A stretch of 60,009 nucleotides of DNA from a virus. The stretch spans positions 1 through 60,009 of the IMG/VR virus record IMGVR_UViG_3300017963_000053. One strand, given 5' to 3'. Of the stretch, positions 1 through 60,009 are shown piece after piece (within the stretch, counting starts at the first letter, position 1; each line of letters begins with the position of its first letter). The translations under genes were made by a program, and so were the position numbers. The notes under the pieces were generated by a model. The model saw only the letters and a list, made by a program, of their open reading frames with translations. It was not told where the DNA came from and searched no databases.

Positions 1-123
1 CTGTCTCGGCCAGGCAGTACCCAGGCGCCTCGAACATTTCCTGTTTGACAATTCAACTGTAGCACCCTTTAGTTGATATGCATTCTGGTACTGCCGCATG
101 AACTCAAGCATCGGCTTTTTTTC
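1..123. repeat. Left copy of 123-bp terminal direct repeat (circular closure)
   Basis: Bases 1-123 are identical to 59887-60009. One protein frame runs cleanly across the join, so this is best read as the overlap left when a circular or circularly permuted genome was assembled. A true physical terminal repeat is possible, but a 123-base repeat inside a gene is more typical of an assembly overlap. Confidence 0.95.
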
Positions 124-210
124 AATTATGGTGTTGTTCAGCCTTTGGGCATACGACTCGATAACCTTAACTTTTGAATTTCCCGTCCCAACGTTGCTCA
201 TGTATTTCAT
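1..210 (-). CDS. SprT-like zinc metallopeptidase, N-terminal part (gene crosses the junction)
   Basis: This is the start of a gene that continues from base 1 into base 60009 (see 59545-60009). The ATG at 210 follows a GGGGGG ribosome-binding site with a short TTACAA spacer. Joined across the 123-base terminal overlap, the frame stays open and gives a protein of about 183 residues. The window edge cuts the gene; it is not a broken gene. The catalytic part lies in the other segment. Confidence 0.85.
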   Translation of the reverse strand, partial: MKYMSNVGTGNSKVKVIESYAQRLNNTIIEKKPMLEFMRQYQNAYQLKGATVELSNRKCSRRLGTAWPRQ

Positions 211-229
211 TTGTAACCCCCCTTAATGT

Positions 230-466
230 TTAGTATTCTATGCATGATTCAACAAGCATCGGCTCTGTAATGGCCCATAGGTCCTCGGGTAAAAATGCCG
301 GCTCAAAAGTATGTGTCCTGCCGATCATACCCTTTGCAACATGCTGGACTGTTATTTTAACGAGAAAATTTTCCTGGAATTCAACGTCTATAAATGAGTC
401 TGCCCAACACCCAAGTTGTTCTGATTTAATGCTTTTTTTAAATGCGAAGATTCTTGTTTTTTTCAT
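230..466 (-). CDS. Hypothetical early protein, 78 aa
   Basis: I do not recognise the family. The ATG at 466 has a CGGAGG ribosome-binding site 5 bases upstream. It is the first gene downstream of the leftward promoter at 488-540, and the SprT-like gene follows after a 19-base gap. The protein has a basic N-terminus (MKKTRIFAFKKS) followed by a mixed soluble sequence with no membrane segment or metal motif. Being first in a strong early unit suggests an early host-interaction protein; that is inference. Confidence 0.75.
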   Translation of the reverse strand: MKKTRIFAFKKSIKSEQLGCWADSFIDVEFQENFLVKITVQHVAKGMIGRTHTFEPAFLPEDLWAITEPMLVESCIEY

Positions 467-487
467 TTTATCCTCCGTTTTTTTGTT

Positions 488-540
488 GTGTTAAACTTAG
501 TATCGGCCATCTGAAAATATACTTTAGCTTTTTTTTTATT
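488..540 (-). promoter_or_regulatory. Early promoter, A-tract/GCCGATA type (copy 1)
   Basis: Read on the - strand: a long A-rich tract, then GCTAAAGT, TTTCAG as -35 (511-516), the word GCCGATA in the spacer, a 17-base spacer and TAACAC as -10 (488-493). The A-tract, CTAAAGT and GCCGATA words recur at four other sites. It drives the 78-aa gene and the early genes beyond. It lies back to back with the rightward promoter at 560-591. Confidence 0.6.
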
Positions 541-559
541 TTTTTGTCAAGCTTTTTTT

Positions 560-591
560 TGCACCATTAAGAAAGTTTTTGTGATACTATG
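560..591 (+). promoter_or_regulatory. TGCACCATTAA-N14-TATAATG promoter (copy 1), leaderless start
   Basis: TGCACCATTAA (560-570), 14 bases, then TACTATG (585-591). Four other sites in the genome show the same two words with the same 14-base gap. The start codon at 597 falls where the first transcribed base is expected, about 7 bases after the -10, and no ribosome-binding site precedes it, so the message is predicted to be leaderless. Confidence 0.65.
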
Positions 592-596
592 TTCAC

Positions 597-1169
597 ATGC
601 CTTATAAAAACGACACAGGATACCCATCGAGCACAGAAATTCTGTCTCCGTGGATAGACAAGGATTATTTCAAGCCTATCCATTCTGAGCGAGGAATGTC
701 TGTCCATGGACAATGTGCTGCGAACCTATTAAATCTACCGGTATTGCCTCAGCATCGATGGCCTACATATTATGAATCATTCCTAAAGCTTAGGCCTCAT
801 ATATTGGAGGTATACGTCGTTGAGATCAGATATGTTGATGAAGATCTTGGATTCTGTGGTCAGCCGGATCTTATCGCCAGGATGGACGAAACATATAACA
901 ATTGGACTATTCTTTGGGATTGGAAAACATCCCAGGCACGTTATAAGTATTGGGGTCCTCAAACGGCCAGCTATAAACACCTGGTCGAGACAAATACGGG
1001 GCTACCTATTGATCGATGCGCGACGGCCAGGCTTCGCGGACCAAATAATAATCCGCACCTTCCACCGCTTATTGATATTTTTCAGCCGGAGCAGACAGAA
1101 TTCCATTGGCAGGTATTCTGTAACGCTCTGATAAACCATAACTTTTTTGGAGGTAAATATGGATATTGA
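597..1169 (+). CDS. PD-(D/E)XK nuclease (RecB/Cas4-like exonuclease)
   Basis: 190 aa. It shows the PD-(D/E)XK core: GQPD with Asp91, a strand with WDWKTS (Asp108, Lys110), then a QTASY helix (Gln122, Tyr126) like the QxxxY motif of RecB-type nucleases. The N-terminus (TEILSPWID) and an ERG..VHG segment are usual in phage members of this family. With the RecT-type gene two places downstream it likely resects DNA ends for annealing recombination. There is no ribosome-binding site; the start sits at the predicted transcription start of the promoter at 560-591. It overlaps the next gene by 11 bases. Confidence 0.85.
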   Translation: MPYKNDTGYPSSTEILSPWIDKDYFKPIHSERGMSVHGQCAANLLNLPVLPQHRWPTYYESFLKLRPHILEVYVVEIRYVDEDLGFCGQPDLIARMDETYNNWTILWDWKTSQARYKYWGPQTASYKHLVETNTGLPIDRCATARLRGPNNNPHLPPLIDIFQPEQTEFHWQVFCNALINHNFFGGKYGY

Positions 1170-1884
1170 TTTAAGCGTGACAAAAAAACCAGAAAGACAC
1201 GATCTTGTTGTCCTGAAAATGGCCGATATTGTCGTGGATGACGCTGATTTCTCGATCAAGAATTTGGCTGTTTTCGGGAAAAAAATCATGCTCAAGATTG
1301 AAGCCATGCAGGAAGAGGCCAATTCATTTCGGGCTACCTCTGCAAACAAAGACGATGCCACAGAGAGAGGTGCACAGGCAAAAAAGCTTGCAACCCTATT
1401 CGACAAAAAACGACAGGCGTATAAAGAGCCATATCTTAGACATGGCAAAGAGATCGATTCGGTTTTAATGCCTATCGTTAAGGCGCTCAAGGATATCGAA
1501 AAAACCATGGGCTCCAAATTATCGAAGGTCCTTCATAAAGAGGCAGAGAAAAAACGCCAGGAGGAAGCGGCAGCCAGGGCTGCTGAGCAGGAAGCAGCCA
1601 GGGAGGTTGCAAGAATCACGAAACAAAAGATCGCCCCGCCTGTGGCCTCTCAGCCGGCCTACGCAATTCCGCAAAGGGTCCAGGCAGAGACTGGGTCCGC
1701 TGGATTGAAATACAAGCCAGAGTTTATTGTTGTGGATTCTCTGTCTGACGTCGATCCTGCGTACCTGCAGTTGAATGAACGTGCATTGGCAGACGCCTAC
1801 CGAAATGGTATGCGCGGGAAAGATATCAAAGGGATTATGATTAACGAGATCCCTGTAACCAGTTTCGCAAATAAAAGGAGCTAA
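1159..1884 (+). CDS. Coiled-coil recombination-associated protein, 241 aa
   Basis: Long heptad-rich segments at about residues 45-155 (with a [20 protein letters not shown] stretch) indicate a coiled coil. The C-terminus, with [12 protein letters not shown] and IKGIMINE, resembles the short terminal domain of phage coiled-coil proteins that often sit beside RecT or ERF annealing proteins; their function is unknown. The ATG at 1159 is chosen over an upstream TTG because GGAGGT lies just before it. It sits between a nuclease and the RecT-type gene, which fits a helper role in recombination. Confidence 0.75.
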
Positions 1885-1886
1885 AA

Positions 1887-3536
1887 ATGTCAGAAAAAAA
1901 TTTACCGGCAATCCCGGTCGAAAAAGGCGAGATAGCCCCTAATGACATAGAGGGTCTTTGGTGGCTTGCAAATAGATTTTCAAACTCCGGAATGGTGCCA
2001 AAGGCATATATAAATTCTCCGGAAAAGGTTATCGTCGCCTGGGACATGGGCCTTTCCCTCGGACTAAACCGGACTGCAGCCCTTCAGAATATCGCGGTTA
2101 TAAACGGCATGCCATCCGTTTGGGGTGACGCTGCCCTCGGGCTCGTTCAGAATTGTGATGAGTTTGAGGACTGCATCGAAACCTTCGCCGGAGAAATGTG
2201 GGCTGGCGATAAGATCAATAAGAATTTCAAGGCTATATGCCGCATAAAGCTGAAGAACCGCGAAGATGTTGTTAGGGAATTCTCTATCGGCGAGGCGATA
2301 TTGGCCGACTTGTGGGGGAAAGATATCTGGAAAAAATATCCGAAAAGAATGCTTCAAATGAGGGCCAGGTCCTGGGCTATCCGCGACGCCTTACCTGGAG
2401 CCCTTAAAGGTTTGAAAGTCGCCGAGGAAGCAATGGATTATGACGTCGACCTTGTGAAAGCATCCGACGGAACATTCATTCCGGAATCCACCGAAATGAC
2501 AGATGATGATCTCGCCGAGGCCATAAAAGCAAGATATGATACTGATACCCCTGTTGATTTTATCCGGTATTTAATAGACACAATGCACGCGAATGATGCG
2601 ACAGCAAAAGATTTCCTCGATTATATCGAGAACCATGGCGCAGAATTACTCGCGGGGTATAACGCGAACGTTGTCGACGCTGATTTCCAACCACCGGAAG
2701 AACCGGAAACTTCTGAGCCAGAGGCCGTTGAACCCGAGGCCGTTGAACCCGAGGTGGTTGAACCAGAGGTGGTTGAACCAGAGGTGGTTGAACCCGAACA
2801 GGAAGAGGTTATAGCTGACGGGTGGATAGCCCCCGGGTGGGCAGCGGAAAACGTCGATCTTATCAATCTTGCATGTAAATTTAAAGCGTCGCTTAAAAAT
2901 GTCGTCGATTGGATAGAAATTATTTGCGATCGCCAAAATCTTGGGCCTGGTGATGTCGTCGTGTATATCGAAAAACACATGGACAGGGCAGAGAAAACAT
3001 TCGGCGAATATATCGAAGAAAATCGCCGTGATGCATCCGTAGCCGGCGAAGAGGTCGCCGAGGATACCGACGTCGCAAAAGAAGAACCAGACCAGGAGAA
3101 GGCGCCAATGTCGCCGGCCGCCGAGGTCAGGATGTTCAACCATATGTCCGCGGCAGATCTTGAAGTATGGGTAAACGAAAACCTCGATACTGTCAAGGTG
3201 TTTTCAGATGAATCCCGCCAAAAGCTGGTTGACAAATGGAATCGCCTGGTAAAGAAGCCTTTCCCTGGGAGCCAGGAAGAGCCTAAAAAGGCAGAGCCGG
3301 ACAGGGAAGTAAACGATAATGGTCCGGACCTTAATGAGATCGAGGACAGGAAGAAAGAAAAGATCAGGACCAGGCTCGTTTATTTGCGTAAAACATATCC
3401 GAATACCTGTGAAGAGATCAGGGAGAAACACGGATTCGGCCAGATGGTTAGCAGCGACGACGCAGCAAGAATATGGGTTGATGATGTGCTCGACCTGCTA
3501 TCGAAGAAAAAATCTGAGGGAAAGGAATTGAACTGA
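1887..3536 (+). CDS. RecT-family single-strand annealing protein with long acidic C-terminal extension
   Basis: 549 aa. Residues 1-200 carry the RecT-type core: an N-terminal segment with [20 protein letters not shown] and, near residue 155, [17 protein letters not shown], the conserved signature of phage recombinases. Such proteins anneal complementary single strands with a partner exonuclease (here the 597 gene). The family is usually nearer 250-330 aa; here about 350 residues follow the core. They include a Glu/Pro/Val repeat (EPEVVEPEV type, near residues 277-305) and an acidic, Lys-rich tail. AGGAG precedes the ATG. Confidence 0.85.
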
Positions 3537-3823
3537 TGAAACGCCTACCGGATGAATCCTTCGAGGATTATAAGAAGCGCAGGAAGCTCGCGAATGAGGA
3601 AACAAAAGCAAGGCTAAAGGGTAGAAGGGTGTTCGAGTCAACATACCTGTCCCTTGAGAAGGACCCCGAAACAGGTGACGAGAAAGTAGTTATAAAAACA
3701 AAGACTTACCAGCGCGGAAAGAATGGCCTATCCATGTCTCAGGCAGACAAAAACAGATATGATGCTTTGCTAAGAAAGGCAGAAAGGAAAGCGAAAAATG
3801 CAGATGAAAATACCAAACATTAA
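3536..3823 (+). CDS. Hypothetical basic protein, 95 aa
   Basis: Unrecognised. The ATG shares one base with the stop of the RecT-type gene, so translation is probably coupled. The protein is highly charged and Lys/Arg-rich (EDYKKRRKLANEE, KAERKAKNADENTKH), with no membrane segment or cysteines. A nucleic-acid-binding role in the recombination operon is possible but not shown. Confidence 0.75.
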   Translation: MKRLPDESFEDYKKRRKLANEETKARLKGRRVFESTYLSLEKDPETGDEKVVIKTKTYQRGKNGLSMSQADKNRYDALLRKAERKAKNADENTKH

Positions 3824-4460
3824 ATTCGATTTGGACGGATGCCTTATTGATTGGTCCTCATATTTCAGGGCATTAATGAACAATATGGGATTTACTGTCA
3901 GAGATACCGGTGGGTTTTATTGGGATCTATACAATGAAAAAGGGCAAAAATTAAGCTATGAAGATGCCTCTTATTTTGTTTATGCGTCCATGGAGCATGT
4001 CGAAGAATTTCACCCAATGCCTGGAGCCAGATCGTTTCTGACATGGTTTTACGAATTTACAAACCGTCCGGTACAGGTGATAACCCATAGGCCATACCAG
4101 GTAGCAGGGTACACTCACCAGGTTTTTGAGAGGCTATTCCCAGGGGTCCCGTTCACAATTTCCTTTGTTTTAAATACGTCTGACAAGCCGTTGTTTATGG
4201 GCGATTCAATTATTTTTTATGAAGATCGCCGCAAGACGGCAGTCGAAATGGCCGAGCTCGGGTTCACAGTTTTTATGCCAATGCGTGACTATAATTGGCC
4301 GATATCAGAGTGCACAGTACCGGTCGTCGAGCTTAATAAACTCGACCCAAAAATAGAATACCAGGGTGGTCCTTGGCTTAAGGATGGTGGCAGGATTATA
4401 GCCGTGTATTCAATACTGGACCTGCAGGACAAGCGGGTGGTGAACCTTCTATTCAAATAG
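3798..4460 (+). CDS. HAD-superfamily phosphatase (nucleotidase-like), 220 aa
   Basis: HAD motif I is FDLDGCLID with Asp11 and Asp13; motif II is the Thr of ITHRP (Thr96); the acidic motif IV is GDS...FYEDRR (Asp135, Glu141, Asp142). This layout fits small phosphatases such as 5'-deoxyribonucleotidases or phosphatases acting on DNA ends. It is the last gene of the rightward operon, overlaps the previous gene by 26 bases and ends just before the convergent terminator. The substrate cannot be read from the sequence; roles in nucleotide supply or DNA-end repair are both possible. Confidence 0.8.
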   Translation: MQMKIPNIKFDLDGCLIDWSSYFRALMNNMGFTVRDTGGFYWDLYNEKGQKLSYEDASYFVYASMEHVEEFHPMPGARSFLTWFYEFTNRPVQVITHRPYQVAGYTHQVFERLFPGVPFTISFVLNTSDKPLFMGDSIIFYEDRRKTAVEMAELGFTVFMPMRDYNWPISECTVPVVELNKLDPKIEYQGGPWLKDGGRIIAVYSILDLQDKRVVNLLFK

Positions 4461-4479
4461 CCCATGCCGGAAAAAGAAC

Positions 4480-4502
4480 GGGGGAGCGTGGGCGGCTCCC
4501 CC
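4480..4502 (-). terminator. Convergent terminator hairpin
   Basis: Perfect 8-bp stem GGGGGAGC / GCTCCCCC with a 7-base loop. On the - strand it is followed by GTTCTTTTT, as for an intrinsic terminator of the lysis operon. On the + strand there is no T-run, but the stem lies only 20 bases after the rightward operon, so it may work both ways. The same stem recurs at 54003 and 55272. Confidence 0.75.
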
Positions 4503-4508
4503 AAACAT

Positions 4509-4946
4509 TTATTCTGGCTTTTTCTTCAAGCTCTTTACAATATCTATCGCCGGCTGAGCGGTCTTTTCAATCGACCGGCCGACAATGTACCCACCAAGGC
4601 CATACTTCAAAAGCGTGAATACTTCAACAAGAACAGACTCCGTTATGTATTCTGGCTTTATCCCAAACCATGTCAGGAATAAAAGGAATAGAAATCCGAG
4701 CATGGTTATCGGGCGCCAGGACCTCGTAAGCCACGACTCTGAATTCGCCTCAGCCATTATGATATCGCGCTGTGCGGCAATCGTGGCCATCAATTCCTGG
4801 TGGTTCATCCCCATTACTGTCAAGGATATTTCCTGCTTCAACTTCTCGGCGAGGTCCTTATCTGGAACTGCCTTGTCGATAACCCCTATCACCTTATCAA
4901 GGATCTTGCCGACAACTGGAAGCGCGGCTAAAATTGGGAATGCCAT
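4509..4946 (-). CDS. Holin, GTA_holin_3TM-like
   Basis: 145 aa. A hydrophobic N-terminus (PILAALPVVGKIL) is followed by an amphipathic region and two strong membrane segments at about 79-96 and 106-124. The EANSESWLTRSWRPITM segment before the first is characteristic of the 3TM holin family of gene-transfer agents and phages. Holins open the inner membrane so that endolysin can reach the wall. The start shares a base with the endolysin stop (TAATG), and the GGAGGGGGG site lies inside the endolysin end. It is the last gene of the leftward genome. Confidence 0.85.
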   Translation of the reverse strand: MAFPILAALPVVGKILDKVIGVIDKAVPDKDLAEKLKQEISLTVMGMNHQELMATIAAQRDIIMAEANSESWLTRSWRPITMLGFLFLLFLTWFGIKPEYITESVLVEVFTLLKYGLGGYIVGRSIEKTAQPAIDIVKSLKKKPE

Positions 4947-5368
4947 TATACCCCCCTCCGCATAATATCAGAAAGCTCTATCGCCCTTACACCAACCTGC
5001 TCGGCCCATTTTGAGTCAAGCATTTCAATGGCAGCAATGTGAAAATCCTCACCCTGCATGGCGGCGATAAACTTTTTGAATTTGCTCAATTTTGTATATC
5101 CGAGATTAAACATCATATTGAATAGAACCTCCTGGCGCTTTTCATTAAGATGATATAATCCGTTTACAGATATAAACTTTTCATGATCTTCGAGGACGAT
5201 GGAAAGGTCATAAGAAAGAATAGACTCCCAAATATGATCCGGAAGCTTCGAACCCTCATGAAAGGCATGACCATAACCACCAGTAGGCACCCCGACGGTA
5301 TCGATGTAAATACTATCGCGGTATCCCTCGTGGCGCATTATATCCTGTTTAACTTTTTTCCAATTCAT
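4946..5368 (-). CDS. Endolysin, GH24 (T4-type) muramidase
   Basis: 140 aa. The N-terminal catalytic motif is E14 (HEGYR), D23 and T29 (VGVPTGGYG), with exactly 8 and 5 residues between them as in the E-D-T triad of GH24 lysozymes. It cleaves glycosidic bonds in peptidoglycan. The length is slightly short for the family, and there is no signal peptide or SAR-like anchor, so export should depend on the holin just downstream. GGGGGGTTACA is the ribosome-binding site. Confidence 0.88.
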   Translation of the reverse strand: MNWKKVKQDIMRHEGYRDSIYIDTVGVPTGGYGHAFHEGSKLPDHIWESILSYDLSIVLEDHEKFISVNGLYHLNEKRQEVLFNMMFNLGYTKLSKFKKFIAAMQGEDFHIAAIEMLDSKWAEQVGVRAIELSDIMRRGV

Positions 5369-5386
5369 TGTAACCCCCCAATATTA

Positions 5387-5692
5387 TTATTCTTTATTTT
5401 TCATTTGTATCAACAGGGTCTTTACCTCGCTGACCTTGTCTCCAACTCGATCGATCTTATTTTCAAGCTGTATCTGTCTTGTGTTGACCTCTTTTATATC
5501 CTCAGCGATATGTCTCTCGTGGGCGTCCATCCTTTCCTTGGACTCTATCTTTGTCTGGTATGTCTCCGGAAAATTAGCAACCCGCTCGAATTGCCAGGCT
5601 CCAAGGAAGCTGAGGATTCCGACAAAGCACATTAGGACAAGGGATATCCACCAGCTATTTCGCTCAAAAGTACCTCTAACTTTATCGACCAT
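5387..5692 (-). CDS. Single-pass membrane protein with coiled coil (i-spanin-like)
   Basis: 101 aa. A short charged N-terminus is followed by one membrane helix at about 13-33 and then an external helical region rich in heptads (residues 45-98). This topology matches inner-membrane spanins, which help disrupt the outer membrane, and the gene lies in the lysis cassette. I did not find a separate or embedded o-spanin lipoprotein. A hemolysin-type phage membrane protein is an alternative. Confidence 0.65.
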   Translation of the reverse strand: MVDKVRGTFERNSWWISLVLMCFVGILSFLGAWQFERVANFPETYQTKIESKERMDAHERHIAEDIKEVNTRQIQLENKIDRVGDKVSEVKTLLIQMKNKE

Positions 5693-5695
5693 TAT

Positions 5696-6412
5696 TCAAA
5701 TTCCCCATTTCGCCTTTAATCCATTTATATTATTTGTTATTGGCTCATTGTAATTATATGCAATAAATTCCATTATATACATTGTTTTCCTATTGTTTGT
5801 ATCCCAATTTGCTGCAAGGGTAAGCCCACCCATTATCTGCGTTCCAACATTCGCCTGAGAATAATTAGAACCATCAATATTTATGAAGGAAAAAGTTGTG
5901 TTGAATTTCACAGACATGACATGTATATTTGTATCCATAAGTACGTTTTGATCATATATTGCACCTGCGTACAGTTTTATTTCGTTGCCCTCAAGATATG
6001 CGTATTGCCTCCACGAGCCTGACCCCATTCCAGAAAACATAGCTCCGTCTGTCAGATTCGCAAACTTAAAAACCATGAAATATGTAGCAGGCTGTATAAC
6101 GTCTGGCCAATCATATCTTAGATAGTTATTGTCAAAATAAACGGCCGGCAACGATCCTTGGATATTCGTTTTAAAAACAGGAGACGATCCAGTAAGGTGA
6201 TACCCGTTACCCGACAAGTCTGTCCATGAATTTACGCTGTCGTTATTATTAAGGGAAAGCTGGCTTGCATCGTACCATCCATATGGCGTACCTGATGGAA
6301 CGAATGGTGCGCCAGCCTCTTCGCCGGATATCTTCGAAATATTTCCGACTGCCTTTTTATTTATATCAGAGACAGACCCATAAGCTGCTGTATTTATTTC
6401 TGAAATAGACAT
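5696..6412 (-). CDS. LamG/concanavalin-like tail adhesin, 238 aa
   Basis: An N-terminal tether of about 40 residues is followed by WYDASQLSLN..DSVNSWTDLSG, then a hydrophobic beta-rich domain, the usual look of a jelly-roll (LamG-like) lectin domain in phage tail and receptor-binding proteins. It probably binds cell-surface glycan. Its start overlaps the stop of the upstream structural gene by one base. It sits just before the lysis cassette, a common place for receptor-binding genes. Confidence 0.7.
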   Translation of the reverse strand: MSISEINTAAYGSVSDINKKAVGNISKISGEEAGAPFVPSGTPYGWYDASQLSLNNNDSVNSWTDLSGNGYHLTGSSPVFKTNIQGSLPAVYFDNNYLRYDWPDVIQPATYFMVFKFANLTDGAMFSGMGSGSWRQYAYLEGNEIKLYAGAIYDQNVLMDTNIHVMSVKFNTTFSFINIDGSNYSQANVGTQIMGGLTLAANWDTNNRKTMYIMEFIAYNYNEPITNNINGLKAKWGI

Positions 6413-7443
6413 TAGGCAACCTCTATAAACGTTTTGTCTGGATCAAAAAATATGATATCTGCAGACATCGCATACCCGATAACCCTTACTATTTCGCCGG
6501 ACCCTGATGGAGCGGTCTCTGTTATATCCCCGGCATCGGTATCCGCATACAACGGGGCGCCTACCGTCCAATTCCAGGAATCTTGCCTCATGAATCCTCT
6601 TGTCAAAACCTTCTTTACGCCGGTGCCTGATTCCATGGCCATTACAAGCATGCTTGAACATGTGGCCTCTGCATCAGCATCTGCATCCCCGAAATTCCCG
6701 TCAGACTCAAGATGGAGAAGGCCGCCTATCCCGATTGTGTTCGCGTCAACGGTTACACGGATCATGTCGCCGGATCCGGTTTCGTCTGTGTTCGGCGTCG
6801 GGTCTACTTCGAAGCAACCACCACCAGTTAAAAGGACGCCGTCAATAGTAGTCGCGAGCCTTGGGTAGCCGGCCCAATAAAGAGCAGAACCTCCGCTCGG
6901 ATCGAAGTCTGCGACCGTTACGGTACCAAATCCACTCTGGACTGCTGTTAGCTCGATATGGTCATCATCTTGCAATGCCCTTATAACAAGCTTGTCAGGT
7001 AATCTTCCAGTCACCATGCCAACGCCAGATGGCACATCGTCATATACTACTAAGCTGCCGCCGTCTGCCTCTGCGATCAGATCTGCCCTTGTCTCACCAG
7101 ATCCAGGGTCTATTACACCAATATTTGAGGCGGTACCGTCCGAATAAAAATATGAAACAAGTCCGATTGTATCTGGAGTGTATTCTGCTCCAAAATAGAA
7201 ACCGTTATCATCCTTTGTCCCAATCATTATTGGGATATCGCCTACTGGTGCATACTCTGCAAACCGGAAGCATCCATTACCGTTTAACGTTATATCAACA
7301 ACCCCGCCGGCACCGGTATCGACAACCTCTACGCTCGAATCATCGGCTTCTATTTTAGAGAGGTCAAGCGCAGCAATGGCGTCGTCTACTATTTGCTGCA
7401 AAAGCTCCTCTGTATTCCACCTTCCTATTCTCCAACCACCCAT
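6412..7443 (-). CDS. Virion structural/fibre protein, 343 aa
   Basis: A short helical N-terminus (residues 1-30) leads into a Gly/Asp-rich beta region. The C-terminal ~110 residues (VTVDANTIGIGGLLHLESDG ... SWNWTVGAPLYAD) resemble a beta module often seen at the end of phage surface proteins and head decoration proteins. Together with the 5696 gene it probably forms the distal adhesion structure. GGAGG precedes the ATG. Exact placement on the virion is not shown. Confidence 0.6.
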   Translation of the reverse strand: MGGWRIGRWNTEELLQQIVDDAIAALDLSKIEADDSSVEVVDTGAGGVVDITLNGNGCFRFAEYAPVGDIPIMIGTKDDNGFYFGAEYTPDTIGLVSYFYSDGTASNIGVIDPGSGETRADLIAEADGGSLVVYDDVPSGVGMVTGRLPDKLVIRALQDDDHIELTAVQSGFGTVTVADFDPSGGSALYWAGYPRLATTIDGVLLTGGGCFEVDPTPNTDETGSGDMIRVTVDANTIGIGGLLHLESDGNFGDADADAEATCSSMLVMAMESGTGVKKVLTRGFMRQDSWNWTVGAPLYADTDAGDITETAPSGSGEIVRVIGYAMSADIIFFDPDKTFIEVA

Positions 7444-7458
7444 GGTATTACCTCCGGA

Positions 7459-7830
7459 TTATTGCATTGCCACCCATGCATTTATAACGGCCGGTGCCTC
7501 TGCCGTTTCTGTGAATATAAATTTAATCTTTCTGGATAGCTTAGGGTTGATATCGAACAGAGCATTCCCGTCTGTACCTGGACCACTCGCTTCTGTGAAT
7601 GCTTCCGCAATAACGCCGGCGGCTTCCTGGTCTATCCAAACGGGATTCTGGTCCATATTGGTCAATTCATAGGATATGTCTACCTCTGCATCAGCCCCTG
7701 TAATTGCGACCTGCAGAGAGAAAATACCCTCGAGATTGAACCGCTCAAAATCTATTATATATTCGACTGTCCCTAATGCGGGGAGTGCCTTATCGCCGAA
7801 TATTTGTATTGCTGATGTGGGTGTACTCAT
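7459..7830 (-). CDS. Hypothetical virion protein, 123 aa
   Basis: Unrecognised. The sequence is acidic and beta-rich with no cysteines or membrane segment, and sits between the giant ejection protein and the fibre gene. GGAGGTTACA precedes the ATG. Features such as FGDKALPALGTVEYIIDFERF suggest a small beta-sandwich structural protein. A virion role is inferred only from location. Confidence 0.6.
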   Translation of the reverse strand: MSTPTSAIQIFGDKALPALGTVEYIIDFERFNLEGIFSLQVAITGADAEVDISYELTNMDQNPVWIDQEAAGVIAEAFTEASGPGTDGNALFDINPKLSRKIKFIFTETAEAPAVINAWVAMQ

Positions 7831-7845
7831 TGTAACCTCCTGATT

Positions 7846-10800
7846 TTATTTCTTATCTTCATATAACTTCATGACGTTCCGGACAATCTCGTTCTTCTGT
7901 CCGGTCCACCTGTCAATTTTTTCCTTCTTTTCGTCACCGTCCATAGTATCGCTAAGCCAGGCTTTGCGTATTTTTTTGTTTAGATCTGTGAGCCGGCTTC
8001 TTTCCTTATGGAATCTCTTCCGCATTGAAAGCTTTTTCCGGTGCTTTTCCTTGATCGCCTTGGCAGCCTCATAATCGCCTATCATATTAAGATGTTTGAC
8101 GTCTGCGAAAAGCTGGTCTGCCTCTTTTGTTATTTCATATAACCTACTAATATATTTGGTGTAACGGGGATTGTCGGCCTGGCGCAAGAACCTACCGATC
8201 ATTGGGTAGTCGTCTACCCTCTTTGTCGGTCGCTCAGGGTAATCCATCAACCACCTGGCGGCCGGATCCGTAAAGAAGAGAGCAAGGTTGACATATGTCG
8301 CGAAATACCCCTTTACGAACTCCTCCGCTCTTTTTGGCGGTATCCCGGCTATCTCACCAAGGGCCTTGAATGTTTCAGAGGTCCATGGCTCTGCCCTAAG
8401 CCCTGGAGATAATTTGCCAATCCGCTCTCCCTCGATTTGTCGGCCGGTGAACATGCTCTTGTTAAAGATCTGTTCTGCAATCGGTATGGCCGCCTGTGGG
8501 ACCGGATTGAAAGCGAACGTATCCATTACTGCGTGGCCCATCGTTTTTAATATGTACGTCCACGACTCATTGCCGACAGCGGAGTCTGCTGCAGCGGTCC
8601 ATAGGGTTGATCCTATGACACCAGTCTCAAAAGGCTTCGGTATACGGATATGCCAATCTCCTATCCAAAAATTATAGTATTGCCATTTCTCCCAATCCTC
8701 AAGCTCTTTATATCTTTCGTCGTCTGCGAACGCTGCCCAGGCAGCCAAAGACAGGGCGGCCAGCGCAAGGGTTTTGCCGGCGAAAACCTTCGGATTCTCT
8801 TTTGCCGCTCGGCCCATTTTATACAGGCCCTGGATCCTTGCATTAAGGAATGGAACGACTGCTGTAAAGAATGCAAGGTTGTCAGATGTTCCAGACATCT
8901 GGAAGTCCATTATATCCCGGGCGCCGAATGCGGCTTCAAGCTGTGTCTTTCCTTTTTTGCGAAGGTTGCTGTATAGCTGTACCCTTGCAGCGTTCTCTGA
9001 GGCCTCTCCTATTTCAGCCCAAAGCCTCCATGGCGCGGCGAGAACATTCCATACCTTTCCGCGCATCTTCTTTTCAGAGACACCTTTGAGGTATTTAGAA
9101 ACAGCCTTAGGATCATCTGCCCTTACATAAGAGCCAGCGAACGCATGTCCGGAAGCAAGATATTCTATGTAGTCCTTATCCTTAAATACGATCTTCGCGA
9201 CACCCTTTATTGAGTCAAGGAATGGTATAAAGTCGTTTGATATCATCCCGGTATGCAGCGTGTCCCTCAGGAAGTTTGCAGCCTTGAACGCAGGGCCAAA
9301 GGTGGCTCCCATTGTAAGCCATCTTTTTGGATATCTCAGGGCGTTCACGAGCATATTGTCTGCCCTGATTGATCTCATCAAACTCATTGCTGAAAATAGC
9401 TCCGGATCATTTACCCTGAAAAACCTGGTCTTTCCCTTATCCTTGAACCCGAGCACCGGCTCACCTGTTTTCTGCTCGATAAAGGTAGCCTTTCCAACAC
9501 CCTTGAATCTAACGGTATCTGACCATTTGACCTCTTCGATAAGGGGCTTTTCAATTTCATTACCATCATCATCGAGTGCCATGTATCCACTCGGAAGGCC
9601 AAGGTCGACAGCATTCCGGAACGCATCACCTCGAGCTTTGTTCTTGACACTCTCGACGATAAGATGATTCCAGTTTTTCATAATATTTTCAAAGGGATCT
9701 CCGATTTTCTTTTCAGAACCTTTGAGCCGTTTTATCTGTGAGGACAAAAACTTTGACCCCTGCAATGGGCCTTTTATGAATTCATTAGATGATTCCTCAT
9801 CCTCGAAAACGCGATAGAACGGGATATAGAATTCTTGCTGGAATAGCTTCCTGGAAGCCGGATCTATTAAACCGGCTTGCTGAGCTATATCAAGAATGGC
9901 ATCGTTAAATCCCTGGAATTCTTTATTAATCTCATTCCATGATTTTTTACCCTTTGGGTCGCCTATCCATTTCATCAATATATCTCTGTCAGTTTTATCC
10001 AGAAGCTTCTCGCGGCCTTCTGCGTCCAGGGCCTCTGCCCTTTTGACAACCAGCCAATAGAAAAATTTCTCGCCATCTTTACCGAGGCTTTTAACCCATG
10101 GAATAAATCCCTCGTTTTTCGTATCGACAGTAAGCACATTCCCGTCCGCATTCCATTTTAATTTCCCATGCAAAAGCTGGCCGAGGACCGACGTCGGAGC
10201 ACCAGGTATACCGCGGTGTAGCATGTAAATAATACCTTCCCCGAAGCGTGCCTTTATTGGTGCGAATCTGTCTGCAATCAGGGTTGCTCTATTTTTCCAG
10301 AATGATTTCCAGGACTTAGCAACCTTTTCCCGCATCGGGACATCGTCTCTTCCGATCTTCGCGTCTATGACAGCCTTCGCATCTTTTTCAATAATTTCAA
10401 CTGTATCGAAGCCAGGGATTATCGGGACATCGTCAACCGTATTCATATCGTACCAGGTTTGATCGACGAAGTCCTTAAAGCTATCGTATCCGGAATCCTT
10501 CATTATTCCATCAAGGGTCGACAGGTCTGTATTGTCGTCATAGATAAAATCGTTCAACTCATCCATGGCGGCCTCGTATGCGCCGTCCCTTTGATCAGGA
10601 TTCAAGATCTCCCTGTTTATCGTTTTTATAATAAGCTGTTCAGCGGAATCCGCAATTTGAGTCCGGTCCTCTCTGGTTGCATCCCAGGTAGCCGGCGCGA
10701 TATCGTCAAGCCTCGAGTCGACGAACTCCTCGAATGATCCATACCCCTCGATAGCATCATCGACGATATCATCGAGTAGCTCTGAATTTGTTTCACCAGT

Positions 10801-13800
10801 TTTCACAAAATTATCAAGGGCTTCCTTCGCGGACTCCCATGTCTCAGGCGCCTTATCTGTGAATCCGAATTTATTATCGATCGCGGTTTTTATCGGGAAA
10901 TAAAGCTCTTGAGCTATGTTCTCCCGCTCGAGCTCTGTGGCATCCTCAGGATAAAAGTCGAATTCGACCATTGGAGCGACACCAATTGGTCCGGCGACGA
11001 CGATCATATTCTCGTGAGCACGATCACCTATGAATGCGCCCTTCTCTGTACCATCGAGGCTTTCATAAAAATATCTCGGCTCATCTTTTCTATTATCCCA
11101 GGACTTGGCTGTTATCCTGAACATCCTACCGGTTTGTTTCGACTTTACCTTTTGGCCAGGCTCAAATCTCCACCCATCATAGGCGGCAACTTTTTCCCGC
11201 ATTTCAGCGACGCCGTCTGCTACCCGGGCGCGGATATCGGCAGCGAAGTCTCTCACAGGTTTTGTAATTAATTCTTCGACGTTGCTTGGAGAAACCTCGT
11301 CTTTTCTCGGAAGATCAGCAACACCAAATTTATCGTTTATTTCCTTCACCTCTTCATCGGTAAGGATTCTGTTGACCTTCATCTCACCGCTGATCAACCA
11401 CTCTCCGACCATTGTCTGGTTTGTCTTGTAACGATAATGGCCGCCCTTTGGAACCTGGTCTGTTATATGCGCGGTCCTTGGTATGATCTTCCCTGCCTTG
11501 CTTACAGAGGCACGTTTGTTTGCCTCTGACTGCCAATCGACATCGTTCGATATCTCGACCTCAGCCCATACCTGGTTGTCTGGCCGGTAATTCGGCTTTG
11601 TCAAATTGGCGTCTGTCTTTCCTCCGATATGGGAAGCAACAGGCATATCTCCGGAATGCCACCCGGGGCGGTATGCAAGTTGCCCTATCTTCGACTTTAC
11701 CTTTCCACCAACCATCGGTCCGACGTCAGCCGCAAGCCATTTCCCAACAGGTACGGTTTCATTTGCCCTGACAAACAGGGGATATAGCTTTCCATCCTTT
11801 TCTGTGAATAGCTTATAAGCCTTAACGGTCTTTTTTGGTATTAGCTTCGGATCTTCGATAACGTCAAACTCAGGATCTGCTGCGACCTGCTTCCCCTCTT
11901 CGTACTTTATTGTATTCTGGATCTCACCACCAGGAAGTAGGAAGGATTGAAATTTCCGAGCATCCTCAATCATCCCGAGCATGTTCGTTACCCAGGCATT
12001 TGCAGCGTCGACATTATCGACATACGTTATATCGTCTGGATAATGCAGATTTTTAATCGCGATCTTTTTAGAATCACCGCGAATGAATTTTTTGATATTG
12101 CCCCTAACAAGCTCAATAGATTTCTGCAGCCTTCCGATATAAACCTCACCGAGGCTTTTCGCCTTAGCACCTTTCCCGGTAACGAATACGGTCATGGATG
12201 TTAGATCTTTCGGTGCCTTCGGATCCATAATTTTCCATGGCTTCCCGTTTTTATCGATACCGTATTCGCTGAATGCCATAAAGCATCCTGACTCAGACAG
12301 GGCACATTGTTTGCAGCTAAAGAAATATGTGCGCTCTCCTGCGTCGCATGGGCATCCGGTCTTACGCATATTCTCTGGAAGGGCATCGTGTAGCTCATTG
12401 CTGGCGGCGAGGACAAGCTGCAGGGCGTCCTTATCCATCAATTCCTGCATTGCCTTTATCTCGCTCTTGTCTGTCATTAACCAGGCATTCGCGATACCGT
12501 GCTTTTTCATGTTCTCGGCGAGTTTTTTCGGCCCATAAAATTTGTAAAGATCTGCATCTATCGATCCCATTTTGATAAACGGGGCGTTTGGTTGCGACTT
12601 TAATTTTTTCAGCATATCATGGTGCCGGCTAAAAATATGAATAGGCCGGTCAAGCAATTTGGCCAATTCATTCATTCCCTCAACCTGTTCGTCAGTAACA
12701 AGGTCGCCGGATCCGAGCATCCTGACAAATGGGAGCTCGGTCTTATCCTTTGCCATAACCTCTGATGCAACGATCTTTGCCCATCCCTTAGGATCTGTCA
12801 AAATATGTATGGTGGATCTCAGCGCTTTTTTAACGGCGCTCATTCTAATCATCGAGGCAGCCGCATAGCACTCCTTGCATGGAGTTGTCGGATGGCATGT
12901 CGCGAGTAGGAAGTCGGCCGACATTCCAGCTTTACCATTATTTCCAAGGGTTTGCGTCTTTGATTCGGTATCATACATCTTGCCATTCCGGAGTCCATGC
13001 AGATGGTCAAGGAATTTTGTCCGCTCCTTTCCGCTGAGGCCTTTAGAGTCTGCAATCTGTTCGATCGTTTTTGTTTTATCCAATAGATTAGCGACCTGCC
13101 CGTCCTTAATCACCCGATAAATTTCATCCAATAAATCATAGGTGGTAATAGATCTTGTGAGCTCCCTCTTATTTTTCACATACTTTCCAGGGACTTGCAC
13201 AGACTTCATGGTTGGGCCAAACAGCGTCTCGAACGCTTCAAGCTCTTTGCTGAGCCGGTTGTTGACTACACCAAACTCTTCATTCTCGAAGTCAACTTCC
13301 CACCCTCTTTCCTTAATATCAAATAAAATCTCAGGGTTACCAGCGGCTCCAACAGGAAGCCCGGGCGCACCAATATTCTGAGCAAGATCCGAATCCATCA
13401 GATCTGCCTTTGGTTTTGGGGCTTCTATTTTATCCAGGACTTCTTTAGCATAGACATCGAATTCGCCCATGCCGGATGTATATTCGCCGGCACGATATTG
13501 ATTATACTGGCGAACCATTTTGGCCATAAGCTTTTGGGCAGTCTCGATCTCATCGAAATATACCCTTTGGAATTTTTTTGGCTGAGCCAGAAGGGCATCC
13601 CCCATTTTCTTGATAACGTCTGACACCATTTCGACGATTCTCTCAAAAAGGGTTTTGTCCTCTTTCATTACCTCGCCAAGGAATTTCTCATCGAACAGGG
13701 AGGATCCCAGGAATTCTTGAACGAATTCATCGAATACCGCGGCTTCGATATCCTTCTGTTTTAATTGATCAACCGGGGTACCAGTTTTTCTTGAAAGCTG

Positions 13801-16800
13801 CTTCGCGTAGAAGTTTCTCTTTTTATTAAGAAATCCGCTCCAATCGTTTTTATCCTTCATCTTCCATAGGATAGATTTTAACAGCCCGTATTTCTTTGGC
13901 ATTGTCTTTTCTATCCTGTGGCCCATTTCATGGCCGGCAACCTGCAGCCCAGGGGTTTCGTTCCGGACATTTATAAATATGAATCCATTATCCCGATCGA
14001 TATCCTTAATCGTTATTGTATTCCCATTCGTGTTATTCAGGAATTTATGGTCTGTTTTAAAGAACACAACATTATCGAATCCAAAAACAACCTTCATGAA
14101 TTCGACAATCGCTTCTCCGTTTCTTGCATCCTTAGGCGCGACAATATCAAAATCGTCCTCGGTTAATTGCATTTCCTCTGGCCATCTTTGAGACATTTTG
14201 ATGTAATGCTCTTTGATGTTCTCCGGAGTCTTTTTTACTGGAGCTTCGATAACTTCCTGGACAGGCTGAGGCTTTTTAGGATCTCCCTCTTTGAGCCATT
14301 TTTTAAATTCGTCAACAGACTTTTTGGTAACACGCATATTGTTAAAATCAAAGCCCTTTGGATAATGGGCTCTGTATGCCATCTGAGCCTGCTTCCTCGT
14401 TTTATACCCGAGCATTACCTTTGGTTCATCGAATGTACCATCCTCATTCAACTGATCGATAATGTAAACATTCGGGGAGGTTACATCTTCTCCGACGAAT
14501 ACATCGATATTGTCTCCGTCCTTTGATTTTCTACCTTTTTTGAAGTATCCATAAACCGCTTTCATCCGAACACGCCATGAGGGTTTTTTACCTGGAGGCA
14601 CATTTTCTTTTCTGGTCGATCCCTTCGCGTTCTCAATTACAATAGGCATGCCATGGATCTCGGCTTCACCCTTCCTGTAGGTGCCATCCTTTATTGCCTG
14701 GTATGTAGGATTAGGATCTGTTATACTGGCTGCTTCATTAAGCTGCTTTGCCGTGGTGACTTTTTGTGGACCCTTTTGAACCGCGGGTCCAGCGCTCGGT
14801 GTTTCACGATAAATTCTTTTCCCGAATTTATCCACAAAGCCCTCCCGGGCCTCGCCAGACTCCATCATTTCACGCTGTTCAGGGGTGGCTTTATTGTAAA
14901 TCTCACCGGACGTCGCACCGCTTATTCTGGTACCGTCTGGAAATTCGAAGAAATTCCTTTTCCCTGGAGGAGATATTCGCTCCGGCTTTTTCGCCGCTGG
15001 CTCTTCGGCGGCCTCACCCTCGATCATCTTTTGCCGCTTTACTGCCGCACGCTTTACCAGGTCAGGTGCTTCCTGTTCAACGTCAGCGGGAGTTGTGTCG
15101 ATAACTGCCTGGGCCATTTGGGCCGGCGTAACCGGTGCTGCCTCTATGGCTGGCGCTTCTGCCGGCGCCGTGATGGGCTCAGCCGCTGGCTCTGGAGCAG
15201 GCTCTGTGACGACAGCCTCTTCCCCCATCGTCTGGTCAATCTGGCGTTGCCTGGCCTGTGCTGGTGTTTCCTGGCCCTGGATATATTGCTGCCTCTCAGC
15301 GGGGGTCCGCAATGGACCTTGTGGTGGTATTGGTGGCGGTACGTCTGGCCTATTCTCGGCGAACAGACCTGTCCCGGGGGCAACTGGCTCCTCGATAGCG
15401 GCGATATCCTCTGGAGTAATTTCCTGCCCAGGAATAACCCCGGCGCCTTCAACCGCTGGCTCAGGTATCGCTCCAGGTGTTTGCGCTGCCTGCGCTGCCT
15501 GGGCCTCCTTTATTCCCTTATCGAGAATTTCAGCCGCATCCCTCGAGGACTTAACCGTGGTGAGCTCACCAGATTCGTCACGCTTCCCGGTGAGCATATC
15601 GAATGCCTTCCTGAATTTGCCGGCTTCCTTTGTGCCCTTAGCATCTACCGGTTTAGCGTCAGCACCACCAAGTAATAGACCATACGGGGCGGCGGCCGCA
15701 CCCTCGGGGAGAGCTTCCTTTATACCCTTCAAGGAAAGGTCCCAAACCATTCCGGCTTGATCTTCTATATTGGCATTTAGAAATTTCTTTCTATTTTCAC
15801 CAATTGCAAAATGTCCGGTCAATTCATCAGGGACACCCTGCAGAGTTTCAGTAACGCCCTCTGTTAATGAGCTAACCAATCTCGAAGCGATAAACCTTTT
15901 TATACCTGCACCAAGTCCAGGCGCACGCATCATCCAACCGAATGATAACGCCTCCATTGGCGCCTGTATACCGGCGTTGATAAGCGCTGAAACCATAGCC
16001 TCTTTTGGAGAGGCTCCATTCGAAATATTTTCCTCGTATGCATTACCAGCAATATTTACAAACATCACGGCGCCTGAGAGGAACTTCCCGCCGGCCCTAT
16101 GCGCGAGAATCTGCATTCCTATTTGTGGCGCCATCCCAACGGTGTTCTCAATCCATTGCTTGAACGAGTCTTTTTCTTCGAGGTCAAGGATGTATCTTAA
16201 ATCCCTTTTTAAATTCTTTGACTCTGACGCCGCACCAATGGCGTCATAGGCCATATCGCCCAATGCGCCCACCGTACCTGTTGTCGCCGACGTTAATTTA
16301 TCCCATAACCCATCTGATTTACTCGGTATTACGGAAGGCTTATCCCTATCGAATCCGGCTACATCCATAAATCCTTTTCCGAGCCATGGCGCAGAACGAG
16401 CAATATTCTTTGATGTTTCAATCATGGGACGCTCTAACTCAACGTCCTCGAGATATTCTGGCAGAATAGCCTTGATGGCCTTGCTTCTAAGATCCTGTCC
16501 ACCGGTTATCTCAGATAGCGGTCGCACCCCTGAAATTGCTTCAATTGGTGCCCTTGCGAGGATTGGCAAGTTTTGCATTGCAGCGCTTATACCGATTTCC
16601 AATTTTGGCTTTGTCTGTATCCAAGGGACTTCGATATCGTCCCTGACATTGGCGACAAACTGGTCGTATGCATCTGGACCAGGTGGGGCAACTGGCGCAT
16701 TTGATTCTGGTGTAGGGATCGCCCCCTCTGGAGGCATGGTAGGCAACTCTGGTGTAGGGGTGGGATCTTCGCGCAGATTATCTGCTACGAATTTATCATA

Positions 16801-16812
16801 GAAATCAGACAT
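7846..16812 (-). CDS. Giant polyvalent internal virion/ejection protein, 2,988 aa
   Basis: The largest gene (15% of the genome). Visible parts in order: a Pro/Ala-rich N-terminus with a twice-used YDxFVA..R.D motif (residues ~5 and ~49); hydrophobic patches near 230-300; a Pro/Ala/Glu linker (~430-640); an inorganic-pyrophosphatase-like domain of the large-polyvalent-protein type (~705-845); a zincin peptidase with HEMGH at 961-965; a Cys-cluster domain (~1295-1515) resembling phage Gp88 (PCKECYA, SGD, CPCD..CKQC); a conserved block with RPGWHSGDMP (~1660-1830); a region before ~2700 with a membrane-like helix; an LPD38-like segment (~2765-2820); and a basic coiled C-terminus. Such proteins are packed in the head and injected. 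Functions of the domains in the cell are inferred. Confidence 0.85.
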   Translation of the reverse strand: MSDFYDKFVADNLREDPTPTPELPTMPPEGAIPTPESNAPVAPPGPDAYDQFVANVRDDIEVPWIQTKPKLEIGISAAMQNLPILARAPIEAISGVRPLSEITGGQDLRSKAIKAILPEYLEDVELERPMIETSKNIARSAPWLGKGFMDVAGFDRDKPSVIPSKSDGLWDKLTSATTGTVGALGDMAYDAIGAASESKNLKRDLRYILDLEEKDSFKQWIENTVGMAPQIGMQILAHRAGGKFLSGAVMFVNIAGNAYEENISNGASPKEAMVSALINAGIQAPMEALSFGWMMRAPGLGAGIKRFIASRLVSSLTEGVTETLQGVPDELTGHFAIGENRKKFLNANIEDQAGMVWDLSLKGIKEALPEGAAAAPYGLLLGGADAKPVDAKGTKEAGKFRKAFDMLTGKRDESGELTTVKSSRDAAEILDKGIKEAQAAQAAQTPGAIPEPAVEGAGVIPGQEITPEDIAAIEEPVAPGTGLFAENRPDVPPPIPPQGPLRTPAERQQYIQGQETPAQARQRQIDQTMGEEAVVTEPAPEPAAEPITAPAEAPAIEAAPVTPAQMAQAVIDTTPADVEQEAPDLVKRAAVKRQKMIEGEAAEEPAAKKPERISPPGKRNFFEFPDGTRISGATSGEIYNKATPEQREMMESGEAREGFVDKFGKRIYRETPSAGPAVQKGPQKVTTAKQLNEAASITDPNPTYQAIKDGTYRKGEAEIHGMPIVIENAKGSTRKENVPPGKKPSWRVRMKAVYGYFKKGRKSKDGDNIDVFVGEDVTSPNVYIIDQLNEDGTFDEPKVMLGYKTRKQAQMAYRAHYPKGFDFNNMRVTKKSVDEFKKWLKEGDPKKPQPVQEVIEAPVKKTPENIKEHYIKMSQRWPEEMQLTEDDFDIVAPKDARNGEAIVEFMKVVFGFDNVVFFKTDHKFLNNTNGNTITIKDIDRDNGFIFINVRNETPGLQVAGHEMGHRIEKTMPKKYGLLKSILWKMKDKNDWSGFLNKKRNFYAKQLSRKTGTPVDQLKQKDIEAAVFDEFVQEFLGSSLFDEKFLGEVMKEDKTLFERIVEMVSDVIKKMGDALLAQPKKFQRVYFDEIETAQKLMAKMVRQYNQYRAGEYTSGMGEFDVYAKEVLDKIEAPKPKADLMDSDLAQNIGAPGLPVGAAGNPEILFDIKERGWEVDFENEEFGVVNNRLSKELEAFETLFGPTMKSVQVPGKYVKNKRELTRSITTYDLLDEIYRVIKDGQVANLLDKTKTIEQIADSKGLSGKERTKFLDHLHGLRNGKMYDTESKTQTLGNNGKAGMSADFLLATCHPTTPCKECYAAASMIRMSAVKKALRSTIHILTDPKGWAKIVASEVMAKDKTELPFVRMLGSGDLVTDEQVEGMNELAKLLDRPIHIFSRHHDMLKKLKSQPNAPFIKMGSIDADLYKFYGPKKLAENMKKHGIANAWLMTDKSEIKAMQELMDKDALQLVLAASNELHDALPENMRKTGCPCDAGERTYFFSCKQCALSESGCFMAFSEYGIDKNGKPWKIMDPKAPKDLTSMTVFVTGKGAKAKSLGEVYIGRLQKSIELVRGNIKKFIRGDSKKIAIKNLHYPDDITYVDNVDAANAWVTNMLGMIEDARKFQSFLLPGGEIQNTIKYEEGKQVAADPEFDVIEDPKLIPKKTVKAYKLFTEKDGKLYPLFVRANETVPVGKWLAADVGPMVGGKVKSKIGQLAYRPGWHSGDMPVASHIGGKTDANLTKPNYRPDNQVWAEVEISNDVDWQSEANKRASVSKAGKIIPRTAHITDQVPKGGHYRYKTNQTMVGEWLISGEMKVNRILTDEEVKEINDKFGVADLPRKDEVSPSNVEELITKPVRDFAADIRARVADGVAEMREKVAAYDGWRFEPGQKVKSKQTGRMFRITAKSWDNRKDEPRYFYESLDGTEKGAFIGDRAHENMIVVAGPIGVAPMVEFDFYPEDATELERENIAQELYFPIKTAIDNKFGFTDKAPETWESAKEALDNFVKTGETNSELLDDIVDDAIEGYGSFEEFVDSRLDDIAPATWDATREDRTQIADSAEQLIIKTINREILNPDQRDGAYEAAMDELNDFIYDDNTDLSTLDGIMKDSGYDSFKDFVDQTWYDMNTVDDVPIIPGFDTVEIIEKDAKAVIDAKIGRDDVPMREKVAKSWKSFWKNRATLIADRFAPIKARFGEGIIYMLHRGIPGAPTSVLGQLLHGKLKWNADGNVLTVDTKNEGFIPWVKSLGKDGEKFFYWLVVKRAEALDAEGREKLLDKTDRDILMKWIGDPKGKKSWNEINKEFQGFNDAILDIAQQAGLIDPASRKLFQQEFYIPFYRVFEDEESSNEFIKGPLQGSKFLSSQIKRLKGSEKKIGDPFENIMKNWNHLIVESVKNKARGDAFRNAVDLGLPSGYMALDDDGNEIEKPLIEEVKWSDTVRFKGVGKATFIEQKTGEPVLGFKDKGKTRFFRVNDPELFSAMSLMRSIRADNMLVNALRYPKRWLTMGATFGPAFKAANFLRDTLHTGMISNDFIPFLDSIKGVAKIVFKDKDYIEYLASGHAFAGSYVRADDPKAVSKYLKGVSEKKMRGKVWNVLAAPWRLWAEIGEASENAARVQLYSNLRKKGKTQLEAAFGARDIMDFQMSGTSDNLAFFTAVVPFLNARIQGLYKMGRAAKENPKVFAGKTLALAALSLAAWAAFADDERYKELEDWEKWQYYNFWIGDWHIRIPKPFETGVIGSTLWTAAADSAVGNESWTYILKTMGHAVMDTFAFNPVPQAAIPIAEQIFNKSMFTGRQIEGERIGKLSPGLRAEPWTSETFKALGEIAGIPPKRAEEFVKGYFATYVNLALFFTDPAARWLMDYPERPTKRVDDYPMIGRFLRQADNPRYTKYISRLYEITKEADQLFADVKHLNMIGDYEAAKAIKEKHRKKLSMRKRFHKERSRLTDLNKKIRKAWLSDTMDGDEKKEKIDRWTGQKNEIVRNVMKLYEDKK

Positions 16813-16833
16813 TTAAGTACCTCTCAGATTAGC

Positions 16834-17997
16834 TTAATAACCAGGGAATCTGGTCCTAAGCCCCTGTGCTATTTCTGCATCAGAAATCTTTGGGTTAGCA
16901 CGCTTTAATGACCTCGCATACTCGAGCATTTGCGCTGGCGTTGGTTTCGCCTGTTGTGCCATTGCCATCCCGCCGGCTGTCGAATAGCCTGGCTCTGGAA
17001 TGGCGGCTCCTGGAGGCGCTTCCTGGCCGTTTGTAATTTGAGAACCCTGGGCCGGAACCCTCGCCTTTGTTTCATTTATGGCGGCATCAAGTCCGTCCAT
17101 ATATTCTTTGTAATATTCTGCAGCACGCTGCATTAACTCGGCCGGTGCAAGATCGATACCATCTTCCTTTGCATCGGTCATTACCTCTTTGACCATGTCG
17201 TCCCAAATTTTATTTTTGTCTACCTCTCCTGCAGCCTTCTTGATTCTCTCCAGTTTTGTAACGTCTCCGGACTTTAACGCCTCAGATACGGATTCTTTTG
17301 AAAAGTTTTTTGTCAACTTATCAAACCTATCAAACCGATCGTCTGCCGCTTTCACAAGGGCCTCGTGGCGCTCCTTGACAAGCTTTTGGAATTGCTGTAG
17401 CTCCTTATCTGTCGCGGAATGCTTAGGCTTCCCGGGTGCAACCATTTCCCAAATATCGTCCAACTGTCCAGCGAGGGCCTCCTTTGCAACAACCAGGGGG
17501 TCTGCCAATGGATTGTTTAGATTAAACTTTTGCGAGGCTGGTGTTGGAGAAGCTGCTGGCTGTCCTGGACCACCGGCAAGATTGTCTCGTGTCAACCTCG
17601 GCGTCCGATCATCTATCTGGAATGCACCGTGCTGGTATTGACCACCTTGCATCCCGGCCATTTGCCTGGTAGGATCGTCTGTGAATGTAGGGGTCTGTCC
17701 TGCCTGTCGAGCAAGCTCGAGGTACTCCTTGATTGACTTTGGTTTCTCGAATACTTCTGGACCAGGGACAACACCACCACCGGCATCCGGCTGCTGAGGA
17801 ATGGGCGAGATATCCCCCTTCGGCGAAGGCATCGTCAATCTTGGATCTGGCATCGCAACTGGTTCATGTGTTGCAACCAAATCTGTTGGCGGCGGTATTG
17901 CCGGCGCCCTGGATGCATCGTAACCTAAAGTAGATATTGGCGGGTAAAACTGTGCCACATCATACTCTTCTCCATGTGATGGTATTAAACGAGCCAT
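16834..17997 (-). CDS. Putative internal virion protein, 387 aa
   Basis: Unrecognised by family. The N-terminal ~160 residues are Pro/Gly/Ala-rich and probably disordered, the middle (170-320) is helical and Lys-rich, and the C-terminus ends with a short helical motif (MLEYARSLKRANPKISDAEI) like the small terminal domains of other ejection proteins. It lies between the giant protein and a similar Gly-rich protein, the usual place for podovirus internal core proteins. GGAGGGTTAC precedes the ATG. Confidence 0.6.
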   Translation of the reverse strand: MARLIPSHGEEYDVAQFYPPISTLGYDASRAPAIPPPTDLVATHEPVAMPDPRLTMPSPKGDISPIPQQPDAGGGVVPGPEVFEKPKSIKEYLELARQAGQTPTFTDDPTRQMAGMQGGQYQHGAFQIDDRTPRLTRDNLAGGPGQPAASPTPASQKFNLNNPLADPLVVAKEALAGQLDDIWEMVAPGKPKHSATDKELQQFQKLVKERHEALVKAADDRFDRFDKLTKNFSKESVSEALKSGDVTKLERIKKAAGEVDKNKIWDDMVKEVMTDAKEDGIDLAPAELMQRAAEYYKEYMDGLDAAINETKARVPAQGSQITNGQEAPPGAAIPEPGYSTAGGMAMAQQAKPTPAQMLEYARSLKRANPKISDAEIAQGLRTRFPGY

Positions 17998-18014
17998 GTA
18001 ACCCTCCGGAATTA

Positions 18015-18896
18015 TTAAGCTAATCTTAGTCCATACGCGATCCTACTATTTTGTGGCGTATCCTGGCCAACCCTTTGCGCGAGCGGTTGTGCCTGATAAT
18101 TTGCAAGATCGATTGCGTATTCATCTCTGGCTGCCTGTGCTTCCTGCATCCAGTTTTGGACTAAGCTATTGACTTCATTCTTATAATTTATCATGGCCTC
18201 ACCAGATAACACCGAATGTTTGGCGTTATAGATTGCCATGTCGTCTCTGCGCTTTTGCTGGCCTGCAGCCATAGCGGTTCTCGCTGAAGTATCATAAATA
18301 CTACCGAGGGCCTGCCCGTAACCCTTTACAGATTCTCCGGCCAATTGCCGGCGAAGGGCTGGATTGTCAATAGATCTATTCTGTAGCATTTGCTCAGAGG
18401 TCGCCTGCCTAAGCTGTGCCGCCTGGTTGCCAACGAGCTCTTGCCTTTTCGCACGCTCATACCCCTTGTCCTCCTCCGGCGGCTTGTATTCCGGAGCAAC
18501 ATATTTTGGGACGTCCGGATACGGAGTCGCCTGGAACGTCGGCTTCTCAAGAGGCCTGTCAAGAATTACACCTGGACCTCCGGCGCTTCCAACGCTATAC
18601 GATCTACTCGATGAGGATTGCCTCGACGGTTGCCGTAAGAATGCATATGGATCCGCTTGAGCTTGCCTGCTCGGCTGAGCTATAACCTGGGTCACATTCG
18701 ACCCACCACCGGAAGTCTGCGGGGAGCTTTCCATAATAGCAAGGCCTGCAGCGGTTTTGCGATACCTGTCCGACATTTCATTCAAGGATCTATTGATATC
18801 GGCGTCGCTTCCACCACCACCGGCACGACTTACTAATCCGGAACCACCACCACCGGTAGGTCCCGGGATGGCGCCATATCTTTCTTCATTATCCAT
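18015..18896 (-). CDS. Putative internal virion protein, 293 aa
   Basis: N-terminal ~140 residues are Gly/Ser/Pro-rich (TGGGGSGLVSRAGGGGSD), followed by a long helical region (150-270) rich in Ala, Gln and Arg. This low-complexity plus coiled-coil design, next to the tail genes and the giant ejection protein, is typical of podovirus internal proteins that line the DNA channel (analogous to T7 gp14-gp16). No detectable motif. Start at 18896 with GAGG. Confidence 0.55.
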   Translation of the reverse strand: MDNEERYGAIPGPTGGGGSGLVSRAGGGGSDADINRSLNEMSDRYRKTAAGLAIMESSPQTSGGGSNVTQVIAQPSRQAQADPYAFLRQPSRQSSSSRSYSVGSAGGPGVILDRPLEKPTFQATPYPDVPKYVAPEYKPPEEDKGYERAKRQELVGNQAAQLRQATSEQMLQNRSIDNPALRRQLAGESVKGYGQALGSIYDTSARTAMAAGQQKRRDDMAIYNAKHSVLSGEAMINYKNEVNSLVQNWMQEAQAARDEYAIDLANYQAQPLAQRVGQDTPQNSRIAYGLRLA

Positions 18897-18916
18897 GATA
18901 CCTCACATTTTGGTTA

Positions 18917-18945
18917 GAAATAGCCTATTTTATACACCATGTCAA
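18917..18945 (-). promoter_or_regulatory. Candidate promoter upstream of the ejection-protein genes
   Basis: TTGACA (940-945) with TATTTC at a 17-base spacing. TATAAA also lies only a few bases after the -35. It is the only promoter-like sequence between the tail genes and the three ejection genes. It overlaps the very end of the 18948 gene's downstream gap. Weak -10, so low confidence. Confidence 0.35.
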
Positions 18946-18947
18946 TA

Positions 18948-19343
18948 TCATTGATACTGTGTAAAATCAAAGGCTTTTCCAGAAACCTCGGCTCTTTTTA
19001 TGTCCGTCATGATTGACCTAATACTAACTTTTGTGAAATATCCCCATCCACAATTTGTATTATTGCAATCAATCATTGTGTTCATACCCTCCACCATGAA
19101 CCTCGGATTCTTGTTTAATTCAAAGACTGCTACTCCAGATCCGCATTCAGGACACGTTCCATCTGTCGTCGCCCATACCGAGCTCTTCACAGGCATGACG
19201 TCTGTCATTCTTAATCCCTTTATTGCGTCCTCGACAATATGATATCCGTGCTCTTCGATATCTTCAATAAAATCAGTAAGTAATCTTAACATAGATTCCT
19301 TGCAAAATTTATGTGAACTCTTTAATCTCGCTATGCATCTCAT
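18948..19343 (-). CDS. Zinc-ribbon protein, 131 aa
   Basis: Two pairs of cysteines, CPEC (residue ~65) and C..TNCGW (~93), form a C4 zinc ribbon; there is further helical sequence at the N-terminus. The start overlaps the stop of the upstream gene by four bases (ATGA), so it is translationally coupled to it. A structural or chaperone role for the neighbouring tail protein is possible. The function is unknown. Confidence 0.65.
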   Translation of the reverse strand: MRCIARLKSSHKFCKESMLRLLTDFIEDIEEHGYHIVEDAIKGLRMTDVMPVKSSVWATTDGTCPECGSGVAVFELNKNPRFMVEGMNTMIDCNNTNCGWGYFTKVSIRSIMTDIKRAEVSGKAFDFTQYQ

Positions 19344-21058
19344 ACTTTATATACCCCCTGGTGAAATTGAGTGGTGAATGTGAGCCCTATCCTTGTGTAT
19401 GTAGGAAACGCAGTCTTTGCATCATCAATTATCGTTTGGATCATTGCCTCGAATGCTGCCTTTCTGACATCTTCAAACGCACGATTTAATTGATTATTAT
19501 GAATAAATCCAGTATGATCATAATAAAGATCGGCATAGCATTCTTCATAGAATGTCGGATTGCCGCCGCCGATATCTTCCACCTTATGATCAAAGGCTAC
19601 AATGTGAATGAGGGAGTCCGGATTCTCCGGAGCGTCGAGAAGGTTATTATAAAAGTCGCTCGATATGGTAACGTTATTTCCAGACAAAAGGGATATATAT
19701 CTGTCTGGAGTTTCAGCGCCAGAACCAAATGTATCCCCCTGGACGTCGATATACCATGAAACGTCTGACTGCAACCGAACAATTGTACCTGTGTCAACGC
19801 ATGCACCACCAGATTCAACGTTTGCCTCAAACCACAAATCGACTGTTTCCATCATGAAAACCTGCTCATAAATATATTCTGTAACGCTATACCCATAAGC
19901 AAACTTTCCAGATCCGATATCTGATGGAACGGTAAGCAGCGGCTCGCTCCTCGTAATCGTCGTATAGCAATTCCCTATAACGACCGGCGGCGGTGCATCA
20001 TTACAAAATGAGCAAATCACCTCGCATGATCCAGCGCTATCATAAAACTGAGATCCACCACAGCGCCAATAGACGACGTCTGTATAGTCGTCTCCGATAC
20101 CATTTAGTCCGGTATCACACGCAGGTAGGACGTCCTGTGTAAACGCACAACTCCTTCCGATCGTAACATCCTTTGCTCCGATCGAAGGTACAAGACCACG
20201 CCAGTATGCGAGCGAGGCATCGAGCACGGGAAGAGTTAATGTGCCGCCGATACCATCAGGAATATCAAGCGGTATCTCTTCTCGCCACATATCCCAAACA
20301 AACGATCTCGTGTAAGTCCCAACGCCTGTGTTGACCGCAACCTTTATGTCAAGATAATGGCTCGGGCATTTTTCATCCTGGAAGGATGCTATATCTATAT
20401 TAGCGACAGAGTCTCCAGGCACAGGATTTATAATCCCGCCTGGGTTGTCTGCCTCCATATAAGCCCGTATTCTCAATAGGTTATCCCATGCAATGTTGCC
20501 CGGGATCAGGACCTCTATATATCTTTTCGACGCTCCAGGGTACCTGAATCTCGTACCTGTCGGCGGCGAAACGAGCTCAACATTTACAACTTCATGTGTC
20601 GGCTGGAGGTCAATAAGAGTCCATGTCCCTGGGCAAACATCCTGAACAGCAGACCATTGTGGGTCAGAAGATATTGTAACGACAACCGGATCGATATCGA
20701 AAACAAATATGAATGGAAGCCCACCACCGATAGGCCCACCACCAGGGGTCGGCCATGGAACTCCTGGAGGCGGTACCCATCCAGGAGGCACAGAAGAAAA
20801 CCCAGGAGGCGGCTCGAGCTCATATTCCATTTGCTCGTAACCCTTTGACTTATAAGGCTTTTTGTGCTCAGATTGCTTCAATAGATCGGAGCTCAAAGAA
20901 TTGCTTTCAGCGGTGGGAATCTCGGGAGTGAACTCTGCCTGCTCTGGCAAGACCGTTGTTACGGCCGACCATTTCTCTTTTGCAGATGGCTGTCGCGCCT
21001 GGTCAGGGAACACCTGTGCCGGCACATACATGCGTTTTTCCCAATCTTTTTGGGCCAT
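19340..21058 (-). CDS. Putative tail protein, 572 aa
   Basis: Unrecognised. The first ~130 residues are charged and then Pro/Gly-rich (PPPGVPWPTPGGGPIGGG), followed by beta-rich sequence with scattered cysteines (about residues 250-370, including CRCGGS-like and CSFCND motifs) and a C-terminal helical segment. It follows the nozzle gene with a one-base stop/start overlap, suggesting that the two products are made together and that this is a tail or tail-fibre component. Confidence 0.55.
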   Translation of the reverse strand: MAQKDWEKRMYVPAQVFPDQARQPSAKEKWSAVTTVLPEQAEFTPEIPTAESNSLSSDLLKQSEHKKPYKSKGYEQMEYELEPPPGFSSVPPGWVPPPGVPWPTPGGGPIGGGLPFIFVFDIDPVVVTISSDPQWSAVQDVCPGTWTLIDLQPTHEVVNVELVSPPTGTRFRYPGASKRYIEVLIPGNIAWDNLLRIRAYMEADNPGGIINPVPGDSVANIDIASFQDEKCPSHYLDIKVAVNTGVGTYTRSFVWDMWREEIPLDIPDGIGGTLTLPVLDASLAYWRGLVPSIGAKDVTIGRSCAFTQDVLPACDTGLNGIGDDYTDVVYWRCGGSQFYDSAGSCEVICSFCNDAPPPVVIGNCYTTITRSEPLLTVPSDIGSGKFAYGYSVTEYIYEQVFMMETVDLWFEANVESGGACVDTGTIVRLQSDVSWYIDVQGDTFGSGAETPDRYISLLSGNNVTISSDFYNNLLDAPENPDSLIHIVAFDHKVEDIGGGNPTFYEECYADLYYDHTGFIHNNQLNRAFEDVRKAAFEAMIQTIIDDAKTAFPTYTRIGLTFTTQFHQGVYKV

Positions 21059-24000
21059 TATCTTTTCCCGAGCGCACCAAGATCGATCGAATAATCATAT
21101 AACCATGTGTCGGTATCGACCTCATCGTTTTTAAGAACGATTGTCATATGAGTGACCTGAGTAGCGTTCACGACCAATCTGTGGCGCCTGACGTCGTCGC
21201 CTGCCTCTTCGGCTCCCATGTCAAGCTCAGCACCGTGGTCAGAATTTACGCGAGTATCCTCAAGGATATCAAAGGTTAATAAGGCATCGTCTATCGCAAG
21301 CATCCGGATCCATACTTCTCTTAAGTCCAAAAGGGCAGCCGCTGCATTCAATTCGAGATATGCCTCAGCGACTATCTCGTCGCCATTATCATTAAGCCCG
21401 TAATTAAATCTGCTGGCCCATGATTTGCTGTAATTCATTTGAATTACTGGCAATGGACCGCTTCCGGCCTCAACCTCGCCGACGGTTGTCGGGGCGTTTG
21501 CATCATCCTCGAATGTATCGAAAAGCCAATCGCCTGTCGTTAGGTCGTATACCGGGAATATGTTTGGTAATTCAGCATCTTCTCCGGAGCAAATTCCAAA
21601 CCTGACAACCTCGCATGAGCTATCATAGGCCGCCCAGGCGAGCCCCTCTTTTCCCCTGGTTATGCACTCGGGGAACCTCGGGTCAAAGTAATTCTGGATA
21701 TCCTGCGAGATCCTCTTTACTATCCGGCCGTCTGTCTGGTATATGCCATACCTGCTTATCCAATATGCTCGAGTCTGAGCCGTTTCATCAGTCCTTATTA
21801 CCGCACCCTCTGGACCATCGATAACAGTAACGGCATCCTCGTTTAGGGCTCCAACCCTCGTTGACAGAACGAGTCGTCCGAATGTAGATGGACTGTAACC
21901 CTCGAATATTGTTGTGCATCCACCGTCCATGCCTCGCTCTTCCTGGTGGACAAGGAGCTCGTTATGAAACTTTTTCATGGATGTTATCTTATTTGGGCGG
22001 CCGTCGCCGGCTCGCAGGATAGCGAAATCTGTTCCTGACAAGACATTCGGACCTATGCTCGAGGAGACATAAAGGTAATGCGGGAACCGGTTAAAGGAAT
22101 ATGCACCGCGGTCCTTGAACGCAGCATTCGATATGCCTATCGCACCGAAGTCCTCTGAAACATTCGACATTATCGGCGCATAAGATATTGATATGCTTAC
22201 CTGTTCAGAGAGGGTTGTCGCTATCGATAGCTCTATGCGATACCAGTATAAAGCGAAATTTGCATCATTGAACCTGTGCTTCTCGACAAGCTTCTCGGAT
22301 GTATAAAGGGTTATCTGGCCCTTCTCTGTGAACGCTGAGCTACCGTCATTGAATGACAACGGGGCGAATGCGGCTCCTGTCCATGCATCAATATCTGTTA
22401 TCGTTGCTGCATTTCCATTAGGATTCTCACCCGGGTCAATCTCGAAGAACTGAACCTTCTCAGGGGTACCGATATAAATTCTGTCGGCGCTGACAAGCTC
22501 ATTAAGCACAACGGATCCTGCAGCATAAAGGAATGTCTTTCCCTCAGAGGCATCGTATACTTGCACCTCTGCCGGCAATCGCATAATACCGTCCCACAGA
22601 TTGTCGGTCAAAGACACGAAACCCATGTTACCGTATGTGATACTCGAAATCCTAACAGTACTCCACGCCGCTCCGTTGGGTGTAATTCTGTACCAGTAAC
22701 CGGTGATACCGGCGAAGGTGGCCGGGACCTCCGTTAGCGCTTTTGTGAATTTTATAGTACCGCTTTGGCCGAGCCCGTCTGATCCGTCAAGGGTTGTATC
22801 AGATAAGATAGTTGCGGCACTCCAGCCACTCGAATATCCCCTCCAATACGACACCCTTGTCGGTGATGCAACGGTCTGTCCGGTATCTATCTGGAAATTC
22901 AATATATCCGCAGGGGTCTGGCAGCATATCATGAGGCCGACGTCTGTCGACGCCAAACTTCCTACCAGGGCGCTTAGGCTGTCATTTCCGACTACCTGCT
23001 CCCAAATATCGTAACCCTCTGATAACACATTAAAATTTGTTCCATATGTTCCGTCGTCCCAATTTGCACCTTTTATCTTTTGCCTGTTTCCAGCCCACAA
23101 CTGGTGCTGAGATACAGAATCAGAGAATAGCATTATTCCATCTATATCCGCATAACTTGCCGGATACAGTATGGTTTCACCAGAATCAAAAAATAGAGGG
23201 CCAAACGGACCAGCCGTGTATGCCGGTGGCGTGTTTGTCGCCTTCAACACAATACCGTCAGATAGCTGGACAAAAGTATGTCGCTCATAATCAGCGGTAT
23301 CCGGATCCTCTTCCCAGGCTTTTGTGAATTGCCAATTCGAAATAGGGAACCGATCGATAGATGCGTACCCCGTCCACAATGGAATATCAGGGTGGCAAAC
23401 AGGTGGGCTGTCGGCAGCGCCGAGCCGAGGGGCATATGCGTAAAGGGTGTTTGTCGGAGTCGGCGGGTCATTCAGGTAGTCAAAAGAGTAATTCATGAAC
23501 ATAATGCCCATTACCGTGCCAGGTCCATAAACTCCAGCGAGGACGTTGTTTATATACTGGATTCCATCGGTATTGAATTCGAAAATATATTCAACCCCCG
23601 GGACTCCGGATGGGACATAAATATCGTCAGATATCAGCAGGTAATTTGTGAAGTCATAGAATACGTCAGGGATATCAGATGCCAATGGTACCTGTGCCGT
23701 AACGTCTACCATGCAGATATCACCATAATTAAAATTTGGTGGACCGCCAAGTAGCGTGACGATATCGACTGCAGTCTCTATTCTTAGCTGTGCACCCGTT
23801 ATTGTCTTTCCGACAAAATTGGATATATCGAACATCAGGATCGCCCTTGAATTCTGAGCGGCGAAGCCATAATCTACCGTATATATTGGAGAATCTTCAA
23901 TTGTAGGATCTCCAGCAAGGATCCTCGAGGCTCCACCATTTCTGGCCTCAGCCCATGAATTCGCAGATGCTGTCCAAACAACATCCGAGAAATGCGCCGG

Positions 24001-24237
24001 GGAGCCATTCGCCGGGACATCCGTACCGCATTGCGATTCTTCGAATGAATCAAAGGCCTCGAGGTGTAGGGATTCCATCCCTCCGCGCTTCCTGATCCCA
24101 GGATAGTAATTTCTGAAGTTATTACAAACGCTTAATTCACCAAGGCTCAACTGAGCAGCCGGCCGGCGGGTTACTGTCCGAGCATGAAATTTATTGTAAC
24201 CACCGACTTGAAAACGATCTTTTATGAATTTATCCAT
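21058..24237 (-). CDS. Tail nozzle/hub protein (gp12/gp10-like) with DNRLRE-like insert, 1,059 aa
   Basis: The N-terminus (CNNFRNYYPGIRKRGGMES) has the look of podovirus tail nozzle or stabilisation proteins, and the second half contains propeller-like repeats (e.g. GDGRPNKITSMKKFHNELLV, RAYWISRYGIYQTDGRIVKR) typical of those proteins. Residues ~75-260 form an inserted beta domain with AILMFDISNFVGKTITGAQL, similar to DNRLRE surface domains. It lies immediately after the gp11-like adaptor, as expected for the next tail ring. The family call rests on pattern and gene order rather than a search. Confidence 0.65.
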   Translation of the reverse strand: MDKFIKDRFQVGGYNKFHARTVTRRPAAQLSLGELSVCNNFRNYYPGIRKRGGMESLHLEAFDSFEESQCGTDVPANGSPAHFSDVVWTASANSWAEARNGGASRILAGDPTIEDSPIYTVDYGFAAQNSRAILMFDISNFVGKTITGAQLRIETAVDIVTLLGGPPNFNYGDICMVDVTAQVPLASDIPDVFYDFTNYLLISDDIYVPSGVPGVEYIFEFNTDGIQYINNVLAGVYGPGTVMGIMFMNYSFDYLNDPPTPTNTLYAYAPRLGAADSPPVCHPDIPLWTGYASIDRFPISNWQFTKAWEEDPDTADYERHTFVQLSDGIVLKATNTPPAYTAGPFGPLFFDSGETILYPASYADIDGIMLFSDSVSQHQLWAGNRQKIKGANWDDGTYGTNFNVLSEGYDIWEQVVGNDSLSALVGSLASTDVGLMICCQTPADILNFQIDTGQTVASPTRVSYWRGYSSGWSAATILSDTTLDGSDGLGQSGTIKFTKALTEVPATFAGITGYWYRITPNGAAWSTVRISSITYGNMGFVSLTDNLWDGIMRLPAEVQVYDASEGKTFLYAAGSVVLNELVSADRIYIGTPEKVQFFEIDPGENPNGNAATITDIDAWTGAAFAPLSFNDGSSAFTEKGQITLYTSEKLVEKHRFNDANFALYWYRIELSIATTLSEQVSISISYAPIMSNVSEDFGAIGISNAAFKDRGAYSFNRFPHYLYVSSSIGPNVLSGTDFAILRAGDGRPNKITSMKKFHNELLVHQEERGMDGGCTTIFEGYSPSTFGRLVLSTRVGALNEDAVTVIDGPEGAVIRTDETAQTRAYWISRYGIYQTDGRIVKRISQDIQNYFDPRFPECITRGKEGLAWAAYDSSCEVVRFGICSGEDAELPNIFPVYDLTTGDWLFDTFEDDANAPTTVGEVEAGSGPLPVIQMNYSKSWASRFNYGLNDNGDEIVAEAYLELNAAAALLDLREVWIRMLAIDDALLTFDILEDTRVNSDHGAELDMGAEEAGDDVRRHRLVVNATQVTHMTIVLKNDEVDTDTWLYDYSIDLGALGKR

Positions 24238-24981
24238 TTAGAATACCCAGGAGCTTCCGCGGGATCCTCCGAAATGCGGGAATTGAACCTGAGTAGTCCG
24301 ACGGGTATAGCCCGATTGCTTTTTGCTCTTCGCCTCGGTAACCCACGAATCATATTCAGCCCCTTTAATCTTCCCGAGCTCTTCATTGGACCACGGTTTA
24401 TTTGTGAGTTGCATTAGGTTAGCGGCTATCCCGATCCCGAGCTCAGTTTTATACTGCTTGTAAAAAAAGTCCGGAAATTCGATAGCTTCATGACCAGGCA
24501 TCAATATCAATCTCGCCTCAATCCCATCTGGAGCGGAATCCAATTCTGGAGTCGGATAAAGTAATAAAGTCTCTTCGAGCTCATCGTAATAAAAATTTGT
24601 TGGCTCGCTTCCTGTGAAGTATTGCCATCCTCCGGAATTCTTTCCAGGTACGTTCTCAACCCACGCCCTGAGAGGAGGAAGGTCGCGGTATGAATCAGAA
24701 TCCTCGCCATCTGACTTGTACTTTACACTCTCGACAAGGACTATATCTGCAGCGTCGTCGTCCGGCTCCTGAGGAATTAATGCGCTCAGTTTATAATAAT
24801 TCGTCCCGGCGATAACATCGAACGATACATCGTACCACCACAAGGCAGTCCGCTTACAAAAGTCCCTCATGAGGTCGCGGATCTCGTCCAGCAATAGGGT
24901 CTGGTAATTCGCGTTATCTATCCCCTTGCAATATTTAGCGACCTCGTCTTGCCATCCGGCAAGGAATCCTATATTTGCCAT
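24238..24981 (-). CDS. Tail tubular protein A / gp11-like adaptor, 247 aa
   Basis: Helical N-terminus (residues 1-50), beta middle, and a C-terminal helix (YKTELGIGIAANLMQLTNKP) typical of the podovirus adaptor that joins portal to tail. ATG at 24981 is preferred over an upstream in-frame ATG because GAGG lies 6 bases before it and the previous gene stops just before. The product should form the 12-mer ring below the portal. Confidence 0.75.
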   Translation of the reverse strand: MANIGFLAGWQDEVAKYCKGIDNANYQTLLLDEIRDLMRDFCKRTALWWYDVSFDVIAGTNYYKLSALIPQEPDDDAADIVLVESVKYKSDGEDSDSYRDLPPLRAWVENVPGKNSGGWQYFTGSEPTNFYYDELEETLLLYPTPELDSAPDGIEARLILMPGHEAIEFPDFFYKQYKTELGIGIAANLMQLTNKPWSNEELGKIKGAEYDSWVTEAKSKKQSGYTRRTTQVQFPHFGGSRGSSWVF

Positions 24982-24982
24982 A

Positions 24983-25651
24983 TTAATCCTCGCTTCTGAT
25001 GAATAGCTTTCCGTGCTTCGAGAGCTCTTCAATCATTAGGATCGCCTGCTCGCGGAGCTCCTGAAGATCATCCATCGGTATCAGGTTGACCTTGTATTTC
25101 TCCAGCATGTAGGCTTCCAGGGTATTCGGCTTTCTGAATTTATGAAGGCGCTTTATCTCATCCTCTGCCATCATGGCCTGTGTTTTCATGGCGTCCGAAA
25201 TTTTTGTGCCTTCATCGGCCGGGGCAACAACCGATAGGATATCATTTTCCTCGAGATATCCATCATCGTCGATACCAATCTCACCGGCGACATCTTCCTG
25301 CGTTAAGGCTACTTCCGGATTCTCTTCGCCAGGTGGAAGGGTTTCGCTCTCACCGTCGTCCTTTATCAATCCGGTTTGAGCCACCTTTATCTCAAGATCT
25401 GGCTCCGCGGCCTCTGCTGCCGCGAGCTCCTCGATCTCTTTTTCCTCGTCTACACGCAGGCGAATTTTCCCACCGCGAGCGGCAATTTTCTTTTCGAGAT
25501 CTCCCTCAAGCCATTTTTCATACTGCGCCGGAGACATCGGAAAGCAGTCTGCTCGCTGAGCAAGCCCGACAGTCCAGATATGTACCCGCTCACTCCCATT
25601 AGGCAATCTCTGCAAAAGATATTTAGCCCTGACAATTTGCTTTTCTTTCAT
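24983..25651 (-). CDS. Hypothetical acidic protein, 222 aa
   Basis: Unrecognised. A basic N-terminal section (residues 1-75, with the segment RVHIWTVGLAQRADCFPM) leads into a very acidic middle and a helical C-terminus (MDDLQELREQAILMIEELSK). It sits between the decoration-like protein and the tail adaptor, so a head-completion or minor virion role is likely. The ribosome-binding site is GGGGGGTTATC. Confidence 0.6.
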   Translation of the reverse strand: MKEKQIVRAKYLLQRLPNGSERVHIWTVGLAQRADCFPMSPAQYEKWLEGDLEKKIAARGGKIRLRVDEEKEIEELAAAEAAEPDLEIKVAQTGLIKDDGESETLPPGEENPEVALTQEDVAGEIGIDDDGYLEENDILSVVAPADEGTKISDAMKTQAMMAEDEIKRLHKFRKPNTLEAYMLEKYKVNLIPMDDLQELREQAILMIEELSKHGKLFIRSED

Positions 25652-25694
25652 GATAACCCCCCTTATTTATTATGTATTCGTTATTCGAGAACTG

Positions 25695-25732
25695 AAAAAA
25701 TAAAGGGGAGGCAGCATGGCCACCACCCCTTT
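25695..25732 (-). terminator. Intrinsic terminator after the capsid genes
   Basis: On the - strand: stem AAAGGGG / CCCCTTT (7 bp) with a further inner paired region, followed by ATTTTTT. It ends the coat/decoration transcript before the tail genes, so coat protein can be made in excess. Confidence 0.75.
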
Positions 25733-25758
25733 ATAGGATGAAAATATAAATTAACGGC

Positions 25759-26376
25759 TTAGTTAATAAGCTCACCGCCGTATGGAACAAGGTTATTCGA
25801 AAACCCGTATACCTCGTTGTCCATAACCTGGAAGCCGAACATAAAAAGCTGCAGCTTCAGGGTATCCATTAAAGGATAATCCGTCTCTGCCAGGGTAAGG
25901 ATCGTCAGGTCAATCGACGTATCGCCGATTGCAAGATACCCAGGAATCGCAGATACGGCGGGAGAAGCGGGAGACGGAGAAATAAAGCCGGCGTAATAAA
26001 CGCCACCCAAATACAGATCTCCGGTGTCGACAAGAAACTGTGGGTTAGCGGTAACGTCACCGGCAACGTCTTTGATGATCAGATCATCCGTGTTATCTCC
26101 GAGGGCGAGAATATTTCCTTCCTCTGTCCCTGCATAATCGTCGTCGATAACAAAACCGGCATTCATGATCATGAAGCCACGCTTCACGTTGAAGATCTCG
26201 TATACATCCTCAGCGACGATCTCGGCGGGTACTGCATCAAGTCCGGTGGCCGGATTTACCAACTTGGTTTCTCCGGAAAGGACCTTGGCGAAGTCAAGGG
26301 TAACACGCTCGACATGGAATCCAAAGGCATCATAGGCATGATTTACTCCGCTGCCTTTAAAAGCATAGGTGCTCAT
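25759..26376 (-). CDS. Putative head decoration/minor capsid protein, 205 aa
   Basis: Acidic beta-rich protein directly downstream of the major coat gene, separated from it by a 122-base structured gap. The ribosome-binding site is GGAGGTTACA. Features such as MSTYAFKGSGVNHAYDAFGF and FGFQVMDNEVYGFSNN suggest a compact beta fold. Gene order favours a capsid decoration or vertex role; not recognised by sequence. Confidence 0.6.
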   Translation of the reverse strand: MSTYAFKGSGVNHAYDAFGFHVERVTLDFAKVLSGETKLVNPATGLDAVPAEIVAEDVYEIFNVKRGFMIMNAGFVIDDDYAGTEEGNILALGDNTDDLIIKDVAGDVTANPQFLVDTGDLYLGGVYYAGFISPSPASPAVSAIPGYLAIGDTSIDLTILTLAETDYPLMDTLKLQLFMFGFQVMDNEVYGFSNNLVPYGGELIN

Positions 26377-26417
26377 ATTGTAACCTCCTGAAAAGGGTAA
26401 AGATTTTAATTTGGGAC

Positions 26418-26492
26418 GGAGCCATACTAACCGCTTTTAAGCCTGCGTTCTGGCTCCGGCCACGGGGGGGATGTTTAATCCCTCGGGATTAA
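26418..26492 (-). other. Two hairpins between coat and decoration genes
   Basis: A perfect 8-2-8 palindrome TTAATCCC-GA-GGGATTAA (26475-26492) begins 6 bases after the coat stop, followed by a 7-bp stem GGAGCCA / TGGCTCC (26418-26457). Neither is followed by a T-run. They could be an attenuator or an mRNA 3'-end stabiliser that tunes the ratio of coat to decoration protein. Confidence 0.5.
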
Positions 26493-26498
26493 CTTGGA

Positions 26499-27416
26499 TT
26501 AACCCTTCCGAACGTACATGTCGACCAGGGATTCCGGTTTCAGAACCTCGTAACCGTACACGTTCAGACCGCGCACCAGGGTACCAAAGGTACTTTCGGC
26601 TCGCAGGCTTTCCATTTTGGTCATTTGGGCGGCGAAAGAAATCGCGCTCTTATGACCGGCAATCGGATGATAGGCGCGGAATGCACCATCGGCCACGCTT
26701 GTCAGCAAGTTGCTGGCATAGATGGTGAACCGATCGATCATGCCGATCCGTCCATTTCGCAGGATGCTGGTGCCGTCGCCGGCCAGGGAAGCATCCTTAA
26801 GGTCGGACTTCAGAATCATACCGCACATCCACGGAGGCAGTACCATCCATCTGGAGTCCTCAGGAATATTCTGTTCGTCGAGGACAGTACCGACGTCCAC
26901 GATGAAGTCCAGAATGTTGGCCTTGGTAATTGCAACCGGGGCACCGGTCACGCCAAGGTCGAAGGAAGCGGAGTCCGCACCCGCGGTGGCGCCTTGGTTG
27001 GCTGCGTCCGCATCGGCGTAAACGTCTCCCAGGAATTCACGATCGACGACGATCTTCATTTGCTGACCGGCGTCTCTGGACCAGGAGTCCATCAGGGCGA
27101 TATCGGTTTGATGCTTGTCGATATCATCGCAGATCATATTGAAATACTTGGCTTTATCGATCAGGAGCTCTTTATTCGGAGCTTCGGGCCGTTGGATCTG
27201 CAGGCTCTGGCCTTTGTTATAATCACGGATGATGATGTCAGGCACAGTCCGGATAATGACTTTGTCGCCTTTATCCTTGATCTCACCTTCATAATCCGTA
27301 TTCGAAATTGCAGCGATCACGGTCGCGGCGTAAAACTTAACGAGCAATTTGCCCGACCAAATCTCCGGAATAAAAGTACCGGAGTATTGCGGGGTACCAG
27401 GGGCGGCTGGAATCAT
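26499..27416 (-). CDS. Major capsid protein (HK97 fold), 305 aa
   Basis: N-terminal sequence PEIWSGKLLVKFYAATVIA followed by DYEGEIKDKGDKVIIR is typical of phage coat proteins with an HK97 fold; the middle contains VDREFLGDVYADADAANQ and an A-domain-like section, and the C-terminus is beta-rich. It follows the scaffold gene, as in P22-like phages. An upstream in-frame ATG is rejected because GGAGG lies between it and the ATG at 27416, at ideal spacing. Confidence 0.88.
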   Translation of the reverse strand: MIPAAPGTPQYSGTFIPEIWSGKLLVKFYAATVIAAISNTDYEGEIKDKGDKVIIRTVPDIIIRDYNKGQSLQIQRPEAPNKELLIDKAKYFNMICDDIDKHQTDIALMDSWSRDAGQQMKIVVDREFLGDVYADADAANQGATAGADSASFDLGVTGAPVAITKANILDFIVDVGTVLDEQNIPEDSRWMVLPPWMCGMILKSDLKDASLAGDGTSILRNGRIGMIDRFTIYASNLLTSVADGAFRAYHPIAGHKSAISFAAQMTKMESLRAESTFGTLVRGLNVYGYEVLKPESLVDMYVRKG

Positions 27417-27486
27417 TGTATTTCCTCCCAAAATTTAGAGAATTATTATTTGCGGTAGCGGGAGGATCAGAAAGGCCGGTCAAGCC

Positions 27487-28623
27487 TTATGAGACTAATC
27501 CTGCACCGATTGCCGCTTGAAAACGATTGCTTACCTTATCGAATTCGGCCTCGGTAATTTTTTGAGTCGTGAAGAGCTTCTTTGCTCTGTTAAACTCATC
27601 CCGGGTTGCATACTTGGTTTTATCCAGGGCTGCATTACCGGTTTCGTCACCTATCGCGCCTGTGGCGTCTGGCACCAGAAGGTGCGCTTTTTTATCCCTC
27701 GCGGGAGCCTTATTCGAAATATTCTGAGCCGGTGTAACCCCGCTCTCTTGCAGATATCTATTGAACACGGCGAGCACCCTTTGAGAATTTAACGAATGGG
27801 CACTCTGTAGCAATATCTGCTTTCGAGGATAGCCGGTCATTGGATCCGGCTGGTCGCACCATGCCAAAAACTTCGGATCATGGTTAATGGTCTGCCATTC
27901 AGGTAGCGCCGACGTAAGCTCATCAAAGTATTTGTCCGTTGCGGACTTGACTGTCAATTTCTCAACAGTCTCGAATCTTTGGAGAAACTCATCATCATGG
28001 CCTGCCGACTGTGCTGGCTGACCGGATCCCTCGAGCTTCGCGTAAAGCTGAGCGATCAAATCTGCCTGGCTGTTGAATCCCTGCGCCAGGCGAATAACCT
28101 CGTCACCGTATCCGTCCATTTCATCGAGATCGATCTTTGATGTAGCCTTTGCGACAAGGTCGCTTGCCGGCGCTGCAGCCCGTGGTGCTCTGGTCTGCTC
28201 ATCAAGGATCTTCTCAAGACGCTCGATAACTTTCTGCGAGTTGTTAAGTTGACCCTGCATATCGATTTGCGCTGAGCGCATTTCGCTTATTTCACGATTA
28301 TACTTACCCTGCAGGACCCTGTACTTCTGCTCCCAATCTCCCCCGGTGGCCGGAATGTCTGGAGTAGGAATTGCTTCCGCTCCAACCTCCTGACTCGTAA
28401 CGCTTAAATCGATCTCCTTGTCCTGGGCAACCGGATCCTCTTCGGGATCGTCGGCCGGATCTGGATGAGTCGGCTTTAAAACTTTATCCGGCTCTATCTG
28501 CTGGTCATTTGGACCAGGCTCGAGGTCCTTTCCAGCAGCCTTTGCGATTAAAGCGTTTGCTGCAGCTTCCTGTGCGGATACTGCAGAGGGAATTTCGGGT
28601 TCATGAATCTTTTTTTTGGGCAT
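27487..28623 (-). CDS. Capsid scaffolding protein, 378 aa
   Basis: Highly charged helical protein with a long acidic, Pro-rich N-terminus (residues 1-95), a coiled coil (YRVLQGKYNREISEMRSAQ, ~105-150) and a basic, helical C-terminus, the usual profile of podovirus scaffolds placed just before the coat gene. It guides procapsid assembly and then leaves or is degraded. ATG at 28623 has AAGGAGG upstream; a longer start lacks one. No protease domain is visible. Confidence 0.75.
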   Translation of the reverse strand: MPKKKIHEPEIPSAVSAQEAAANALIAKAAGKDLEPGPNDQQIEPDKVLKPTHPDPADDPEEDPVAQDKEIDLSVTSQEVGAEAIPTPDIPATGGDWEQKYRVLQGKYNREISEMRSAQIDMQGQLNNSQKVIERLEKILDEQTRAPRAAAPASDLVAKATSKIDLDEMDGYGDEVIRLAQGFNSQADLIAQLYAKLEGSGQPAQSAGHDDEFLQRFETVEKLTVKSATDKYFDELTSALPEWQTINHDPKFLAWCDQPDPMTGYPRKQILLQSAHSLNSQRVLAVFNRYLQESGVTPAQNISNKAPARDKKAHLLVPDATGAIGDETGNAALDKTKYATRDEFNRAKKLFTTQKITEAEFDKVSNRFQAAIGAGLVS

Positions 28624-28792
28624 TTTTGCCTCCTTTTGAGCCGCCGAAGCGGTATTCAAAGTCTATGACCGGAGCCAATTGGTATTCCGATCAAGGTTGA
28701 GGGAGATAGCCCAACCAAAAAATACAATAAATTCAACTACTTGAACTTAAAGAGATCCGCTATGCGGTCTTTGGTTGACCCCCCTTGCAACT

Positions 28793-28820
28793 ACCTTATA
28801 CATTACATATACCGTGTCAA
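28793..28820 (-). promoter_or_regulatory. Candidate promoter for scaffold and coat genes
   Basis: TTGACA (28815-28820), 16-base spacer, TAAGGT (793-798). It lies in the 174-base gap (28660-28833) that separates the head-assembly pair from the upstream genes. A promoter here would raise coat and scaffold expression. The -10 is weak. Confidence 0.4.
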
Positions 28821-28833
28821 GCAATATTTCCTT

Positions 28834-28995
28834 TTATTCCGACTGTTTAGACATGTCCTCGTCGCTTTCTTCAAACCGAGGATTCCTATCGGAAAGAAAG
28901 TAGTATCCCCACCCCATATATGGATCGAATAAAAGCCCAGGGACACCAACGGCTCCTGGGCATTTATCCTGCTCTGGATTAATATAAAGATCCAT
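28834..28995 (-). CDS. Hypothetical protein, 53 aa
   Basis: Small acidic protein. The ATG at 28995 overlaps the 3' end of the upstream gene by 17 bases; there is no strong ribosome-binding site. It has an aromatic central motif (FDPYMGWGYYFLSDR) and an acidic tail. The function is unknown. Good codon structure and the lack of any other gene here support it. Confidence 0.5.
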   Translation of the reverse strand: MDLYINPEQDKCPGAVGVPGLLFDPYMGWGYYFLSDRNPRFEESDEDMSKQSE

Positions 28996-29374
28996 TTGTG
29001 TAAAACTCGTATCTTCTGGCGATATCATTCACGGAGATCTTTCCCATGAATAGGACTATCTCGCCGTTTTTATAGAGGTATGTCCCATTCCTGGAATCAT
29101 CCTCAGCATTTGCTTTTGTCTCGACAACGACATTGTGCCTTTTAAGGATCTCGTCCCATTCGGCGCCGGCCTGCTCAGCGGTTAGCATCCTCTTCCGGAA
29201 GCTGTCCATCGTCTCCTCGATATCGATCGCTGTGCATTTCCGCAGGGCGATCCTGAGCATTTGCCCCTGGACACCAACGAGAACGGCTCTGGATTTATCC
29301 ATAATCCGCTCTAATTCCAGGCTCATGAAGTTGTCGACATCCCTCGACTTTAGATCTTCCAGCCTGTCACCCAT
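28979..29374 (-). CDS. Hypothetical protein, 131 aa
   Basis: Unrecognised, mostly helical at the N-terminus (residues 1-80) and beta at the C-terminus. The start shares a base with the stop of the 85-aa gene upstream (TAATG) and is preceded by GGGGAGG, so the two are coupled. It lies between head fibre genes and the scaffold; a head role is only positional. Confidence 0.6.
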   Translation of the reverse strand: MGDRLEDLKSRDVDNFMSLELERIMDKSRAVLVGVQGQMLRIALRKCTAIDIEETMDSFRKRMLTAEQAGAEWDEILKRHNVVVETKANAEDDSRNGTYLYKNGEIVLFMGKISVNDIARRYEFYTNGSLY

Positions 29375-29631
29375 TATTCGGCCTCCCCATCTTTAGGAAC
29401 TGAAATATCCTTTTGGGAATTATTATTCCCTTTTATCTGCGAGGATTTTTCCTTGGTAATGTAGCGGCATACAAGCCCGGGCTTTTGCTCTGTCCCGACA
29501 AAGGTTATGGATGGGATAAGAACGCACGAATGCTTTTTTAATACTGCCTGGATCTCCTCGAGGCACCTTCTCGCGTGAAGCTCTTTAACCATTTCCTGTG
29601 TTGCTTCTGGTACTTTTGATTCATCTGACAT
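29374..29631 (-). CDS. Hypothetical protein, 85 aa
   Basis: Unrecognised small soluble protein: helical first half (EMVKELHARRCLEEIQAVLK), a beta middle (CVLIPSITFVG) and a polar tail. The ribosome-binding site is GGGGGGTTACAAA. Coupled to the following 131-aa gene by a one-base overlap. Confidence 0.6.
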   Translation of the reverse strand: MSDESKVPEATQEMVKELHARRCLEEIQAVLKKHSCVLIPSITFVGTEQKPGLVCRYITKEKSSQIKGNNNSQKDISVPKDGEAE

Positions 29632-29658
29632 TTTGTAACCCCCCTATTTATTTAGATT

Positions 29659-31260
29659 TTATTTTACAACTTCCTGCCGAGAGCCAATAGTATCTGACTC
29701 GTAATGTATATCAAATTCAAGAAGAACTGGTCTTTCACCGGCTCCATTATTGGCCCAGGTATCGTCAGCGCCTGTATCGCTTCTGTAAATCCTGAGCATG
29801 ATAATATGTGAAATAGTCAGACCTGTCCCGTCGACGACAACGCTTGAAGTAAGCTCATGCTGATGATTAACGCCAGAGCAAACGTCCTGTAGGTCTACAG
29901 TCGCGGATGCACCGAAAACACCATTTGGGTTTGCAATCGAATAATCAACCTTCCACCCTACAGATTTTCCGCTTTCTGTAACACCCCTGTCCTTCGGGGT
30001 CCAATGTATATGGAAGTTCAGGTCCGTTCCCTCTCTATATGAATGGGGCATTTGACAAGAAGCGAAAACCTCATCGTCAATATTAAACTCATAAACCTGG
30101 AATGTAGCGCCAGCACCACCAGGCTGCCAGCCAGTAAGGGTTGGATCAGATGAGCCAGCAAAGTCGAATGCGCCAGGGACTATCCTAAGATCATCCCAAA
30201 CGCTCTCTTCTAAAACGGCTGTCTGGTTAGCGCCACAATCGATAGTAAGGTCGCCAGCGGTTTCAATCTCTGGAGTCGTCACCTTTCCGACGTTGACTCC
30301 GCTCGCCGCCTGGGTGGCACCGGATGACACGATAGCTGAGGCATCATCAGCGAGAACATCCCCGGTCAAATCTCCAGAAACATCCCCGTCGACATCCCCT
30401 GTCAAATCACCATTAAAGCCGCCTGCTCCCGCCGTAATTGTGCCAGCGTTTACCGAGCTATTCGCTATATCGGCGCCTGCTGTTATGATGGCCGCGGCAT
30501 CGTCGGCGATAACATCACCATTATGGATACCAGCGAGATTTCCATTGAACCCGCCGGTTCCAGCGGTTATTGTCCCGGCCTCGACCGAGCTATTCTCAAT
30601 ATCGGCACCGCTCGAGACAATCGCCGCGGCGTCACCAGCGAGAACATTACCTGTTATATCGCCTGTAACATCACCCGATACATCCCCGGTCACGTTGCCT
30701 GAAAGGTCGCCGTTGAATCCACCAACGCCGGCCGTTATGGTCCCGGCCTCGACAGAACTGTTCGCTATGTCTGCCCCTATTGTGACGACGGGATTTTCGT
30801 CCGCGGCCAGAACACTCCCGAGTATATTCCCGACAAAGTATCCTGCTCCCATTATCTGGATGATACCCGCTGCTATTTCGCTCGTTTCCTGGTCTGGTCC
30901 AGATAAAACAACCGGCGAGCCATCCTCGGCCAATACATCGGCTGTCAAAAAGGCATCTGTCCCGTCCGTGCCATTGTCTAAAACCGTTAGTCCGTTCGCA
31001 GATAAAACATCACCCCTTAGGTCTGCTATTGCAAGGGCATCTGTCCCGTCCGTGCCGTGCTCGAACACAACGGTACCGTCCTCTGAAACTATATCGCCCT
31101 TGATATCAATTTCGATATATCCGTCTACTGCAGCGTCTGCCAGGATATTCAAATCATCTGCAGAAGCGACAACCAGAACGCCGAGATCGCCTACACCCTC
31201 ACCGAGGAATAGACGAATTGCATGGGTATCTTTAAAGAATGCATCTTCGCGCCAACTCAT
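29659..31260 (-). CDS. Repetitive head/tail fibre protein, 533 aa
   Basis: Residues 1-30 (RLFLGEGVGDLG) share an anchor motif with the next two fibre proteins. Residues ~35-320 are made of Gly/Asp/Val-rich repeats (GDVSGDVTGDITGN, SSVEAGTITAG, GGFNGDL), which suggest a beta-helix or spiral shaft. The last ~190 residues form a globular beta domain (FHIHWTPKDRGVTESGKSVG) like receptor-binding or head-fibre knobs of many phages. It stands in a three-gene fibre cluster between portal and scaffold, so it may decorate the head. GAGAGG precedes the ATG. Confidence 0.7.
   Translation of the reverse strand: MSWREDAFFKDTHAIRLFLGEGVGDLGVLVVASADDLNILADAAVDGYIEIDIKGDIVSEDGTVVFEHGTDGTDALAIADLRGDVLSANGLTVLDNGTDGTDAFLTADVLAEDGSPVVLSGPDQETSEIAAGIIQIMGAGYFVGNILGSVLAADENPVVTIGADIANSSVEAGTITAGVGGFNGDLSGNVTGDVSGDVTGDITGNVLAGDAAAIVSSGADIENSSVEAGTITAGTGGFNGNLAGIHNGDVIADDAAAIITAGADIANSSVNAGTITAGAGGFNGDLTGDVDGDVSGDLTGDVLADDASAIVSSGATQAASGVNVGKVTTPEIETAGDLTIDCGANQTAVLEESVWDDLRIVPGAFDFAGSSDPTLTGWQPGGAGATFQVYEFNIDDEVFASCQMPHSYREGTDLNFHIHWTPKDRGVTESGKSVGWKVDYSIANPNGVFGASATVDLQDVCSGVNHQHELTSSVVVDGTGLTISHIIMLRIYRSDTGADDTWANNGAGERPVLLEFDIHYESDTIGSRQEVVK
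30285..30815. repeat. In-gene tandem repeats of the fibre shaft
   Basis: Three full and one partial copies of a module with the order VLA.DAAAIV, ADIxNSSVEAGTITAG, GGFNGDL and a variable number of GDV(S/T)GD steps. DNA copies are similar but not identical, so they are old or diversified. Repeats of this kind can change fibre length by recombination. Confidence 0.7.
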
Positions 31261-31274
31261 TTAATTACCTCTCT

Positions 31275-32084
31275 TTATGGTACGGACGAGAACGTGACGC
31301 CGGCAGTCACATATTCGATGAATATGAGGTTATTCAGGAGATCCATCATTATCATCAAAACGTCACCGACGGCAGTAAAGGTCGCCCTGTTATTCACGCC
31401 ACCGTTATCCCAGGTCAAACTTGCCAGGTCGATTGTCACAGGGTTATCGACATTCGCGGCATAAAACCGGTATCTCCAAAAAGGGGATGGTCCCTGTGCT
31501 AACACGAGGGACTCATCTATTAGGGCACTCATTGGTACACCGGATCCGTCAAGGATATTATTTGAATTTCCTACATCCATCGGAATAACTGGACCTGAAA
31601 GGATTCCAGGGCTGGCCGCATTTCCAGTTTCCAGGAATTGAGGACCACCGAAATTTGAGGCCCATAATGTTTCCTGCGGAGAAGCACCCCTTACAAATAT
31701 CGGGCCACCATCTTCAGCATACATTTGACCTGCTGCTGGATTTATGAATGGAAGGCCCAACCCATCATAGATAACACCATCTTGATCGATAAAAGGGTCA
31801 CCAGTTTGCCCATAAAACAACGATCCCCTGAACGTTGCATCTGTGCCATCCAGCCCTGTGTTAAGAACCTCTGTATCATCGTCTGCTACACCGGTTCCCT
31901 TCAGTATGGTGGCCTCAGGTGTTGCCAGGGCTGCATTTATTTCTGCGGCAGATACGGTTAAGCCTGTCCCAAGGTCGAGCAACACATCTGTTACCTCTTC
32001 TCCTAACTGGCCATTTCCAGGGCCAAGGAAAAACCTTTCAGCCCTTACTATTTTATATCCAACATCTTCGCCACCGACACTCAT
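31275..32084 (-). CDS. Fibre-like virion protein with shared anchor, 269 aa
   Basis: The N-terminus RFFLGPGNGQLGEEVTD.LLDLGT followed by an AAEI.AAL helix is nearly the same as in the 32170 gene and related to the 29659 gene. The middle is Gly/Asp-rich with loops (DQDGVIYDGLGLPFINPAAG), and the C-terminal ~70 residues form a beta domain (WRYRFYAANVDNPVTIDLAS). Likely a minor fibre carried on the same socket. GGAG precedes the ATG. Confidence 0.65.
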   Translation of the reverse strand: MSVGGEDVGYKIVRAERFFLGPGNGQLGEEVTDVLLDLGTGLTVSAAEINAALATPEATILKGTGVADDDTEVLNTGLDGTDATFRGSLFYGQTGDPFIDQDGVIYDGLGLPFINPAAGQMYAEDGGPIFVRGASPQETLWASNFGGPQFLETGNAASPGILSGPVIPMDVGNSNNILDGSGVPMSALIDESLVLAQGPSPFWRYRFYAANVDNPVTIDLASLTWDNGGVNNRATFTAVGDVLMIMMDLLNNLIFIEYVTAGVTFSSVP

Positions 32085-32169
32085 GGTATTACTCCTTTAA
32101 CCATCTGAAATAATTATTTAAAGGGCCTCCGGATTTCTCCATCGGCCCATCGTTAGTTTATACTATTTA

Positions 32170-32784
32170 TCACGGACCACCGCAACCGGATGCATCAACG
32201 CCAACCTCACCACCATCGACACCAGGATCAAGGATATTGACATATGTGACCGCGAATGCCATATTGACACCGTCGTTTATCCATACCTCAATATTCTGTA
32301 TTCCGGAATTCACATCATCGAATGTGATTGTGGTATCCAGAGGGTCAGACTCCCACCCGGGAACTCCTGGAGGACCAGGCGCGCCTGCCCCTGCCGGAGC
32401 AATATAATATTCGAGAGCATCCTGATTATCCGGATCGCACCATACCGCCCTTAAAACATCGGCTGCGGATATTGTAGCAATCCAGTTACAATCAGGAGCG
32501 GATGGAGTACCGCTGAGCGTAGGGGCGACATTAAGGTTAATGATTGCAAGGGCCAAACCATCCCCTGGCGCGCCACCCTCCATTCCATCATGAATAAAAT
32601 ATCCCGGCCACCCAACAGGTGGATTGATAACAGCAGCGTCAATCTCTGCGGCCGTGCTTACCAAATTCGTCCCGAGGTCAGTCAATTTGTCTGTGACCTC
32701 TTCGCCGAGTTGGCCGTTATCATCACCCAGGAAAAGCCTGCTGATCCTTGTGATACCTAATTTAACATCTTCTCTAAAACTCAT
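32170..32784 (-). CDS. Fibre-like virion protein with shared anchor, 204 aa
   Basis: N-terminal anchor SRLFLGDDNGQLGEEVTD (residues ~15-33) as in the neighbouring 31275 gene. The middle holds a short collagen-like Gly-Pro segment (GAGAPGPPGVPG) and the C-terminus a small beta domain ending in a Cys-Gly tail. The first of three adjacent fibre genes in transcription order. A trimeric fibre is likely. Confidence 0.65.
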   Translation of the reverse strand: MSFREDVKLGITRISRLFLGDDNGQLGEEVTDKLTDLGTNLVSTAAEIDAAVINPPVGWPGYFIHDGMEGGAPGDGLALAIINLNVAPTLSGTPSAPDCNWIATISAADVLRAVWCDPDNQDALEYYIAPAGAGAPGPPGVPGWESDPLDTTITFDDVNSGIQNIEVWINDGVNMAFAVTYVNILDPGVDGGEVGVDASGCGGP

Positions 32785-32814
32785 TATTACCTCCCAACCC
32801 CCTGGAAATATTGG

Positions 32815-33093
32815 TTAATCAACTAAAGACCGGCCCTCAGCTTTTTGCCTGAGGACTTCCATTTCATCTATCTTTGTGTATGTGCTCGGAGATTCGTCAA
32901 GTATACCCTTCATATGTTTAAAAGCGAATGTTATCCCCCGGGCAAACTCATTGCCATCAGAGACAAGCATCTCTTTTAATTGCTCATATGCACGATCGAC
33001 ATACCGGCTGAACCCGACTATCCCCGTCTCACCCATACGAGCACCGTATCCTATCTCACGGCCCTCTTTTGAATTGACTCCTGGTATTACCAT
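32815..33093 (-). CDS. Hypothetical protein, 92 aa
   Basis: Unrecognised. A Gly-rich N-terminus is followed by helical sequence (RYVDRAYEQLKEMLVSDGNE). It lies between the portal-side small gene and the fibre cluster. The ribosome-binding site is GGGGGG. Possibly a head completion or stabilising protein. Confidence 0.55.
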   Translation of the reverse strand: MVIPGVNSKEGREIGYGARMGETGIVGFSRYVDRAYEQLKEMLVSDGNEFARGITFAFKHMKGILDESPSTYTKIDEMEVLRQKAEGRSLVD

Positions 33094-33120
33094 AACAGCC
33101 CCCCGAACCCCCCGAATTTA

Positions 33121-33342
33121 TTACATTTCGCTCGCTTCATCGAGCTTTTTCATATAGTCTTTCTTTGCCTTCCGACTGATATAGCCGACACCTTTTTTGC
33201 GCTCATCTGTCTGGCCGGCCTGGCGCATCGTTTCAGCGTTCGCCCTCTTTACCCTCGACTTTACGTCGCCACCCATCGGCGGGGCTGGAGTCTCAGTCGA
33301 CTTTTGACCATCAACGGCATAACTTCCTTTACTTGTGTCCAT
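33121..33342 (-). CDS. Hypothetical basic protein, 73 aa
   Basis: A small, Lys/Arg-rich protein with an N-terminal Pro segment (ETPAPPMGGDVKSRVKRANA) and a helical C-terminus. AAGGAGG precedes the ATG and the portal gene stops 13 bases upstream of it. Unknown; a head-associated role is positional inference. Confidence 0.6.
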   Translation of the reverse strand: MDTSKGSYAVDGQKSTETPAPPMGGDVKSRVKRANAETMRQAGQTDERKKGVGYISRKAKKDYMKKLDEASEM

Positions 33343-33354
33343 TCGGGACCTCCT

Positions 33355-35436
33355 TTATATTCTTGCCATCTGCTCGAGTGGCGGTATTAATGGATTTTCT
33401 CCCGGGTCCCTGCCTGGCATGGAGCCACCACCACCACCCATAGGCAAACCCATCTGTGATTGCATCATGTTTTGCTGGATATTCATTTCGAGGTCAGCGT
33501 CCTCTGGAATGATTTCCTCCTGCATTTTCAGGGCCTTAACATTCTCCCTGAGGATCTTCGCCCTTCCACCGTAACCGATAATCGCCATGTCGACATCGTT
33601 ATTGGTTAAGGCAAGGAATTCAGCCCTGCGAGCCTGTAGCTGCTCTGCCTGGATTAAGTATTCGCTGGCCCTGGCCACAACCTCTATATCCCCCCTGGCA
33701 TCGATATCATCGAACAGTAGGATATGGGTCCACATCGATTTGACAATAGGCTTAATCACGTTCTGGTCTATCGCGACTATGGCATCCTTCATTATCTTTG
33801 AGGCCGCCGACATCAACATCGATAAACCATGTGCGGTCTGGCCGGCGCCGGATGCAGCGCTACCCACTCCTGATTCATATGCAGGGACGCCAAGTTGCTC
33901 CCCGGCCTGGTTAAAGAAGTATTGGTAAACCTGCATCAACATATCCGTCAGCGCATTCGGCTGATAGAAATGAATCGCCTTATTATTCTTGCCCATCGGA
34001 TCCGACTTTGTTTTCCAGATCTTCCACGGATAGAGCTCTTCCAGGTTATCCCCGGGATCTATTCTATCCTTGTGCATTTCTACCTGGGGTCCGGAGGCGA
34101 TTGCAAGGTTATTAATCATAGCCCTGGCAGTAGCGTTGCATACCCGCTGGCAATCTTCCATGTGCTCAGGTGGAGCAACTCCCCATATCGAATCATTCGA
34201 TTGATCGAAGCTGGCTCCATAATATGGTTTGGTGCCAAGAGGGTTCTCGTTCAGTCTGGCCATTATCACATGGCGGCCCACCATAAGGCAAACACATGGT
34301 ACCGGCTCGGCTGGATTCTCTATCTCGTTCTTATCCATTCCCCAATCGATAAGCAACTGCCCAGGGATTTCTCCATGATATTCGAGGGTTTCGATAACTG
34401 CCTGTGGATCCTCTTGCTCGTTTGGCCTGAATTCAATATTGGCTCTTTCCTGGTCTGTCCAAAGCCAATCCTGGAGCATTCCACCACGATATTCCATCAA
34501 GACATTATCGATTGCCTTGGTATCGAAGCCAGGGACTCCCTTCATTTTTACAAGGTCTGTCTCTCTAAGCCTCTGTCTTTCCAGGCAATATCCATCGTTT
34601 ATATTTTTAGCGCCGGCTGCAAAGTACATATCGAACGGACTGATACATTTCCACGCTCGGTAATAGACCCAATCGACCTGAGGTATACGTTTTCCACCAG
34701 GGCCATCAACCCATTTAAGATCCTTCTTTCTTCGGATAAAAGGTCCCTTTAAAAAGGCTGTTGGGTATGTTGCGAAGTCCTTGATAAACTTGGCAATCTC
34801 ACCGTAAAAGTCTCCCTGGTTGAATCCATCCTCGATAATGTCTGTTATTCTCTCAGCTTCCTGGGATGCCAGGGCACGGTCCTCGCGCTGTAATTCATTA
34901 CGCAGATCCATCATGCGCTGATCAATCATATCTGGAGTAATTTCAGCATCTGGAACGGACTGCAGGATCATGGCTACTTCGGATTGAACCCTTTTGGTGA
35001 GCCGTATCTCTTGCTCGACGGGGAGGTCAGGGACGGGTGATGGCGATACACCCCATGGCTTTTCGCCGGCCGGCAACATAACGTCCTTAATCCAGGCTTC
35101 GATCGTCCTGCATTTAACGTTTGTCAGCATCATGAAGATTTGGGATCCACCAAACTTGCGGATATGGGCCAGGTCGTCGGGATCATATTTTCCCTTGCGC
35201 TGCCTAATGCATTTTAATAGGCGCTCCTCGACGAACCATTTGGTATTTTTTGCAGATTCCCAATGCTTTTTTATGTGATTTGCGAGTCCAATGATCTCTG
35301 GCTTATTCTGCATGGACTCGGCTGCCTTCTGATCCGATTCCATTTTGTTAAGCTGATCATTGTTTAAAACACGCAAGAGGCCACTCCGTTCCGGAATAGC
35401 CCCATAGGTGGATTGCGGTACCGCTGGTGCTGGCAT
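33355..35436 (-). CDS. Portal protein (P22-type, podovirus), 693 aa
   Basis: Length and layout fit long podovirus portals: helical N-terminus (residues 30-120), beta-rich clip and stem regions, and a helical crown near 470-620 with GEQLGVPAYESGVGSAASGA and AASKIMKDAIVAIDQN, resembling P22-like portals. The C-terminus is Met/Gly/Gln-rich (GLPMGGGGGSMPG). It forms the dodecameric ring through which DNA enters and leaves the head. It follows the large terminase and a small zinc-ribbon gene, as expected. Confidence 0.87.
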   Translation of the reverse strand: MPAPAVPQSTYGAIPERSGLLRVLNNDQLNKMESDQKAAESMQNKPEIIGLANHIKKHWESAKNTKWFVEERLLKCIRQRKGKYDPDDLAHIRKFGGSQIFMMLTNVKCRTIEAWIKDVMLPAGEKPWGVSPSPVPDLPVEQEIRLTKRVQSEVAMILQSVPDAEITPDMIDQRMMDLRNELQREDRALASQEAERITDIIEDGFNQGDFYGEIAKFIKDFATYPTAFLKGPFIRRKKDLKWVDGPGGKRIPQVDWVYYRAWKCISPFDMYFAAGAKNINDGYCLERQRLRETDLVKMKGVPGFDTKAIDNVLMEYRGGMLQDWLWTDQERANIEFRPNEQEDPQAVIETLEYHGEIPGQLLIDWGMDKNEIENPAEPVPCVCLMVGRHVIMARLNENPLGTKPYYGASFDQSNDSIWGVAPPEHMEDCQRVCNATARAMINNLAIASGPQVEMHKDRIDPGDNLEELYPWKIWKTKSDPMGKNNKAIHFYQPNALTDMLMQVYQYFFNQAGEQLGVPAYESGVGSAASGAGQTAHGLSMLMSAASKIMKDAIVAIDQNVIKPIVKSMWTHILLFDDIDARGDIEVVARASEYLIQAEQLQARRAEFLALTNNDVDMAIIGYGGRAKILRENVKALKMQEEIIPEDADLEMNIQQNMMQSQMGLPMGGGGGSMPGRDPGENPLIPPLEQMARI

Positions 35437-35466
35437 ATAATTTTCCCTCGTATTAGAGGGCTATCG

Positions 35467-35685
35467 TCATAACCCTCCGATTTCTTTAAACAAATATAGG
35501 CATGGCTCATCCCTCTTTACCATCACTCCGGAATTGCCACAACCGCATGGGTCCCACGCTCTGCCACCAAATATGTCGACAGCATCGACAGTCAATTGGT
35601 TTGGTGACAGTTTATCGCCACAAATTCGACACGTTATTTCTTTACCATTATCTGCCTCGTATTGATTCCAACCTTTTTTAATCAT
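35467..35685 (-). CDS. Zinc-ribbon protein, 72 aa
   Basis: Motifs CRICGDKLS and DPCGCGNSG provide the four cysteines of a zinc ribbon. It sits between terminase and portal. A TTGACA...TATATT element lies immediately upstream, and GGAG about 10 bases before the ATG could serve for translation. A small regulatory or assembly factor is possible; nothing proves it. Confidence 0.65.
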   Translation of the reverse strand: MIKKGWNQYEADNGKEITCRICGDKLSPNQLTVDAVDIFGGRAWDPCGCGNSGVMVKRDEPCLYLFKEIGGL

Positions 35686-35709
35686 TCAGAATATACTCCA
35701 TGTCAAGGT

Positions 35710-37338
35710 TTATGTCCACCCCTTAGGGCTTGCCATTTGTTTTTGTTTTTCGATTGCCTGCAGCGGAGCCTGTGGCGGCGGCTGAGGTACGGCGCCGGCT
35801 ATCTCACCTTTGAGGGCGATCTCCTTAAATGCAGAGCATCCATGGCTGGCCCAATCATGCAGGATCTTCTCCCGGTAGCATCCGAGCTTATCATTCCATT
35901 CCTTTCGAAGCGAGTCCAGGCAATCTATACCACGCTCGCATTCCTCCTCGTCGAAATGGCATATCGGTAGAATCAATCGGACGGATTCTATTTGCATCGT
36001 CTCTGATACCTTAGGACCTATCTCGAATTGCACCCCGGCTTCCTTGCACAGCGCCCATACCGTCTTATTCAGCGCCCAAACATGCTGAGACAGGTCATGG
36101 GGTCCCTGCCATAGCCTGATCCTCGTATTGTGCTCCTTGGCCCATTCAATGGCATAATCCCGGTAATGCGGGAAGCCTTCTCCAGAGTTTTCGTAATAAT
36201 GCACAAGATGGACCTGCCGGCCGACGACCTGGACAAACCATATGGCTGTTTCGTCATGGTATCCAATGTCCCAATAGGTATCTATCGGAAGGTGCTCGAC
36301 CACAGGTACCTTGCCGATACGTCCCTGCTTCCTGGCTGACCTCATCTGCTTCTGGTAATATGCGCCCTCCATCGACTTAAAGAAAGCTTCATCCGGAGTC
36401 GACGGGTGCTCTTGGAGCATGAATTCGCCCTGGGTAGCCTCTGTCTGGACATACCACGCCTTTTGCTCTGGAGTAAGGTGGACCCTCTGCTTTAACTCGA
36501 GATCTTCAAAATACTTTTGCAGCCTCTCAGGGATAGCAGTCTGGCCCGGGTCAATCCTGTTCAGGTCATTCTCCGGCCATCCAAAAAAGAAAAACTTGTA
36601 TTGCTTCTGGCCAAGTTGTGCACGCATTTCCTTCAACGCCCTGGCCTGCTTTACCATTTCGAAATATTTTCCCTCGCGGCCCTCCGCGGTCGATTCGATT
36701 GTCACGATATTGCCGGCATGGATCGCATTAAGGGTACCGGTGATAACCTCCTGTGCCTTCAATGGGTACCTGGCGCAGATCTTCCCGAGCTCAGAGATAT
36801 GGATAAGCTGGTAGGTTCCAGACCGGCCAGAGGTTGTAACCCTGATCGAAGATCCATTCTTAAACGATAGGTGCTTACTCGATATCCGGCTGCCACCCAA
36901 CTGATCTTTTAATTCTTCCGGTAGGTTATCGTAAGCAAACTTCACCTTTTTCTGGAAAAAGTCCTCGGCGTCGTCCTTATTGTGGGCTATAATAGCGGCA
37001 TGGGTGTTCGAGTTGAACATGCAGATGTCCAAATATAACAGGCACATGAAGGTGGTGATACCATGCTGGCGGGATTTCAGGATGATGTTACAATACCACA
37101 TCCCGAGGTAAAGCAGCTTCTGAGCGTAATTCATTCGAAATGGTATCTGGTTACCGTCCTTATTGACAATCTGGTAAAGATTATCAATTCGCCAGCGCTG
37201 AGAAGAGAACCGCTTGTGGAGCTCGATATATGCATCGATCTCCGCCGGCGGCATACCTGCTGTCCTAAGCTGCTGTTTTAATTCCTTATAATACTCAGGA
37301 CTCCTGATCCCCTGAGAGGTACTTTGCCCGACATTCAT
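35710..37338 (-). CDS. Terminase large subunit
   Basis: 542 aa. The ATPase part has a Walker A-like LKSRQHGITTFMCL (RQxGxTT), a Walker B ending in SE (QLIHISELG) and coupling motifs; the nuclease part starts with TYWDIGYHDETAIWFV and includes further acidic residues. It pumps DNA into the head and cuts the concatemer. ATG at 37338 with AAGGA is preferred over an upstream TTG. The small subunit is 4 kb away at 41669. It overlaps the small CPYC gene upstream by 44 bases. Confidence 0.9.
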   Translation of the reverse strand: MNVGQSTSQGIRSPEYYKELKQQLRTAGMPPAEIDAYIELHKRFSSQRWRIDNLYQIVNKDGNQIPFRMNYAQKLLYLGMWYCNIILKSRQHGITTFMCLLYLDICMFNSNTHAAIIAHNKDDAEDFFQKKVKFAYDNLPEELKDQLGGSRISSKHLSFKNGSSIRVTTSGRSGTYQLIHISELGKICARYPLKAQEVITGTLNAIHAGNIVTIESTAEGREGKYFEMVKQARALKEMRAQLGQKQYKFFFFGWPENDLNRIDPGQTAIPERLQKYFEDLELKQRVHLTPEQKAWYVQTEATQGEFMLQEHPSTPDEAFFKSMEGAYYQKQMRSARKQGRIGKVPVVEHLPIDTYWDIGYHDETAIWFVQVVGRQVHLVHYYENSGEGFPHYRDYAIEWAKEHNTRIRLWQGPHDLSQHVWALNKTVWALCKEAGVQFEIGPKVSETMQIESVRLILPICHFDEEECERGIDCLDSLRKEWNDKLGCYREKILHDWASHGCSAFKEIALKGEIAGAVPQPPPQAPLQAIEKQKQMASPKGWT

Positions 37339-37495
37339 TTTCAATCCTTAAGGTTTCGTCACAGACACATTTCCAAACATGGAGCAACTCGAAGTATACT
37401 CCATCCCCCTGAATTATATAGATTTTCGGCACCATATTATTAAAGCAATATGGGCACGGTGGCGGCATGTCTACTGGCGGCAAATTTATATCCAT
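37295..37495 (-). CDS. Zinc-ribbon protein, 66 aa
   Basis: CPYC (residues ~14-17) and CVCD with a later Cys suggest a C4 zinc site. The start ATG shares a base with the stop of the 199-aa nuclease-like gene (TAATG), so it is coupled to it. Its end overlaps the terminase start. Function unknown. Confidence 0.6.
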   Translation of the reverse strand: MDINLPPVDMPPPCPYCFNNMVPKIYIIQGDGVYFELLHVWKCVCDETLRIENECRAKYLSGDQES

Positions 37496-38094
37496 TATTG
37501 CTTCATCCAATTTTTGATATATTTCATATCGTAAAGATAAGATATCGGTACCATATATGCATTGGCGTCCTTTATCTTGCCGTATGGTCTGACAGTCCCT
37601 ATCGGAAGGTATATCGCACGCTTCCAGAATTCCTGTGAGCCAATCCATCCAACGGCCCAACCGTCGAGCACCGTGCTCTTGTCCTCTGGCTGGAGGACCT
37701 TTTGAAACACATATACCTGGCATTTCTGCTTATGGGGCTTGTTATCGTAACACGAGCTAACGAGGCAATCCCAATGTGTTAAAGGGTACCTGTGCACGGT
37801 GGCGGTCTTGATCTCTGTCCGGACATTACCGATCATGAAGTCATAATCGCTGGTATCGTGGTAGGATGAGGCTGGAAGGCCATATGTATACTTGAACATG
37901 AGCTCCCCCCTCGGTCCCAACAAATGCCTATGAACGGCGTTCTCGCTGCCGACATATCCGAACTGGTTAGTCCTTCTATCGCCTTTGACCCCTAAATGCT
38001 TTAAATTCGCTTGCTGGATTGCCGCTTCCTCTATATCCCAATTCCACTCTAACCTCTTGAATCTCTTCGGTGATTTAACCCTTTCCCAATTCAT
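37495..38094 (-). CDS. PD-(D/E)XK-like endonuclease, 199 aa
   Basis: The segment YDFMIGNVRTEIKTATV shows an Asp, about eight residues, then E-I-K, the core of PD-(D/E)XK nucleases. Surrounding strands and a C-terminal helical part fit a restriction-type or packaging-associated nuclease. The first gene of the packaging operon, after a structured 282-base leader. ATG at 38094 has GGAGG 5 bases upstream; a longer start lacks it. A packaging-site nuclease or homing-type function are both possible. Confidence 0.6.
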   Translation of the reverse strand: MNWERVKSPKRFKRLEWNWDIEEAAIQQANLKHLGVKGDRRTNQFGYVGSENAVHRHLLGPRGELMFKYTYGLPASSYHDTSDYDFMIGNVRTEIKTATVHRYPLTHWDCLVSSCYDNKPHKQKCQVYVFQKVLQPEDKSTVLDGWAVGWIGSQEFWKRAIYLPIGTVRPYGKIKDANAYMVPISYLYDMKYIKNWMKQ

Positions 38095-38376
38095 ACCTTC
38101 CTCCATAAATGTTGCGGATTAAGCTCTTCGATCTCACAGATTAAGCCATGAGGCTGAGATTGTCTATGCCTATATCCGCTGGTTGTAAGTTATACAGGCG
38201 GCTCATGTACGCCCGACTGCAGTTTACCCTCTAAATGTTAGCGGGACTCTCCCCGCTGTCACGGTGGTATTTGTTTTTCGGTCGCAGGCGTGGCCATCTC
38301 GCCCCCCTAAGTCTTGCACACCGTTTGTAGACTTACTCGGTAACCCGCTCTAACGGGTGACTGTAAATGTTGAAAC
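38095..38376 (-). ncRNA. Structured leader of the packaging operon (no larger gene)
   Basis: This stretch holds no frame of normal length but several strong helices on the - strand: ACCCG/CGGGT, AAGTCT/AGACTT, AGCGGG/CCCGCT, and near the gene a GCGGAT/ATCCGC helix enclosing ATCTC/GAGAT and AGCC-TCAT-GGCT. It lies between the promoter at 38377-38408 and the first packaging gene. Two short in-frame peptides (12 and 21 codons) are also possible. It could be a regulatory leader or a packaging signal. Confidence 0.5.
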
Positions 38377-38408
38377 CATAATACCATGGATTTGTATTTA
38401 ATGGTGCA
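38377..38408 (-). promoter_or_regulatory. TGCACCATTAA-N14-TATAATG promoter (copy 2), packaging operon
   Basis: On the - strand: TGCACCATTAA (398-408), 14 bases, TATTATG (377-383). Transcription would start near 38370 and read the structured leader, the nuclease-like gene, terminase and portal. The tRNA-Pro gene ends 60 bases upstream. Confidence 0.65.
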
Positions 38409-38469
38409 AAATACTTTATTCTTTGATACAATTCGTTGATCACAAACATACAAAAAATAAAATAAATGT

Positions 38470-38546
38470 TGGTCGCGGGAGGAGGATTTGAACCTCCGGC
38501 CTGATGGTTCCAAACCACCCGCGCTACCAGGCTGCGCTACCCCACG
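38470..38546 (-). tRNA. tRNA-Pro (anticodon TGG)
   Basis: 77 nt with encoded CCA. Acceptor CGTGGGG / TCCCGCG, D-stem GCGC/GCGC, anticodon stem GGTGG/CCATC with loop TTTGGAA (TGG reads CCA/CCN), T-arm GGAGG-TTCAAAT-CCTCC. All arms pair well. Confidence 0.93.
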
Positions 38547-38549
38547 ACA

Positions 38550-38625
38550 TGGAAGAGGGTAAAGGAGTTGAACCTTTAACATCCGGCGTCAAAGACCGGT
38601 GCTCTGCCGATTGAGCTAACCCTCT
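38550..38625 (-). tRNA. tRNA-Gln (anticodon TTG)
   Basis: 76 nt with encoded CCA. Acceptor AGAGGGT/ACCCTCT, D-stem GCTC/GAGC, anticodon stem CCGGT/GCCGG with loop CTTTGAC (TTG), T-arm AAAGG-TTCAACT-CCTTT. Three bases from the tRNA-Pro gene. Confidence 0.93.
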
Positions 38626-38633
38626 GATATTAC

Positions 38634-38704
38634 TGGAGCCAGATGCAGGAGTTGAACCCGCCCTCTGTGCTTACAAAACACATTAGCCCCCAGGGCAATC
38701 TGGC
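38634..38704 (-). tRNA. tRNA-Thr (anticodon TGT), very short D-arm
   Basis: 71 nt with encoded CCA. Acceptor GCCAGAT/ATCTGGC, anticodon stem TGTGT/GCACA with loop TTTGTAA (TGT), T-arm GCGGG-TTCAACT-CCTGC. The D-arm is GCCC-TGG-GGGC, a loop of only three bases instead of the usual 7-11, so the D-loop/T-loop contact cannot be normal. Confidence 0.82.
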
Positions 38705-38705
38705 C

Positions 38706-38781
38706 TGGTAGCCGATCCTGGACTTGAACCAGGGACCACAGCATTATCGGTGCTGCGCTCTACCAACTGAGCTAATCGGCT
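38706..38781 (-). tRNA. tRNA-Ile (anticodon GAT), C at position 33
   Basis: 76 nt with encoded CCA. Acceptor AGCCGAT/ATCGGCT, D-stem GCTC/GAGC, anticodon stem CAGCA/TGCTG, loop CCGATAA, T-arm CCTGG-TTCAAGT-CCAGG. Position 33 is C, whereas U33 is almost invariant in elongator tRNAs. Two bases separate it from tRNA-Thr. Confidence 0.88.
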
Positions 38782-38786
38782 CCATT

Positions 38787-38963
38787 TTATGCTGCCTTAA
38801 ATTCTCCGCACGGATCGCCATCACGTTTAACACATGGATATCTGCTTCTTGATCCATCCTTTTCTGTCTGACATTCCGGAGGGAATCTGACACAAAACCC
38901 CTTGTAAATCGACATCTCTCTATAGTACCGACAATCCTCACATTTATCCTGTGGCTTCGGCAT
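38787..38963 (-). CDS. Cys-rich small protein, 58 aa
   Basis: Found by translating the gap between tRNAs. It starts MPKPQDKCEDCRYYRE and has six cysteines in a CxxC...C...C...C...C pattern, so it is likely to bind zinc or an iron-sulphur centre. AGGTG lies 6 bases before the ATG. It ends 5 bases before tRNA-Ile. Unknown function. Small proteins with this CxxCxYY... style are common in phages. Confidence 0.7.
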   Translation of the reverse strand: MPKPQDKCEDCRYYREMSIYKGFCVRFPPECQTEKDGSRSRYPCVKRDGDPCGEFKAA

Positions 38964-39061
38964 AATACACCTACCCTTTCAGGGTAGACTTACAAGCTTC
39001 CGATTTCATTCAGTATACGTTAGATCAGGATGAGGGTTAGTCCACCCTCGTTTAAATGATG

Positions 39062-39135
39062 CGAGCAGGCGTCCGGTTTCACCGGCCATCACAAGGATTT
39101 GCAGATCCTTCAAGCCTCCACGGATTTACCCGCCC
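39062..39135 (-). tRNA. Degenerate tRNA-Cys-like element (GCA)
   Basis: Acceptor GGGCGGG can pair with CCTGCTC (two G-T pairs). The anticodon arm AAGGA/TCCTT has an 8-base loop TCTGCAAA holding GCA. The T-arm is atypical (CCGG-TGAAA-CCGG, 5-base loop) and no CCA is encoded. It may be a decayed or non-canonical tRNA rather than a working one. Confidence 0.35.
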
Positions 39136-39230
39136 TTGGCACTCGGGAGTCCTCTGTAAACCGCAACGGCTGCAACCAATTACGACTCCAGCAGGAAGCG
39201 ACCTATGCCCTCTATGGTTAATGTTTAAAT

Positions 39231-39319
39231 TGGTAGCCTGGCAAGGAGTTGAACCTTGCACGCCTATCCTGGAGCGACCAGGGTCTTTGCACGCGACTAC
39301 TAACATACTGAGCCAGCCG
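39231..39319 (-). tRNA. tRNA-like element with intact 3' half, isotype unclear
   Basis: The 3' half is a good tRNA: T-arm CAAGG-TTCAACT-CCTTG, acceptor strand CCAGGCT, A, CCA. The 5' acceptor strand matches at only five of seven positions, and the central part has a CCTGG-TCGCT-CCAGG hairpin plus TGCAAA but no regular D or anticodon arm. At 89 nt it could be a class II tRNA with a long variable arm, or a decayed tRNA. Confidence 0.35.
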
Positions 39320-39368
39320 ACAACCGGTATGGACTGACTGTTCTGCTTTGTCCAGGCCATAAAGTATT

Positions 39369-39453
39369 TGGTAGCGCGGGTTGGAGTTGAACCAACACAG
39401 GCCTAAGCCCACAGATTTACAGTCTGCTACCCTCGCCTATGGGTTGCCACGCT
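39369..39453 (-). tRNA. tRNA-Tyr (anticodon GTA)
   Basis: 85 nt class II tRNA with encoded CCA. Acceptor AGCGTGG/CCGCGCT, anticodon stem GCAGA/TCTGT with loop CTGTAAA (GTA), a long variable arm (GGGCTTAGGCC) as expected for Tyr, T-arm GTTGG-TTCAACT-CCAAC. Its 5' end overlaps the TAG stop of the upstream small gene by two bases. Confidence 0.92.
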
Positions 39454-39670
39454 ATTGATCTTCGTCCGCTGCCATCCACAGCGTTACAAAATCATCCGTT
39501 TGCATTGGAGACGGCTGCGGTATCTCATGAGCCGGATAAACTGTTTTGCTTTCCCATATCGAAAAAAGGCACCCGCATTTAAAGCATCGATAATACTCAC
39601 CATTAAGATGCTCCCACGGATAGGGATGTTTGCATTTAGAAAGTTTCCCGGCGAACACCTCTTTAATCAT
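39452..39670 (-). CDS. Zinc-finger-like protein, 72 aa
   Basis: C-K-H...H (CKHPYPWEH) and CFKCGCLF give a possible zinc site of Cys and His. Start ATG at 39670 overlaps the stop of the upstream gene by eight bases; a longer start would run far into that gene. The tRNA-Tyr gene begins inside its stop codon. Function unknown. Confidence 0.55.
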   Translation of the reverse strand: MIKEVFAGKLSKCKHPYPWEHLNGEYYRCFKCGCLFSIWESKTVYPAHEIPQPSPMQTDDFVTLWMAADEDQ

Positions 39671-39980
39671 CAGCTTTATACGGCCATGGTATTTCTGCAT
39701 GATCATACCATACGCTGATTGTGAGCTTCTCCTCCGGATCCCGTTCTGGCCTATCATCCTCTTCGCAAAGCCGCTTGTGGAAAACATAATACGCGAGCGT
39801 CAGGGGATTCGTATGGAAAAGGCGGCCGGCAAGGTGTTCGTCGACTACCTTCTCAGAAGGAAATGCAATGCTAAGCAGGTGTTTTGACACGAAAAAAATA
39901 CATTTTCCCGTTTCCTTCTTGATAAAAAGGACACGGTCGCCATCGTCTAAGTATCTGTATTCTCCTGGTACTATTCCCAT
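39663..39980 (-). CDS. Hypothetical protein, 105 aa
   Basis: Unrecognised soluble protein, with beta-rich N-terminal half (YLDDGDRVLFIKKETGKCIF) and an acidic C-terminal half. The ATG follows directly on the upstream stop, with GGGAGG inside the upstream gene end. Part of the small-protein block in front of the tRNA genes. Confidence 0.6.
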   Translation of the reverse strand: MGIVPGEYRYLDDGDRVLFIKKETGKCIFFVSKHLLSIAFPSEKVVDEHLAGRLFHTNPLTLAYYVFHKRLCEEDDRPERDPEEKLTISVWYDHAEIPWPYKADD

Positions 39981-40271
39981 TTAAGCGTCCTCCCAAAAGA
40001 CCGATATTTTATATTGTTTACCGCACCGTGGGCACCGTGTATTCACGATCTTATCTACCGAAAAAACGGATACCTCATAAATAGACTCGACATCCACCCG
40101 AACACCACAACACGGACCCTGGAACAGCCTGAGGATCTTCGTATCGTTAATATGCTGGTCCTTGACTGTTCGCCGGCTGTCGCATTTGCCGGTCATTAGA
40201 CAATCGTAAGCCTTCATTTCTGTGTTGATTCCCATTGCATCTAATGGGCGATCCACCAAATATCTATTCAT
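39981..40271 (-). CDS. Zinc-ribbon protein, 96 aa
   Basis: C-terminal CPRCGKQYKIS plus CCG upstream form a possible C4 zinc ribbon. ATG at 40271 has GGGGG eight bases upstream; the longer start would place the ribosome-binding site inside the gene. It overlaps nothing upstream and leads directly into the 105-aa gene. Unknown function. Confidence 0.6.
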   Translation of the reverse strand: MNRYLVDRPLDAMGINTEMKAYDCLMTGKCDSRRTVKDQHINDTKILRLFQGPCCGVRVDVESIYEVSVFSVDKIVNTRCPRCGKQYKISVFWEDA

Positions 40272-40309
40272 TGCTCCCCCTTTCAAATGAACTGGTAGCC
40301 CAGGGGATC

Positions 40310-40519
40310 TTAACCACCATGGCCGGCCAAAGCCATGGGAGCCTCACCCCCGGGTATTACCAGACCTGCTGCAGTCCAGGTTTTACCGTTTTGCACTCTA
40401 ACATTCGTAATGTTATTGTGCAAAAAATGGTTGGGTAGCCAGGTCTGGATCCCTGGCCGCCCCGGGCTGCATTCTCCGATACGGAAGAGCGCAGCCTCTG
40501 TCCAGATGTTATGAGCCAT
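40310..40519 (-). CDS. Hypothetical protein, 69 aa (uncertain)
   Basis: ATG at 40519 overlaps the end of the upstream gene by 11 bases, with no clear ribosome-binding site. The product has a central RPGIQTWLPNHFLHNNITN and a Gly/Ala-rich tail (GLVIPGGEAPMALAGHGG). No known family. The strand between 40290 and 40508 has no other candidate. Confidence 0.4.
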   Translation of the reverse strand: MAHNIWTEAALFRIGECSPGRPGIQTWLPNHFLHNNITNVRVQNGKTWTAAGLVIPGGEAPMALAGHGG

Positions 40520-40928
40520 CGAGAACAGGCTCAAATCCGATAACCACCGCGCTGCTGGCGCCCGATACGTCAGATCCATAGATACCGCGCAGGACGTCCA
40601 TCAGGACGATAGGATTGCGACATATGCCGTCATGCAACTTTGTGAACACAAACGGCGGGATATCTGCCAGGCTGCAGGTCATGACATGCGTTATGACAGC
40701 GTTGCCGATCTGCTGTTCGTCCGAATCTTGCATCGGCAGGACCTTGCCTACTAACATCGGTTTGGCCCATTTATCACCAATGCGGACGGTGAAATTGAGC
40801 CCCTTCTTAAACTCGAGGCGCTTAAAATCCAATGTTTTCGGAAGGATAGCGTCTCCTAAAGGCGCCTGGTATCCTTTCGGATTGCAGCCTTCATCCCCGA
40901 ACTCATCCATTAAAGGATCTGTGCTCAT
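40509..40928 (-). CDS. Hypothetical protein with PUA/ASCH-like appearance, 139 aa
   Basis: The segment FKKGLNFTVRIGDKWA followed by a beta-rich domain with MTCSLADIPPFVFTKLHDGIC resembles small phage proteins with an ASCH/PUA-type barrel, which often bind RNA or nucleotides. This similarity is by eye only. The ribosome-binding site is GGGGGTTATC. It lies two genes upstream of the tRNA block. Confidence 0.55.
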   Translation of the reverse strand: MSTDPLMDEFGDEGCNPKGYQAPLGDAILPKTLDFKRLEFKKGLNFTVRIGDKWAKPMLVGKVLPMQDSDEQQIGNAVITHVMTCSLADIPPFVFTKLHDGICRNPIVLMDVLRGIYGSDVSGASSAVVIGFEPVLDGS

Positions 40929-40943
40929 GATGATAACCCCCTG

Positions 40944-41150
40944 TTATAAAAGGTTTTTGATGTCTTGCACGACCTGCTCGACCAGCACAGGAATGACGAC
41001 ATTCGCCATATCCTCAAGCTCGCTTTCTTCTATCAAGATATCGCCTGTGTAAGAAACAAACCCATTTGATACCTCGACCTTCAACATAAACGTGCCTGGT
41101 AGCTTGTGGCCGGCCAGGGTAGCCCGTGCAAATATTCCCTCTCTATTCAT
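40944..41150 (-). CDS. Hypothetical protein, 68 aa
   Basis: Acidic protein with a beta N-terminus and a C-terminal helix (IPVLVEQVVQDIKNLL). The ATG at 41150 lies 10 bases after the TATAAT of the promoter at 41160-41191 and has no ribosome-binding site, so it may be translated from a nearly leaderless message. In-frame upstream GTG and ATG codons overlap the promoter and are rejected. Confidence 0.5.
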   Translation of the reverse strand: MNREGIFARATLAGHKLPGTFMLKVEVSNGFVSYTGDILIEESELEDMANVVIPVLVEQVVQDIKNLL

Positions 41151-41159
41151 TAATGACAC

Positions 41160-41191
41160 CATTATATCACGATTAATGTCAGAATGGTGCA
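41160..41191 (-). promoter_or_regulatory. TGCACCATTAA-N14-TATAATG promoter (copy 3)
   Basis: On the - strand: TGCACCATTCT (181-191; 9 of 11 matches), 14 bases, TATAATG (160-166). The expected start is about 41154, just before the ATG of the 68-aa gene. It would drive the genes leading to the tRNA block. Confidence 0.55.
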
Positions 41192-41292
41192 CCCTCTACT
41201 TCGATACACCACCATAAATATAACAGCCCGAGCGCGGCGGCTGCCAGGGCAATCCAAATGTCGGCATCTTTGTCAGGATCATATTTTTTCAA
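41179..41292 (-). CDS. Membrane micropeptide, 37 aa
   Basis: Starts at a TTG (KKYDPDKDADIW...) after AGGAGG ten bases upstream and contains one strong membrane helix (IALAAAALGLLYLWW). Overlaps the next gene upstream by 14 bases and the promoter downstream. Start codon uncertain. One of a set of tiny membrane proteins in this middle region. Confidence 0.5.
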   Translation of the reverse strand: MKKYDPDKDADIWIALAAAALGLLYLWWCIEVEGAPF

Positions 41293-41413
41293 TTTCGTCA
41301 ATCCTCCTGTTTAATTTAACGAGTACATCCAACACCCCTCTAAGCACAAAATAAATAGATCCGACAATCACGCAGAGCCCGAGAATCATAACGAAAAGAA
41401 CGTTCTCAATCAC
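41279..41413 (-). CDS. Membrane micropeptide, 44 aa
   Basis: GTG start preceded by GGGGG; one membrane helix (VLFVMILGLCVIVGSIYFVL) and a charged C-terminus (VKLNRRIDEIEKI). It lies directly after the 87-aa gene (8-base overlap). Possibly an anchor or holin-like small protein; function unknown. Confidence 0.55.
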   Translation of the reverse strand: MIENVLFVMILGLCVIVGSIYFVLRGVLDVLVKLNRRIDEIEKI

Positions 41414-41669
41414 GGAGCCCCCTTTGCTGCATTGCTGTATTACGGTCCTGGCTCGTTCTGTACGCTTCCATAGCCTGGTCGTATCCTTCCCAACCGTCGA
41501 CTCCGAAGGTCATAAGGATCAATAAGAATTTGACATCTGCCTTGAGTGCATCATATTCCTGTTTTGTGATTGTAACGCTCTCATCTGTATCCACATAAAC
41601 AGAAAGACCTGAATCGGTGCGGTGGCGTTTTATCGACTCATCCTTTGATTCAATATTCGACTCATCCAT
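41406..41669 (-). CDS. Hypothetical protein, 87 aa
   Basis: Acidic, helical N-terminus; then VTITKQEYDALKADVKFLLI and a Gly/Tyr segment (GVDGWEGYDQAMEAY). The ATG shares a base with the stop of the small terminase gene (TAATG), so it is coupled to it and may work with it. Not recognised. Confidence 0.6.
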   Translation of the reverse strand: MDESNIESKDESIKRHRTDSGLSVYVDTDESVTITKQEYDALKADVKFLLILMTFGVDGWEGYDQAMEAYRTSQDRNTAMQQRGLRD

Positions 41670-42220
41670 TATCCGACCTCATGGGGAAGCCTGCCCCTGT
41701 TTTGCCCATCGATTGATACCAGGATCTGCGTGAGATTGTTTATAATCGTGTCGCCTACCGGATCCTTCTTGAACCCCATAATAGTCTCAAGCCTATCGAG
41801 TGCGGCACCCTTCGAGTGGAATTTGAGTGTCCGCTTTGTCACGCCGGCGACGGACGACTCCCTGATCTCAGATATGGCCCGGGCAACATCGTCAGGCAGA
41901 TCTTGTATCGGCTTTATATTTCCGTTGTTATCATAAAGATCCTTCGGATTGAGGAATGCAATACAAGCCTCTTCCGATAAGATCCGGTCGAGATCGACAT
42001 AAAGATTCTGCTCTGCGACGTCCTGGGCCTTTGTCTCTAACTCGCTAAGCCTCTGTATTACAACAGGATCCTTAAGCCATCGTGAGGCCTGAGCCCAGGC
42101 GCTTTCCTTCTTGCAATTCGGAAAGACCTGCATATAGGCTTTGCCTGCAGAGCTCGGGTCCCTGAAATAATACTCTGCGAATTTATTTCTATTCGCTATG
42201 GCTACTGAGGATTTGCTCAT
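41669..42220 (-). CDS. Terminase small subunit
   Basis: 183 aa. An N-terminal DNA-binding region (NRNKFAEYYF..SAGKAYMQVF) is followed by a helical core (RWLKDPVVIQRLSELETKA) and a C-terminal section with AALDRLETIMGF, as in Terminase_2-type small subunits. It recognises the packaging site and delivers DNA to the large subunit. It lies 4.3 kb upstream of the large subunit, with the tRNA block between them, which is unusual. The start has no good ribosome-binding site. Confidence 0.82.
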   Translation of the reverse strand: MSKSSVAIANRNKFAEYYFRDPSSAGKAYMQVFPNCKKESAWAQASRWLKDPVVIQRLSELETKAQDVAEQNLYVDLDRILSEEACIAFLNPKDLYDNNGNIKPIQDLPDDVARAISEIRESSVAGVTKRTLKFHSKGAALDRLETIMGFKKDPVGDTIINNLTQILVSIDGQNRGRLPHEVG

Positions 42221-42232
42221 AATATCAGACGG

Positions 42233-42487
42233 TTACCAATTGATATCGAGTTGAATACTAAACCCAAGGAAGCCTATCCAAAGGTTTATATGGTTATAAC
42301 CATTCTGCCAGGCAAACTCAAAAGAGGCGCCGGCACCAAATCCAAGGGTCCTTGAGAGAAGGTCAGAAGTCATAAAGGTGAACGCAAGGCCAACCTCAGG
42401 GCATCCTGCTGGATCGCTCAGGTAATTCCAAAGTCTGGTTGCGCTTTCCTTAACACATTTGGTTATTTTCTCAAAACCTATAAACAT
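42233..42487 (-). CDS. Hypothetical membrane-associated protein, 84 aa
   Basis: Aromatic, hydrophobic C-terminal half (NGYNHINLWIGFLGFSIQLDIN) suggests membrane association or a beta-rich amphipathic sheet; the N-terminal part is helical. AAAGGAGG lies before the ATG at 42487. Unknown function. Confidence 0.6.
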   Translation of the reverse strand: MFIGFEKITKCVKESATRLWNYLSDPAGCPEVGLAFTFMTSDLLSRTLGFGAGASFEFAWQNGYNHINLWIGFLGFSIQLDINW

Positions 42488-42500
42488 GATGCTCCTCCTT

Positions 42501-42857
42501 TTATTCTGGCATTTCGCCGCAAACGCGACATGGCTTCGGGACACGATATCCCTTTGCCAGTTTTTCAACCCAATTACGGCCTACATCGGTGGCAACATAG
42601 AAATAGGTAAGCCTTCCACGTTCATGCGAAAAATTATATTCCCTTATTGCCTCGAGGACATAATGCGTTGTCGGTGTATTAACAACAATCTCTGTCGCCA
42701 TCTGGAGCCCACCATCTGGCATGACAGGTATCTTTGGGTAAACCCTATCGGCCCTCTCATAAGACTTCGGAAGGAATGACCCTTCCATCTTTACATCAAG
42801 CCGCTCTCCGTCGGCATGACCCCCTATATGCAGGATGTTCGCAAATTCTTCTTTCAT
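42501..42857 (-). CDS. Hypothetical protein with terminal Cys motif, 118 aa
   Basis: Beta-rich middle (VVNTPTTHYVLEAIREY) and a C-terminal PCRVCGEMPE (half a zinc knuckle). ATG at 42857 with GGAG six bases upstream is preferred, because it starts 2 bases after the stop of the zinc-ribbon gene. Not recognised. Confidence 0.6.
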   Translation of the reverse strand: MKEEFANILHIGGHADGERLDVKMEGSFLPKSYERADRVYPKIPVMPDGGLQMATEIVVNTPTTHYVLEAIREYNFSHERGRLTYFYVATDVGRNWVEKLAKGYRVPKPCRVCGEMPE

Positions 42858-42858
42858 G

Positions 42859-43197
42859 TCATTCTCCAGCGCATTTATCGCATTTTGTTTTAAGCCAGGG
42901 TCCTTCCCGAAGCTTCCCGGGATTCCCGCAGAATTCACATGTTGACCTGGACAACTCTGAAGCCGCTTCTATGGACTTCCGGATATCCTTTGTCGCAATA
43001 TTTATATAGAAATCAAGGGCTCCAAACTTTTCCTTTACCTGTGTAGCCTGGCAACGGCCGGTGGGGTCCTTCTCTATGATATCGGAGCACAGCATATCGA
43101 TAATATCATACCAGCCATCCCCACATTCGAAGTAAATACCCCTCGGAAATATGCTCGGATATCTGTCAACCAACTGATTTGTAAGGGTTTCATTCAT
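42859..43197 (-). CDS. Conserved phage zinc-ribbon protein, 112 aa
   Basis: Belongs to a common phage family by pattern: FECGDGWYDIIDMLCSDI in the first half, QVKEKFGALDFYI in the middle and a C-terminal ribbon CEFCGNPG...KCDKC. Its function is not known. ATG at 43197 has AGAGGG upstream. A longer start inside the preceding gene is rejected. Confidence 0.7.
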   Translation of the reverse strand: MNETLTNQLVDRYPSIFPRGIYFECGDGWYDIIDMLCSDIIEKDPTGRCQATQVKEKFGALDFYINIATKDIRKSIEAASELSRSTCEFCGNPGKLREGPWLKTKCDKCAGE

Positions 43198-43208
43198 GTT
43201 TGGCCCTC

Positions 43209-43751
43209 TTATCTGGATCCTTTGGAAGCAATTGGCACCCATGAAATACATATCCACCCACAAGGGATAAAGTATTCCTTCCCCTCGAGTGTTTTTATCC
43301 TATGGGCGTCATTCGACCCGACCCAATCGAAGCCTGGGTCATGAATGACGAGAAGCTGTGACGGATAAACAACCGTGACAGTCGACTCATCCGGATATGT
43401 ATATATGCGCCATGCCTGGTCGCTGACATCAAGCCATTCCTCTGACCTAAAGAAGGGTGCATCGGCCGGACAATTAAGGGCCTCTTCCAATTCGTCCATA
43501 TCCTTGAACCCACCGATACGGTGCCACCCGTCGTCGTCCTCGAATTCGTGAGGTAGGTCGTGCGTCGACATATCGACCATGATAGGCGGCTTTACGATCT
43601 GACCGCACGCATGACATTGCCAAACGAGCTCCCTGCTCGGTAGCTTCCCGGTGCCAACCTTCTCCTGGCATTGCGGACAAAGCACATATATGCCGGTATC
43701 ATCCCTCAAAATGCAATCTGCCCTATCTACTATCACGTTTTTATCTTTCAT
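43209..43751 (-). CDS. Zinc-ribbon protein, 180 aa
   Basis: N-terminal CPQC and CHAC pairs (about residues 25-50) form a zinc ribbon; the rest is acidic and beta-rich with Trp/Tyr (WLDVSDQAWRIYTYPD). ATG at 43751 has the GGGGGGTTACA site used by many genes here. Unknown; a nucleic-acid-binding role is possible. Confidence 0.6.
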   Translation of the reverse strand: MKDKNVIVDRADCILRDDTGIYVLCPQCQEKVGTGKLPSRELVWQCHACGQIVKPPIMVDMSTHDLPHEFEDDDGWHRIGGFKDMDELEEALNCPADAPFFRSEEWLDVSDQAWRIYTYPDESTVTVVYPSQLLVIHDPGFDWVGSNDAHRIKTLEGKEYFIPCGWICISWVPIASKGSR

Positions 43752-43765
43752 TGTAACCCCCCGAT

Positions 43766-44173
43766 TTAAAAGGTTATTTCTAACCAGAAACACCATAAAA
43801 TAATGGCGGCAAATATCGCAGCACCTATGTAGGTATAAACAGGACTGATATATGTCTCTGATATCCACCACGAAAGCCTGCTTAACCATCCGTCATTATT
43901 GAAGTTTTCTGATACTACCTGGGTATGGCCGTCACCAAACTTTTTCTCGTATGCTTTGATTATCGAGGATTTTTTTATTGTCTCACCATCGCGGACATCG
44001 AACATAAACCATCCACCGTCGGTCAGATAAATTGTGACATGCCATACATGGAGCTCCCTGTTGTGCCCCGTATTCAAAAAAGCAAGCTCCCGTCCTAAAC
44101 CCCTCAAGCAGTCGGCCACAAAATCGATAAGATCTGGAGCCATATCCTCAAAAGCTTTTTTTGTATCGTCCAT
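43766..44173 (-). CDS. Hypothetical protein with C-terminal membrane anchor, 135 aa
   Basis: Soluble N-terminal ~100 residues (LHVWHVTIYLTDGGWFMFDV) and one C-terminal membrane helix (YTYIGAAIFAAIILWCFWL). The ATG at 44173 shares its A with the TGA stop of the 28-aa micropeptide, which fixes the start. Likely a tail-anchored membrane protein facing the cytoplasm. Function unknown. Confidence 0.6.
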   Translation of the reverse strand: MDDTKKAFEDMAPDLIDFVADCLRGLGRELAFLNTGHNRELHVWHVTIYLTDGGWFMFDVRDGETIKKSSIIKAYEKKFGDGHTQVVSENFNNDGWLSRLSWWISETYISPVYTYIGAAIFAAIILWCFWLEITF

Positions 44174-44259
44174 CAGGAACGCCCCCCGATTAATATCATC
44201 AAAAGAAATGCACCTATGGCTATAGCCAGCCCACATATAAGCTCACCCATTGGTGCCAT
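44173..44259 (-). CDS. Membrane micropeptide, 28 aa
   Basis: MAPMGELICGLAIAIGAFLL then MILIGGRS: one membrane helix. Its stop overlaps the next ATG (TGATG), and its start lies inside the end of the 49-aa gene. The tight overlaps support expression. Function unknown. Confidence 0.5.
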   Translation of the reverse strand: MAPMGELICGLAIAIGAFLLMILIGGRS

Positions 44260-44392
44260 CCCCCATGAGCATAATCGCCGGCAAGCATACCGTACAATAT
44301 ACAACCAGTATGATAACCAGGCAGATTAATTTCGCGAGCACGAGCATCCGGAGCCAGATCCCTCGCAGCAACCTTTTGATTCCTTTGAACAT
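44243..44392 (-). CDS. Membrane micropeptide, 49 aa
   Basis: A basic N-terminus (MFKGIKRLLRGIWLRM) followed by one membrane helix (LICLVIILVVYCTVCLPAIM). It overlaps the 28-aa gene by 17 bases. Together with its two neighbours it forms a chain of coupled membrane proteins. Possible roles include superinfection exclusion or envelope remodelling; this is inference. Confidence 0.5.
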   Translation of the reverse strand: MFKGIKRLLRGIWLRMLVLAKLICLVIILVVYCTVCLPAIMLMGDGTNG

Positions 44393-44461
44393 TTGCAATC
44401 CCAACGGATCTGATCATAATGCTTCCGGTATTCCGGAGTGGATGATCGATCCTTTCTTTTT

Positions 44462-45148
44462 TTAATGTGTTTTGCCATCGGCTAAAACCAGTATCCTTTC
44501 ATCCGATAATTTCCGGACATCTTCAATATCGATACCATATATTATACCATAGATATCCTCGAAAAGGGGTGGGCACGCCAAAAAAAACATATGGAGTATG
44601 GTCTTAGCTATTCGACGGATCTCCGGATGCGCCTGTTTGCTGGCCCTGAGGGTCAATATATGGCGCCACTCCCTGGCATTCGCCGTGACAACGATATCTG
44701 CCTTTGTCATTGTCGGTAGGATCTCCCTGGCCTGCTGTGGCTTGTATCCAGCCTTAAGCATGTATGAATAAAGATTTTGGGCCTCTGTGAGGAAGCGCTC
44801 CATACGCTTAGCAAGCTTCTGATCCATTCCGGAATACCATTCAGGCTCACAGTATTCTACGTCGCTGTACCGAACATACCTGGTCGACTCCTGAGAGAAT
44901 GATGCAAGCCTGTGACGAACGAGCTCGTGAGTTACACCGCGGCCGGTCCTGATCAAAACAGTTGCGCCGACATGCTCTATAACAGAATGGTGACCGCTCC
45001 TTATTATCATCCGGACAAAGTCTGTCGCTGAATTGATATCATACTCAGATTCTGATTTATAGCATGTTCTACCGGCTATCTCAAGATATGTCAAATCGTA
45101 TATTTCGAAGCTTCTTAATGCCTTTACAACCGGCTCAACCATTTCCAT
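44462..45148 (-). CDS. thyX: Flavin-dependent thymidylate synthase
   Basis: 228 aa. The ThyX signature RHR-X7-S is present: R78 H79 R80 followed by ASFSQES and TRY. Length and an N-terminal substrate region (HHSVIEHVGA) fit the family. It methylates dUMP to dTMP using methylenetetrahydrofolate, FAD and NADPH, raising thymidine supply during phage DNA synthesis. AAAGGGGGG precedes the ATG; it overlaps the zinc-ribbon gene upstream by 14 bases. Confidence 0.93.
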   Translation of the reverse strand: MEMVEPVVKALRSFEIYDLTYLEIAGRTCYKSESEYDINSATDFVRMIIRSGHHSVIEHVGATVLIRTGRGVTHELVRHRLASFSQESTRYVRYSDVEYCEPEWYSGMDQKLAKRMERFLTEAQNLYSYMLKAGYKPQQAREILPTMTKADIVVTANAREWRHILTLRASKQAHPEIRRIAKTILHMFFLACPPLFEDIYGIIYGIDIEDVRKLSDERILVLADGKTH

Positions 45149-45323
45149 CTTTTCCCCCCTTTATCAGAACTAACCCCAACCTGCAATAATGCGCCCTTAT
45201 TACGCTCTGGACCCTAAAGTCCTCGACCGGATTGTTCGCGGGGCAAAACGGATCATGCCTGTATGAACGCAAATCGGCACCGCAAAAAGTACACTCATAC
45301 CATTGCCGGTGCCGATTATCCAT
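45135..45323 (-). CDS. Zinc-ribbon protein, 62 aa
   Basis: CTFCGADLR and HDPFCPAN supply Cys and His ligands for a small zinc site, with a basic tail. GGGGGG lies six bases before the ATG. It is coupled to thyX by a 14-base overlap. Unknown function. Confidence 0.65.
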   Translation of the reverse strand: MDNRHRQWYECTFCGADLRSYRHDPFCPANNPVEDFRVQSVIRAHYCRLGLVLIKGGKDGNG

Positions 45324-45345
45324 TCCATATCCCCCCCCCAGGTTA

Positions 45346-45507
45346 TTATTTGCCTTGCTGTTTTTGCTTCGGCAGCGACATCCCTTTAGCCGCCGACCCC
45401 GAAAACTCCTCCTTCACCTTAACGGATTCGCTCGGTGGAACGCTTCCCTTGCCGGCGCTACCCGGGAATTCCTCTTTGGGCTCAATATCTTTGATCGTGG
45501 ACTGCAT
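45346..45507 (-). CDS. Hypothetical protein with internal repeat, 53 aa
   Basis: Found by translating the gap. AAGGAGG lies six bases before the ATG, one of the best ribosome-binding sites in the genome. The protein is Lys/Ser/Gly-rich, with two copies of KEEF(P/S)GSA(G/A)KG. Disordered; no known family. It ends 22 bases before the zinc-ribbon gene. Confidence 0.65.
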   Translation of the reverse strand: MQSTIKDIEPKEEFPGSAGKGSVPPSESVKVKEEFSGSAAKGMSLPKQKQQGK

Positions 45508-45546
45508 GTGATACCTCCTTGCATTTCTTCGGATAAATTTTAATCA

Positions 45547-45714
45547 TTAGGTGGTTTCCTTCTCCGGAAAATCCTTAATGACAACTCCCGGGCTCATCGG
45601 TGCGCGGTATTCATCCCGCATACGGTCCTCATCGGACCACCCGGGGATATCCCCCAGGCATTCGCAATCCTTTGTGCGCGGAACCTTTGTTTTCATTTTA
45701 GTTTTTACGGCCAA
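45547..45714 (-). CDS. Hypothetical protein, 55 aa, TTG start
   Basis: TTG at 45714 is preferred because AAGGAGG lies five bases upstream; the next ATG is further in and lacks one. Basic N-terminus (AVKTKMKTKVPRTKDCEC), then an acidic, Pro-containing end. It overlaps the upstream HNH-like gene by 17 bases. Unknown function. Confidence 0.55.
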   Translation of the reverse strand: MAVKTKMKTKVPRTKDCECLGDIPGWSDEDRMRDEYRAPMSPGVVIKDFPEKETT

Positions 45715-46003
45715 GGTTTCCTCCTTTTTCGACAAACTCACATATTGAATTTAACATAAACCTAAGCGCAAGCTCCCTATCGACGTCCAAACCCTCTGTT
45801 TTAACATGACATTCATGACAAAGGGGTATGCAGTATATGTCTGGCGGCTTCATCGAGACGCCGCAATTCCCAAATCGGCGATCATGGTGGGGATCATTCG
45901 GTCCCGGCCGGCCACATTCGGGTCTGATGCAGGCATACCTCGACACATGCTCGCGGTATTCCCTGCAAATAAGCTTAGCGCTTTTCAGAATGCTGTATAC
46001 CAT
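45698..46003 (-). CDS. HNH-like endonuclease (DUF968 type), 101 aa
   Basis: CIRPECG, then HHDRRFGNCG, PPDIYCIPLC and HECHVK give the Cys pairs and His residues of a small HNH/DUF968-like nuclease, which cuts DNA using one metal. Phages often carry these near recombination or packaging genes. The start overlaps a TATAAT-like sequence, so the true start may differ. Confidence 0.65.
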   Translation of the reverse strand: MVYSILKSAKLICREYREHVSRYACIRPECGRPGPNDPHHDRRFGNCGVSMKPPDIYCIPLCHECHVKTEGLDVDRELALRFMLNSICEFVEKGGNLGRKN

Positions 46004-46020
46004 TATATGCTATGTCAATA

Positions 46021-46659
46021 TTAAGTTAAGTCTCCAAAAACACGGAGGATTTTATTAACATTCGCAGACACGGTCGAAGCCCATACCCCGAGCTCCGAAG
46101 CGATCTCACCTTGTTTTAAAAGTCTGTCAAAATATAGCTCGCCGATATTCCTCGATAGCTCTGTCGGGAATTGCTCATCTTTTATTTTTTCCCAATAATC
46201 TCGCTTTGCCTTCTTTTTAATGAGCTCACGCTTAGCTGTCTGGTGGCGCATATCGACTGCCTGGTCAGTTATGCCGAGGATCTCAGCTATTTCACAATTT
46301 CGTTTTCCCTCGAGATAATACAACTCGAGATACTCCCAGGACTTCTTGCTTATGTTCAATCCCTTAAGGATCTCCATTGCTTTGTCCTGTTCATCTGAGT
46401 CCCAACCGATTTCAACCCCGTGATTTAAGTACATAATATCAACAAAGTCAAATTTGCTTTCGTCTGTATCTCCGGCGGCTCCATTAAGCATTACTTCCTT
46501 GTGGGGTGAGGGGTTGCGAAAATCCTGGCTTATCCATCGTTCAACGGCGGCACATGGCTTTTTAGTCTCAAGACAAACCTTATTCTTGCATTCTGTGCAA
46601 TCCTTAGGCCTGTCGTTCGCTACCTTCGCCCTCCGGAAGGGGGGTTTCAGATTCTGCAT
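46021..46659 (-). CDS. Sigma-like/HTH transcription regulator with N-terminal Cys cluster, 212 aa
   Basis: The N-terminus has CTECKNKVCLETKKPC, a possible metal site. Residues ~105-145 (YLEGKRNCEIAEILGITDQA) look like sigma-70 region 4 or a LuxR-type helix-turn-helix. Residues ~185-210 hold a second HTH (QGEIASELGVWASTVSANVN). It has the form of a phage transcription factor that could direct host RNA polymerase to the TGCACCATTAA promoters; that link is inference. AAAGGAGG precedes the ATG; it overlaps the upstream gene by 56 bases. Confidence 0.7.
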   Translation of the reverse strand: MQNLKPPFRRAKVANDRPKDCTECKNKVCLETKKPCAAVERWISQDFRNPSPHKEVMLNGAAGDTDESKFDFVDIMYLNHGVEIGWDSDEQDKAMEILKGLNISKKSWEYLELYYLEGKRNCEIAEILGITDQAVDMRHQTAKRELIKKKAKRDYWEKIKDEQFPTELSRNIGELYFDRLLKQGEIASELGVWASTVSANVNKILRVFGDLT

Positions 46660-47380
46660 TTTGCTCCTCCTTTATCAGTCCGTATATGAGAGCGTTATAA
46701 TTCCGGATATCTCCCAGGGCGTCCATTATGGATTCTCCCTTTACCTTTAATTTCCCCTTCTCAACATAGGTGCGTACCCTTTGCATCTTATCCCTCATCC
46801 TGATCATGACACCAATCACAGGATGAACACCAAGTCCTTCGCTATCTCTGAAATTGGCATATGGATCTCCGGACCCTCCGGTATAATCATGATTTTTTTC
46901 CTTCATTATACCGTCGCCGTATTCGTCAATTTCATGAGCGCAATACATCGGATTTGGGTATCCGTTTATGAATTCGGGGATTGATTCGTCGGCGTTAGAC
47001 GTCCATCCACCCCAAATATCCGGTGTAATATCTTCATGTTGCGGTGGCTCAGAAATAATTTCGAACATCGGCCTTACTATCGTATCTTCTTTTTCGGAAT
47101 TCTTCGATACGCTGGCATAATGATAGCAATATTCAGCGAGGTCCCTCGGCGTTAATGTGTTTATCAATAAGGATTTTGTTTTGAATCCGGCACCTTCCAG
47201 GTCCACAATAAGTTTAGTTATCTCATCTTCTTTAAGAAGCGTTTCTATATGTGAATCCCTAAAATCTCGCTCGTGGATTAGAAATTTTTCATTACCAGAC
47301 AGAACATAAATCTCTGCCATCACCATTTGTATAGCCTTATCCCAAGTCGGATCTTTAAACAAATCTTTTGAGTAATCCAT
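46604..47380 (-). CDS. Nucleotide modification associated (NMAD1/DUF1599-like) protein, 258 aa
   Basis: The C-terminal third (about 155-240) has KNHDY......DPYANFRDSEGLG, RMRDKMQRVRTYVE and a MDALGDIRNYNALIYG helix, the pattern of DUF1599/NMAD1 proteins, which occur in phages beside base-modification genes and may bind nucleotides. The N-terminal 150 residues are unrecognised. It overlaps the resolvase and the sigma-like gene. Together with ThyX it suggests changes to pyrimidine metabolism. Confidence 0.65.
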   Translation of the reverse strand: MDYSKDLFKDPTWDKAIQMVMAEIYVLSGNEKFLIHERDFRDSHIETLLKEDEITKLIVDLEGAGFKTKSLLINTLTPRDLAEYCYHYASVSKNSEKEDTIVRPMFEIISEPPQHEDITPDIWGGWTSNADESIPEFINGYPNPMYCAHEIDEYGDGIMKEKNHDYTGGSGDPYANFRDSEGLGVHPVIGVMIRMRDKMQRVRTYVEKGKLKVKGESIMDALGDIRNYNALIYGLIKEEQNAESETPLPEGEGSERQA

Positions 47381-47936
47381 CTTTATCCCCCCTTAATATA
47401 TCCATAACGGTTACGGCAATGCCATATGCTTGCCAGATATCATCATGAAATGCGTGGCCATCTGTGTTGAACCATGTGTCCTTGGCCTCCCTGATCATTG
47501 CTGTGCGCTTGATTTCACCAGAATGGCACCTGTGCCATGCATCCGGTGCGAATCTCTTTATGAGAGCGTCCCTGATCTCTTTGTCGCCTCCAGATTTTTT
47601 ACGGGTCAGGTGGTGGATCTGCCTCGATCGTGATACCCAAAAGGTATTTGATTTACAACTCCTTGCATGGTGGGCGCCGGAGAACAGTCCGGACCATATT
47701 GCAGCATCTGAAACTTCCCTGCCGGCCCATTTCCTTGAAATGATATATTCCATTGCGATTGTTTCCGGCACGACTTTAGGAAAACCTGGTCCTACCGTGA
47801 AGCCATTAAATCTATCAAATAATTTTTCATTTTCTAAAATTCCAGATTCAGCCGGCTGGAGGTTTTCGTATATTGTGCAAAACGCTGTTTTCTCAGATCC
47901 CGGGTCTATTCCCATCACCAACGTTGGAATTGTCAT
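47355..47936 (-). CDS. RuvC-like Holliday junction resolvase, 193 aa
   Basis: The first strand has MGIDPGSEKTAFC with the catalytic Asp11; Glu63 lies in PETIAMEYI; a C-terminal HDDIWQAYGIAV gives the last acidic residues of an RNase H-like RuvC fold. It should cut branched DNA before packaging. ATG at 47936 has GGGAGG six bases upstream; a longer start is rejected. It overlaps the Cys-rich gene upstream. Confidence 0.8.
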   Translation of the reverse strand: MTIPTLVMGIDPGSEKTAFCTIYENLQPAESGILENEKLFDRFNGFTVGPGFPKVVPETIAMEYIISRKWAGREVSDAAIWSGLFSGAHHARSCKSNTFWVSRSRQIHHLTRKKSGGDKEIRDALIKRFAPDAWHRCHSGEIKRTAMIREAKDTWFNTDGHAFHDDIWQAYGIAVTVMDILRGDKDGLLKRFV

Positions 47937-48105
47937 ACTGTGCCTCCCAATTATCGCAATACTCATCAAATACTAAAAACATGCAGCGCTTTGCATTCGT
48001 GGCGTCACGATAATAAAAACATTCTTTCTGGCTATCGTGGCTACTATGTGCACAGCACTCGCTTAACCCCCAACCCTTTTTGCAATGGCTTATTACCAGG
48101 CTCAT
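47893..48105 (-). CDS. Cys-rich small protein, 70 aa
   Basis: Seven cysteines and several His residues (CCAHSSHD, CFYYRD, EYCDNWEAQ) suggest a zinc-binding protein. AAGGA lies upstream of the ATG. It overlaps the RuvC-like start by 44 bases and lies 26 bases after the hairpin at 48131. Unknown function. Confidence 0.6.
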   Translation of the reverse strand: MSLVISHCKKGWGLSECCAHSSHDSQKECFYYRDATNAKRCMFLVFDEYCDNWEAQYDNSNVGDGNRPGI

Positions 48106-48130
48106 ATATTCCTTTTCCGCGCAAGATAAC

Positions 48131-48155
48131 GGAGGGGGGTGACCAGCCCCCCTCC
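48131..48155 (-). other. G-rich intercistronic hairpin
   Basis: Perfect 9-bp stem GGAGGGGGG/CCCCCCTCC with a 7-base loop, between the end of the secreted-protein gene and the next gene. No T-run follows. It is one of several such hairpins placed after single genes and may protect the mRNA 3' end. Confidence 0.5.
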
Positions 48156-48190
48156 ATATTAACCGGTTCAGCCACCCCTGGTATTCCCGA

Positions 48191-49195
48191 TTAATGATCG
48201 ATAGGATTATAGCCCGATCTTAACTGAGGCTTTTTTACCTCAAGGATACCTGTGCTATAACATTCATAAACTCCCTCGGGGAGAAGCTCATTCCTGGACT
48301 TTGCCTTTCCGTATCCAGTAGATGTGCTCGGCGTTATAATGCTATCACCGCTCGAGGACGCCACGCTCCCCTGGCCGCCGAAGCCGATACCCCAGGAAAC
48401 ACCCTCAAGATGTTTTCCCTCTGCTCCCTCGTATACGGGAATCATATGGGTTACCCCGTTCTCCATTGCGGATTCTGCTGCTTTACCAACGACGCCTGTG
48501 GCAACAGCATCCAAACCGTCGACGGTAACATATATGTAACCCATAAACTTGCCAGCCTTACCGTATGAAATACTGGAAGTAGGCTCGCCCTGGAACACGA
48601 GTCCTGGGGTCACAACGGCATCTGGAGCTCCGTCGGCGAGTGCCTTGGCCTGCTTTTTTGTAATAAAACCAAGACGTTCAAGGATATTATACCCCTGGAC
48701 CTTGGCCTTGAATGCCTTGGCTGCTCCATCAACCTGGCCATCCGGAACAGTCGGGCCGGCCGCGGACGGGTGGTTCGCCTTGTTCTCTGCCTCTTCGAAT
48801 ATTACCGTCTGGCTGACACCCTCGTTATTCGCTGATTGATTTTGCCCCTGGATCTGCTTCTGGTCTTGTGCCTGGACCTGCTTTTGATCCTGCTTTTGGT
48901 GCTGCTTTTGGTCCATGTCGATCTCGTTATCAACATCGACAATATTAGCGTTCAGGTTCAGGTTCGTGTTTTTATTGCTGTTGGTATTTGTGTTCAGGTT
49001 CGTGTTTAGATTCGTGTTCGTATTCTTACTGGACGAATCCACCGTAACAATCGTCATACCGGGGTCTGACGATTCATCCGGAACACATTTCCACCCCTTT
49101 TTAACCTGGCCAGGAGGACAGTCTGCGGCCATAACCGACGTCGCGAACATCAAGGAAACAAACAATACAAGCATAATAACAAAATTCTTTTTCAT
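48191..49195 (-). CDS. Secreted Asn/Gln-rich low-complexity protein, 334 aa
   Basis: A Sec signal peptide (basic MKKN, hydrophobic IMLVLFVSLMFA, AXA-type VMA-A cut near residue 23), then CPPGQVKKGWKCVP with two cysteines, an Asn/Thr repeat tract (NTNLNTNLNTNTN) and a Gln/Lys tract (DQKQHQKQDQKQVQ, ~90-125), and a folded C-terminal domain (~150-334). It is predicted to be exported. Such N/Q-rich tracts are prone to self-assembly. Its own promoter, leader and 3' hairpin suggest strong, separate expression. Function unknown; surface, periplasmic or virion-bound roles are possible. Confidence 0.7.
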   Translation of the reverse strand: MKKNFVIMLVLFVSLMFATSVMAADCPPGQVKKGWKCVPDESSDPGMTIVTVDSSSKNTNTNLNTNLNTNTNSNKNTNLNLNANIVDVDNEIDMDQKQHQKQDQKQVQAQDQKQIQGQNQSANNEGVSQTVIFEEAENKANHPSAAGPTVPDGQVDGAAKAFKAKVQGYNILERLGFITKKQAKALADGAPDAVVTPGLVFQGEPTSSISYGKAGKFMGYIYVTVDGLDAVATGVVGKAAESAMENGVTHMIPVYEGAEGKHLEGVSWGIGFGGQGSVASSSGDSIITPSTSTGYGKAKSRNELLPEGVYECYSTGILEVKKPQLRSGYNPIDH

Positions 49196-49321
49196 TTTTT
49201 TACCCCCCCATATAATTTTTTGATCGTCCGCAGGGGAGCTCTCTACTTAGGATTTCGCTACACCCTGCCGGTGCTGTACGCACATCAACCCATAAACGGC
49301 TTTTGCGGACTATTTGAGAAA
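49196..49321 (-). ncRNA. Structured 5' leader of the secreted-protein gene
   Basis: The leader contains a 7-bp closing helix GTCCGCA/TGCGGAC around about 70 bases, with an inner GTGC-GTACA-GCAC hairpin. GGGGGGG is the ribosome-binding site. The size and closed form resemble a riboswitch or other cis-acting RNA. No known class was matched with confidence. Confidence 0.5.
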
Positions 49322-49353
49322 CATTATAACACCTTTTTTGCGTTAATGGTGCA
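49322..49353 (-). promoter_or_regulatory. TGCACCATTAA-N14-TATAATG promoter (copy 4)
   Basis: On the - strand: TGCACCATTAA (343-353), 14 bases, TATAATG (322-328): both words match the consensus exactly. The start would be near 49315, giving a leader of about 120 bases for the secreted protein. It sits directly after the ssb gene. Confidence 0.72.
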
Positions 49354-49364
49354 TTAATAGAACA

Positions 49365-49799
49365 TTAAAACGGAATATCATCATCCTCTGGACCAGGGTA
49401 GCTACCACCTTCTGGAGGATCTGCCTGGACAGGGCTCTTTTCATATCCGGAATCACCACGACCGAGATCGATAAAATTCATATCTCTGAGGACAAACTCT
49501 GTCGTGTAATTCTTCCGGCCGTCGTTACCCTCCCACGAACGCGTCTGTACCTGGGCCTCGACATATATCCGGCTTCCCTTTGAAAGGTAGTCCTTGCATA
49601 TGTCTGCCCATTTTTTGAATGCGACAATACGGACCCACTCCGTCTGTTTCTTTTGCTCGCCGCCGCCCTTCGGAGTCCATACCTGGGTTACAGCGATCGA
49701 AAAATTTGCTACGGGATCTCCGTCTCTCGTATATCTGACCTCGGGATCTCCCCCCAACCTACCAATAAACATGCATTTGTTAAGACCTTTTTCTCCCAT
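49365..49799 (-). CDS. ssb: Single-stranded DNA-binding protein
   Basis: 144 aa with an OB-fold: KCMFIGRLGGDPEVRYT, the VANFSIAV strand, TEWVRIVAFKKWAD and KGSRIYVEAQVQTRSW. The C-terminus ends DDDIPF, the acidic tip used to recruit other replication proteins. It coats single-stranded DNA during replication and recombination. AAAGGAGG lies six bases before the ATG. Confidence 0.95.
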   Translation of the reverse strand: MGEKGLNKCMFIGRLGGDPEVRYTRDGDPVANFSIAVTQVWTPKGGGEQKKQTEWVRIVAFKKWADICKDYLSKGSRIYVEAQVQTRSWEGNDGRKNYTTEFVLRDMNFIDLGRGDSGYEKSPVQADPPEGGSYPGPEDDDIPF

Positions 49800-49811
49800 T
49801 TGTTGCCTCCT

Positions 49812-50744
49812 TTAATTTGATAGAATTATGAATCCCTGGTGCTCGTCAACAACTATCTTCCGAACAGCCTGGATCCTGCCGTTCCTTACTTCCGTTACGG
49901 TGAATCCGAGGGCGACGGGATCATACCCCGCCATTTCTGCATAGCCGCTTGAATGTTTTCTATCTTCATCATACTTAACCGGCCGATACAGTTTTAAGAA
50001 CGATCCGGTGTTTGCGTAATACCTTAATTCGTCTGGTATATAATCAACGTCACCATAATATTTTTCCGGATTCGTATACCCCTGGATTATCTTCCCCCCA
50101 CCGACATGCCTCATATAAAGCTCCTGGTGAGGAGTGTATACCTCAAGCTGGTGGGTATGGCCCATGCACATTAGCATGCAATTTGAAGCCTTTGCGGCGA
50201 GCTTCATCATTAGGGATATCTCCCTGTTTGCCTTGGCCCTCTTCCCGGGCTTAACCTTTGAGCTTATCGAACCCCATCCATGCCCAACGAAATTTCTAAA
50301 CATGACAGTACCGTGGACAGTCTTGAATGTCAAAACAGCCTGATATGTACCAAATTCGCCGCCGACTCTTTTCGCGTGCTCATATGTAGAATTTCCAAGA
50401 GGCCTCAACTTCCTGGTATTAGAATGATTTCCATCCATCCATACTAAAAACTTTTTAGCATATGGCCTGTGCATATTCTCGGATGCATCTACCATCCAAT
50501 ACATATCCTTTTCAGCGTCATGTACCCCTGGGTCAAACCTGTAATCGTCCATGTAAATACCCTCATGGATATCTCCGACATGAACAGCGACATTACGAGA
50601 CGCCGGCAGCCCTCCCCATTCTGAGTCTAAAGCATTAAGGGCCATCATATACCCTCGCTCATACATCATGCTGTTTCCAAGGTGGTTATCCCCTATATGG
50701 AATAAATTAAAATCGTCTGGTAAAACAAAGTCAAGGTGCCTCAT
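49812..50744 (-). CDS. Calcineurin-like metallophosphoesterase, 310 aa
   Basis: Metal-binding motifs are present in order: GDNHLG (Asp19, His21), HVGDIHEG (Asp58), DGNHS (~105) and GHTHQ (~198). The family includes phosphatases and nucleases that use two metals. Located between SSB and the helicase-side genes, it may be a repair or end-processing nuclease, or a phosphatase that removes a cell signal. The substrate is unknown. It overlaps nothing. Confidence 0.82.
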   Translation of the reverse strand: MRHLDFVLPDDFNLFHIGDNHLGNSMMYERGYMMALNALDSEWGGLPASRNVAVHVGDIHEGIYMDDYRFDPGVHDAEKDMYWMVDASENMHRPYAKKFLVWMDGNHSNTRKLRPLGNSTYEHAKRVGGEFGTYQAVLTFKTVHGTVMFRNFVGHGWGSISSKVKPGKRAKANREISLMMKLAAKASNCMLMCMGHTHQLEVYTPHQELYMRHVGGGKIIQGYTNPEKYYGDVDYIPDELRYYANTGSFLKLYRPVKYDEDRKHSSGYAEMAGYDPVALGFTVTEVRNGRIQAVRKIVVDEHQGFIILSN

Positions 50745-50746
50745 TT

Positions 50747-51037
50747 CTATACCCCTCTTTTCCTGGTTGATCCTTCACGACAGTTTATGCACCGCACATA
50801 ACCAGCATCCTCCTCCCTCAAAGGACCTGAGCACGCTACACATCTGCCCTCATTAACCATTTTCTGTTCATAGGCCTTTCTTATCCTATGGACTTTCCCC
50901 CCGGCACGGCGAATATAATCTTTTCGCCATTGGTTATTATATTCTAAGCAGGTTCTACACCGAACCCTACCATCTGCTGTACTCTCTTTCCCACATTGGA
51001 CACAGACTCCGGCCGCACGGTATGCTGCGTATTTCAT
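50747..51037 (-). CDS. Double zinc-finger protein, 96 aa
   Basis: Two C4 units: CVQCGKESTADGRVRCRTC (~11-29) and CVACSGPLREEDAGYVRCINC (~68-88, with a longer loop), joined by a basic helix. Basic overall, so probably DNA- or RNA-binding. ATG at 51037 lies just after the helicase stop. Unknown role in replication. Confidence 0.65.
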   Translation of the reverse strand: MKYAAYRAAGVCVQCGKESTADGRVRCRTCLEYNNQWRKDYIRRAGGKVHRIRKAYEQKMVNEGRCVACSGPLREEDAGYVRCINCREGSTRKRGV

Positions 51038-51038
51038 T

Positions 51039-52391
51039 TTAGTCTGATCCAAAAGGGACCTCCCTATCGGAAAGGTTTTCAAACTGTGCGAACCGTTTTA
51101 AAAACTTTAGCTTCGCAACGCCAAGAGGGCCATTCCGCTGTTTGCAAATTCCAAACTCGGTATAGCCCTCGAATGGTGACTCATGTTCTTTATCGGAATA
51201 AACCTCTGGACGATAGAGGAATGAAATGACATCTGCATCCTGCTCGATATTGCCAGACTCCCTCAGGTCAGACATTCTCGGCCGTTTATCGTCTCGATTT
51301 TCAAGGTTACGGTTTAATTGGCTCAATACAACACTCGGTATATTCAACTCCTTGCTCATTTCCTTAAACGCCCTTGTCATGGCGCCAAGGTCCTCGTTTC
51401 TATTGCTCTGACGTTTTGCTGTCCCACCGACAAGCTGTAGGTGGTCAATAATTATCAACTTGATCCCATGGGACCGCTTTAATTTTCTTGCCCGTCGACG
51501 TATCTCGTTATATGTAAGACCACCCTCATCGTCGATTATTATCGGGAGCCGCTTTAGGGGATCTTTGACAAATATGATTTTCTTCATATCCTCTTCGCTG
51601 AACATACCAGATCTAAATTTCTGCCCGTCTATACTTGCCTCAGCAGCCGTAAGCCTGTCAATCAATTGGCTTTTTGGCTGTTCAAGAGAGAATATTGCTA
51701 CGGGAAGCTGTAGTCCAGCAGCGTGTCTCGCGATTCTTAAAGCCAATGCTGTCTTACCCATGGACGGTCTGGCAGCTACAATTATCAAGTCTGCCGGTTG
51801 AAAGCCACAGGTAAGAAAGTCAAAATGCCTCAACCCCGTTGGGACCCCTGTGATATAACCTTCCCGGCCCTGGATCTCTTTCCAGTATTCAATCTGCTTG
51901 TCAAGAAGATGGCCAATTAACTCGGCATTTCCATCATTGCCTCCAGATGGATCTATCGCAGATATGGACTTTTGGATATACTCGATTGTCTCAACAGGAT
52001 CATTCGACTGATCAAAACATCTTTTCATTCCAGCGTTACATAATTCTATCGCCCTCCTTAACGCTGACTTCTGTTTTAGTCTCTGTATTGTATATCGTAT
52101 GTCAAGAAGGAATGTCTTATCAAGCAGATACGATAGATATGAGGCTCCTCCGGACTTCTCGATATTCCCATTATCTGACAGGTCGCCGAACACGGTTGTC
52201 AAGTCAACAGGATCCCCGCAGAAATGAAGCCTCTGTGCTGTTTGGAATATTAGCTGGTTCTTTGTCGCATAAAAATCGCCAGGCTCCATCGAGTCCATAA
52301 TCTCCTCGAGGGATTCGGTCGACCTAAACATTTCGCCAAGGATAGCCTCTTCTGATTCAACGTCACTCGGTTGTATTTGCAATTCAGTCAT
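51039..52391 (-). CDS. Replicative DNA helicase, DnaB-type
   Basis: 450 aa. An N-terminal primase/loader-type domain (residues 1-150) is followed by a RecA-like core with Walker A ARPSMGKTALALRIARH (~205-221), Walker B-like IIIDHLQLV (~317) and an ARVSQLNR-type C-terminal motif (LSQLNRNLENR). It unwinds DNA at the fork. Its start overlaps the initiator-like gene by four bases (ATGA). Confidence 0.92.
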   Translation of the reverse strand: MTELQIQPSDVESEEAILGEMFRSTESLEEIMDSMEPGDFYATKNQLIFQTAQRLHFCGDPVDLTTVFGDLSDNGNIEKSGGASYLSYLLDKTFLLDIRYTIQRLKQKSALRRAIELCNAGMKRCFDQSNDPVETIEYIQKSISAIDPSGGNDGNAELIGHLLDKQIEYWKEIQGREGYITGVPTGLRHFDFLTCGFQPADLIIVAARPSMGKTALALRIARHAAGLQLPVAIFSLEQPKSQLIDRLTAAEASIDGQKFRSGMFSEEDMKKIIFVKDPLKRLPIIIDDEGGLTYNEIRRRARKLKRSHGIKLIIIDHLQLVGGTAKRQSNRNEDLGAMTRAFKEMSKELNIPSVVLSQLNRNLENRDDKRPRMSDLRESGNIEQDADVISFLYRPEVYSDKEHESPFEGYTEFGICKQRNGPLGVAKLKFLKRFAQFENLSDREVPFGSD

Positions 52392-53089
52392 GAATTATCT
52401 CCGGTCTGTTTGGCCCATTCCGTCTCGAATTCGGAAAGTTGTCTGTTCATTTCCTCTACCTGCTCAGCGTATAGCTGGTCGTCGCTCTTTCTGAAAAACT
52501 TTGGATGGTAATCCTTTTGGCGTTTTATCCATGTCCTCCAGGTCGCCAGGAAATTAGCTCGCTTTACACCCTGGTCCTCGTGCCAATCACAAAAGCCATC
52601 GTAAACCTCACGATAACCCCAAAGCATACCGAGCTCCTTTGCGACCTCGATAAATTTTGGAAAAATCTTACGGTCCTTTTCGTCCCTGATCAAAAGCATG
52701 CACGACGGGATATATTTTTTTACTCCAGACCGATTCCCGCAAACGATTTCTTTGTAACCAAAAAACCCATCGTCTTTTTTTTCAGATTCCGGCTGCACCT
52801 TGTTTTTATTTTTATTATTATATAGTAATACCGGCTCCAATTCAAAAGCACCCCTTACAGAGGGGTAAGCCTTTCCTTTTATTACAGATATTTTATCTTG
52901 TGTTTGGAATGATTCAATACCACAATTAGAGGTTAATGTGAACCCATACTGGCTGGTCTTTTTTACATTTATTAATAATGATCCCAGGCAGATAGTAACC
53001 TCTTCATCGTAAGGAAAAGCCTCTGTAGCCAGACCCCCACCCTGGCTCGCATCGAGAATCAACTGAACCATTTTACCATTAGCACCCAT
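52388..53089 (-). CDS. Replication initiator/helicase-loader-like protein, 233 aa
   Basis: A C-terminal DnaT/replisome-organiser-like segment (WHEDQGVKRANFLATWRTWI) resembles phage replication proteins that recruit the helicase. Upstream is an unrecognised N-terminal domain. It directly precedes the helicase and overlaps it, as usual for initiator-helicase pairs. A DNA-binding origin domain is not visible. Confidence 0.65.
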   Translation of the reverse strand: MGANGKMVQLILDASQGGGLATEAFPYDEEVTICLGSLLINVKKTSQYGFTLTSNCGIESFQTQDKISVIKGKAYPSVRGAFELEPVLLYNNKNKNKVQPESEKKDDGFFGYKEIVCGNRSGVKKYIPSCMLLIRDEKDRKIFPKFIEVAKELGMLWGYREVYDGFCDWHEDQGVKRANFLATWRTWIKRQKDYHPKFFRKSDDQLYAEQVEEMNRQLSEFETEWAKQTGDNS

Positions 53090-53541
53090 TATAACCCCCC
53101 GTTTTCTAAGGTTTTTGTTAAATCAAAATCATTTACATCGTCGACTTCATTCGGAAGCGGGATCCAAATATTCCACTCCGTACTGGCCCAATGACGAATG
53201 GCCGCGAGGTAGTCCTCCATTTGTGATGTATTAAGGACAGTCGTCGATAAGGTTATCGGCAAACCAGGGACGGGCTCTATAGTTAAAAACATACTGGCCA
53301 TGGTTGAATGCATATCGTCGACTGAGTACCCAAAATAATTACACAGGTACTTCCTTAGAACGACTCCACGATAGTATGCGTTCTGTTCATTCGACCTTAT
53401 CGTTTTTTTCGTCGCCTTCTCAAGAGAAACGAATACTCTATCACCAGGCTTAAATTGAGCCTTGTGCTTAGAGTATAGGTCTGGACGGTCAAGCCTCGGA
53501 TGGCCCTGGTCGTCGATCGTTGCTGAAAATTTAATTCCCAT
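53089..53541 (-). CDS. Conserved phage protein (NinB/HNH-region type), 150 aa
   Basis: Contains KTIRSNEQNAYYRGVVLRKY and STTVLNTSQMEDYLAAIRHW, a pattern seen in widespread phage proteins that accompany recombination or replication genes; the resemblance to NinB-like proteins is loose. ATG at 53541 lies 6 bases after a TATCAT element (copy 5 of the conserved promoter), so a leaderless start is possible. No ribosome-binding site is seen. Confidence 0.6.
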   Translation of the reverse strand: MGIKFSATIDDQGHPRLDRPDLYSKHKAQFKPGDRVFVSLEKATKKTIRSNEQNAYYRGVVLRKYLCNYFGYSVDDMHSTMASMFLTIEPVPGLPITLSTTVLNTSQMEDYLAAIRHWASTEWNIWIPLPNEVDDVNDFDLTKTLENGGL

Positions 53542-53839
53542 TTTTAAATGATACCACAACTTTGTCGATAATGGTGCATGGATCGTCAGACAAATACAAA
53601 AAGGCCAGGTGCTCAGCGATAGCGTCCTCCTCATCCTCCCTTATCGGGCGCCCGAGCGAGATTTCTATCCGCTCCAAAAGCATCAAGGCCAGCATCCGGC
53701 GAAAATATTTTTCTTTTGCGCTTCTTAGGTTTCTCTTCGCTATGTCATATGATATCCCGAGGTCCTCAGCTATCTCATTCACAGGTACAAGCTCTTCTGA
53801 CTCCGGTTTTTTTCCTGGTTTTGATCCTGGTACAATCAT
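53531..53839 (-). CDS. HTH regulator (sigma-region-4-like), 102 aa
   Basis: VNEIAEDLGISYDIAKRNLRSAKEKYFRRM forms a helix-turn-helix in the style of sigma region 4 or a small repressor. Ribosome-binding site GGGGGGTTAAA. The start overlaps the stop of the small membrane protein by four bases. A regulator of replication or early promoters is possible. Confidence 0.65.
   Translation of the reverse strand: MIVPGSKPGKKPESEELVPVNEIAEDLGISYDIAKRNLRSAKEKYFRRMLALMLLERIEISLGRPIREDEEDAIAEHLAFLYLSDDPCTIIDKVVVSFKNGN
53547..53578 (-). promoter_or_regulatory. TGCACCATTAA-N14-TATAATG promoter (copy 5), inside a coding end
   Basis: On the - strand: TGCACCATTAT (568-578), 14 bases, TATCATT (547-553), within the last codons of the HTH gene. 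The predicted start falls at the ATG of the next gene (53541). The coding context makes chance possible, but spacing is exact. Confidence 0.45.
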
Positions 53840-53970
53840 TTTAACCCCCCTGCTTTATATGAGTTTTTTATCGTTTCGTGACCTGAGTTGATCATGGCGG
53901 CCGTGCATGTGAATAATATTGTCAAAATGATCCATGCGATTAAGACTGATCTGATCTTCATTTTTCTCAT
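53836..53970 (-). CDS. Small membrane protein, 44 aa
   Basis: Found by translating the gap. MRKMKIRSVLIAWIILTILF followed by TCTAAM gives a basic start, one membrane helix and a Cys near the membrane edge (lipobox imperfect). AAGGGG lies before the ATG, and the stop overlaps the next ATG (ATGA). Function unknown. Confidence 0.6.
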   Translation of the reverse strand: MRKMKIRSVLIAWIILTILFTCTAAMINSGHETIKNSYKAGGLK

Positions 53971-54002
53971 TATAAATTCCCCTTGTTGATATTAATTTTG
54001 GT

Positions 54003-54027
54003 GGGGGGAGCTACCGGTGCTCCCCCC
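54003..54027 (-). other. Intercistronic hairpin, GGGGGAGC stem
   Basis: 9-bp stem GGGGGGAGC/GCTCCCCCC with a 7-base loop between the WYL_2-like gene and the small membrane protein. The stem core is the same as at 4480 and 55272. No T-run follows, so it is probably not a complete terminator. Confidence 0.6.
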
Positions 54028-54036
54028 GGGTTAGGT

Positions 54037-54315
54037 TTAGTCGGTTACGACGAATGATTCACCGTTCATTGTGATCGTCCTGAGGGTATCCAGGTTAATA
54101 CTCCGGAACCCACCAACCTGCATGTCAAATACGCGCATGACAGGAACATCCAGACCAACGGATTTGCCGGTGAATTTGACGCCCTTCTTGACACCAAGGC
54201 GGCAATTCATTTCGCGAAGGGATCCGTCCTTCTTGATAAAGGTTACGGTGAATACTCGGCCATTGCTGGCGCGAAGCTGGTTGACGACGTTTACTCTGTG
54301 AATTGCTTTTTTCAT
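54037..54315 (-). CDS. WYL_2-like small barrel protein, 92 aa
   Basis: VFTVTFIKKDGSLREMNCRL, GVKK, then VMRVFDMQVGGFRSINLD resemble the WYL_2 (DUF2693) Sm-like/SH3 barrel family of phage early proteins. The barrel may bind nucleic acid or ligand. AGGGAG precedes the ATG and a hairpin follows the gene, a sign of strong expression. Confidence 0.7.
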   Translation of the reverse strand: MKKAIHRVNVVNQLRASNGRVFTVTFIKKDGSLREMNCRLGVKKGVKFTGKSVGLDVPVMRVFDMQVGGFRSINLDTLRTITMNGESFVVTD

Positions 54316-54317
54316 GT

Positions 54318-54521
54318 TTAGATCTCCCTTTTAGTTTTGATCAACCGAATGTGATCGTGTTTGATATCGCTGACAAACATTGCAGCCTTAGCCATACTAA
54401 AAAATCCGAATGATGCGAAATGATCTTTACTCTCTACTGTTACAATTATCATCCCGCTGTCTAACTTATTTACCTGAGCCCTGAGGCCGTTCTTAAATGT
54501 TTCATCGAATGTCATTTTCAT
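54318..54521 (-). CDS. Hypothetical protein, 67 aa
   Basis: Small protein: helical start, beta middle (SGMIIVTVESKDHFASFGFF) and basic tail. CGGAGG precedes the ATG. It lies right after a copy of the early promoter (54541-54585). Unknown function. Confidence 0.65.
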   Translation of the reverse strand: MKMTFDETFKNGLRAQVNKLDSGMIIVTVESKDHFASFGFFSMAKAAMFVSDIKHDHIRLIKTKREI

Positions 54522-54540
54522 GTTTTTTCCTCCGCTGTTG

Positions 54541-54585
54541 TATACTATATCGGCAGATTCTAAAATAACTTTAGCTCTTTTTTTA
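54541..54585 (-). promoter_or_regulatory. Early promoter, A-tract/GCCGATA type (copy 2)
   Basis: A-tract, then GCTAAAGTTATTTTAGAATC and GCCGATA, followed by a TATAGTATAC -10 region. The -35 is poor (TTTAGA), but the flanking conserved words are retained. It drives the two following genes. Confidence 0.5.
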
Positions 54586-54652
54586 CATTAATGAAAATAA
54601 AATTGCAACCCCACCCCAGGCAAAAAGAATTAAAATTAAGAAGCCAATTAAA

Positions 54653-54910
54653 TTATTTGATTTTCTCGATCTCAAGATCCGTCCTCCCGCAAATTGAACA
54701 TGTCAAATTCAATGTGTTAATGTCATTATGTAGGCATTTAAAATTATCTGCTCCCACAATGACACGCCTCGCACGATTGCCTCTTCCCCGTGTAACGAGC
54801 TCAAACTTTCCCTTATCCTTACCCGTCTTGATTAGCCTGGCAGCGTATGCCGGCCGCCATCCGTCACCGTAAAACGTCCCTACTACTGTTCTCAGGTCCT
54901 CAGTCGTCAT
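54653..54910 (-). CDS. Hypothetical protein with Cys pair, 85 aa
   Basis: Basic, with GRGNRARRVIVGADNFKCLH and a C-terminal CSICGRTDLE. ATG at 54910 has AAGGGA upstream; a longer start is rejected because it would span the upstream gene. It overlaps the C2H2-like gene by 11 bases. Possibly nucleic-acid-binding. Confidence 0.6.
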   Translation of the reverse strand: MTTEDLRTVVGTFYGDGWRPAYAARLIKTGKDKGKFELVTRGRGNRARRVIVGADNFKCLHNDINTLNLTCSICGRTDLEIEKIK

Positions 54911-55052
54911 TTCCCTTAACTCGTGGGCTCTGTTCTGGATGTTCTTTTTCAACGTGGTCCTCCAATTCGTCGCATGTGAATCCCTTTTTAAACGGAGTGC
55001 AAAAGGGGCATTGGTATTTGCCGGCGACATGTTTATATCTTTGTTTTGCCAT
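54900..55052 (-). CDS. C2H2-type zinc-finger protein, 50 aa
   Basis: CPFC, then a helix ending in HVEKEHPE gives a C2H2 pattern. It starts at ATG 55052 with GGAG upstream; a longer start is rejected. Basic. Overlaps genes on both sides. Candidate early DNA-binding regulator; inferred. Confidence 0.6.
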   Translation of the reverse strand: MAKQRYKHVAGKYQCPFCTPFKKGFTCDELEDHVEKEHPEQSPRVKGNDD

Positions 55053-55257
55053 TGCAAAATCTCCATATCTCGAGAGTGTTATATCCGCAATCAAAGCAAT
55101 GGGTTATCGAATCGTCCTCTTCGACCTTTACCCAGGTATTTTCGCTTGAGCAATCTAAGCACGGCTCAGGTATAGACCGCATCCACTCGACCTCACATTC
55201 GTCACAGCAAAAAATATCGTGTAAATTTATTGGGTTAAAGCAATTAAGACAGAACAT
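55033..55257 (-). CDS. Multi-zinc-ribbon protein, 74 aa
   Basis: Ten cysteines in CxxC pairs: CLNC, CCDEC, CLDC, CFDC. It starts after GGAGG placed just behind a strong hairpin. It overlaps the next gene. Likely binds two zinc ions; the function is unknown. Confidence 0.65.
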   Translation of the reverse strand: MFCLNCFNPINLHDIFCCDECEVEWMRSIPEPCLDCSSENTWVKVEEDDSITHCFDCGYNTLEIWRFCNGKTKI

Positions 55258-55271
55258 TTAAAACCTCCAAT

Positions 55272-55291
55272 GGGGGAGCCGAAGCTCCCCC
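55272..55291 (-). other. Intercistronic hairpin, GGGGGAGC stem with CGAA loop
   Basis: 8-bp stem GGGGGAGC/GCTCCCCC with a 4-base CGAA loop, right after the DUF932-like gene and before the next ribosome-binding site. The same stem as at 4480 and 54003. Probably an mRNA stabiliser or processing site. Confidence 0.6.
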
Positions 55292-55305
55292 CGTAAGCCT
55301 TTGAT

Positions 55306-56319
55306 TTATTTTCCGATCAGGGCCTTGGCTGCTGCGAACGCCTTGGCTTTCATGGACCGGCCGGCACCAGACACGGCGGCCTTAAACCGGTTATTGATCG
55401 ATCGAGCAGGTTTCTCGTGATCGATATACTCGGTAACCGCATTCAGGGCACCCCACAGGGTACGGTATGAGGTTTTGAGCTCGGCGCCACGGCCATCAAG
55501 GAAGCCCTGCATAATTTTAAGGAAGGCTTTCTTTTTTGCATTCGGGCGCTCTTTCCAGGTTTTCTTGAGCTCTTCGGCGTCGAATACGATCTCAGCGAAA
55601 AACTTGAATGCCTCGGTGGTCGGCATGGTATGCTTTACCATTTCCTGGCACAGTCTGGAGAATTCAAGCCAACCGAGCTCGATAAGGCCTGCTTCCAATT
55701 TGACCTGGGCGGCATCAAACTTTTCGGTATGCGGGACCTTTATCACAGTCGGACCCTCTTCTCCGTTCTCTGAGGCGGCAATCGCAAACTCCAATGTGTT
55801 ATTGCAAACAACGCGAATTGACGTAAACATAAGGGTGGTAGCCAGCGACGTATCATAGCTCGTCATGAGCAAGACATAGGGATAGACCTCATCACCGTCT
55901 CCCAGGTCGACACAGTCGCCGACTTCGGCCAGAGCCCAAACACGCTTTCCGTCGTCCAAGGATCCAGCGGTATGGATACGGAAGCCGTGAAGCTCGATAA
56001 GATCGCGATAGAATTCAAGGATCTCGTGCGGCTGGACAACGTTATATCCTTCGGATACTATTGATAGGGGTGAGAAATTATCTGTCCGGAAAAGGACCTT
56101 CCGAGTAGGCATGTCAGCCTCGATCTTCGCGTCGCGAAAACCACCGGCTATTTCGTATTTGACGATTGACTCCATAACCCGCCAATCTAAATGAGCTTTC
56201 TTTTCCCACTCCTCGATAGTTGCATTGGGGTCTACCTGTTGTCCAAGTCCATGCCAAGGTTTGTCGCCAACATAAGCCATGCTGTGTTCGCCGTTGATTT
56301 CGTAAACTTTGTGACTCAT
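55306..56319 (-). CDS. DUF932/phage-plasmid-like protein, 337 aa
   Basis: Matches the DUF932 (TIGR03299-like) family by pattern: HSMAYVGDKPWHGLG near the start, LSIVSEGYNVVQPHEILEFY and VVCNNTL in the middle. Function unknown; members are found in phages and plasmids. AAAGGAG precedes the ATG. It has its own early promoter (56362-56420) and a 3' hairpin, suggesting high early expression. Confidence 0.82.
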   Translation of the reverse strand: MSHKVYEINGEHSMAYVGDKPWHGLGQQVDPNATIEEWEKKAHLDWRVMESIVKYEIAGGFRDAKIEADMPTRKVLFRTDNFSPLSIVSEGYNVVQPHEILEFYRDLIELHGFRIHTAGSLDDGKRVWALAEVGDCVDLGDGDEVYPYVLLMTSYDTSLATTLMFTSIRVVCNNTLEFAIAASENGEEGPTVIKVPHTEKFDAAQVKLEAGLIELGWLEFSRLCQEMVKHTMPTTEAFKFFAEIVFDAEELKKTWKERPNAKKKAFLKIMQGFLDGRGAELKTSYRTLWGALNAVTEYIDHEKPARSINNRFKAAVSGAGRSMKAKAFAAAKALIGK

Positions 56320-56361
56320 AATTTTTCTCCTTTGTTGATTGTTTTTGTTGGTATTTCTCTG

Positions 56362-56420
56362 ACTCTACTATTTATTATCGGCAATGTCAATATAAACTTT
56401 AGCTTTTTTTTATTTTTTTT
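56362..56420 (-). promoter_or_regulatory. Early promoter, A-tract/GCCGATA type (copy 3)
   Basis: A-tract (401-420), GCTAAAGT, TTGACA (385-390), GCCGATA in a 17-base spacer, TAGAGT (362-367). It drives the DUF932-like gene. One of the two best copies. Confidence 0.75.
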
Positions 56421-56450
56421 TGGCGGCCCGGGGAGGCACCGCCAATCTGG

Positions 56451-56669
56451 TCAGATGTCATTCCTCAACTTCGTGATTGTGGCCATTAGATCTTGAGCTT
56501 GCAGGGCGGCAACCCTAAGGTCACCAGCGGCATCGTCATTCATTACCATAACTCTGAATTGGCCCAGGGTATCTTCGACCGCGAACATTTGCTTTTCAAG
56601 AATTCTTGCCAAAGATTTGTTGCACTCATTAACACCCTCGCTGAAAGCGTCCATCGATTTACTTGCCAT
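56451..56669 (-). CDS. Hypothetical helical protein, 72 aa
   Basis: Mostly helical and soluble (MASKSMDAFSEGVNECNKSL ... LQAQDLMATITKLRNDI). GGGAGG precedes the ATG. The 3' side leads into a G/C-rich stem before the promoter. Unknown function; early small gene. Confidence 0.6.
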   Translation of the reverse strand: MASKSMDAFSEGVNECNKSLARILEKQMFAVEDTLGQFRVMVMNDDAAGDLRVAALQAQDLMATITKLRNDI

Positions 56670-56687
56670 TTTTACCTCCCTCAGTTT

Positions 56688-56882
56688 TTAATTAATTTCG
56701 TTACCGTTATCATCTTCCATCCTGAGATACCCACCACAACTGACGAGATCTTGATAATAAGGATCAAATGAATTATGCGAGGTCAATTCTTCGAAGCGAG
56801 CAATACATTCGTCTTTTGTATCATACTCCTCTATCGCGTTTGCCCCATTATCATTTGTCTGTTCTATTATTTTGTATTTCAT
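56688..56882 (-). CDS. Hypothetical acidic protein, 64 aa
   Basis: Acidic with aromatic middle (HNSFDPYYQDLVSCGGYLR). GAGG precedes the ATG. It is directly downstream of an early promoter (56911-56970). Acidic small early proteins are often host inhibitors; that is a general observation, not evidence here. Confidence 0.6.
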   Translation of the reverse strand: MKYKIIEQTNDNGANAIEEYDTKDECIARFEELTSHNSFDPYYQDLVSCGGYLRMEDDNGNEIN

Positions 56883-56910
56883 TTTGGCCTCGTTTTTGTG
56901 ATGATTCCGT

Positions 56911-56970
56911 ATCGTACTATGAATATTATCGGCATGTCAAGAATAAACTTTAGCTTTTTTTTATTTTTTT
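56911..56970 (-). promoter_or_regulatory. Early promoter, A-tract/GCCGATA type (copy 4)
   Basis: A-tract, GCTAAAGT, TTGACA (935-940), GCCGATA, 18-base spacer, TACGAT (911-916). Drives the 64-aa acidic gene and the next gene. The conserved words match copies 3 and 5. Confidence 0.72.
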
Positions 56971-57450
56971 TTACATTATTTTTTGGCGAAGCTTGTCAGC
57001 GATCTCAAGCTTCCGTTTTATTTCGTTTTTCAAGCGCACCCTCTCTTCATTAAGCCTATCTATATCTGAGCTCAAATCATAATATAGCTTTTCTCCAGGG
57101 CTCATATCGTCTGTCTGTATCAAAAAGGTTCCATAATAACTGCTTTCTGAAACCCTGACAGGGCGACCCTCAAGTAGCTTCGACCCCCTGTAAAAACAAG
57201 CTTCTCGAGACATATCGACATTTGTGTCGCGAACAATAACATTTACTTTTGCTCTTTTGCGAGGATATTCATTTTGCCTTTCTATGCGTTCGAATGTCAG
57301 GGCATACGTTGCCTTAGGCGCCAGGTTAAGGGCGATTTCATCAAGGAATCCCTCGTGGTATCCAAGGTTTTTTATTGACCTGCCCTCGACATCACCCTCG
57401 GTATGTACTTTCCAATAGCCAAATGCCGGATGATCTTCTTTTTTATTCAT
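56971..57450 (-). CDS. Hypothetical protein with coiled-coil end, 159 aa
   Basis: N-terminal beta region (TEGDVEGRSIKNLGYHEG...), middle basic (ERQNEYPRKRAKVNVIV) and a C-terminal coiled coil (DRLNEERVRLKNEIKRKLEI). GGGGAGG precedes the ATG at 57450. It overlaps the upstream gene by 8 bases. Unknown function. Confidence 0.6.
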   Translation of the reverse strand: MNKKEDHPAFGYWKVHTEGDVEGRSIKNLGYHEGFLDEIALNLAPKATYALTFERIERQNEYPRKRAKVNVIVRDTNVDMSREACFYRGSKLLEGRPVRVSESSYYGTFLIQTDDMSPGEKLYYDLSSDIDRLNEERVRLKNEIKRKLEIADKLRQKIM

Positions 57451-57796
57451 GATGCCTCCCCTCAATATAATCACCTGAAATTAAAATAAATTCTACCCTT
57501 AGAATATCCTTAATTTTAACATCGCCAAGGGCCTTTATGGCGTCGACAAGCAGCCTCGATATTCTCCTGGCTACCATTTCGGACCCTGGCATCTGATACA
57601 TTTCCCACCATTCACGGTGGAATTTCGTCCTCGCTAACCGGTCAATAACGGCGTCGCCCCTTCCCTCGTACGCCATTCTTATTGATCGCTTCCGCAAAAA
57701 ATTTGGCTCAGTATCGGCGCAACCAAACCGACTGCTTTTCCTGATGTAATTTTCAAGGGCATCCAATTTTTTCGCAAATTTTAATACTCTGTCCAT
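57443..57796 (-). CDS. Hypothetical protein, 117 aa
   Basis: Helical, basic N-terminus (FAKKLDALENYIRKSSRFGC) and an acidic end. AAAGGA precedes the ATG. It overlaps the next gene by 8 bases. Unrecognised. Confidence 0.6.
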   Translation of the reverse strand: MDRVLKFAKKLDALENYIRKSSRFGCADTEPNFLRKRSIRMAYEGRGDAVIDRLARTKFHREWWEMYQMPGSEMVARRISRLLVDAIKALGDVKIKDILRVEFILISGDYIEGRHHE

Positions 57797-57823
57797 TTCA
57801 ATAATCCTTTCTGTTGTTATTTT

Positions 57824-58003
57824 TTATTGACCCCAAATGCCGACATCCTCATTACTCAACTCGTCCGGATCAAGAAACTCTGGATATTCAGCAAGGTTGT
57901 CCTGGTTGAATAGCCGTTCCTTTTCCCGAGCCTCTTCAATATATTTCGTATACTCCTTTACCGCATGTTTTTGCCATCCCTGGCGCTGTCCTTTTGCTGG
58001 CAT
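57824..58003 (-). CDS. Hypothetical protein, 59 aa
   Basis: Starts MPAKGQRQGWQKHAVKEYTK; charged, helical (YIEEAREKERLFNQDNL) with acidic end. GGGGG lies before the ATG. It is coupled to the zinc-ribbon gene upstream. Unknown function. Confidence 0.55.
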   Translation of the reverse strand: MPAKGQRQGWQKHAVKEYTKYIEEAREKERLFNQDNLAEYPEFLDPDELSNEDVGIWGQ

Positions 58004-58004
58004 G

Positions 58005-58145
58005 TCATTCCCCCTTTTCAATTTCAAAGTATTCACCGCATTCGTCACATTGCTCGGCGCCCAACGGTACCTCAGTCTCATTATCGCATCCGCAATTCGG
58101 GCACTCCCATTCCCACCTGTAAGCGTAAGCTGTTGCTTTTTCCAT
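58005..58145 (-). CDS. Zinc-ribbon micro-protein, 46 aa
   Basis: Found by translating the gap. CPNCGC and CDECGEYF form a C4 zinc ribbon. The ATG follows directly on the stop of the membrane protein upstream. Very small; may be a metal-dependent regulator. Unknown function. Confidence 0.6.
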   Translation of the reverse strand: MEKATAYAYRWEWECPNCGCDNETEVPLGAEQCDECGEYFEIEKGE

Positions 58146-58316
58146 TTATTTAGTCCTTTCGTATTTCCTGCCGATTATAAATGCACAAACGATAGCTGAG
58201 AATATTAGAACCGGCGCAGGGTTTTCGATAAAGTCCTGTACCCAATGAATAATAACAAATCCCAAAAATAGAAAACCAAGAATACCACCGATTATTTCTA
58301 AAATTTTATCCCACAT
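58146..58316 (-). CDS. Two-helix membrane protein, 56 aa
   Basis: Found by translating the gap. Two membrane segments (IIGGILGFLFLGFVIIHWV and PVLIFSAIVCAFIIG). GGGGG lies before the ATG. Tight overlap with neighbours supports expression. Possibly an early membrane protein affecting host or superinfection. Confidence 0.65.
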   Translation of the reverse strand: MWDKILEIIGGILGFLFLGFVIIHWVQDFIENPAPVLIFSAIVCAFIIGRKYERTK

Positions 58317-58327
58317 TATTGATCCCC

Positions 58328-58516
58328 CTAATCAAAGTAAAGTCTGGTTATAAGTTTTTCAGATCTGTCCAGGTCGCGGATATCGCCGGTCCTCAAATAC
58401 TGTTTATATGCTCGGCGGCACGCCCTCTTGTGGCGGGTTACGGCGTCCTGGACTTCTTCTTTGCTCCATATGGTAAATTTCGGTTTATAATCTTTTATGA
58501 CATTGTATCCGGCCAT
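58328..58516 (-). CDS. Hypothetical basic protein, 62 aa
   Basis: Starts MAGYNVIKDYKPKFTIW; very basic (HKRACRRAYKQYLRTGDIRD) with helical content. GAGGG in the end of the upstream gene is its ribosome-binding site. Unknown function. Confidence 0.6.
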   Translation of the reverse strand: MAGYNVIKDYKPKFTIWSKEEVQDAVTRHKRACRRAYKQYLRTGDIRDLDRSEKLITRLYFD

Positions 58517-58517
58517 T

Positions 58518-58892
58518 TTATTTTCCCTCAAAAAATTCTTTGGTGTATTCATCGATCTTTTCAAAAGAAAGACCCTGCTTCCAGAAAAAATGCTCGACGT
58601 CCTGCTTGAATTCCATATCGACGTCCTCGGCATCCATCAGCCACCGGATAGCCGTCTTTCTATCAGGGGCACCAATACTGATTGTGTATTCGATCATTTC
58701 CTCGAATACCCGAAGGCTTTCGGCCTGATTGACGGCCTCTAAAGCCATATTTGCCTTGGTGAGGTCACAGAGATATTCGATCTCAATATCGAGATCTTCC
58801 TGCGTCCACCATTCTTTATAATGGCCACGAGGACGGAAACCGTGGGCGTCTTTGAAGAGATCTGAAAGGCATGTTTCTGAAATGTGTATCAT
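58518..58892 (-). CDS. Conserved phage protein with RPRGHYKEWW motif, 124 aa
   Basis: FRPRGHYKEWWTQEDLDIEI followed by an acidic helical body is a pattern seen in phage early proteins of unknown function. AGGAGG lies seven bases before the ATG at 58892. It is the first gene after an early promoter (58926-58984), so is among the earliest expressed. Confidence 0.65.
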   Translation of the reverse strand: MIHISETCLSDLFKDAHGFRPRGHYKEWWTQEDLDIEIEYLCDLTKANMALEAVNQAESLRVFEEMIEYTISIGAPDRKTAIRWLMDAEDVDMEFKQDVEHFFWKQGLSFEKIDEYTKEFFEGK

Positions 58893-58925
58893 TTTTACCT
58901 CCTGAAAAGTTGTTGTTTTCCCCTT

Positions 58926-58984
58926 ACTATACCATAGTATCGGCACATGTCAAGAATACTTTAGGACTTTTTTTAATTTTTTTT
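58926..58984 (-). promoter_or_regulatory. Early promoter, A-tract/GCCGATA type (copy 5)
   Basis: A-tract overlapping the end of the next gene (as Lys codons), CCTAAAGT, TTGACA (948-953), GCCGATA in a 16-base spacer, TATAGT (926-931). The best consensus of the set. Confidence 0.75.
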
Positions 58985-59147
58985 CAAGGGCAAATAATTC
59001 AGAGGCTGCGTTGTGGCCATGGAGCCCTATCTCTATGTGCTCCTCTGTCAGATCTCTGAATTTACTTGTTACCTCTATAATAGATTCCCTGGCCTGCTCA
59101 AGTATTTCTATGTCCCTTTTTAAAAGGGCCTTTATTTCAGGATTCAT
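58950..59147 (-). CDS. Hypothetical helical protein, 65 aa
   Basis: Starts MNPEIKALLKRDIEILEQAR; helical throughout and ends with Lys-rich LEKKLKKVLKYS, whose codons form the A-tract of the next promoter. GGGGGG lies close to the ATG (3 bases), a tight fit. Unknown function. Confidence 0.55.
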   Translation of the reverse strand: MNPEIKALLKRDIEILEQARESIIEVTSKFRDLTEEHIEIGLHGHNAASELFALEKKLKKVLKYS

Positions 59148-59334
59148 AATCCCCCCGGTATTTTTCTTTTCGAGTATAACGTTTTTTGTCCCTGTGCACC
59201 TGAGTCTCTCTAACCGTAGGCTTACGGACCTTTGTGTAATGGGGAGCCCTCCAGCCGCACCGCCGGCACTCCCCACTCTTTGTCATTGCAGAACCACAAG
59301 CCTCGCACCTTATCCTAAACATAGACCGAGACAT
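59137..59334 (-). CDS. Zinc-ribbon basic protein, 65 aa
   Basis: CEACGSAMTKSGECRRCG forms a C4 ribbon at residues 9-26, followed by a Lys/Arg-rich tail (HRDKKRYTRKEKYRG). Likely nucleic-acid-binding. It overlaps the next gene. Unknown function. Confidence 0.65.
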   Translation of the reverse strand: MSRSMFRIRCEACGSAMTKSGECRRCGWRAPHYTKVRKPTVRETQVHRDKKRYTRKEKYRGDYES

Positions 59335-59479
59335 GACAACCCCCTAATCTTATTCGTTTTGACCTGTTCGCCCGGGCCATAGCCTGTTTTATTGCCGCAA
59401 ACTGCGACAGCCTCTTAAGCTCAACTTTCGCATTCTTCTTGCTCGATTGAACACTCTGTATTTGTAATTGGTACTTCAT
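59315..59479 (-). CDS. Hypothetical basic protein, 54 aa
   Basis: Found by translating the gap. ATG at 59479 with GGAGG nine bases upstream gives MKYQLQIQSVQSSKKNAKVE and a basic body (AIKQAMARANRSKRIRLGG). It overlaps genes on both sides. No other gene covers 59335-59420. Unknown function. Confidence 0.5.
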   Translation of the reverse strand: MKYQLQIQSVQSSKKNAKVELKRLSQFAAIKQAMARANRSKRIRLGGCHVSVYV

Positions 59480-59612
59480 TTAGAATAACCTCCATTTCCT
59501 TAAATGCCGCGACCCTGGCCGCGAAAATTTCGTCGACAAGACCCTTACCTTCCAATATAGATTGCTCTTTTGACCTTTCTGCCAGATATAGCCGAAGTCG
59601 TTCCACCGTCAT
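59421..59612 (-). CDS. Hypothetical protein, 63 aa
   Basis: ATG at 59612 with GGGAG eight bases upstream, inside the SprT-like gene (68-base overlap). Helical: VERLRLYLAERSKEQ, then AARVAAFKEMEVILNE and a Cys/Glu end. Unrecognised. Confidence 0.5.
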   Translation of the reverse strand: MTVERLRLYLAERSKEQSILEGKGLVDEIFAARVAAFKEMEVILNEVPITNTECSIEQEECES

Positions 59613-60009
59613 AAACCCATCTCCCATTTAATTTGATATAACCCATTTCGACCAATATAGGATCCTTCGGGCTCGAGAATCCGGCCTGTTCTGACCTGCG
59701 AATAACCCGCAAGTTTAGCTCTTCTCTCTTTTGGAATTTCCTCCAGAAATTAATAAGCCGCATAAACTCATCGGCGAATTCTTGCCCATGGGGTTTGAGC
59801 CGTTTATCCACCTGGGTATTGGCATAGATGTGAGCCAACTCATGCAGCACAACCCATACGCTGTGTCTATATATTTTTACTCTGCGCTGTCTCGGCCAGG
59901 CAGTACCCAGGCGCCTCGAACATTTCCTGTTTGACAATTCAACTGTAGCACCCTTTAGTTGATATGCATTCTGGTACTGCCGCATGAACTCAAGCATCGG
60001 CTTTTTTTC
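59545..60009 (-). CDS. SprT-like zinc metallopeptidase, main part (crosses the junction)
   Basis: In the joined protein (about 183 aa) the zinc motif is HELAH (H85, E86, H89) with a third His at 103 (LKPHGQEF), as in the SprT/Spartan-like family, which cut proteins bound to DNA or act on DNA-protein crosslinks. A further ~75 residues lie downstream of the motif. It is the second gene of the leftward early unit. The N-terminus is at bases 1-210. Confidence 0.82.
   Translation of the reverse strand, partial: EKKPMLEFMRQYQNAYQLKGATVELSNRKCSRRLGTAWPRQRRVKIYRHSVWVVLHELAHIYANTQVDKRLKPHGQEFADEFMRLINFWRKFQKREELNLRVIRRSEQAGFSSPKDPILVEMGYIKLNGRWVYDGGTTSAISGRKVKRAIYIGR
59887..60009. repeat. Right copy of 123-bp terminal direct repeat
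   Basis: Identical to bases 1-123. See the left copy. It lies inside the SprT-like gene. Confidence 0.95.

What the first reader, a model, noticed from the sequence alone, without database searches (positions are those of the whole stretch)
48191..49195. Exported Asn/Gln-rich, prion-like protein with its own promoter, leader and 3' hairpin
The gene has a Sec signal, two N/Q-rich tracts and a folded C-terminal domain. It is separated from its neighbours by a perfect TGCACCATTAA promoter, a structured leader and a G-rich hairpin. Low-complexity N/Q tracts favour self-assembly. A secreted assembly made by infected cells (surface coat, adhesion, trap for debris or for competing phages) would be new.
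Basis: partly seen in the sequence, partly recalled or inferred. Interest (0 to 1): 0.75.

Follow-up and report, generated by a model that had tools for sequence, protein, structure and literature searches.

The report
Exported alternating-Asn/Gln phage protein
This uncultivated bacterial virus makes, from its own promoter in the middle of its DNA-copying genes, an apparently exported protein of an undescribed family in which every second amino acid over long stretches is asparagine or glutamine; it probably acts on the envelope of the infected cell, but what it does there is unproven.

Summary
The gene (window 48191-49195, minus, 334 aa) is real: Sec-type signal, low-complexity tracts, C-terminal domain, a recurrent phage promoter and a perfect hairpin. 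The "structured leader" folds no better than shuffles. The tracts are more specific than "N/Q-rich": Asn at every second residue 14 times (58-84), then Gln at every second residue 13 times (96-120), never reached in 20,000 shuffles. Four diverged homologues were found in uncultivated phages; three sit in the same slot, between SSB and a RuvC-like gene. All five keep the leader, the alternating-Gln tract, an ANN motif and the C-terminal domain. Another related phage fills the slot with an unrelated exported Gly-rich protein. All five syntenic slots have their own extended -10 promoter. No real match in Pfam, NCBIfam, PHROGs, PDB sequences, annotated phages, plasmids or bacterial genomes. Best reading: an early-class accessory (moron-like) gene whose exported product works in the infected cell's envelope, most likely against superinfecting phages, with the alternating tract as extended spacer or assembly module. 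Prion behaviour is not supported: the conserved Gln tract is heavily charged. Function is inferred.

The parts
49322..49353 (-). Promoter TGCACCATT-N13-TGn-TATAAT-G, extended -10 type with a fixed upstream box
   Evidence: Six identically spaced sites in the 103-kb contig, none expected
49196..49316 (-). 5' leader with G-run Shine-Dalgarno; not unusually structured
   Evidence: Folding z -0.30; no Rfam match
48191..49195 (-). Gene for the exported alternating-Asn/Gln protein, 334 aa
   Evidence: ORF; homologues; purifying selection in the L030/L032 pair
49127..49195 (-). Signal peptide, residues 1-23 (cleavage after VMA)
   Evidence: Rule-based screen; four of the five relatives tested (three of four homologues and the L029 analogue) pass the same screen; L032 fails the rule but has a similar leader, MRKLFVILTMVAALAFAPVAMA
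48944..49024 (-). Asn tract, residues 58-84, Asn at every second residue 14 times
   Evidence: 0 of 20,000 shuffles; present only here and, shorter, in L111
48836..48910 (-). Gln tract, residues 96-120, Gln at every second residue 13 times
   Evidence: 0 of 20,000 shuffles; conserved in all four homologues with 11, 9, 7 and 5 steps
48818..48835 (-). Conserved motif SANNEG, residues 121-126
   Evidence: A122, N123, N124, G126 and Q129 invariant in five sequences
48248..48703 (-). C-terminal alpha/beta domain, residues about 165-316, with Gly-rich insertion at 256-305
   Evidence: Alignments and models
48131..48155 (-). Perfect GC hairpin after the gene, probable terminator or processing site (no clear U-run)
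49365..49799 (-). SSB, upstream neighbour
   Evidence: Pfam SSB E 1.8e-31
47355..47969 (-). RuvC-like Holliday junction resolvase, downstream neighbour
   Evidence: PHROG 1770 E 1.2e-4
47893..48105 (-). Small Cys-containing ORF between the gene and the resolvase, also found in relatives

Best explanation
The gene is an accessory (moron-like) transcription unit set between the SSB and RuvC-like genes of a phage related to BPP-1-type podoviruses. It is read from an early-class phage promoter. Its product goes through Sec out of the cytoplasm, loses its signal, and works in the periplasm or on the surface of the infected cell. The alternating Asn/Gln segment acts as an extended spacer or assembly element that holds out or clusters the small C-terminal alpha/beta domain. 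The likeliest purpose is to change the envelope of the infected cell so that further phages cannot adsorb or inject (superinfection exclusion). Shown by sequence: the unit, the family, the alternation, the synteny and the selection. Inferred: export, early timing, spacer or assembly role, and exclusion.
For: Leader fits Sec export here and in the relatives. Own promoter of a shared class; other members precede the exonuclease/RecT-like operon and the tRNA array. Own extended -10 and Shine-Dalgarno in all five syntenic slots. Same slot between SSB and RuvC-like in four phages, and an unrelated exported Gly-rich protein in that slot in a fifth, as expected of an exchangeable accessory gene. Purifying selection, pN 0.20 against pS 0.75. 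Lysis genes lie elsewhere, so a role in lysis is unlikely.
Against: No experiment, no homologue of known function, no signal predictor run. Conservation in four related phages is steadier than typical for a moron. G+C does not differ from the neighbours. Exclusion is only the commonest role of exported phage accessory proteins (own knowledge).
Confidence: 0.35

Rival explanations
1. A secreted self-assembling protein: the alternating tracts stack as beta strands with one Asn/Gln face and form fibres or a coat around infected cells, whatever the purpose of that coat.
For: Strict period-two pattern in both tracts, conserved for Gln in all homologues. The Asn tract alternates with Thr and Leu, a beta-prone choice. 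The slot is always filled by an exported low-complexity protein.
Against: The conserved Gln tract is heavily charged and scores -0.29 on the recalled prion scale; no stretch passes on the smoothed score. The Asn tract is not conserved. The models show no beta structure in the tracts, at very low confidence.
Confidence: 0.2
2. The tract is only a hydrophilic spacer, as the dipeptide repeats of TonB are, and the protein is an ordinary periplasmic or surface protein acting through its C-terminal domain, for example on envelope stress signalling.
For: Charged, variable-length tract followed by a conserved domain. The predicted order of strands and helix resembles the RcsF/DUF1471/YbjQ fold, and FvfA ranks first in both PDB fold searches.
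Against: Fold matches are not significant (E 0.25-0.89); profile comparisons with YbjQ, RcsF and BhsA fail.
Confidence: 0.3
3. A virion component: the protein is exported only in appearance and is packaged or attached to particles.
For: Low-complexity tracts are frequent in phage structural proteins (PMC5694896).
Against: Sits in the replication module behind an early-type promoter, far from the structural genes; has a cleavable-type signal.
Confidence: 0.07
4. The tracts are a by-product of DNA repeat slippage in a decaying gene.
For: Part of the Gln tract is a 12-base DNA repeat, CAAAAGCAGnnn.
Against: Intact homologues at 30-37% identity with the same alternation, mixed codons in the tracts, and purifying selection in the tract itself, pN 0.23 against pS 0.88.
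Confidence: 0.02

Closest known systems
Phage proteins with prion-like domains (survey PMC5694896)
   Same: N/Q-biased composition in a phage protein
   Different: The survey stresses tail, baseplate and lysis proteins; this is an apparently exported non-structural protein with strict period-two tracts and charged residues between
Exported superinfection-exclusion or moron proteins of phages (general knowledge)
   Same: Own promoter, apparent export, accessory position, exchangeable slot occupant
   Different: No sequence relation to any known one; long alternating tracts; no phenotype known
Curli-type functional amyloids (general knowledge)
   Same: Exported, regularly spaced Gln/Asn
   Different: No curlin match in Pfam; period of two residues rather than about 22; no dedicated export partner seen among the neighbours scanned
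RcsF / DUF1471 (BhsA, SrfN) / YbjQ fold (PMC4092069)
   Same: Predicted strand-helix-strand-strand core in an exported protein, with a disordered segment before it
   Different: No significant sequence, profile or fold match; a Gly-rich insertion of about 45 residues
TonB dipeptide-repeat spacer (general knowledge)
   Same: Two consecutive blocks of alternating residues between an N-terminal signal and a small C-terminal domain
   Different: Asn/Gln instead of Glu-Pro/Lys-Pro; no TonB match

Membership tests
Prion-like domain protein | N/Q-rich stretch well above background | tested here: met
   27 of 60 residues N or Q, next ORF 15
Prion-like domain protein | Positive prion propensity with few charges and prolines | tested here: not met
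   Smoothed maximum -0.01 (threshold 0.05); Gln tract -0.29 with 9 of 31 charged or His (scale recalled from memory)
Prion-like domain protein | Self-propagating aggregation | not testable with these tools
   Needs an experiment
Curli functional amyloid | Curlin repeats | tested here: not met
   No Pfam match other than a sub-cutoff low-complexity hit
RcsF/DUF1471/YbjQ fold | Fold match to a solved member | tested here: inconclusive
   No member among hits; FvfA first at E 0.25-0.89
RcsF/DUF1471/YbjQ fold | Profile match to a family member | tested here: not met
   hhalign against single E. coli sequences, probability below 1%
Phage moron / accessory unit | Own promoter and end signal between other genes | tested here: met
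Phage moron / accessory unit | Present or absent, or exchanged, among close relatives | tested here: met
   Unrelated exported protein in the slot of L029
Superinfection-exclusion protein | Blocks infection by other phages | not testable with these tools
   Needs an experiment
T4 spackle | Profile match | tested here: not met
   PHROG 1586 at E 0.096 over signal and low-complexity residues only
Phage lysis protein | Member of the lysis cassette | tested here: not met
   Holin 4509-4946 and endolysin 4946-5368 lie far away

The most novel reading that the evidence does not exclude
A virus-encoded, early-made, secreted protein whose alternating Asn and Gln tracts stack into ordered beta fibres that coat the infected cell and exclude competing phages: a viral functional amyloid from a family without known cellular relatives.
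Probability: 0.1. Interest if true: 0.8.

Novelty: new variant of a known kind. Interest (0 to 1): 0.45.

Why it matters
It defines an undescribed family of apparently exported phage proteins with a very regular, testable feature (one residue type at every second position) at a fixed genomic slot. If the protein assembles or excludes phages, it adds a new way in which a phage remodels the cell it occupies. The slot, with exchangeable exported low-complexity proteins behind their own promoter, is a place to look for more such factors.

Tried and rejected
The whole protein as query in viral contigs found only the window's own virus; relatives came through the DnaB neighbour and then the family alignments. 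Two family alignments against 84,980 prokaryotic genomes gave none (pattern-based, so not exhaustive). Annotated phages and plasmids: nothing real. Pfam Med3 (below cut-off) and the NCBIfam hits conj_TIGR03752 and aggregation-promoting factor fall on the low-complexity tracts and were rejected. Leader as riboswitch: no Rfam match, z -0.3. Phosphatase-based scan: apart from the phages already found, the new phages lack the SSB slot. Family profile in 37 further phage records: none. Four named phages and the other loci hold no comparable exported alternating protein. Viral structure library: nothing. Literature searches for exported N/Q phage proteins found only the general prion-like survey.

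Full report
What the window is. The window belongs to a virus of bacteria. It equals positions 22-60030 of IMGVR_UViG_3300028840_004913 and has an exact direct terminal repeat of 123 bases, so it is probably one complete circular unit of 59,886 bases. Terminase, portal or adaptor, and capsid proteins match phages such as BPP-1 and its relatives. Holin and endolysin lie at 4.5-5.4 kb. No tyrosine integrase was found. The host is unknown.

The observation. ORF 48191-49195 (minus) encodes 334 residues. It starts with a Lys-Lys, hydrophobic leader ending VMA-AD, which fits Sec export. No signal predictor was available; a rule-based screen picks it as the only plausible coding ORF with such a start. 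Its N/Q content is far above every other ORF. Shuffling the same residues never reached this in 20,000 trials. Codons are mixed, although part of the Gln tract is a 12-base DNA repeat.

Expression signals. Upstream lies TGCACCATT-N13-TGn-TATAAT. Sites with exactly this spacing occur at window 560(+), 38408(-), 41191(-), 49353(-) and 53578(-), and once in the second, related genome of the longer contig, against none expected. One precedes the exonuclease/RecT-like operon and one the tRNA array, which suggests early reading; that is an inference. The leader is not unusually structured and matches no Rfam family. The 9-bp GC hairpin at 48131-48155 is real by count, but it lacks a clear U-run, so termination is likely, not certain.

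Relatives. The protein has no real match in Pfam, NCBIfam, PHROGs, PDB sequences, annotated phages, plasmids or 84,980 prokaryotic genomes. Going through the DnaB neighbour, three diverged phages were found that encode homologues (phmmer E 4e-17 to 1e-15 with the C-terminal part). All three carry the gene directly after SSB and before a RuvC-like gene with one small ORF between. The phosphatase-like gene before SSB is shared by the window, L029, L030 and L032; I did not detect it in L031, where another ORF stands there. The family profile added a fifth member in another module (L111, next to an ORF that looks like a fused uracil-DNA glycosylase and polymerase).

What the family keeps. All five have the leader, an alternating Gln tract (13, 11, 9, 7 and 5 steps), the ANN motif and the C-terminal domain; the Asn tract is shared only with L111. 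The shortest Gln run, in L032, is only mildly unlikely (0.005). The L030/L032 pair shows purifying selection in the low-complexity part (pN 0.23, pS 0.88) and in the rest (pN 0.19, pS 0.74), with synonymous sites saturated. In L029 the same slot holds a different exported protein of 141 residues, Gly-rich with a Cys pair near its end. Upstream of the slot gene all five syntenic phages have an extended -10 and a G-run Shine-Dalgarno. So the slot, not only the gene, is conserved as a separate unit for an exported low-complexity protein.

Structure. AlphaFold2 with five sequences gives low confidence overall (44 for the whole protein, 56 for the domain of L032), disorder for the tracts, and a credible core in the C-terminal domain: three strands, a helix, a strand, a Gly-rich disordered insertion of about 45 residues, and a last strand. 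Foldseek finds nothing significant; FvfA ranks first in both PDB searches at E 0.25-0.89. The order resembles RcsF/DUF1471/YbjQ (PMC4092069), but profile comparisons with E. coli YbjQ, RcsF and BhsA fail. This stays a lead.

Mechanism. Most likely this is a moron-like early gene for an exported protein that acts in the envelope. Exclusion of other phages is the commonest role of such genes (own knowledge), and I commit to it at low confidence. The alternating tract is either an extended spacer or a stacking element. True prion behaviour is unlikely: the conserved Gln tract is full of Lys and Asp. The prion-propensity values used there were written from memory and should be rechecked. Amyloid-like stacking of the Asn tract remains possible.

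Verdict. The feature is real, conserved within a small group of uncultivated phages, undescribed in the libraries searched, and its function is inferred. Interest is moderate: the feature is regular and testable, but nothing yet shows assembly or exclusion.

Noticed in passing
window 1-60009; IMGVR_UViG_3300028840_004913 (L005-L008): The 103-kb contig runs from this genome into a second phage about 75% identical in gene order and sequence; in another metagenome the two are separate contigs sharing a 123-base end. Probably an assembly join through a shared stretch; tandem proviruses are not excluded.
   Followed up: partly
window 26499-27431: The major capsid protein is 99% identical (DNA 92%) between the two phages, while most other proteins are 50-90%: recent exchange or very strong constraint.
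   Followed up: partly
window 560(+), 38408(-), 41191(-), 49353(-), 53578(-): A phage promoter class TGCACCATT-N13-TGn-TAtnAT with constant spacing; the upstream box is not a TTGACA-type -35. The site at 53578 suggests that the gene called 53089-53634 really starts near 53541.
   Followed up: partly
L029:6271-6696: Unrelated exported Gly-rich protein (141 aa) in the same slot of a related phage, with its own promoter.
   Followed up: partly
L029:6713-6778, L030:10675-10739, L031:6109-6171: After the slot gene these phages have an RNA of about 65 nt closed by 8-10 bp with inner stems, no Rfam match; possibly a structured regulatory RNA or terminator.
   Followed up: partly
window 7846-16812: A 2988-residue polyvalent protein with inorganic pyrophosphatase-like and LPD38 domains.
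   Followed up: no
window 38470-39453: Five tRNA genes (Pro, Gln, Thr, Ile, Tyr) behind a promoter of the same class; the Gln tRNA reads CAA, yet the Gln tract uses mostly CAG.
   Followed up: no
window 54003-54027: Second perfect GC hairpin of the window, GGGGGGAGC-7 nt-GCTCCCCCC, function not examined.
   Followed up: no
L111:7113-7499: Lipoprotein-like ORF (128 aa) directly before the family member in L111, a possible partner.
   Followed up: no
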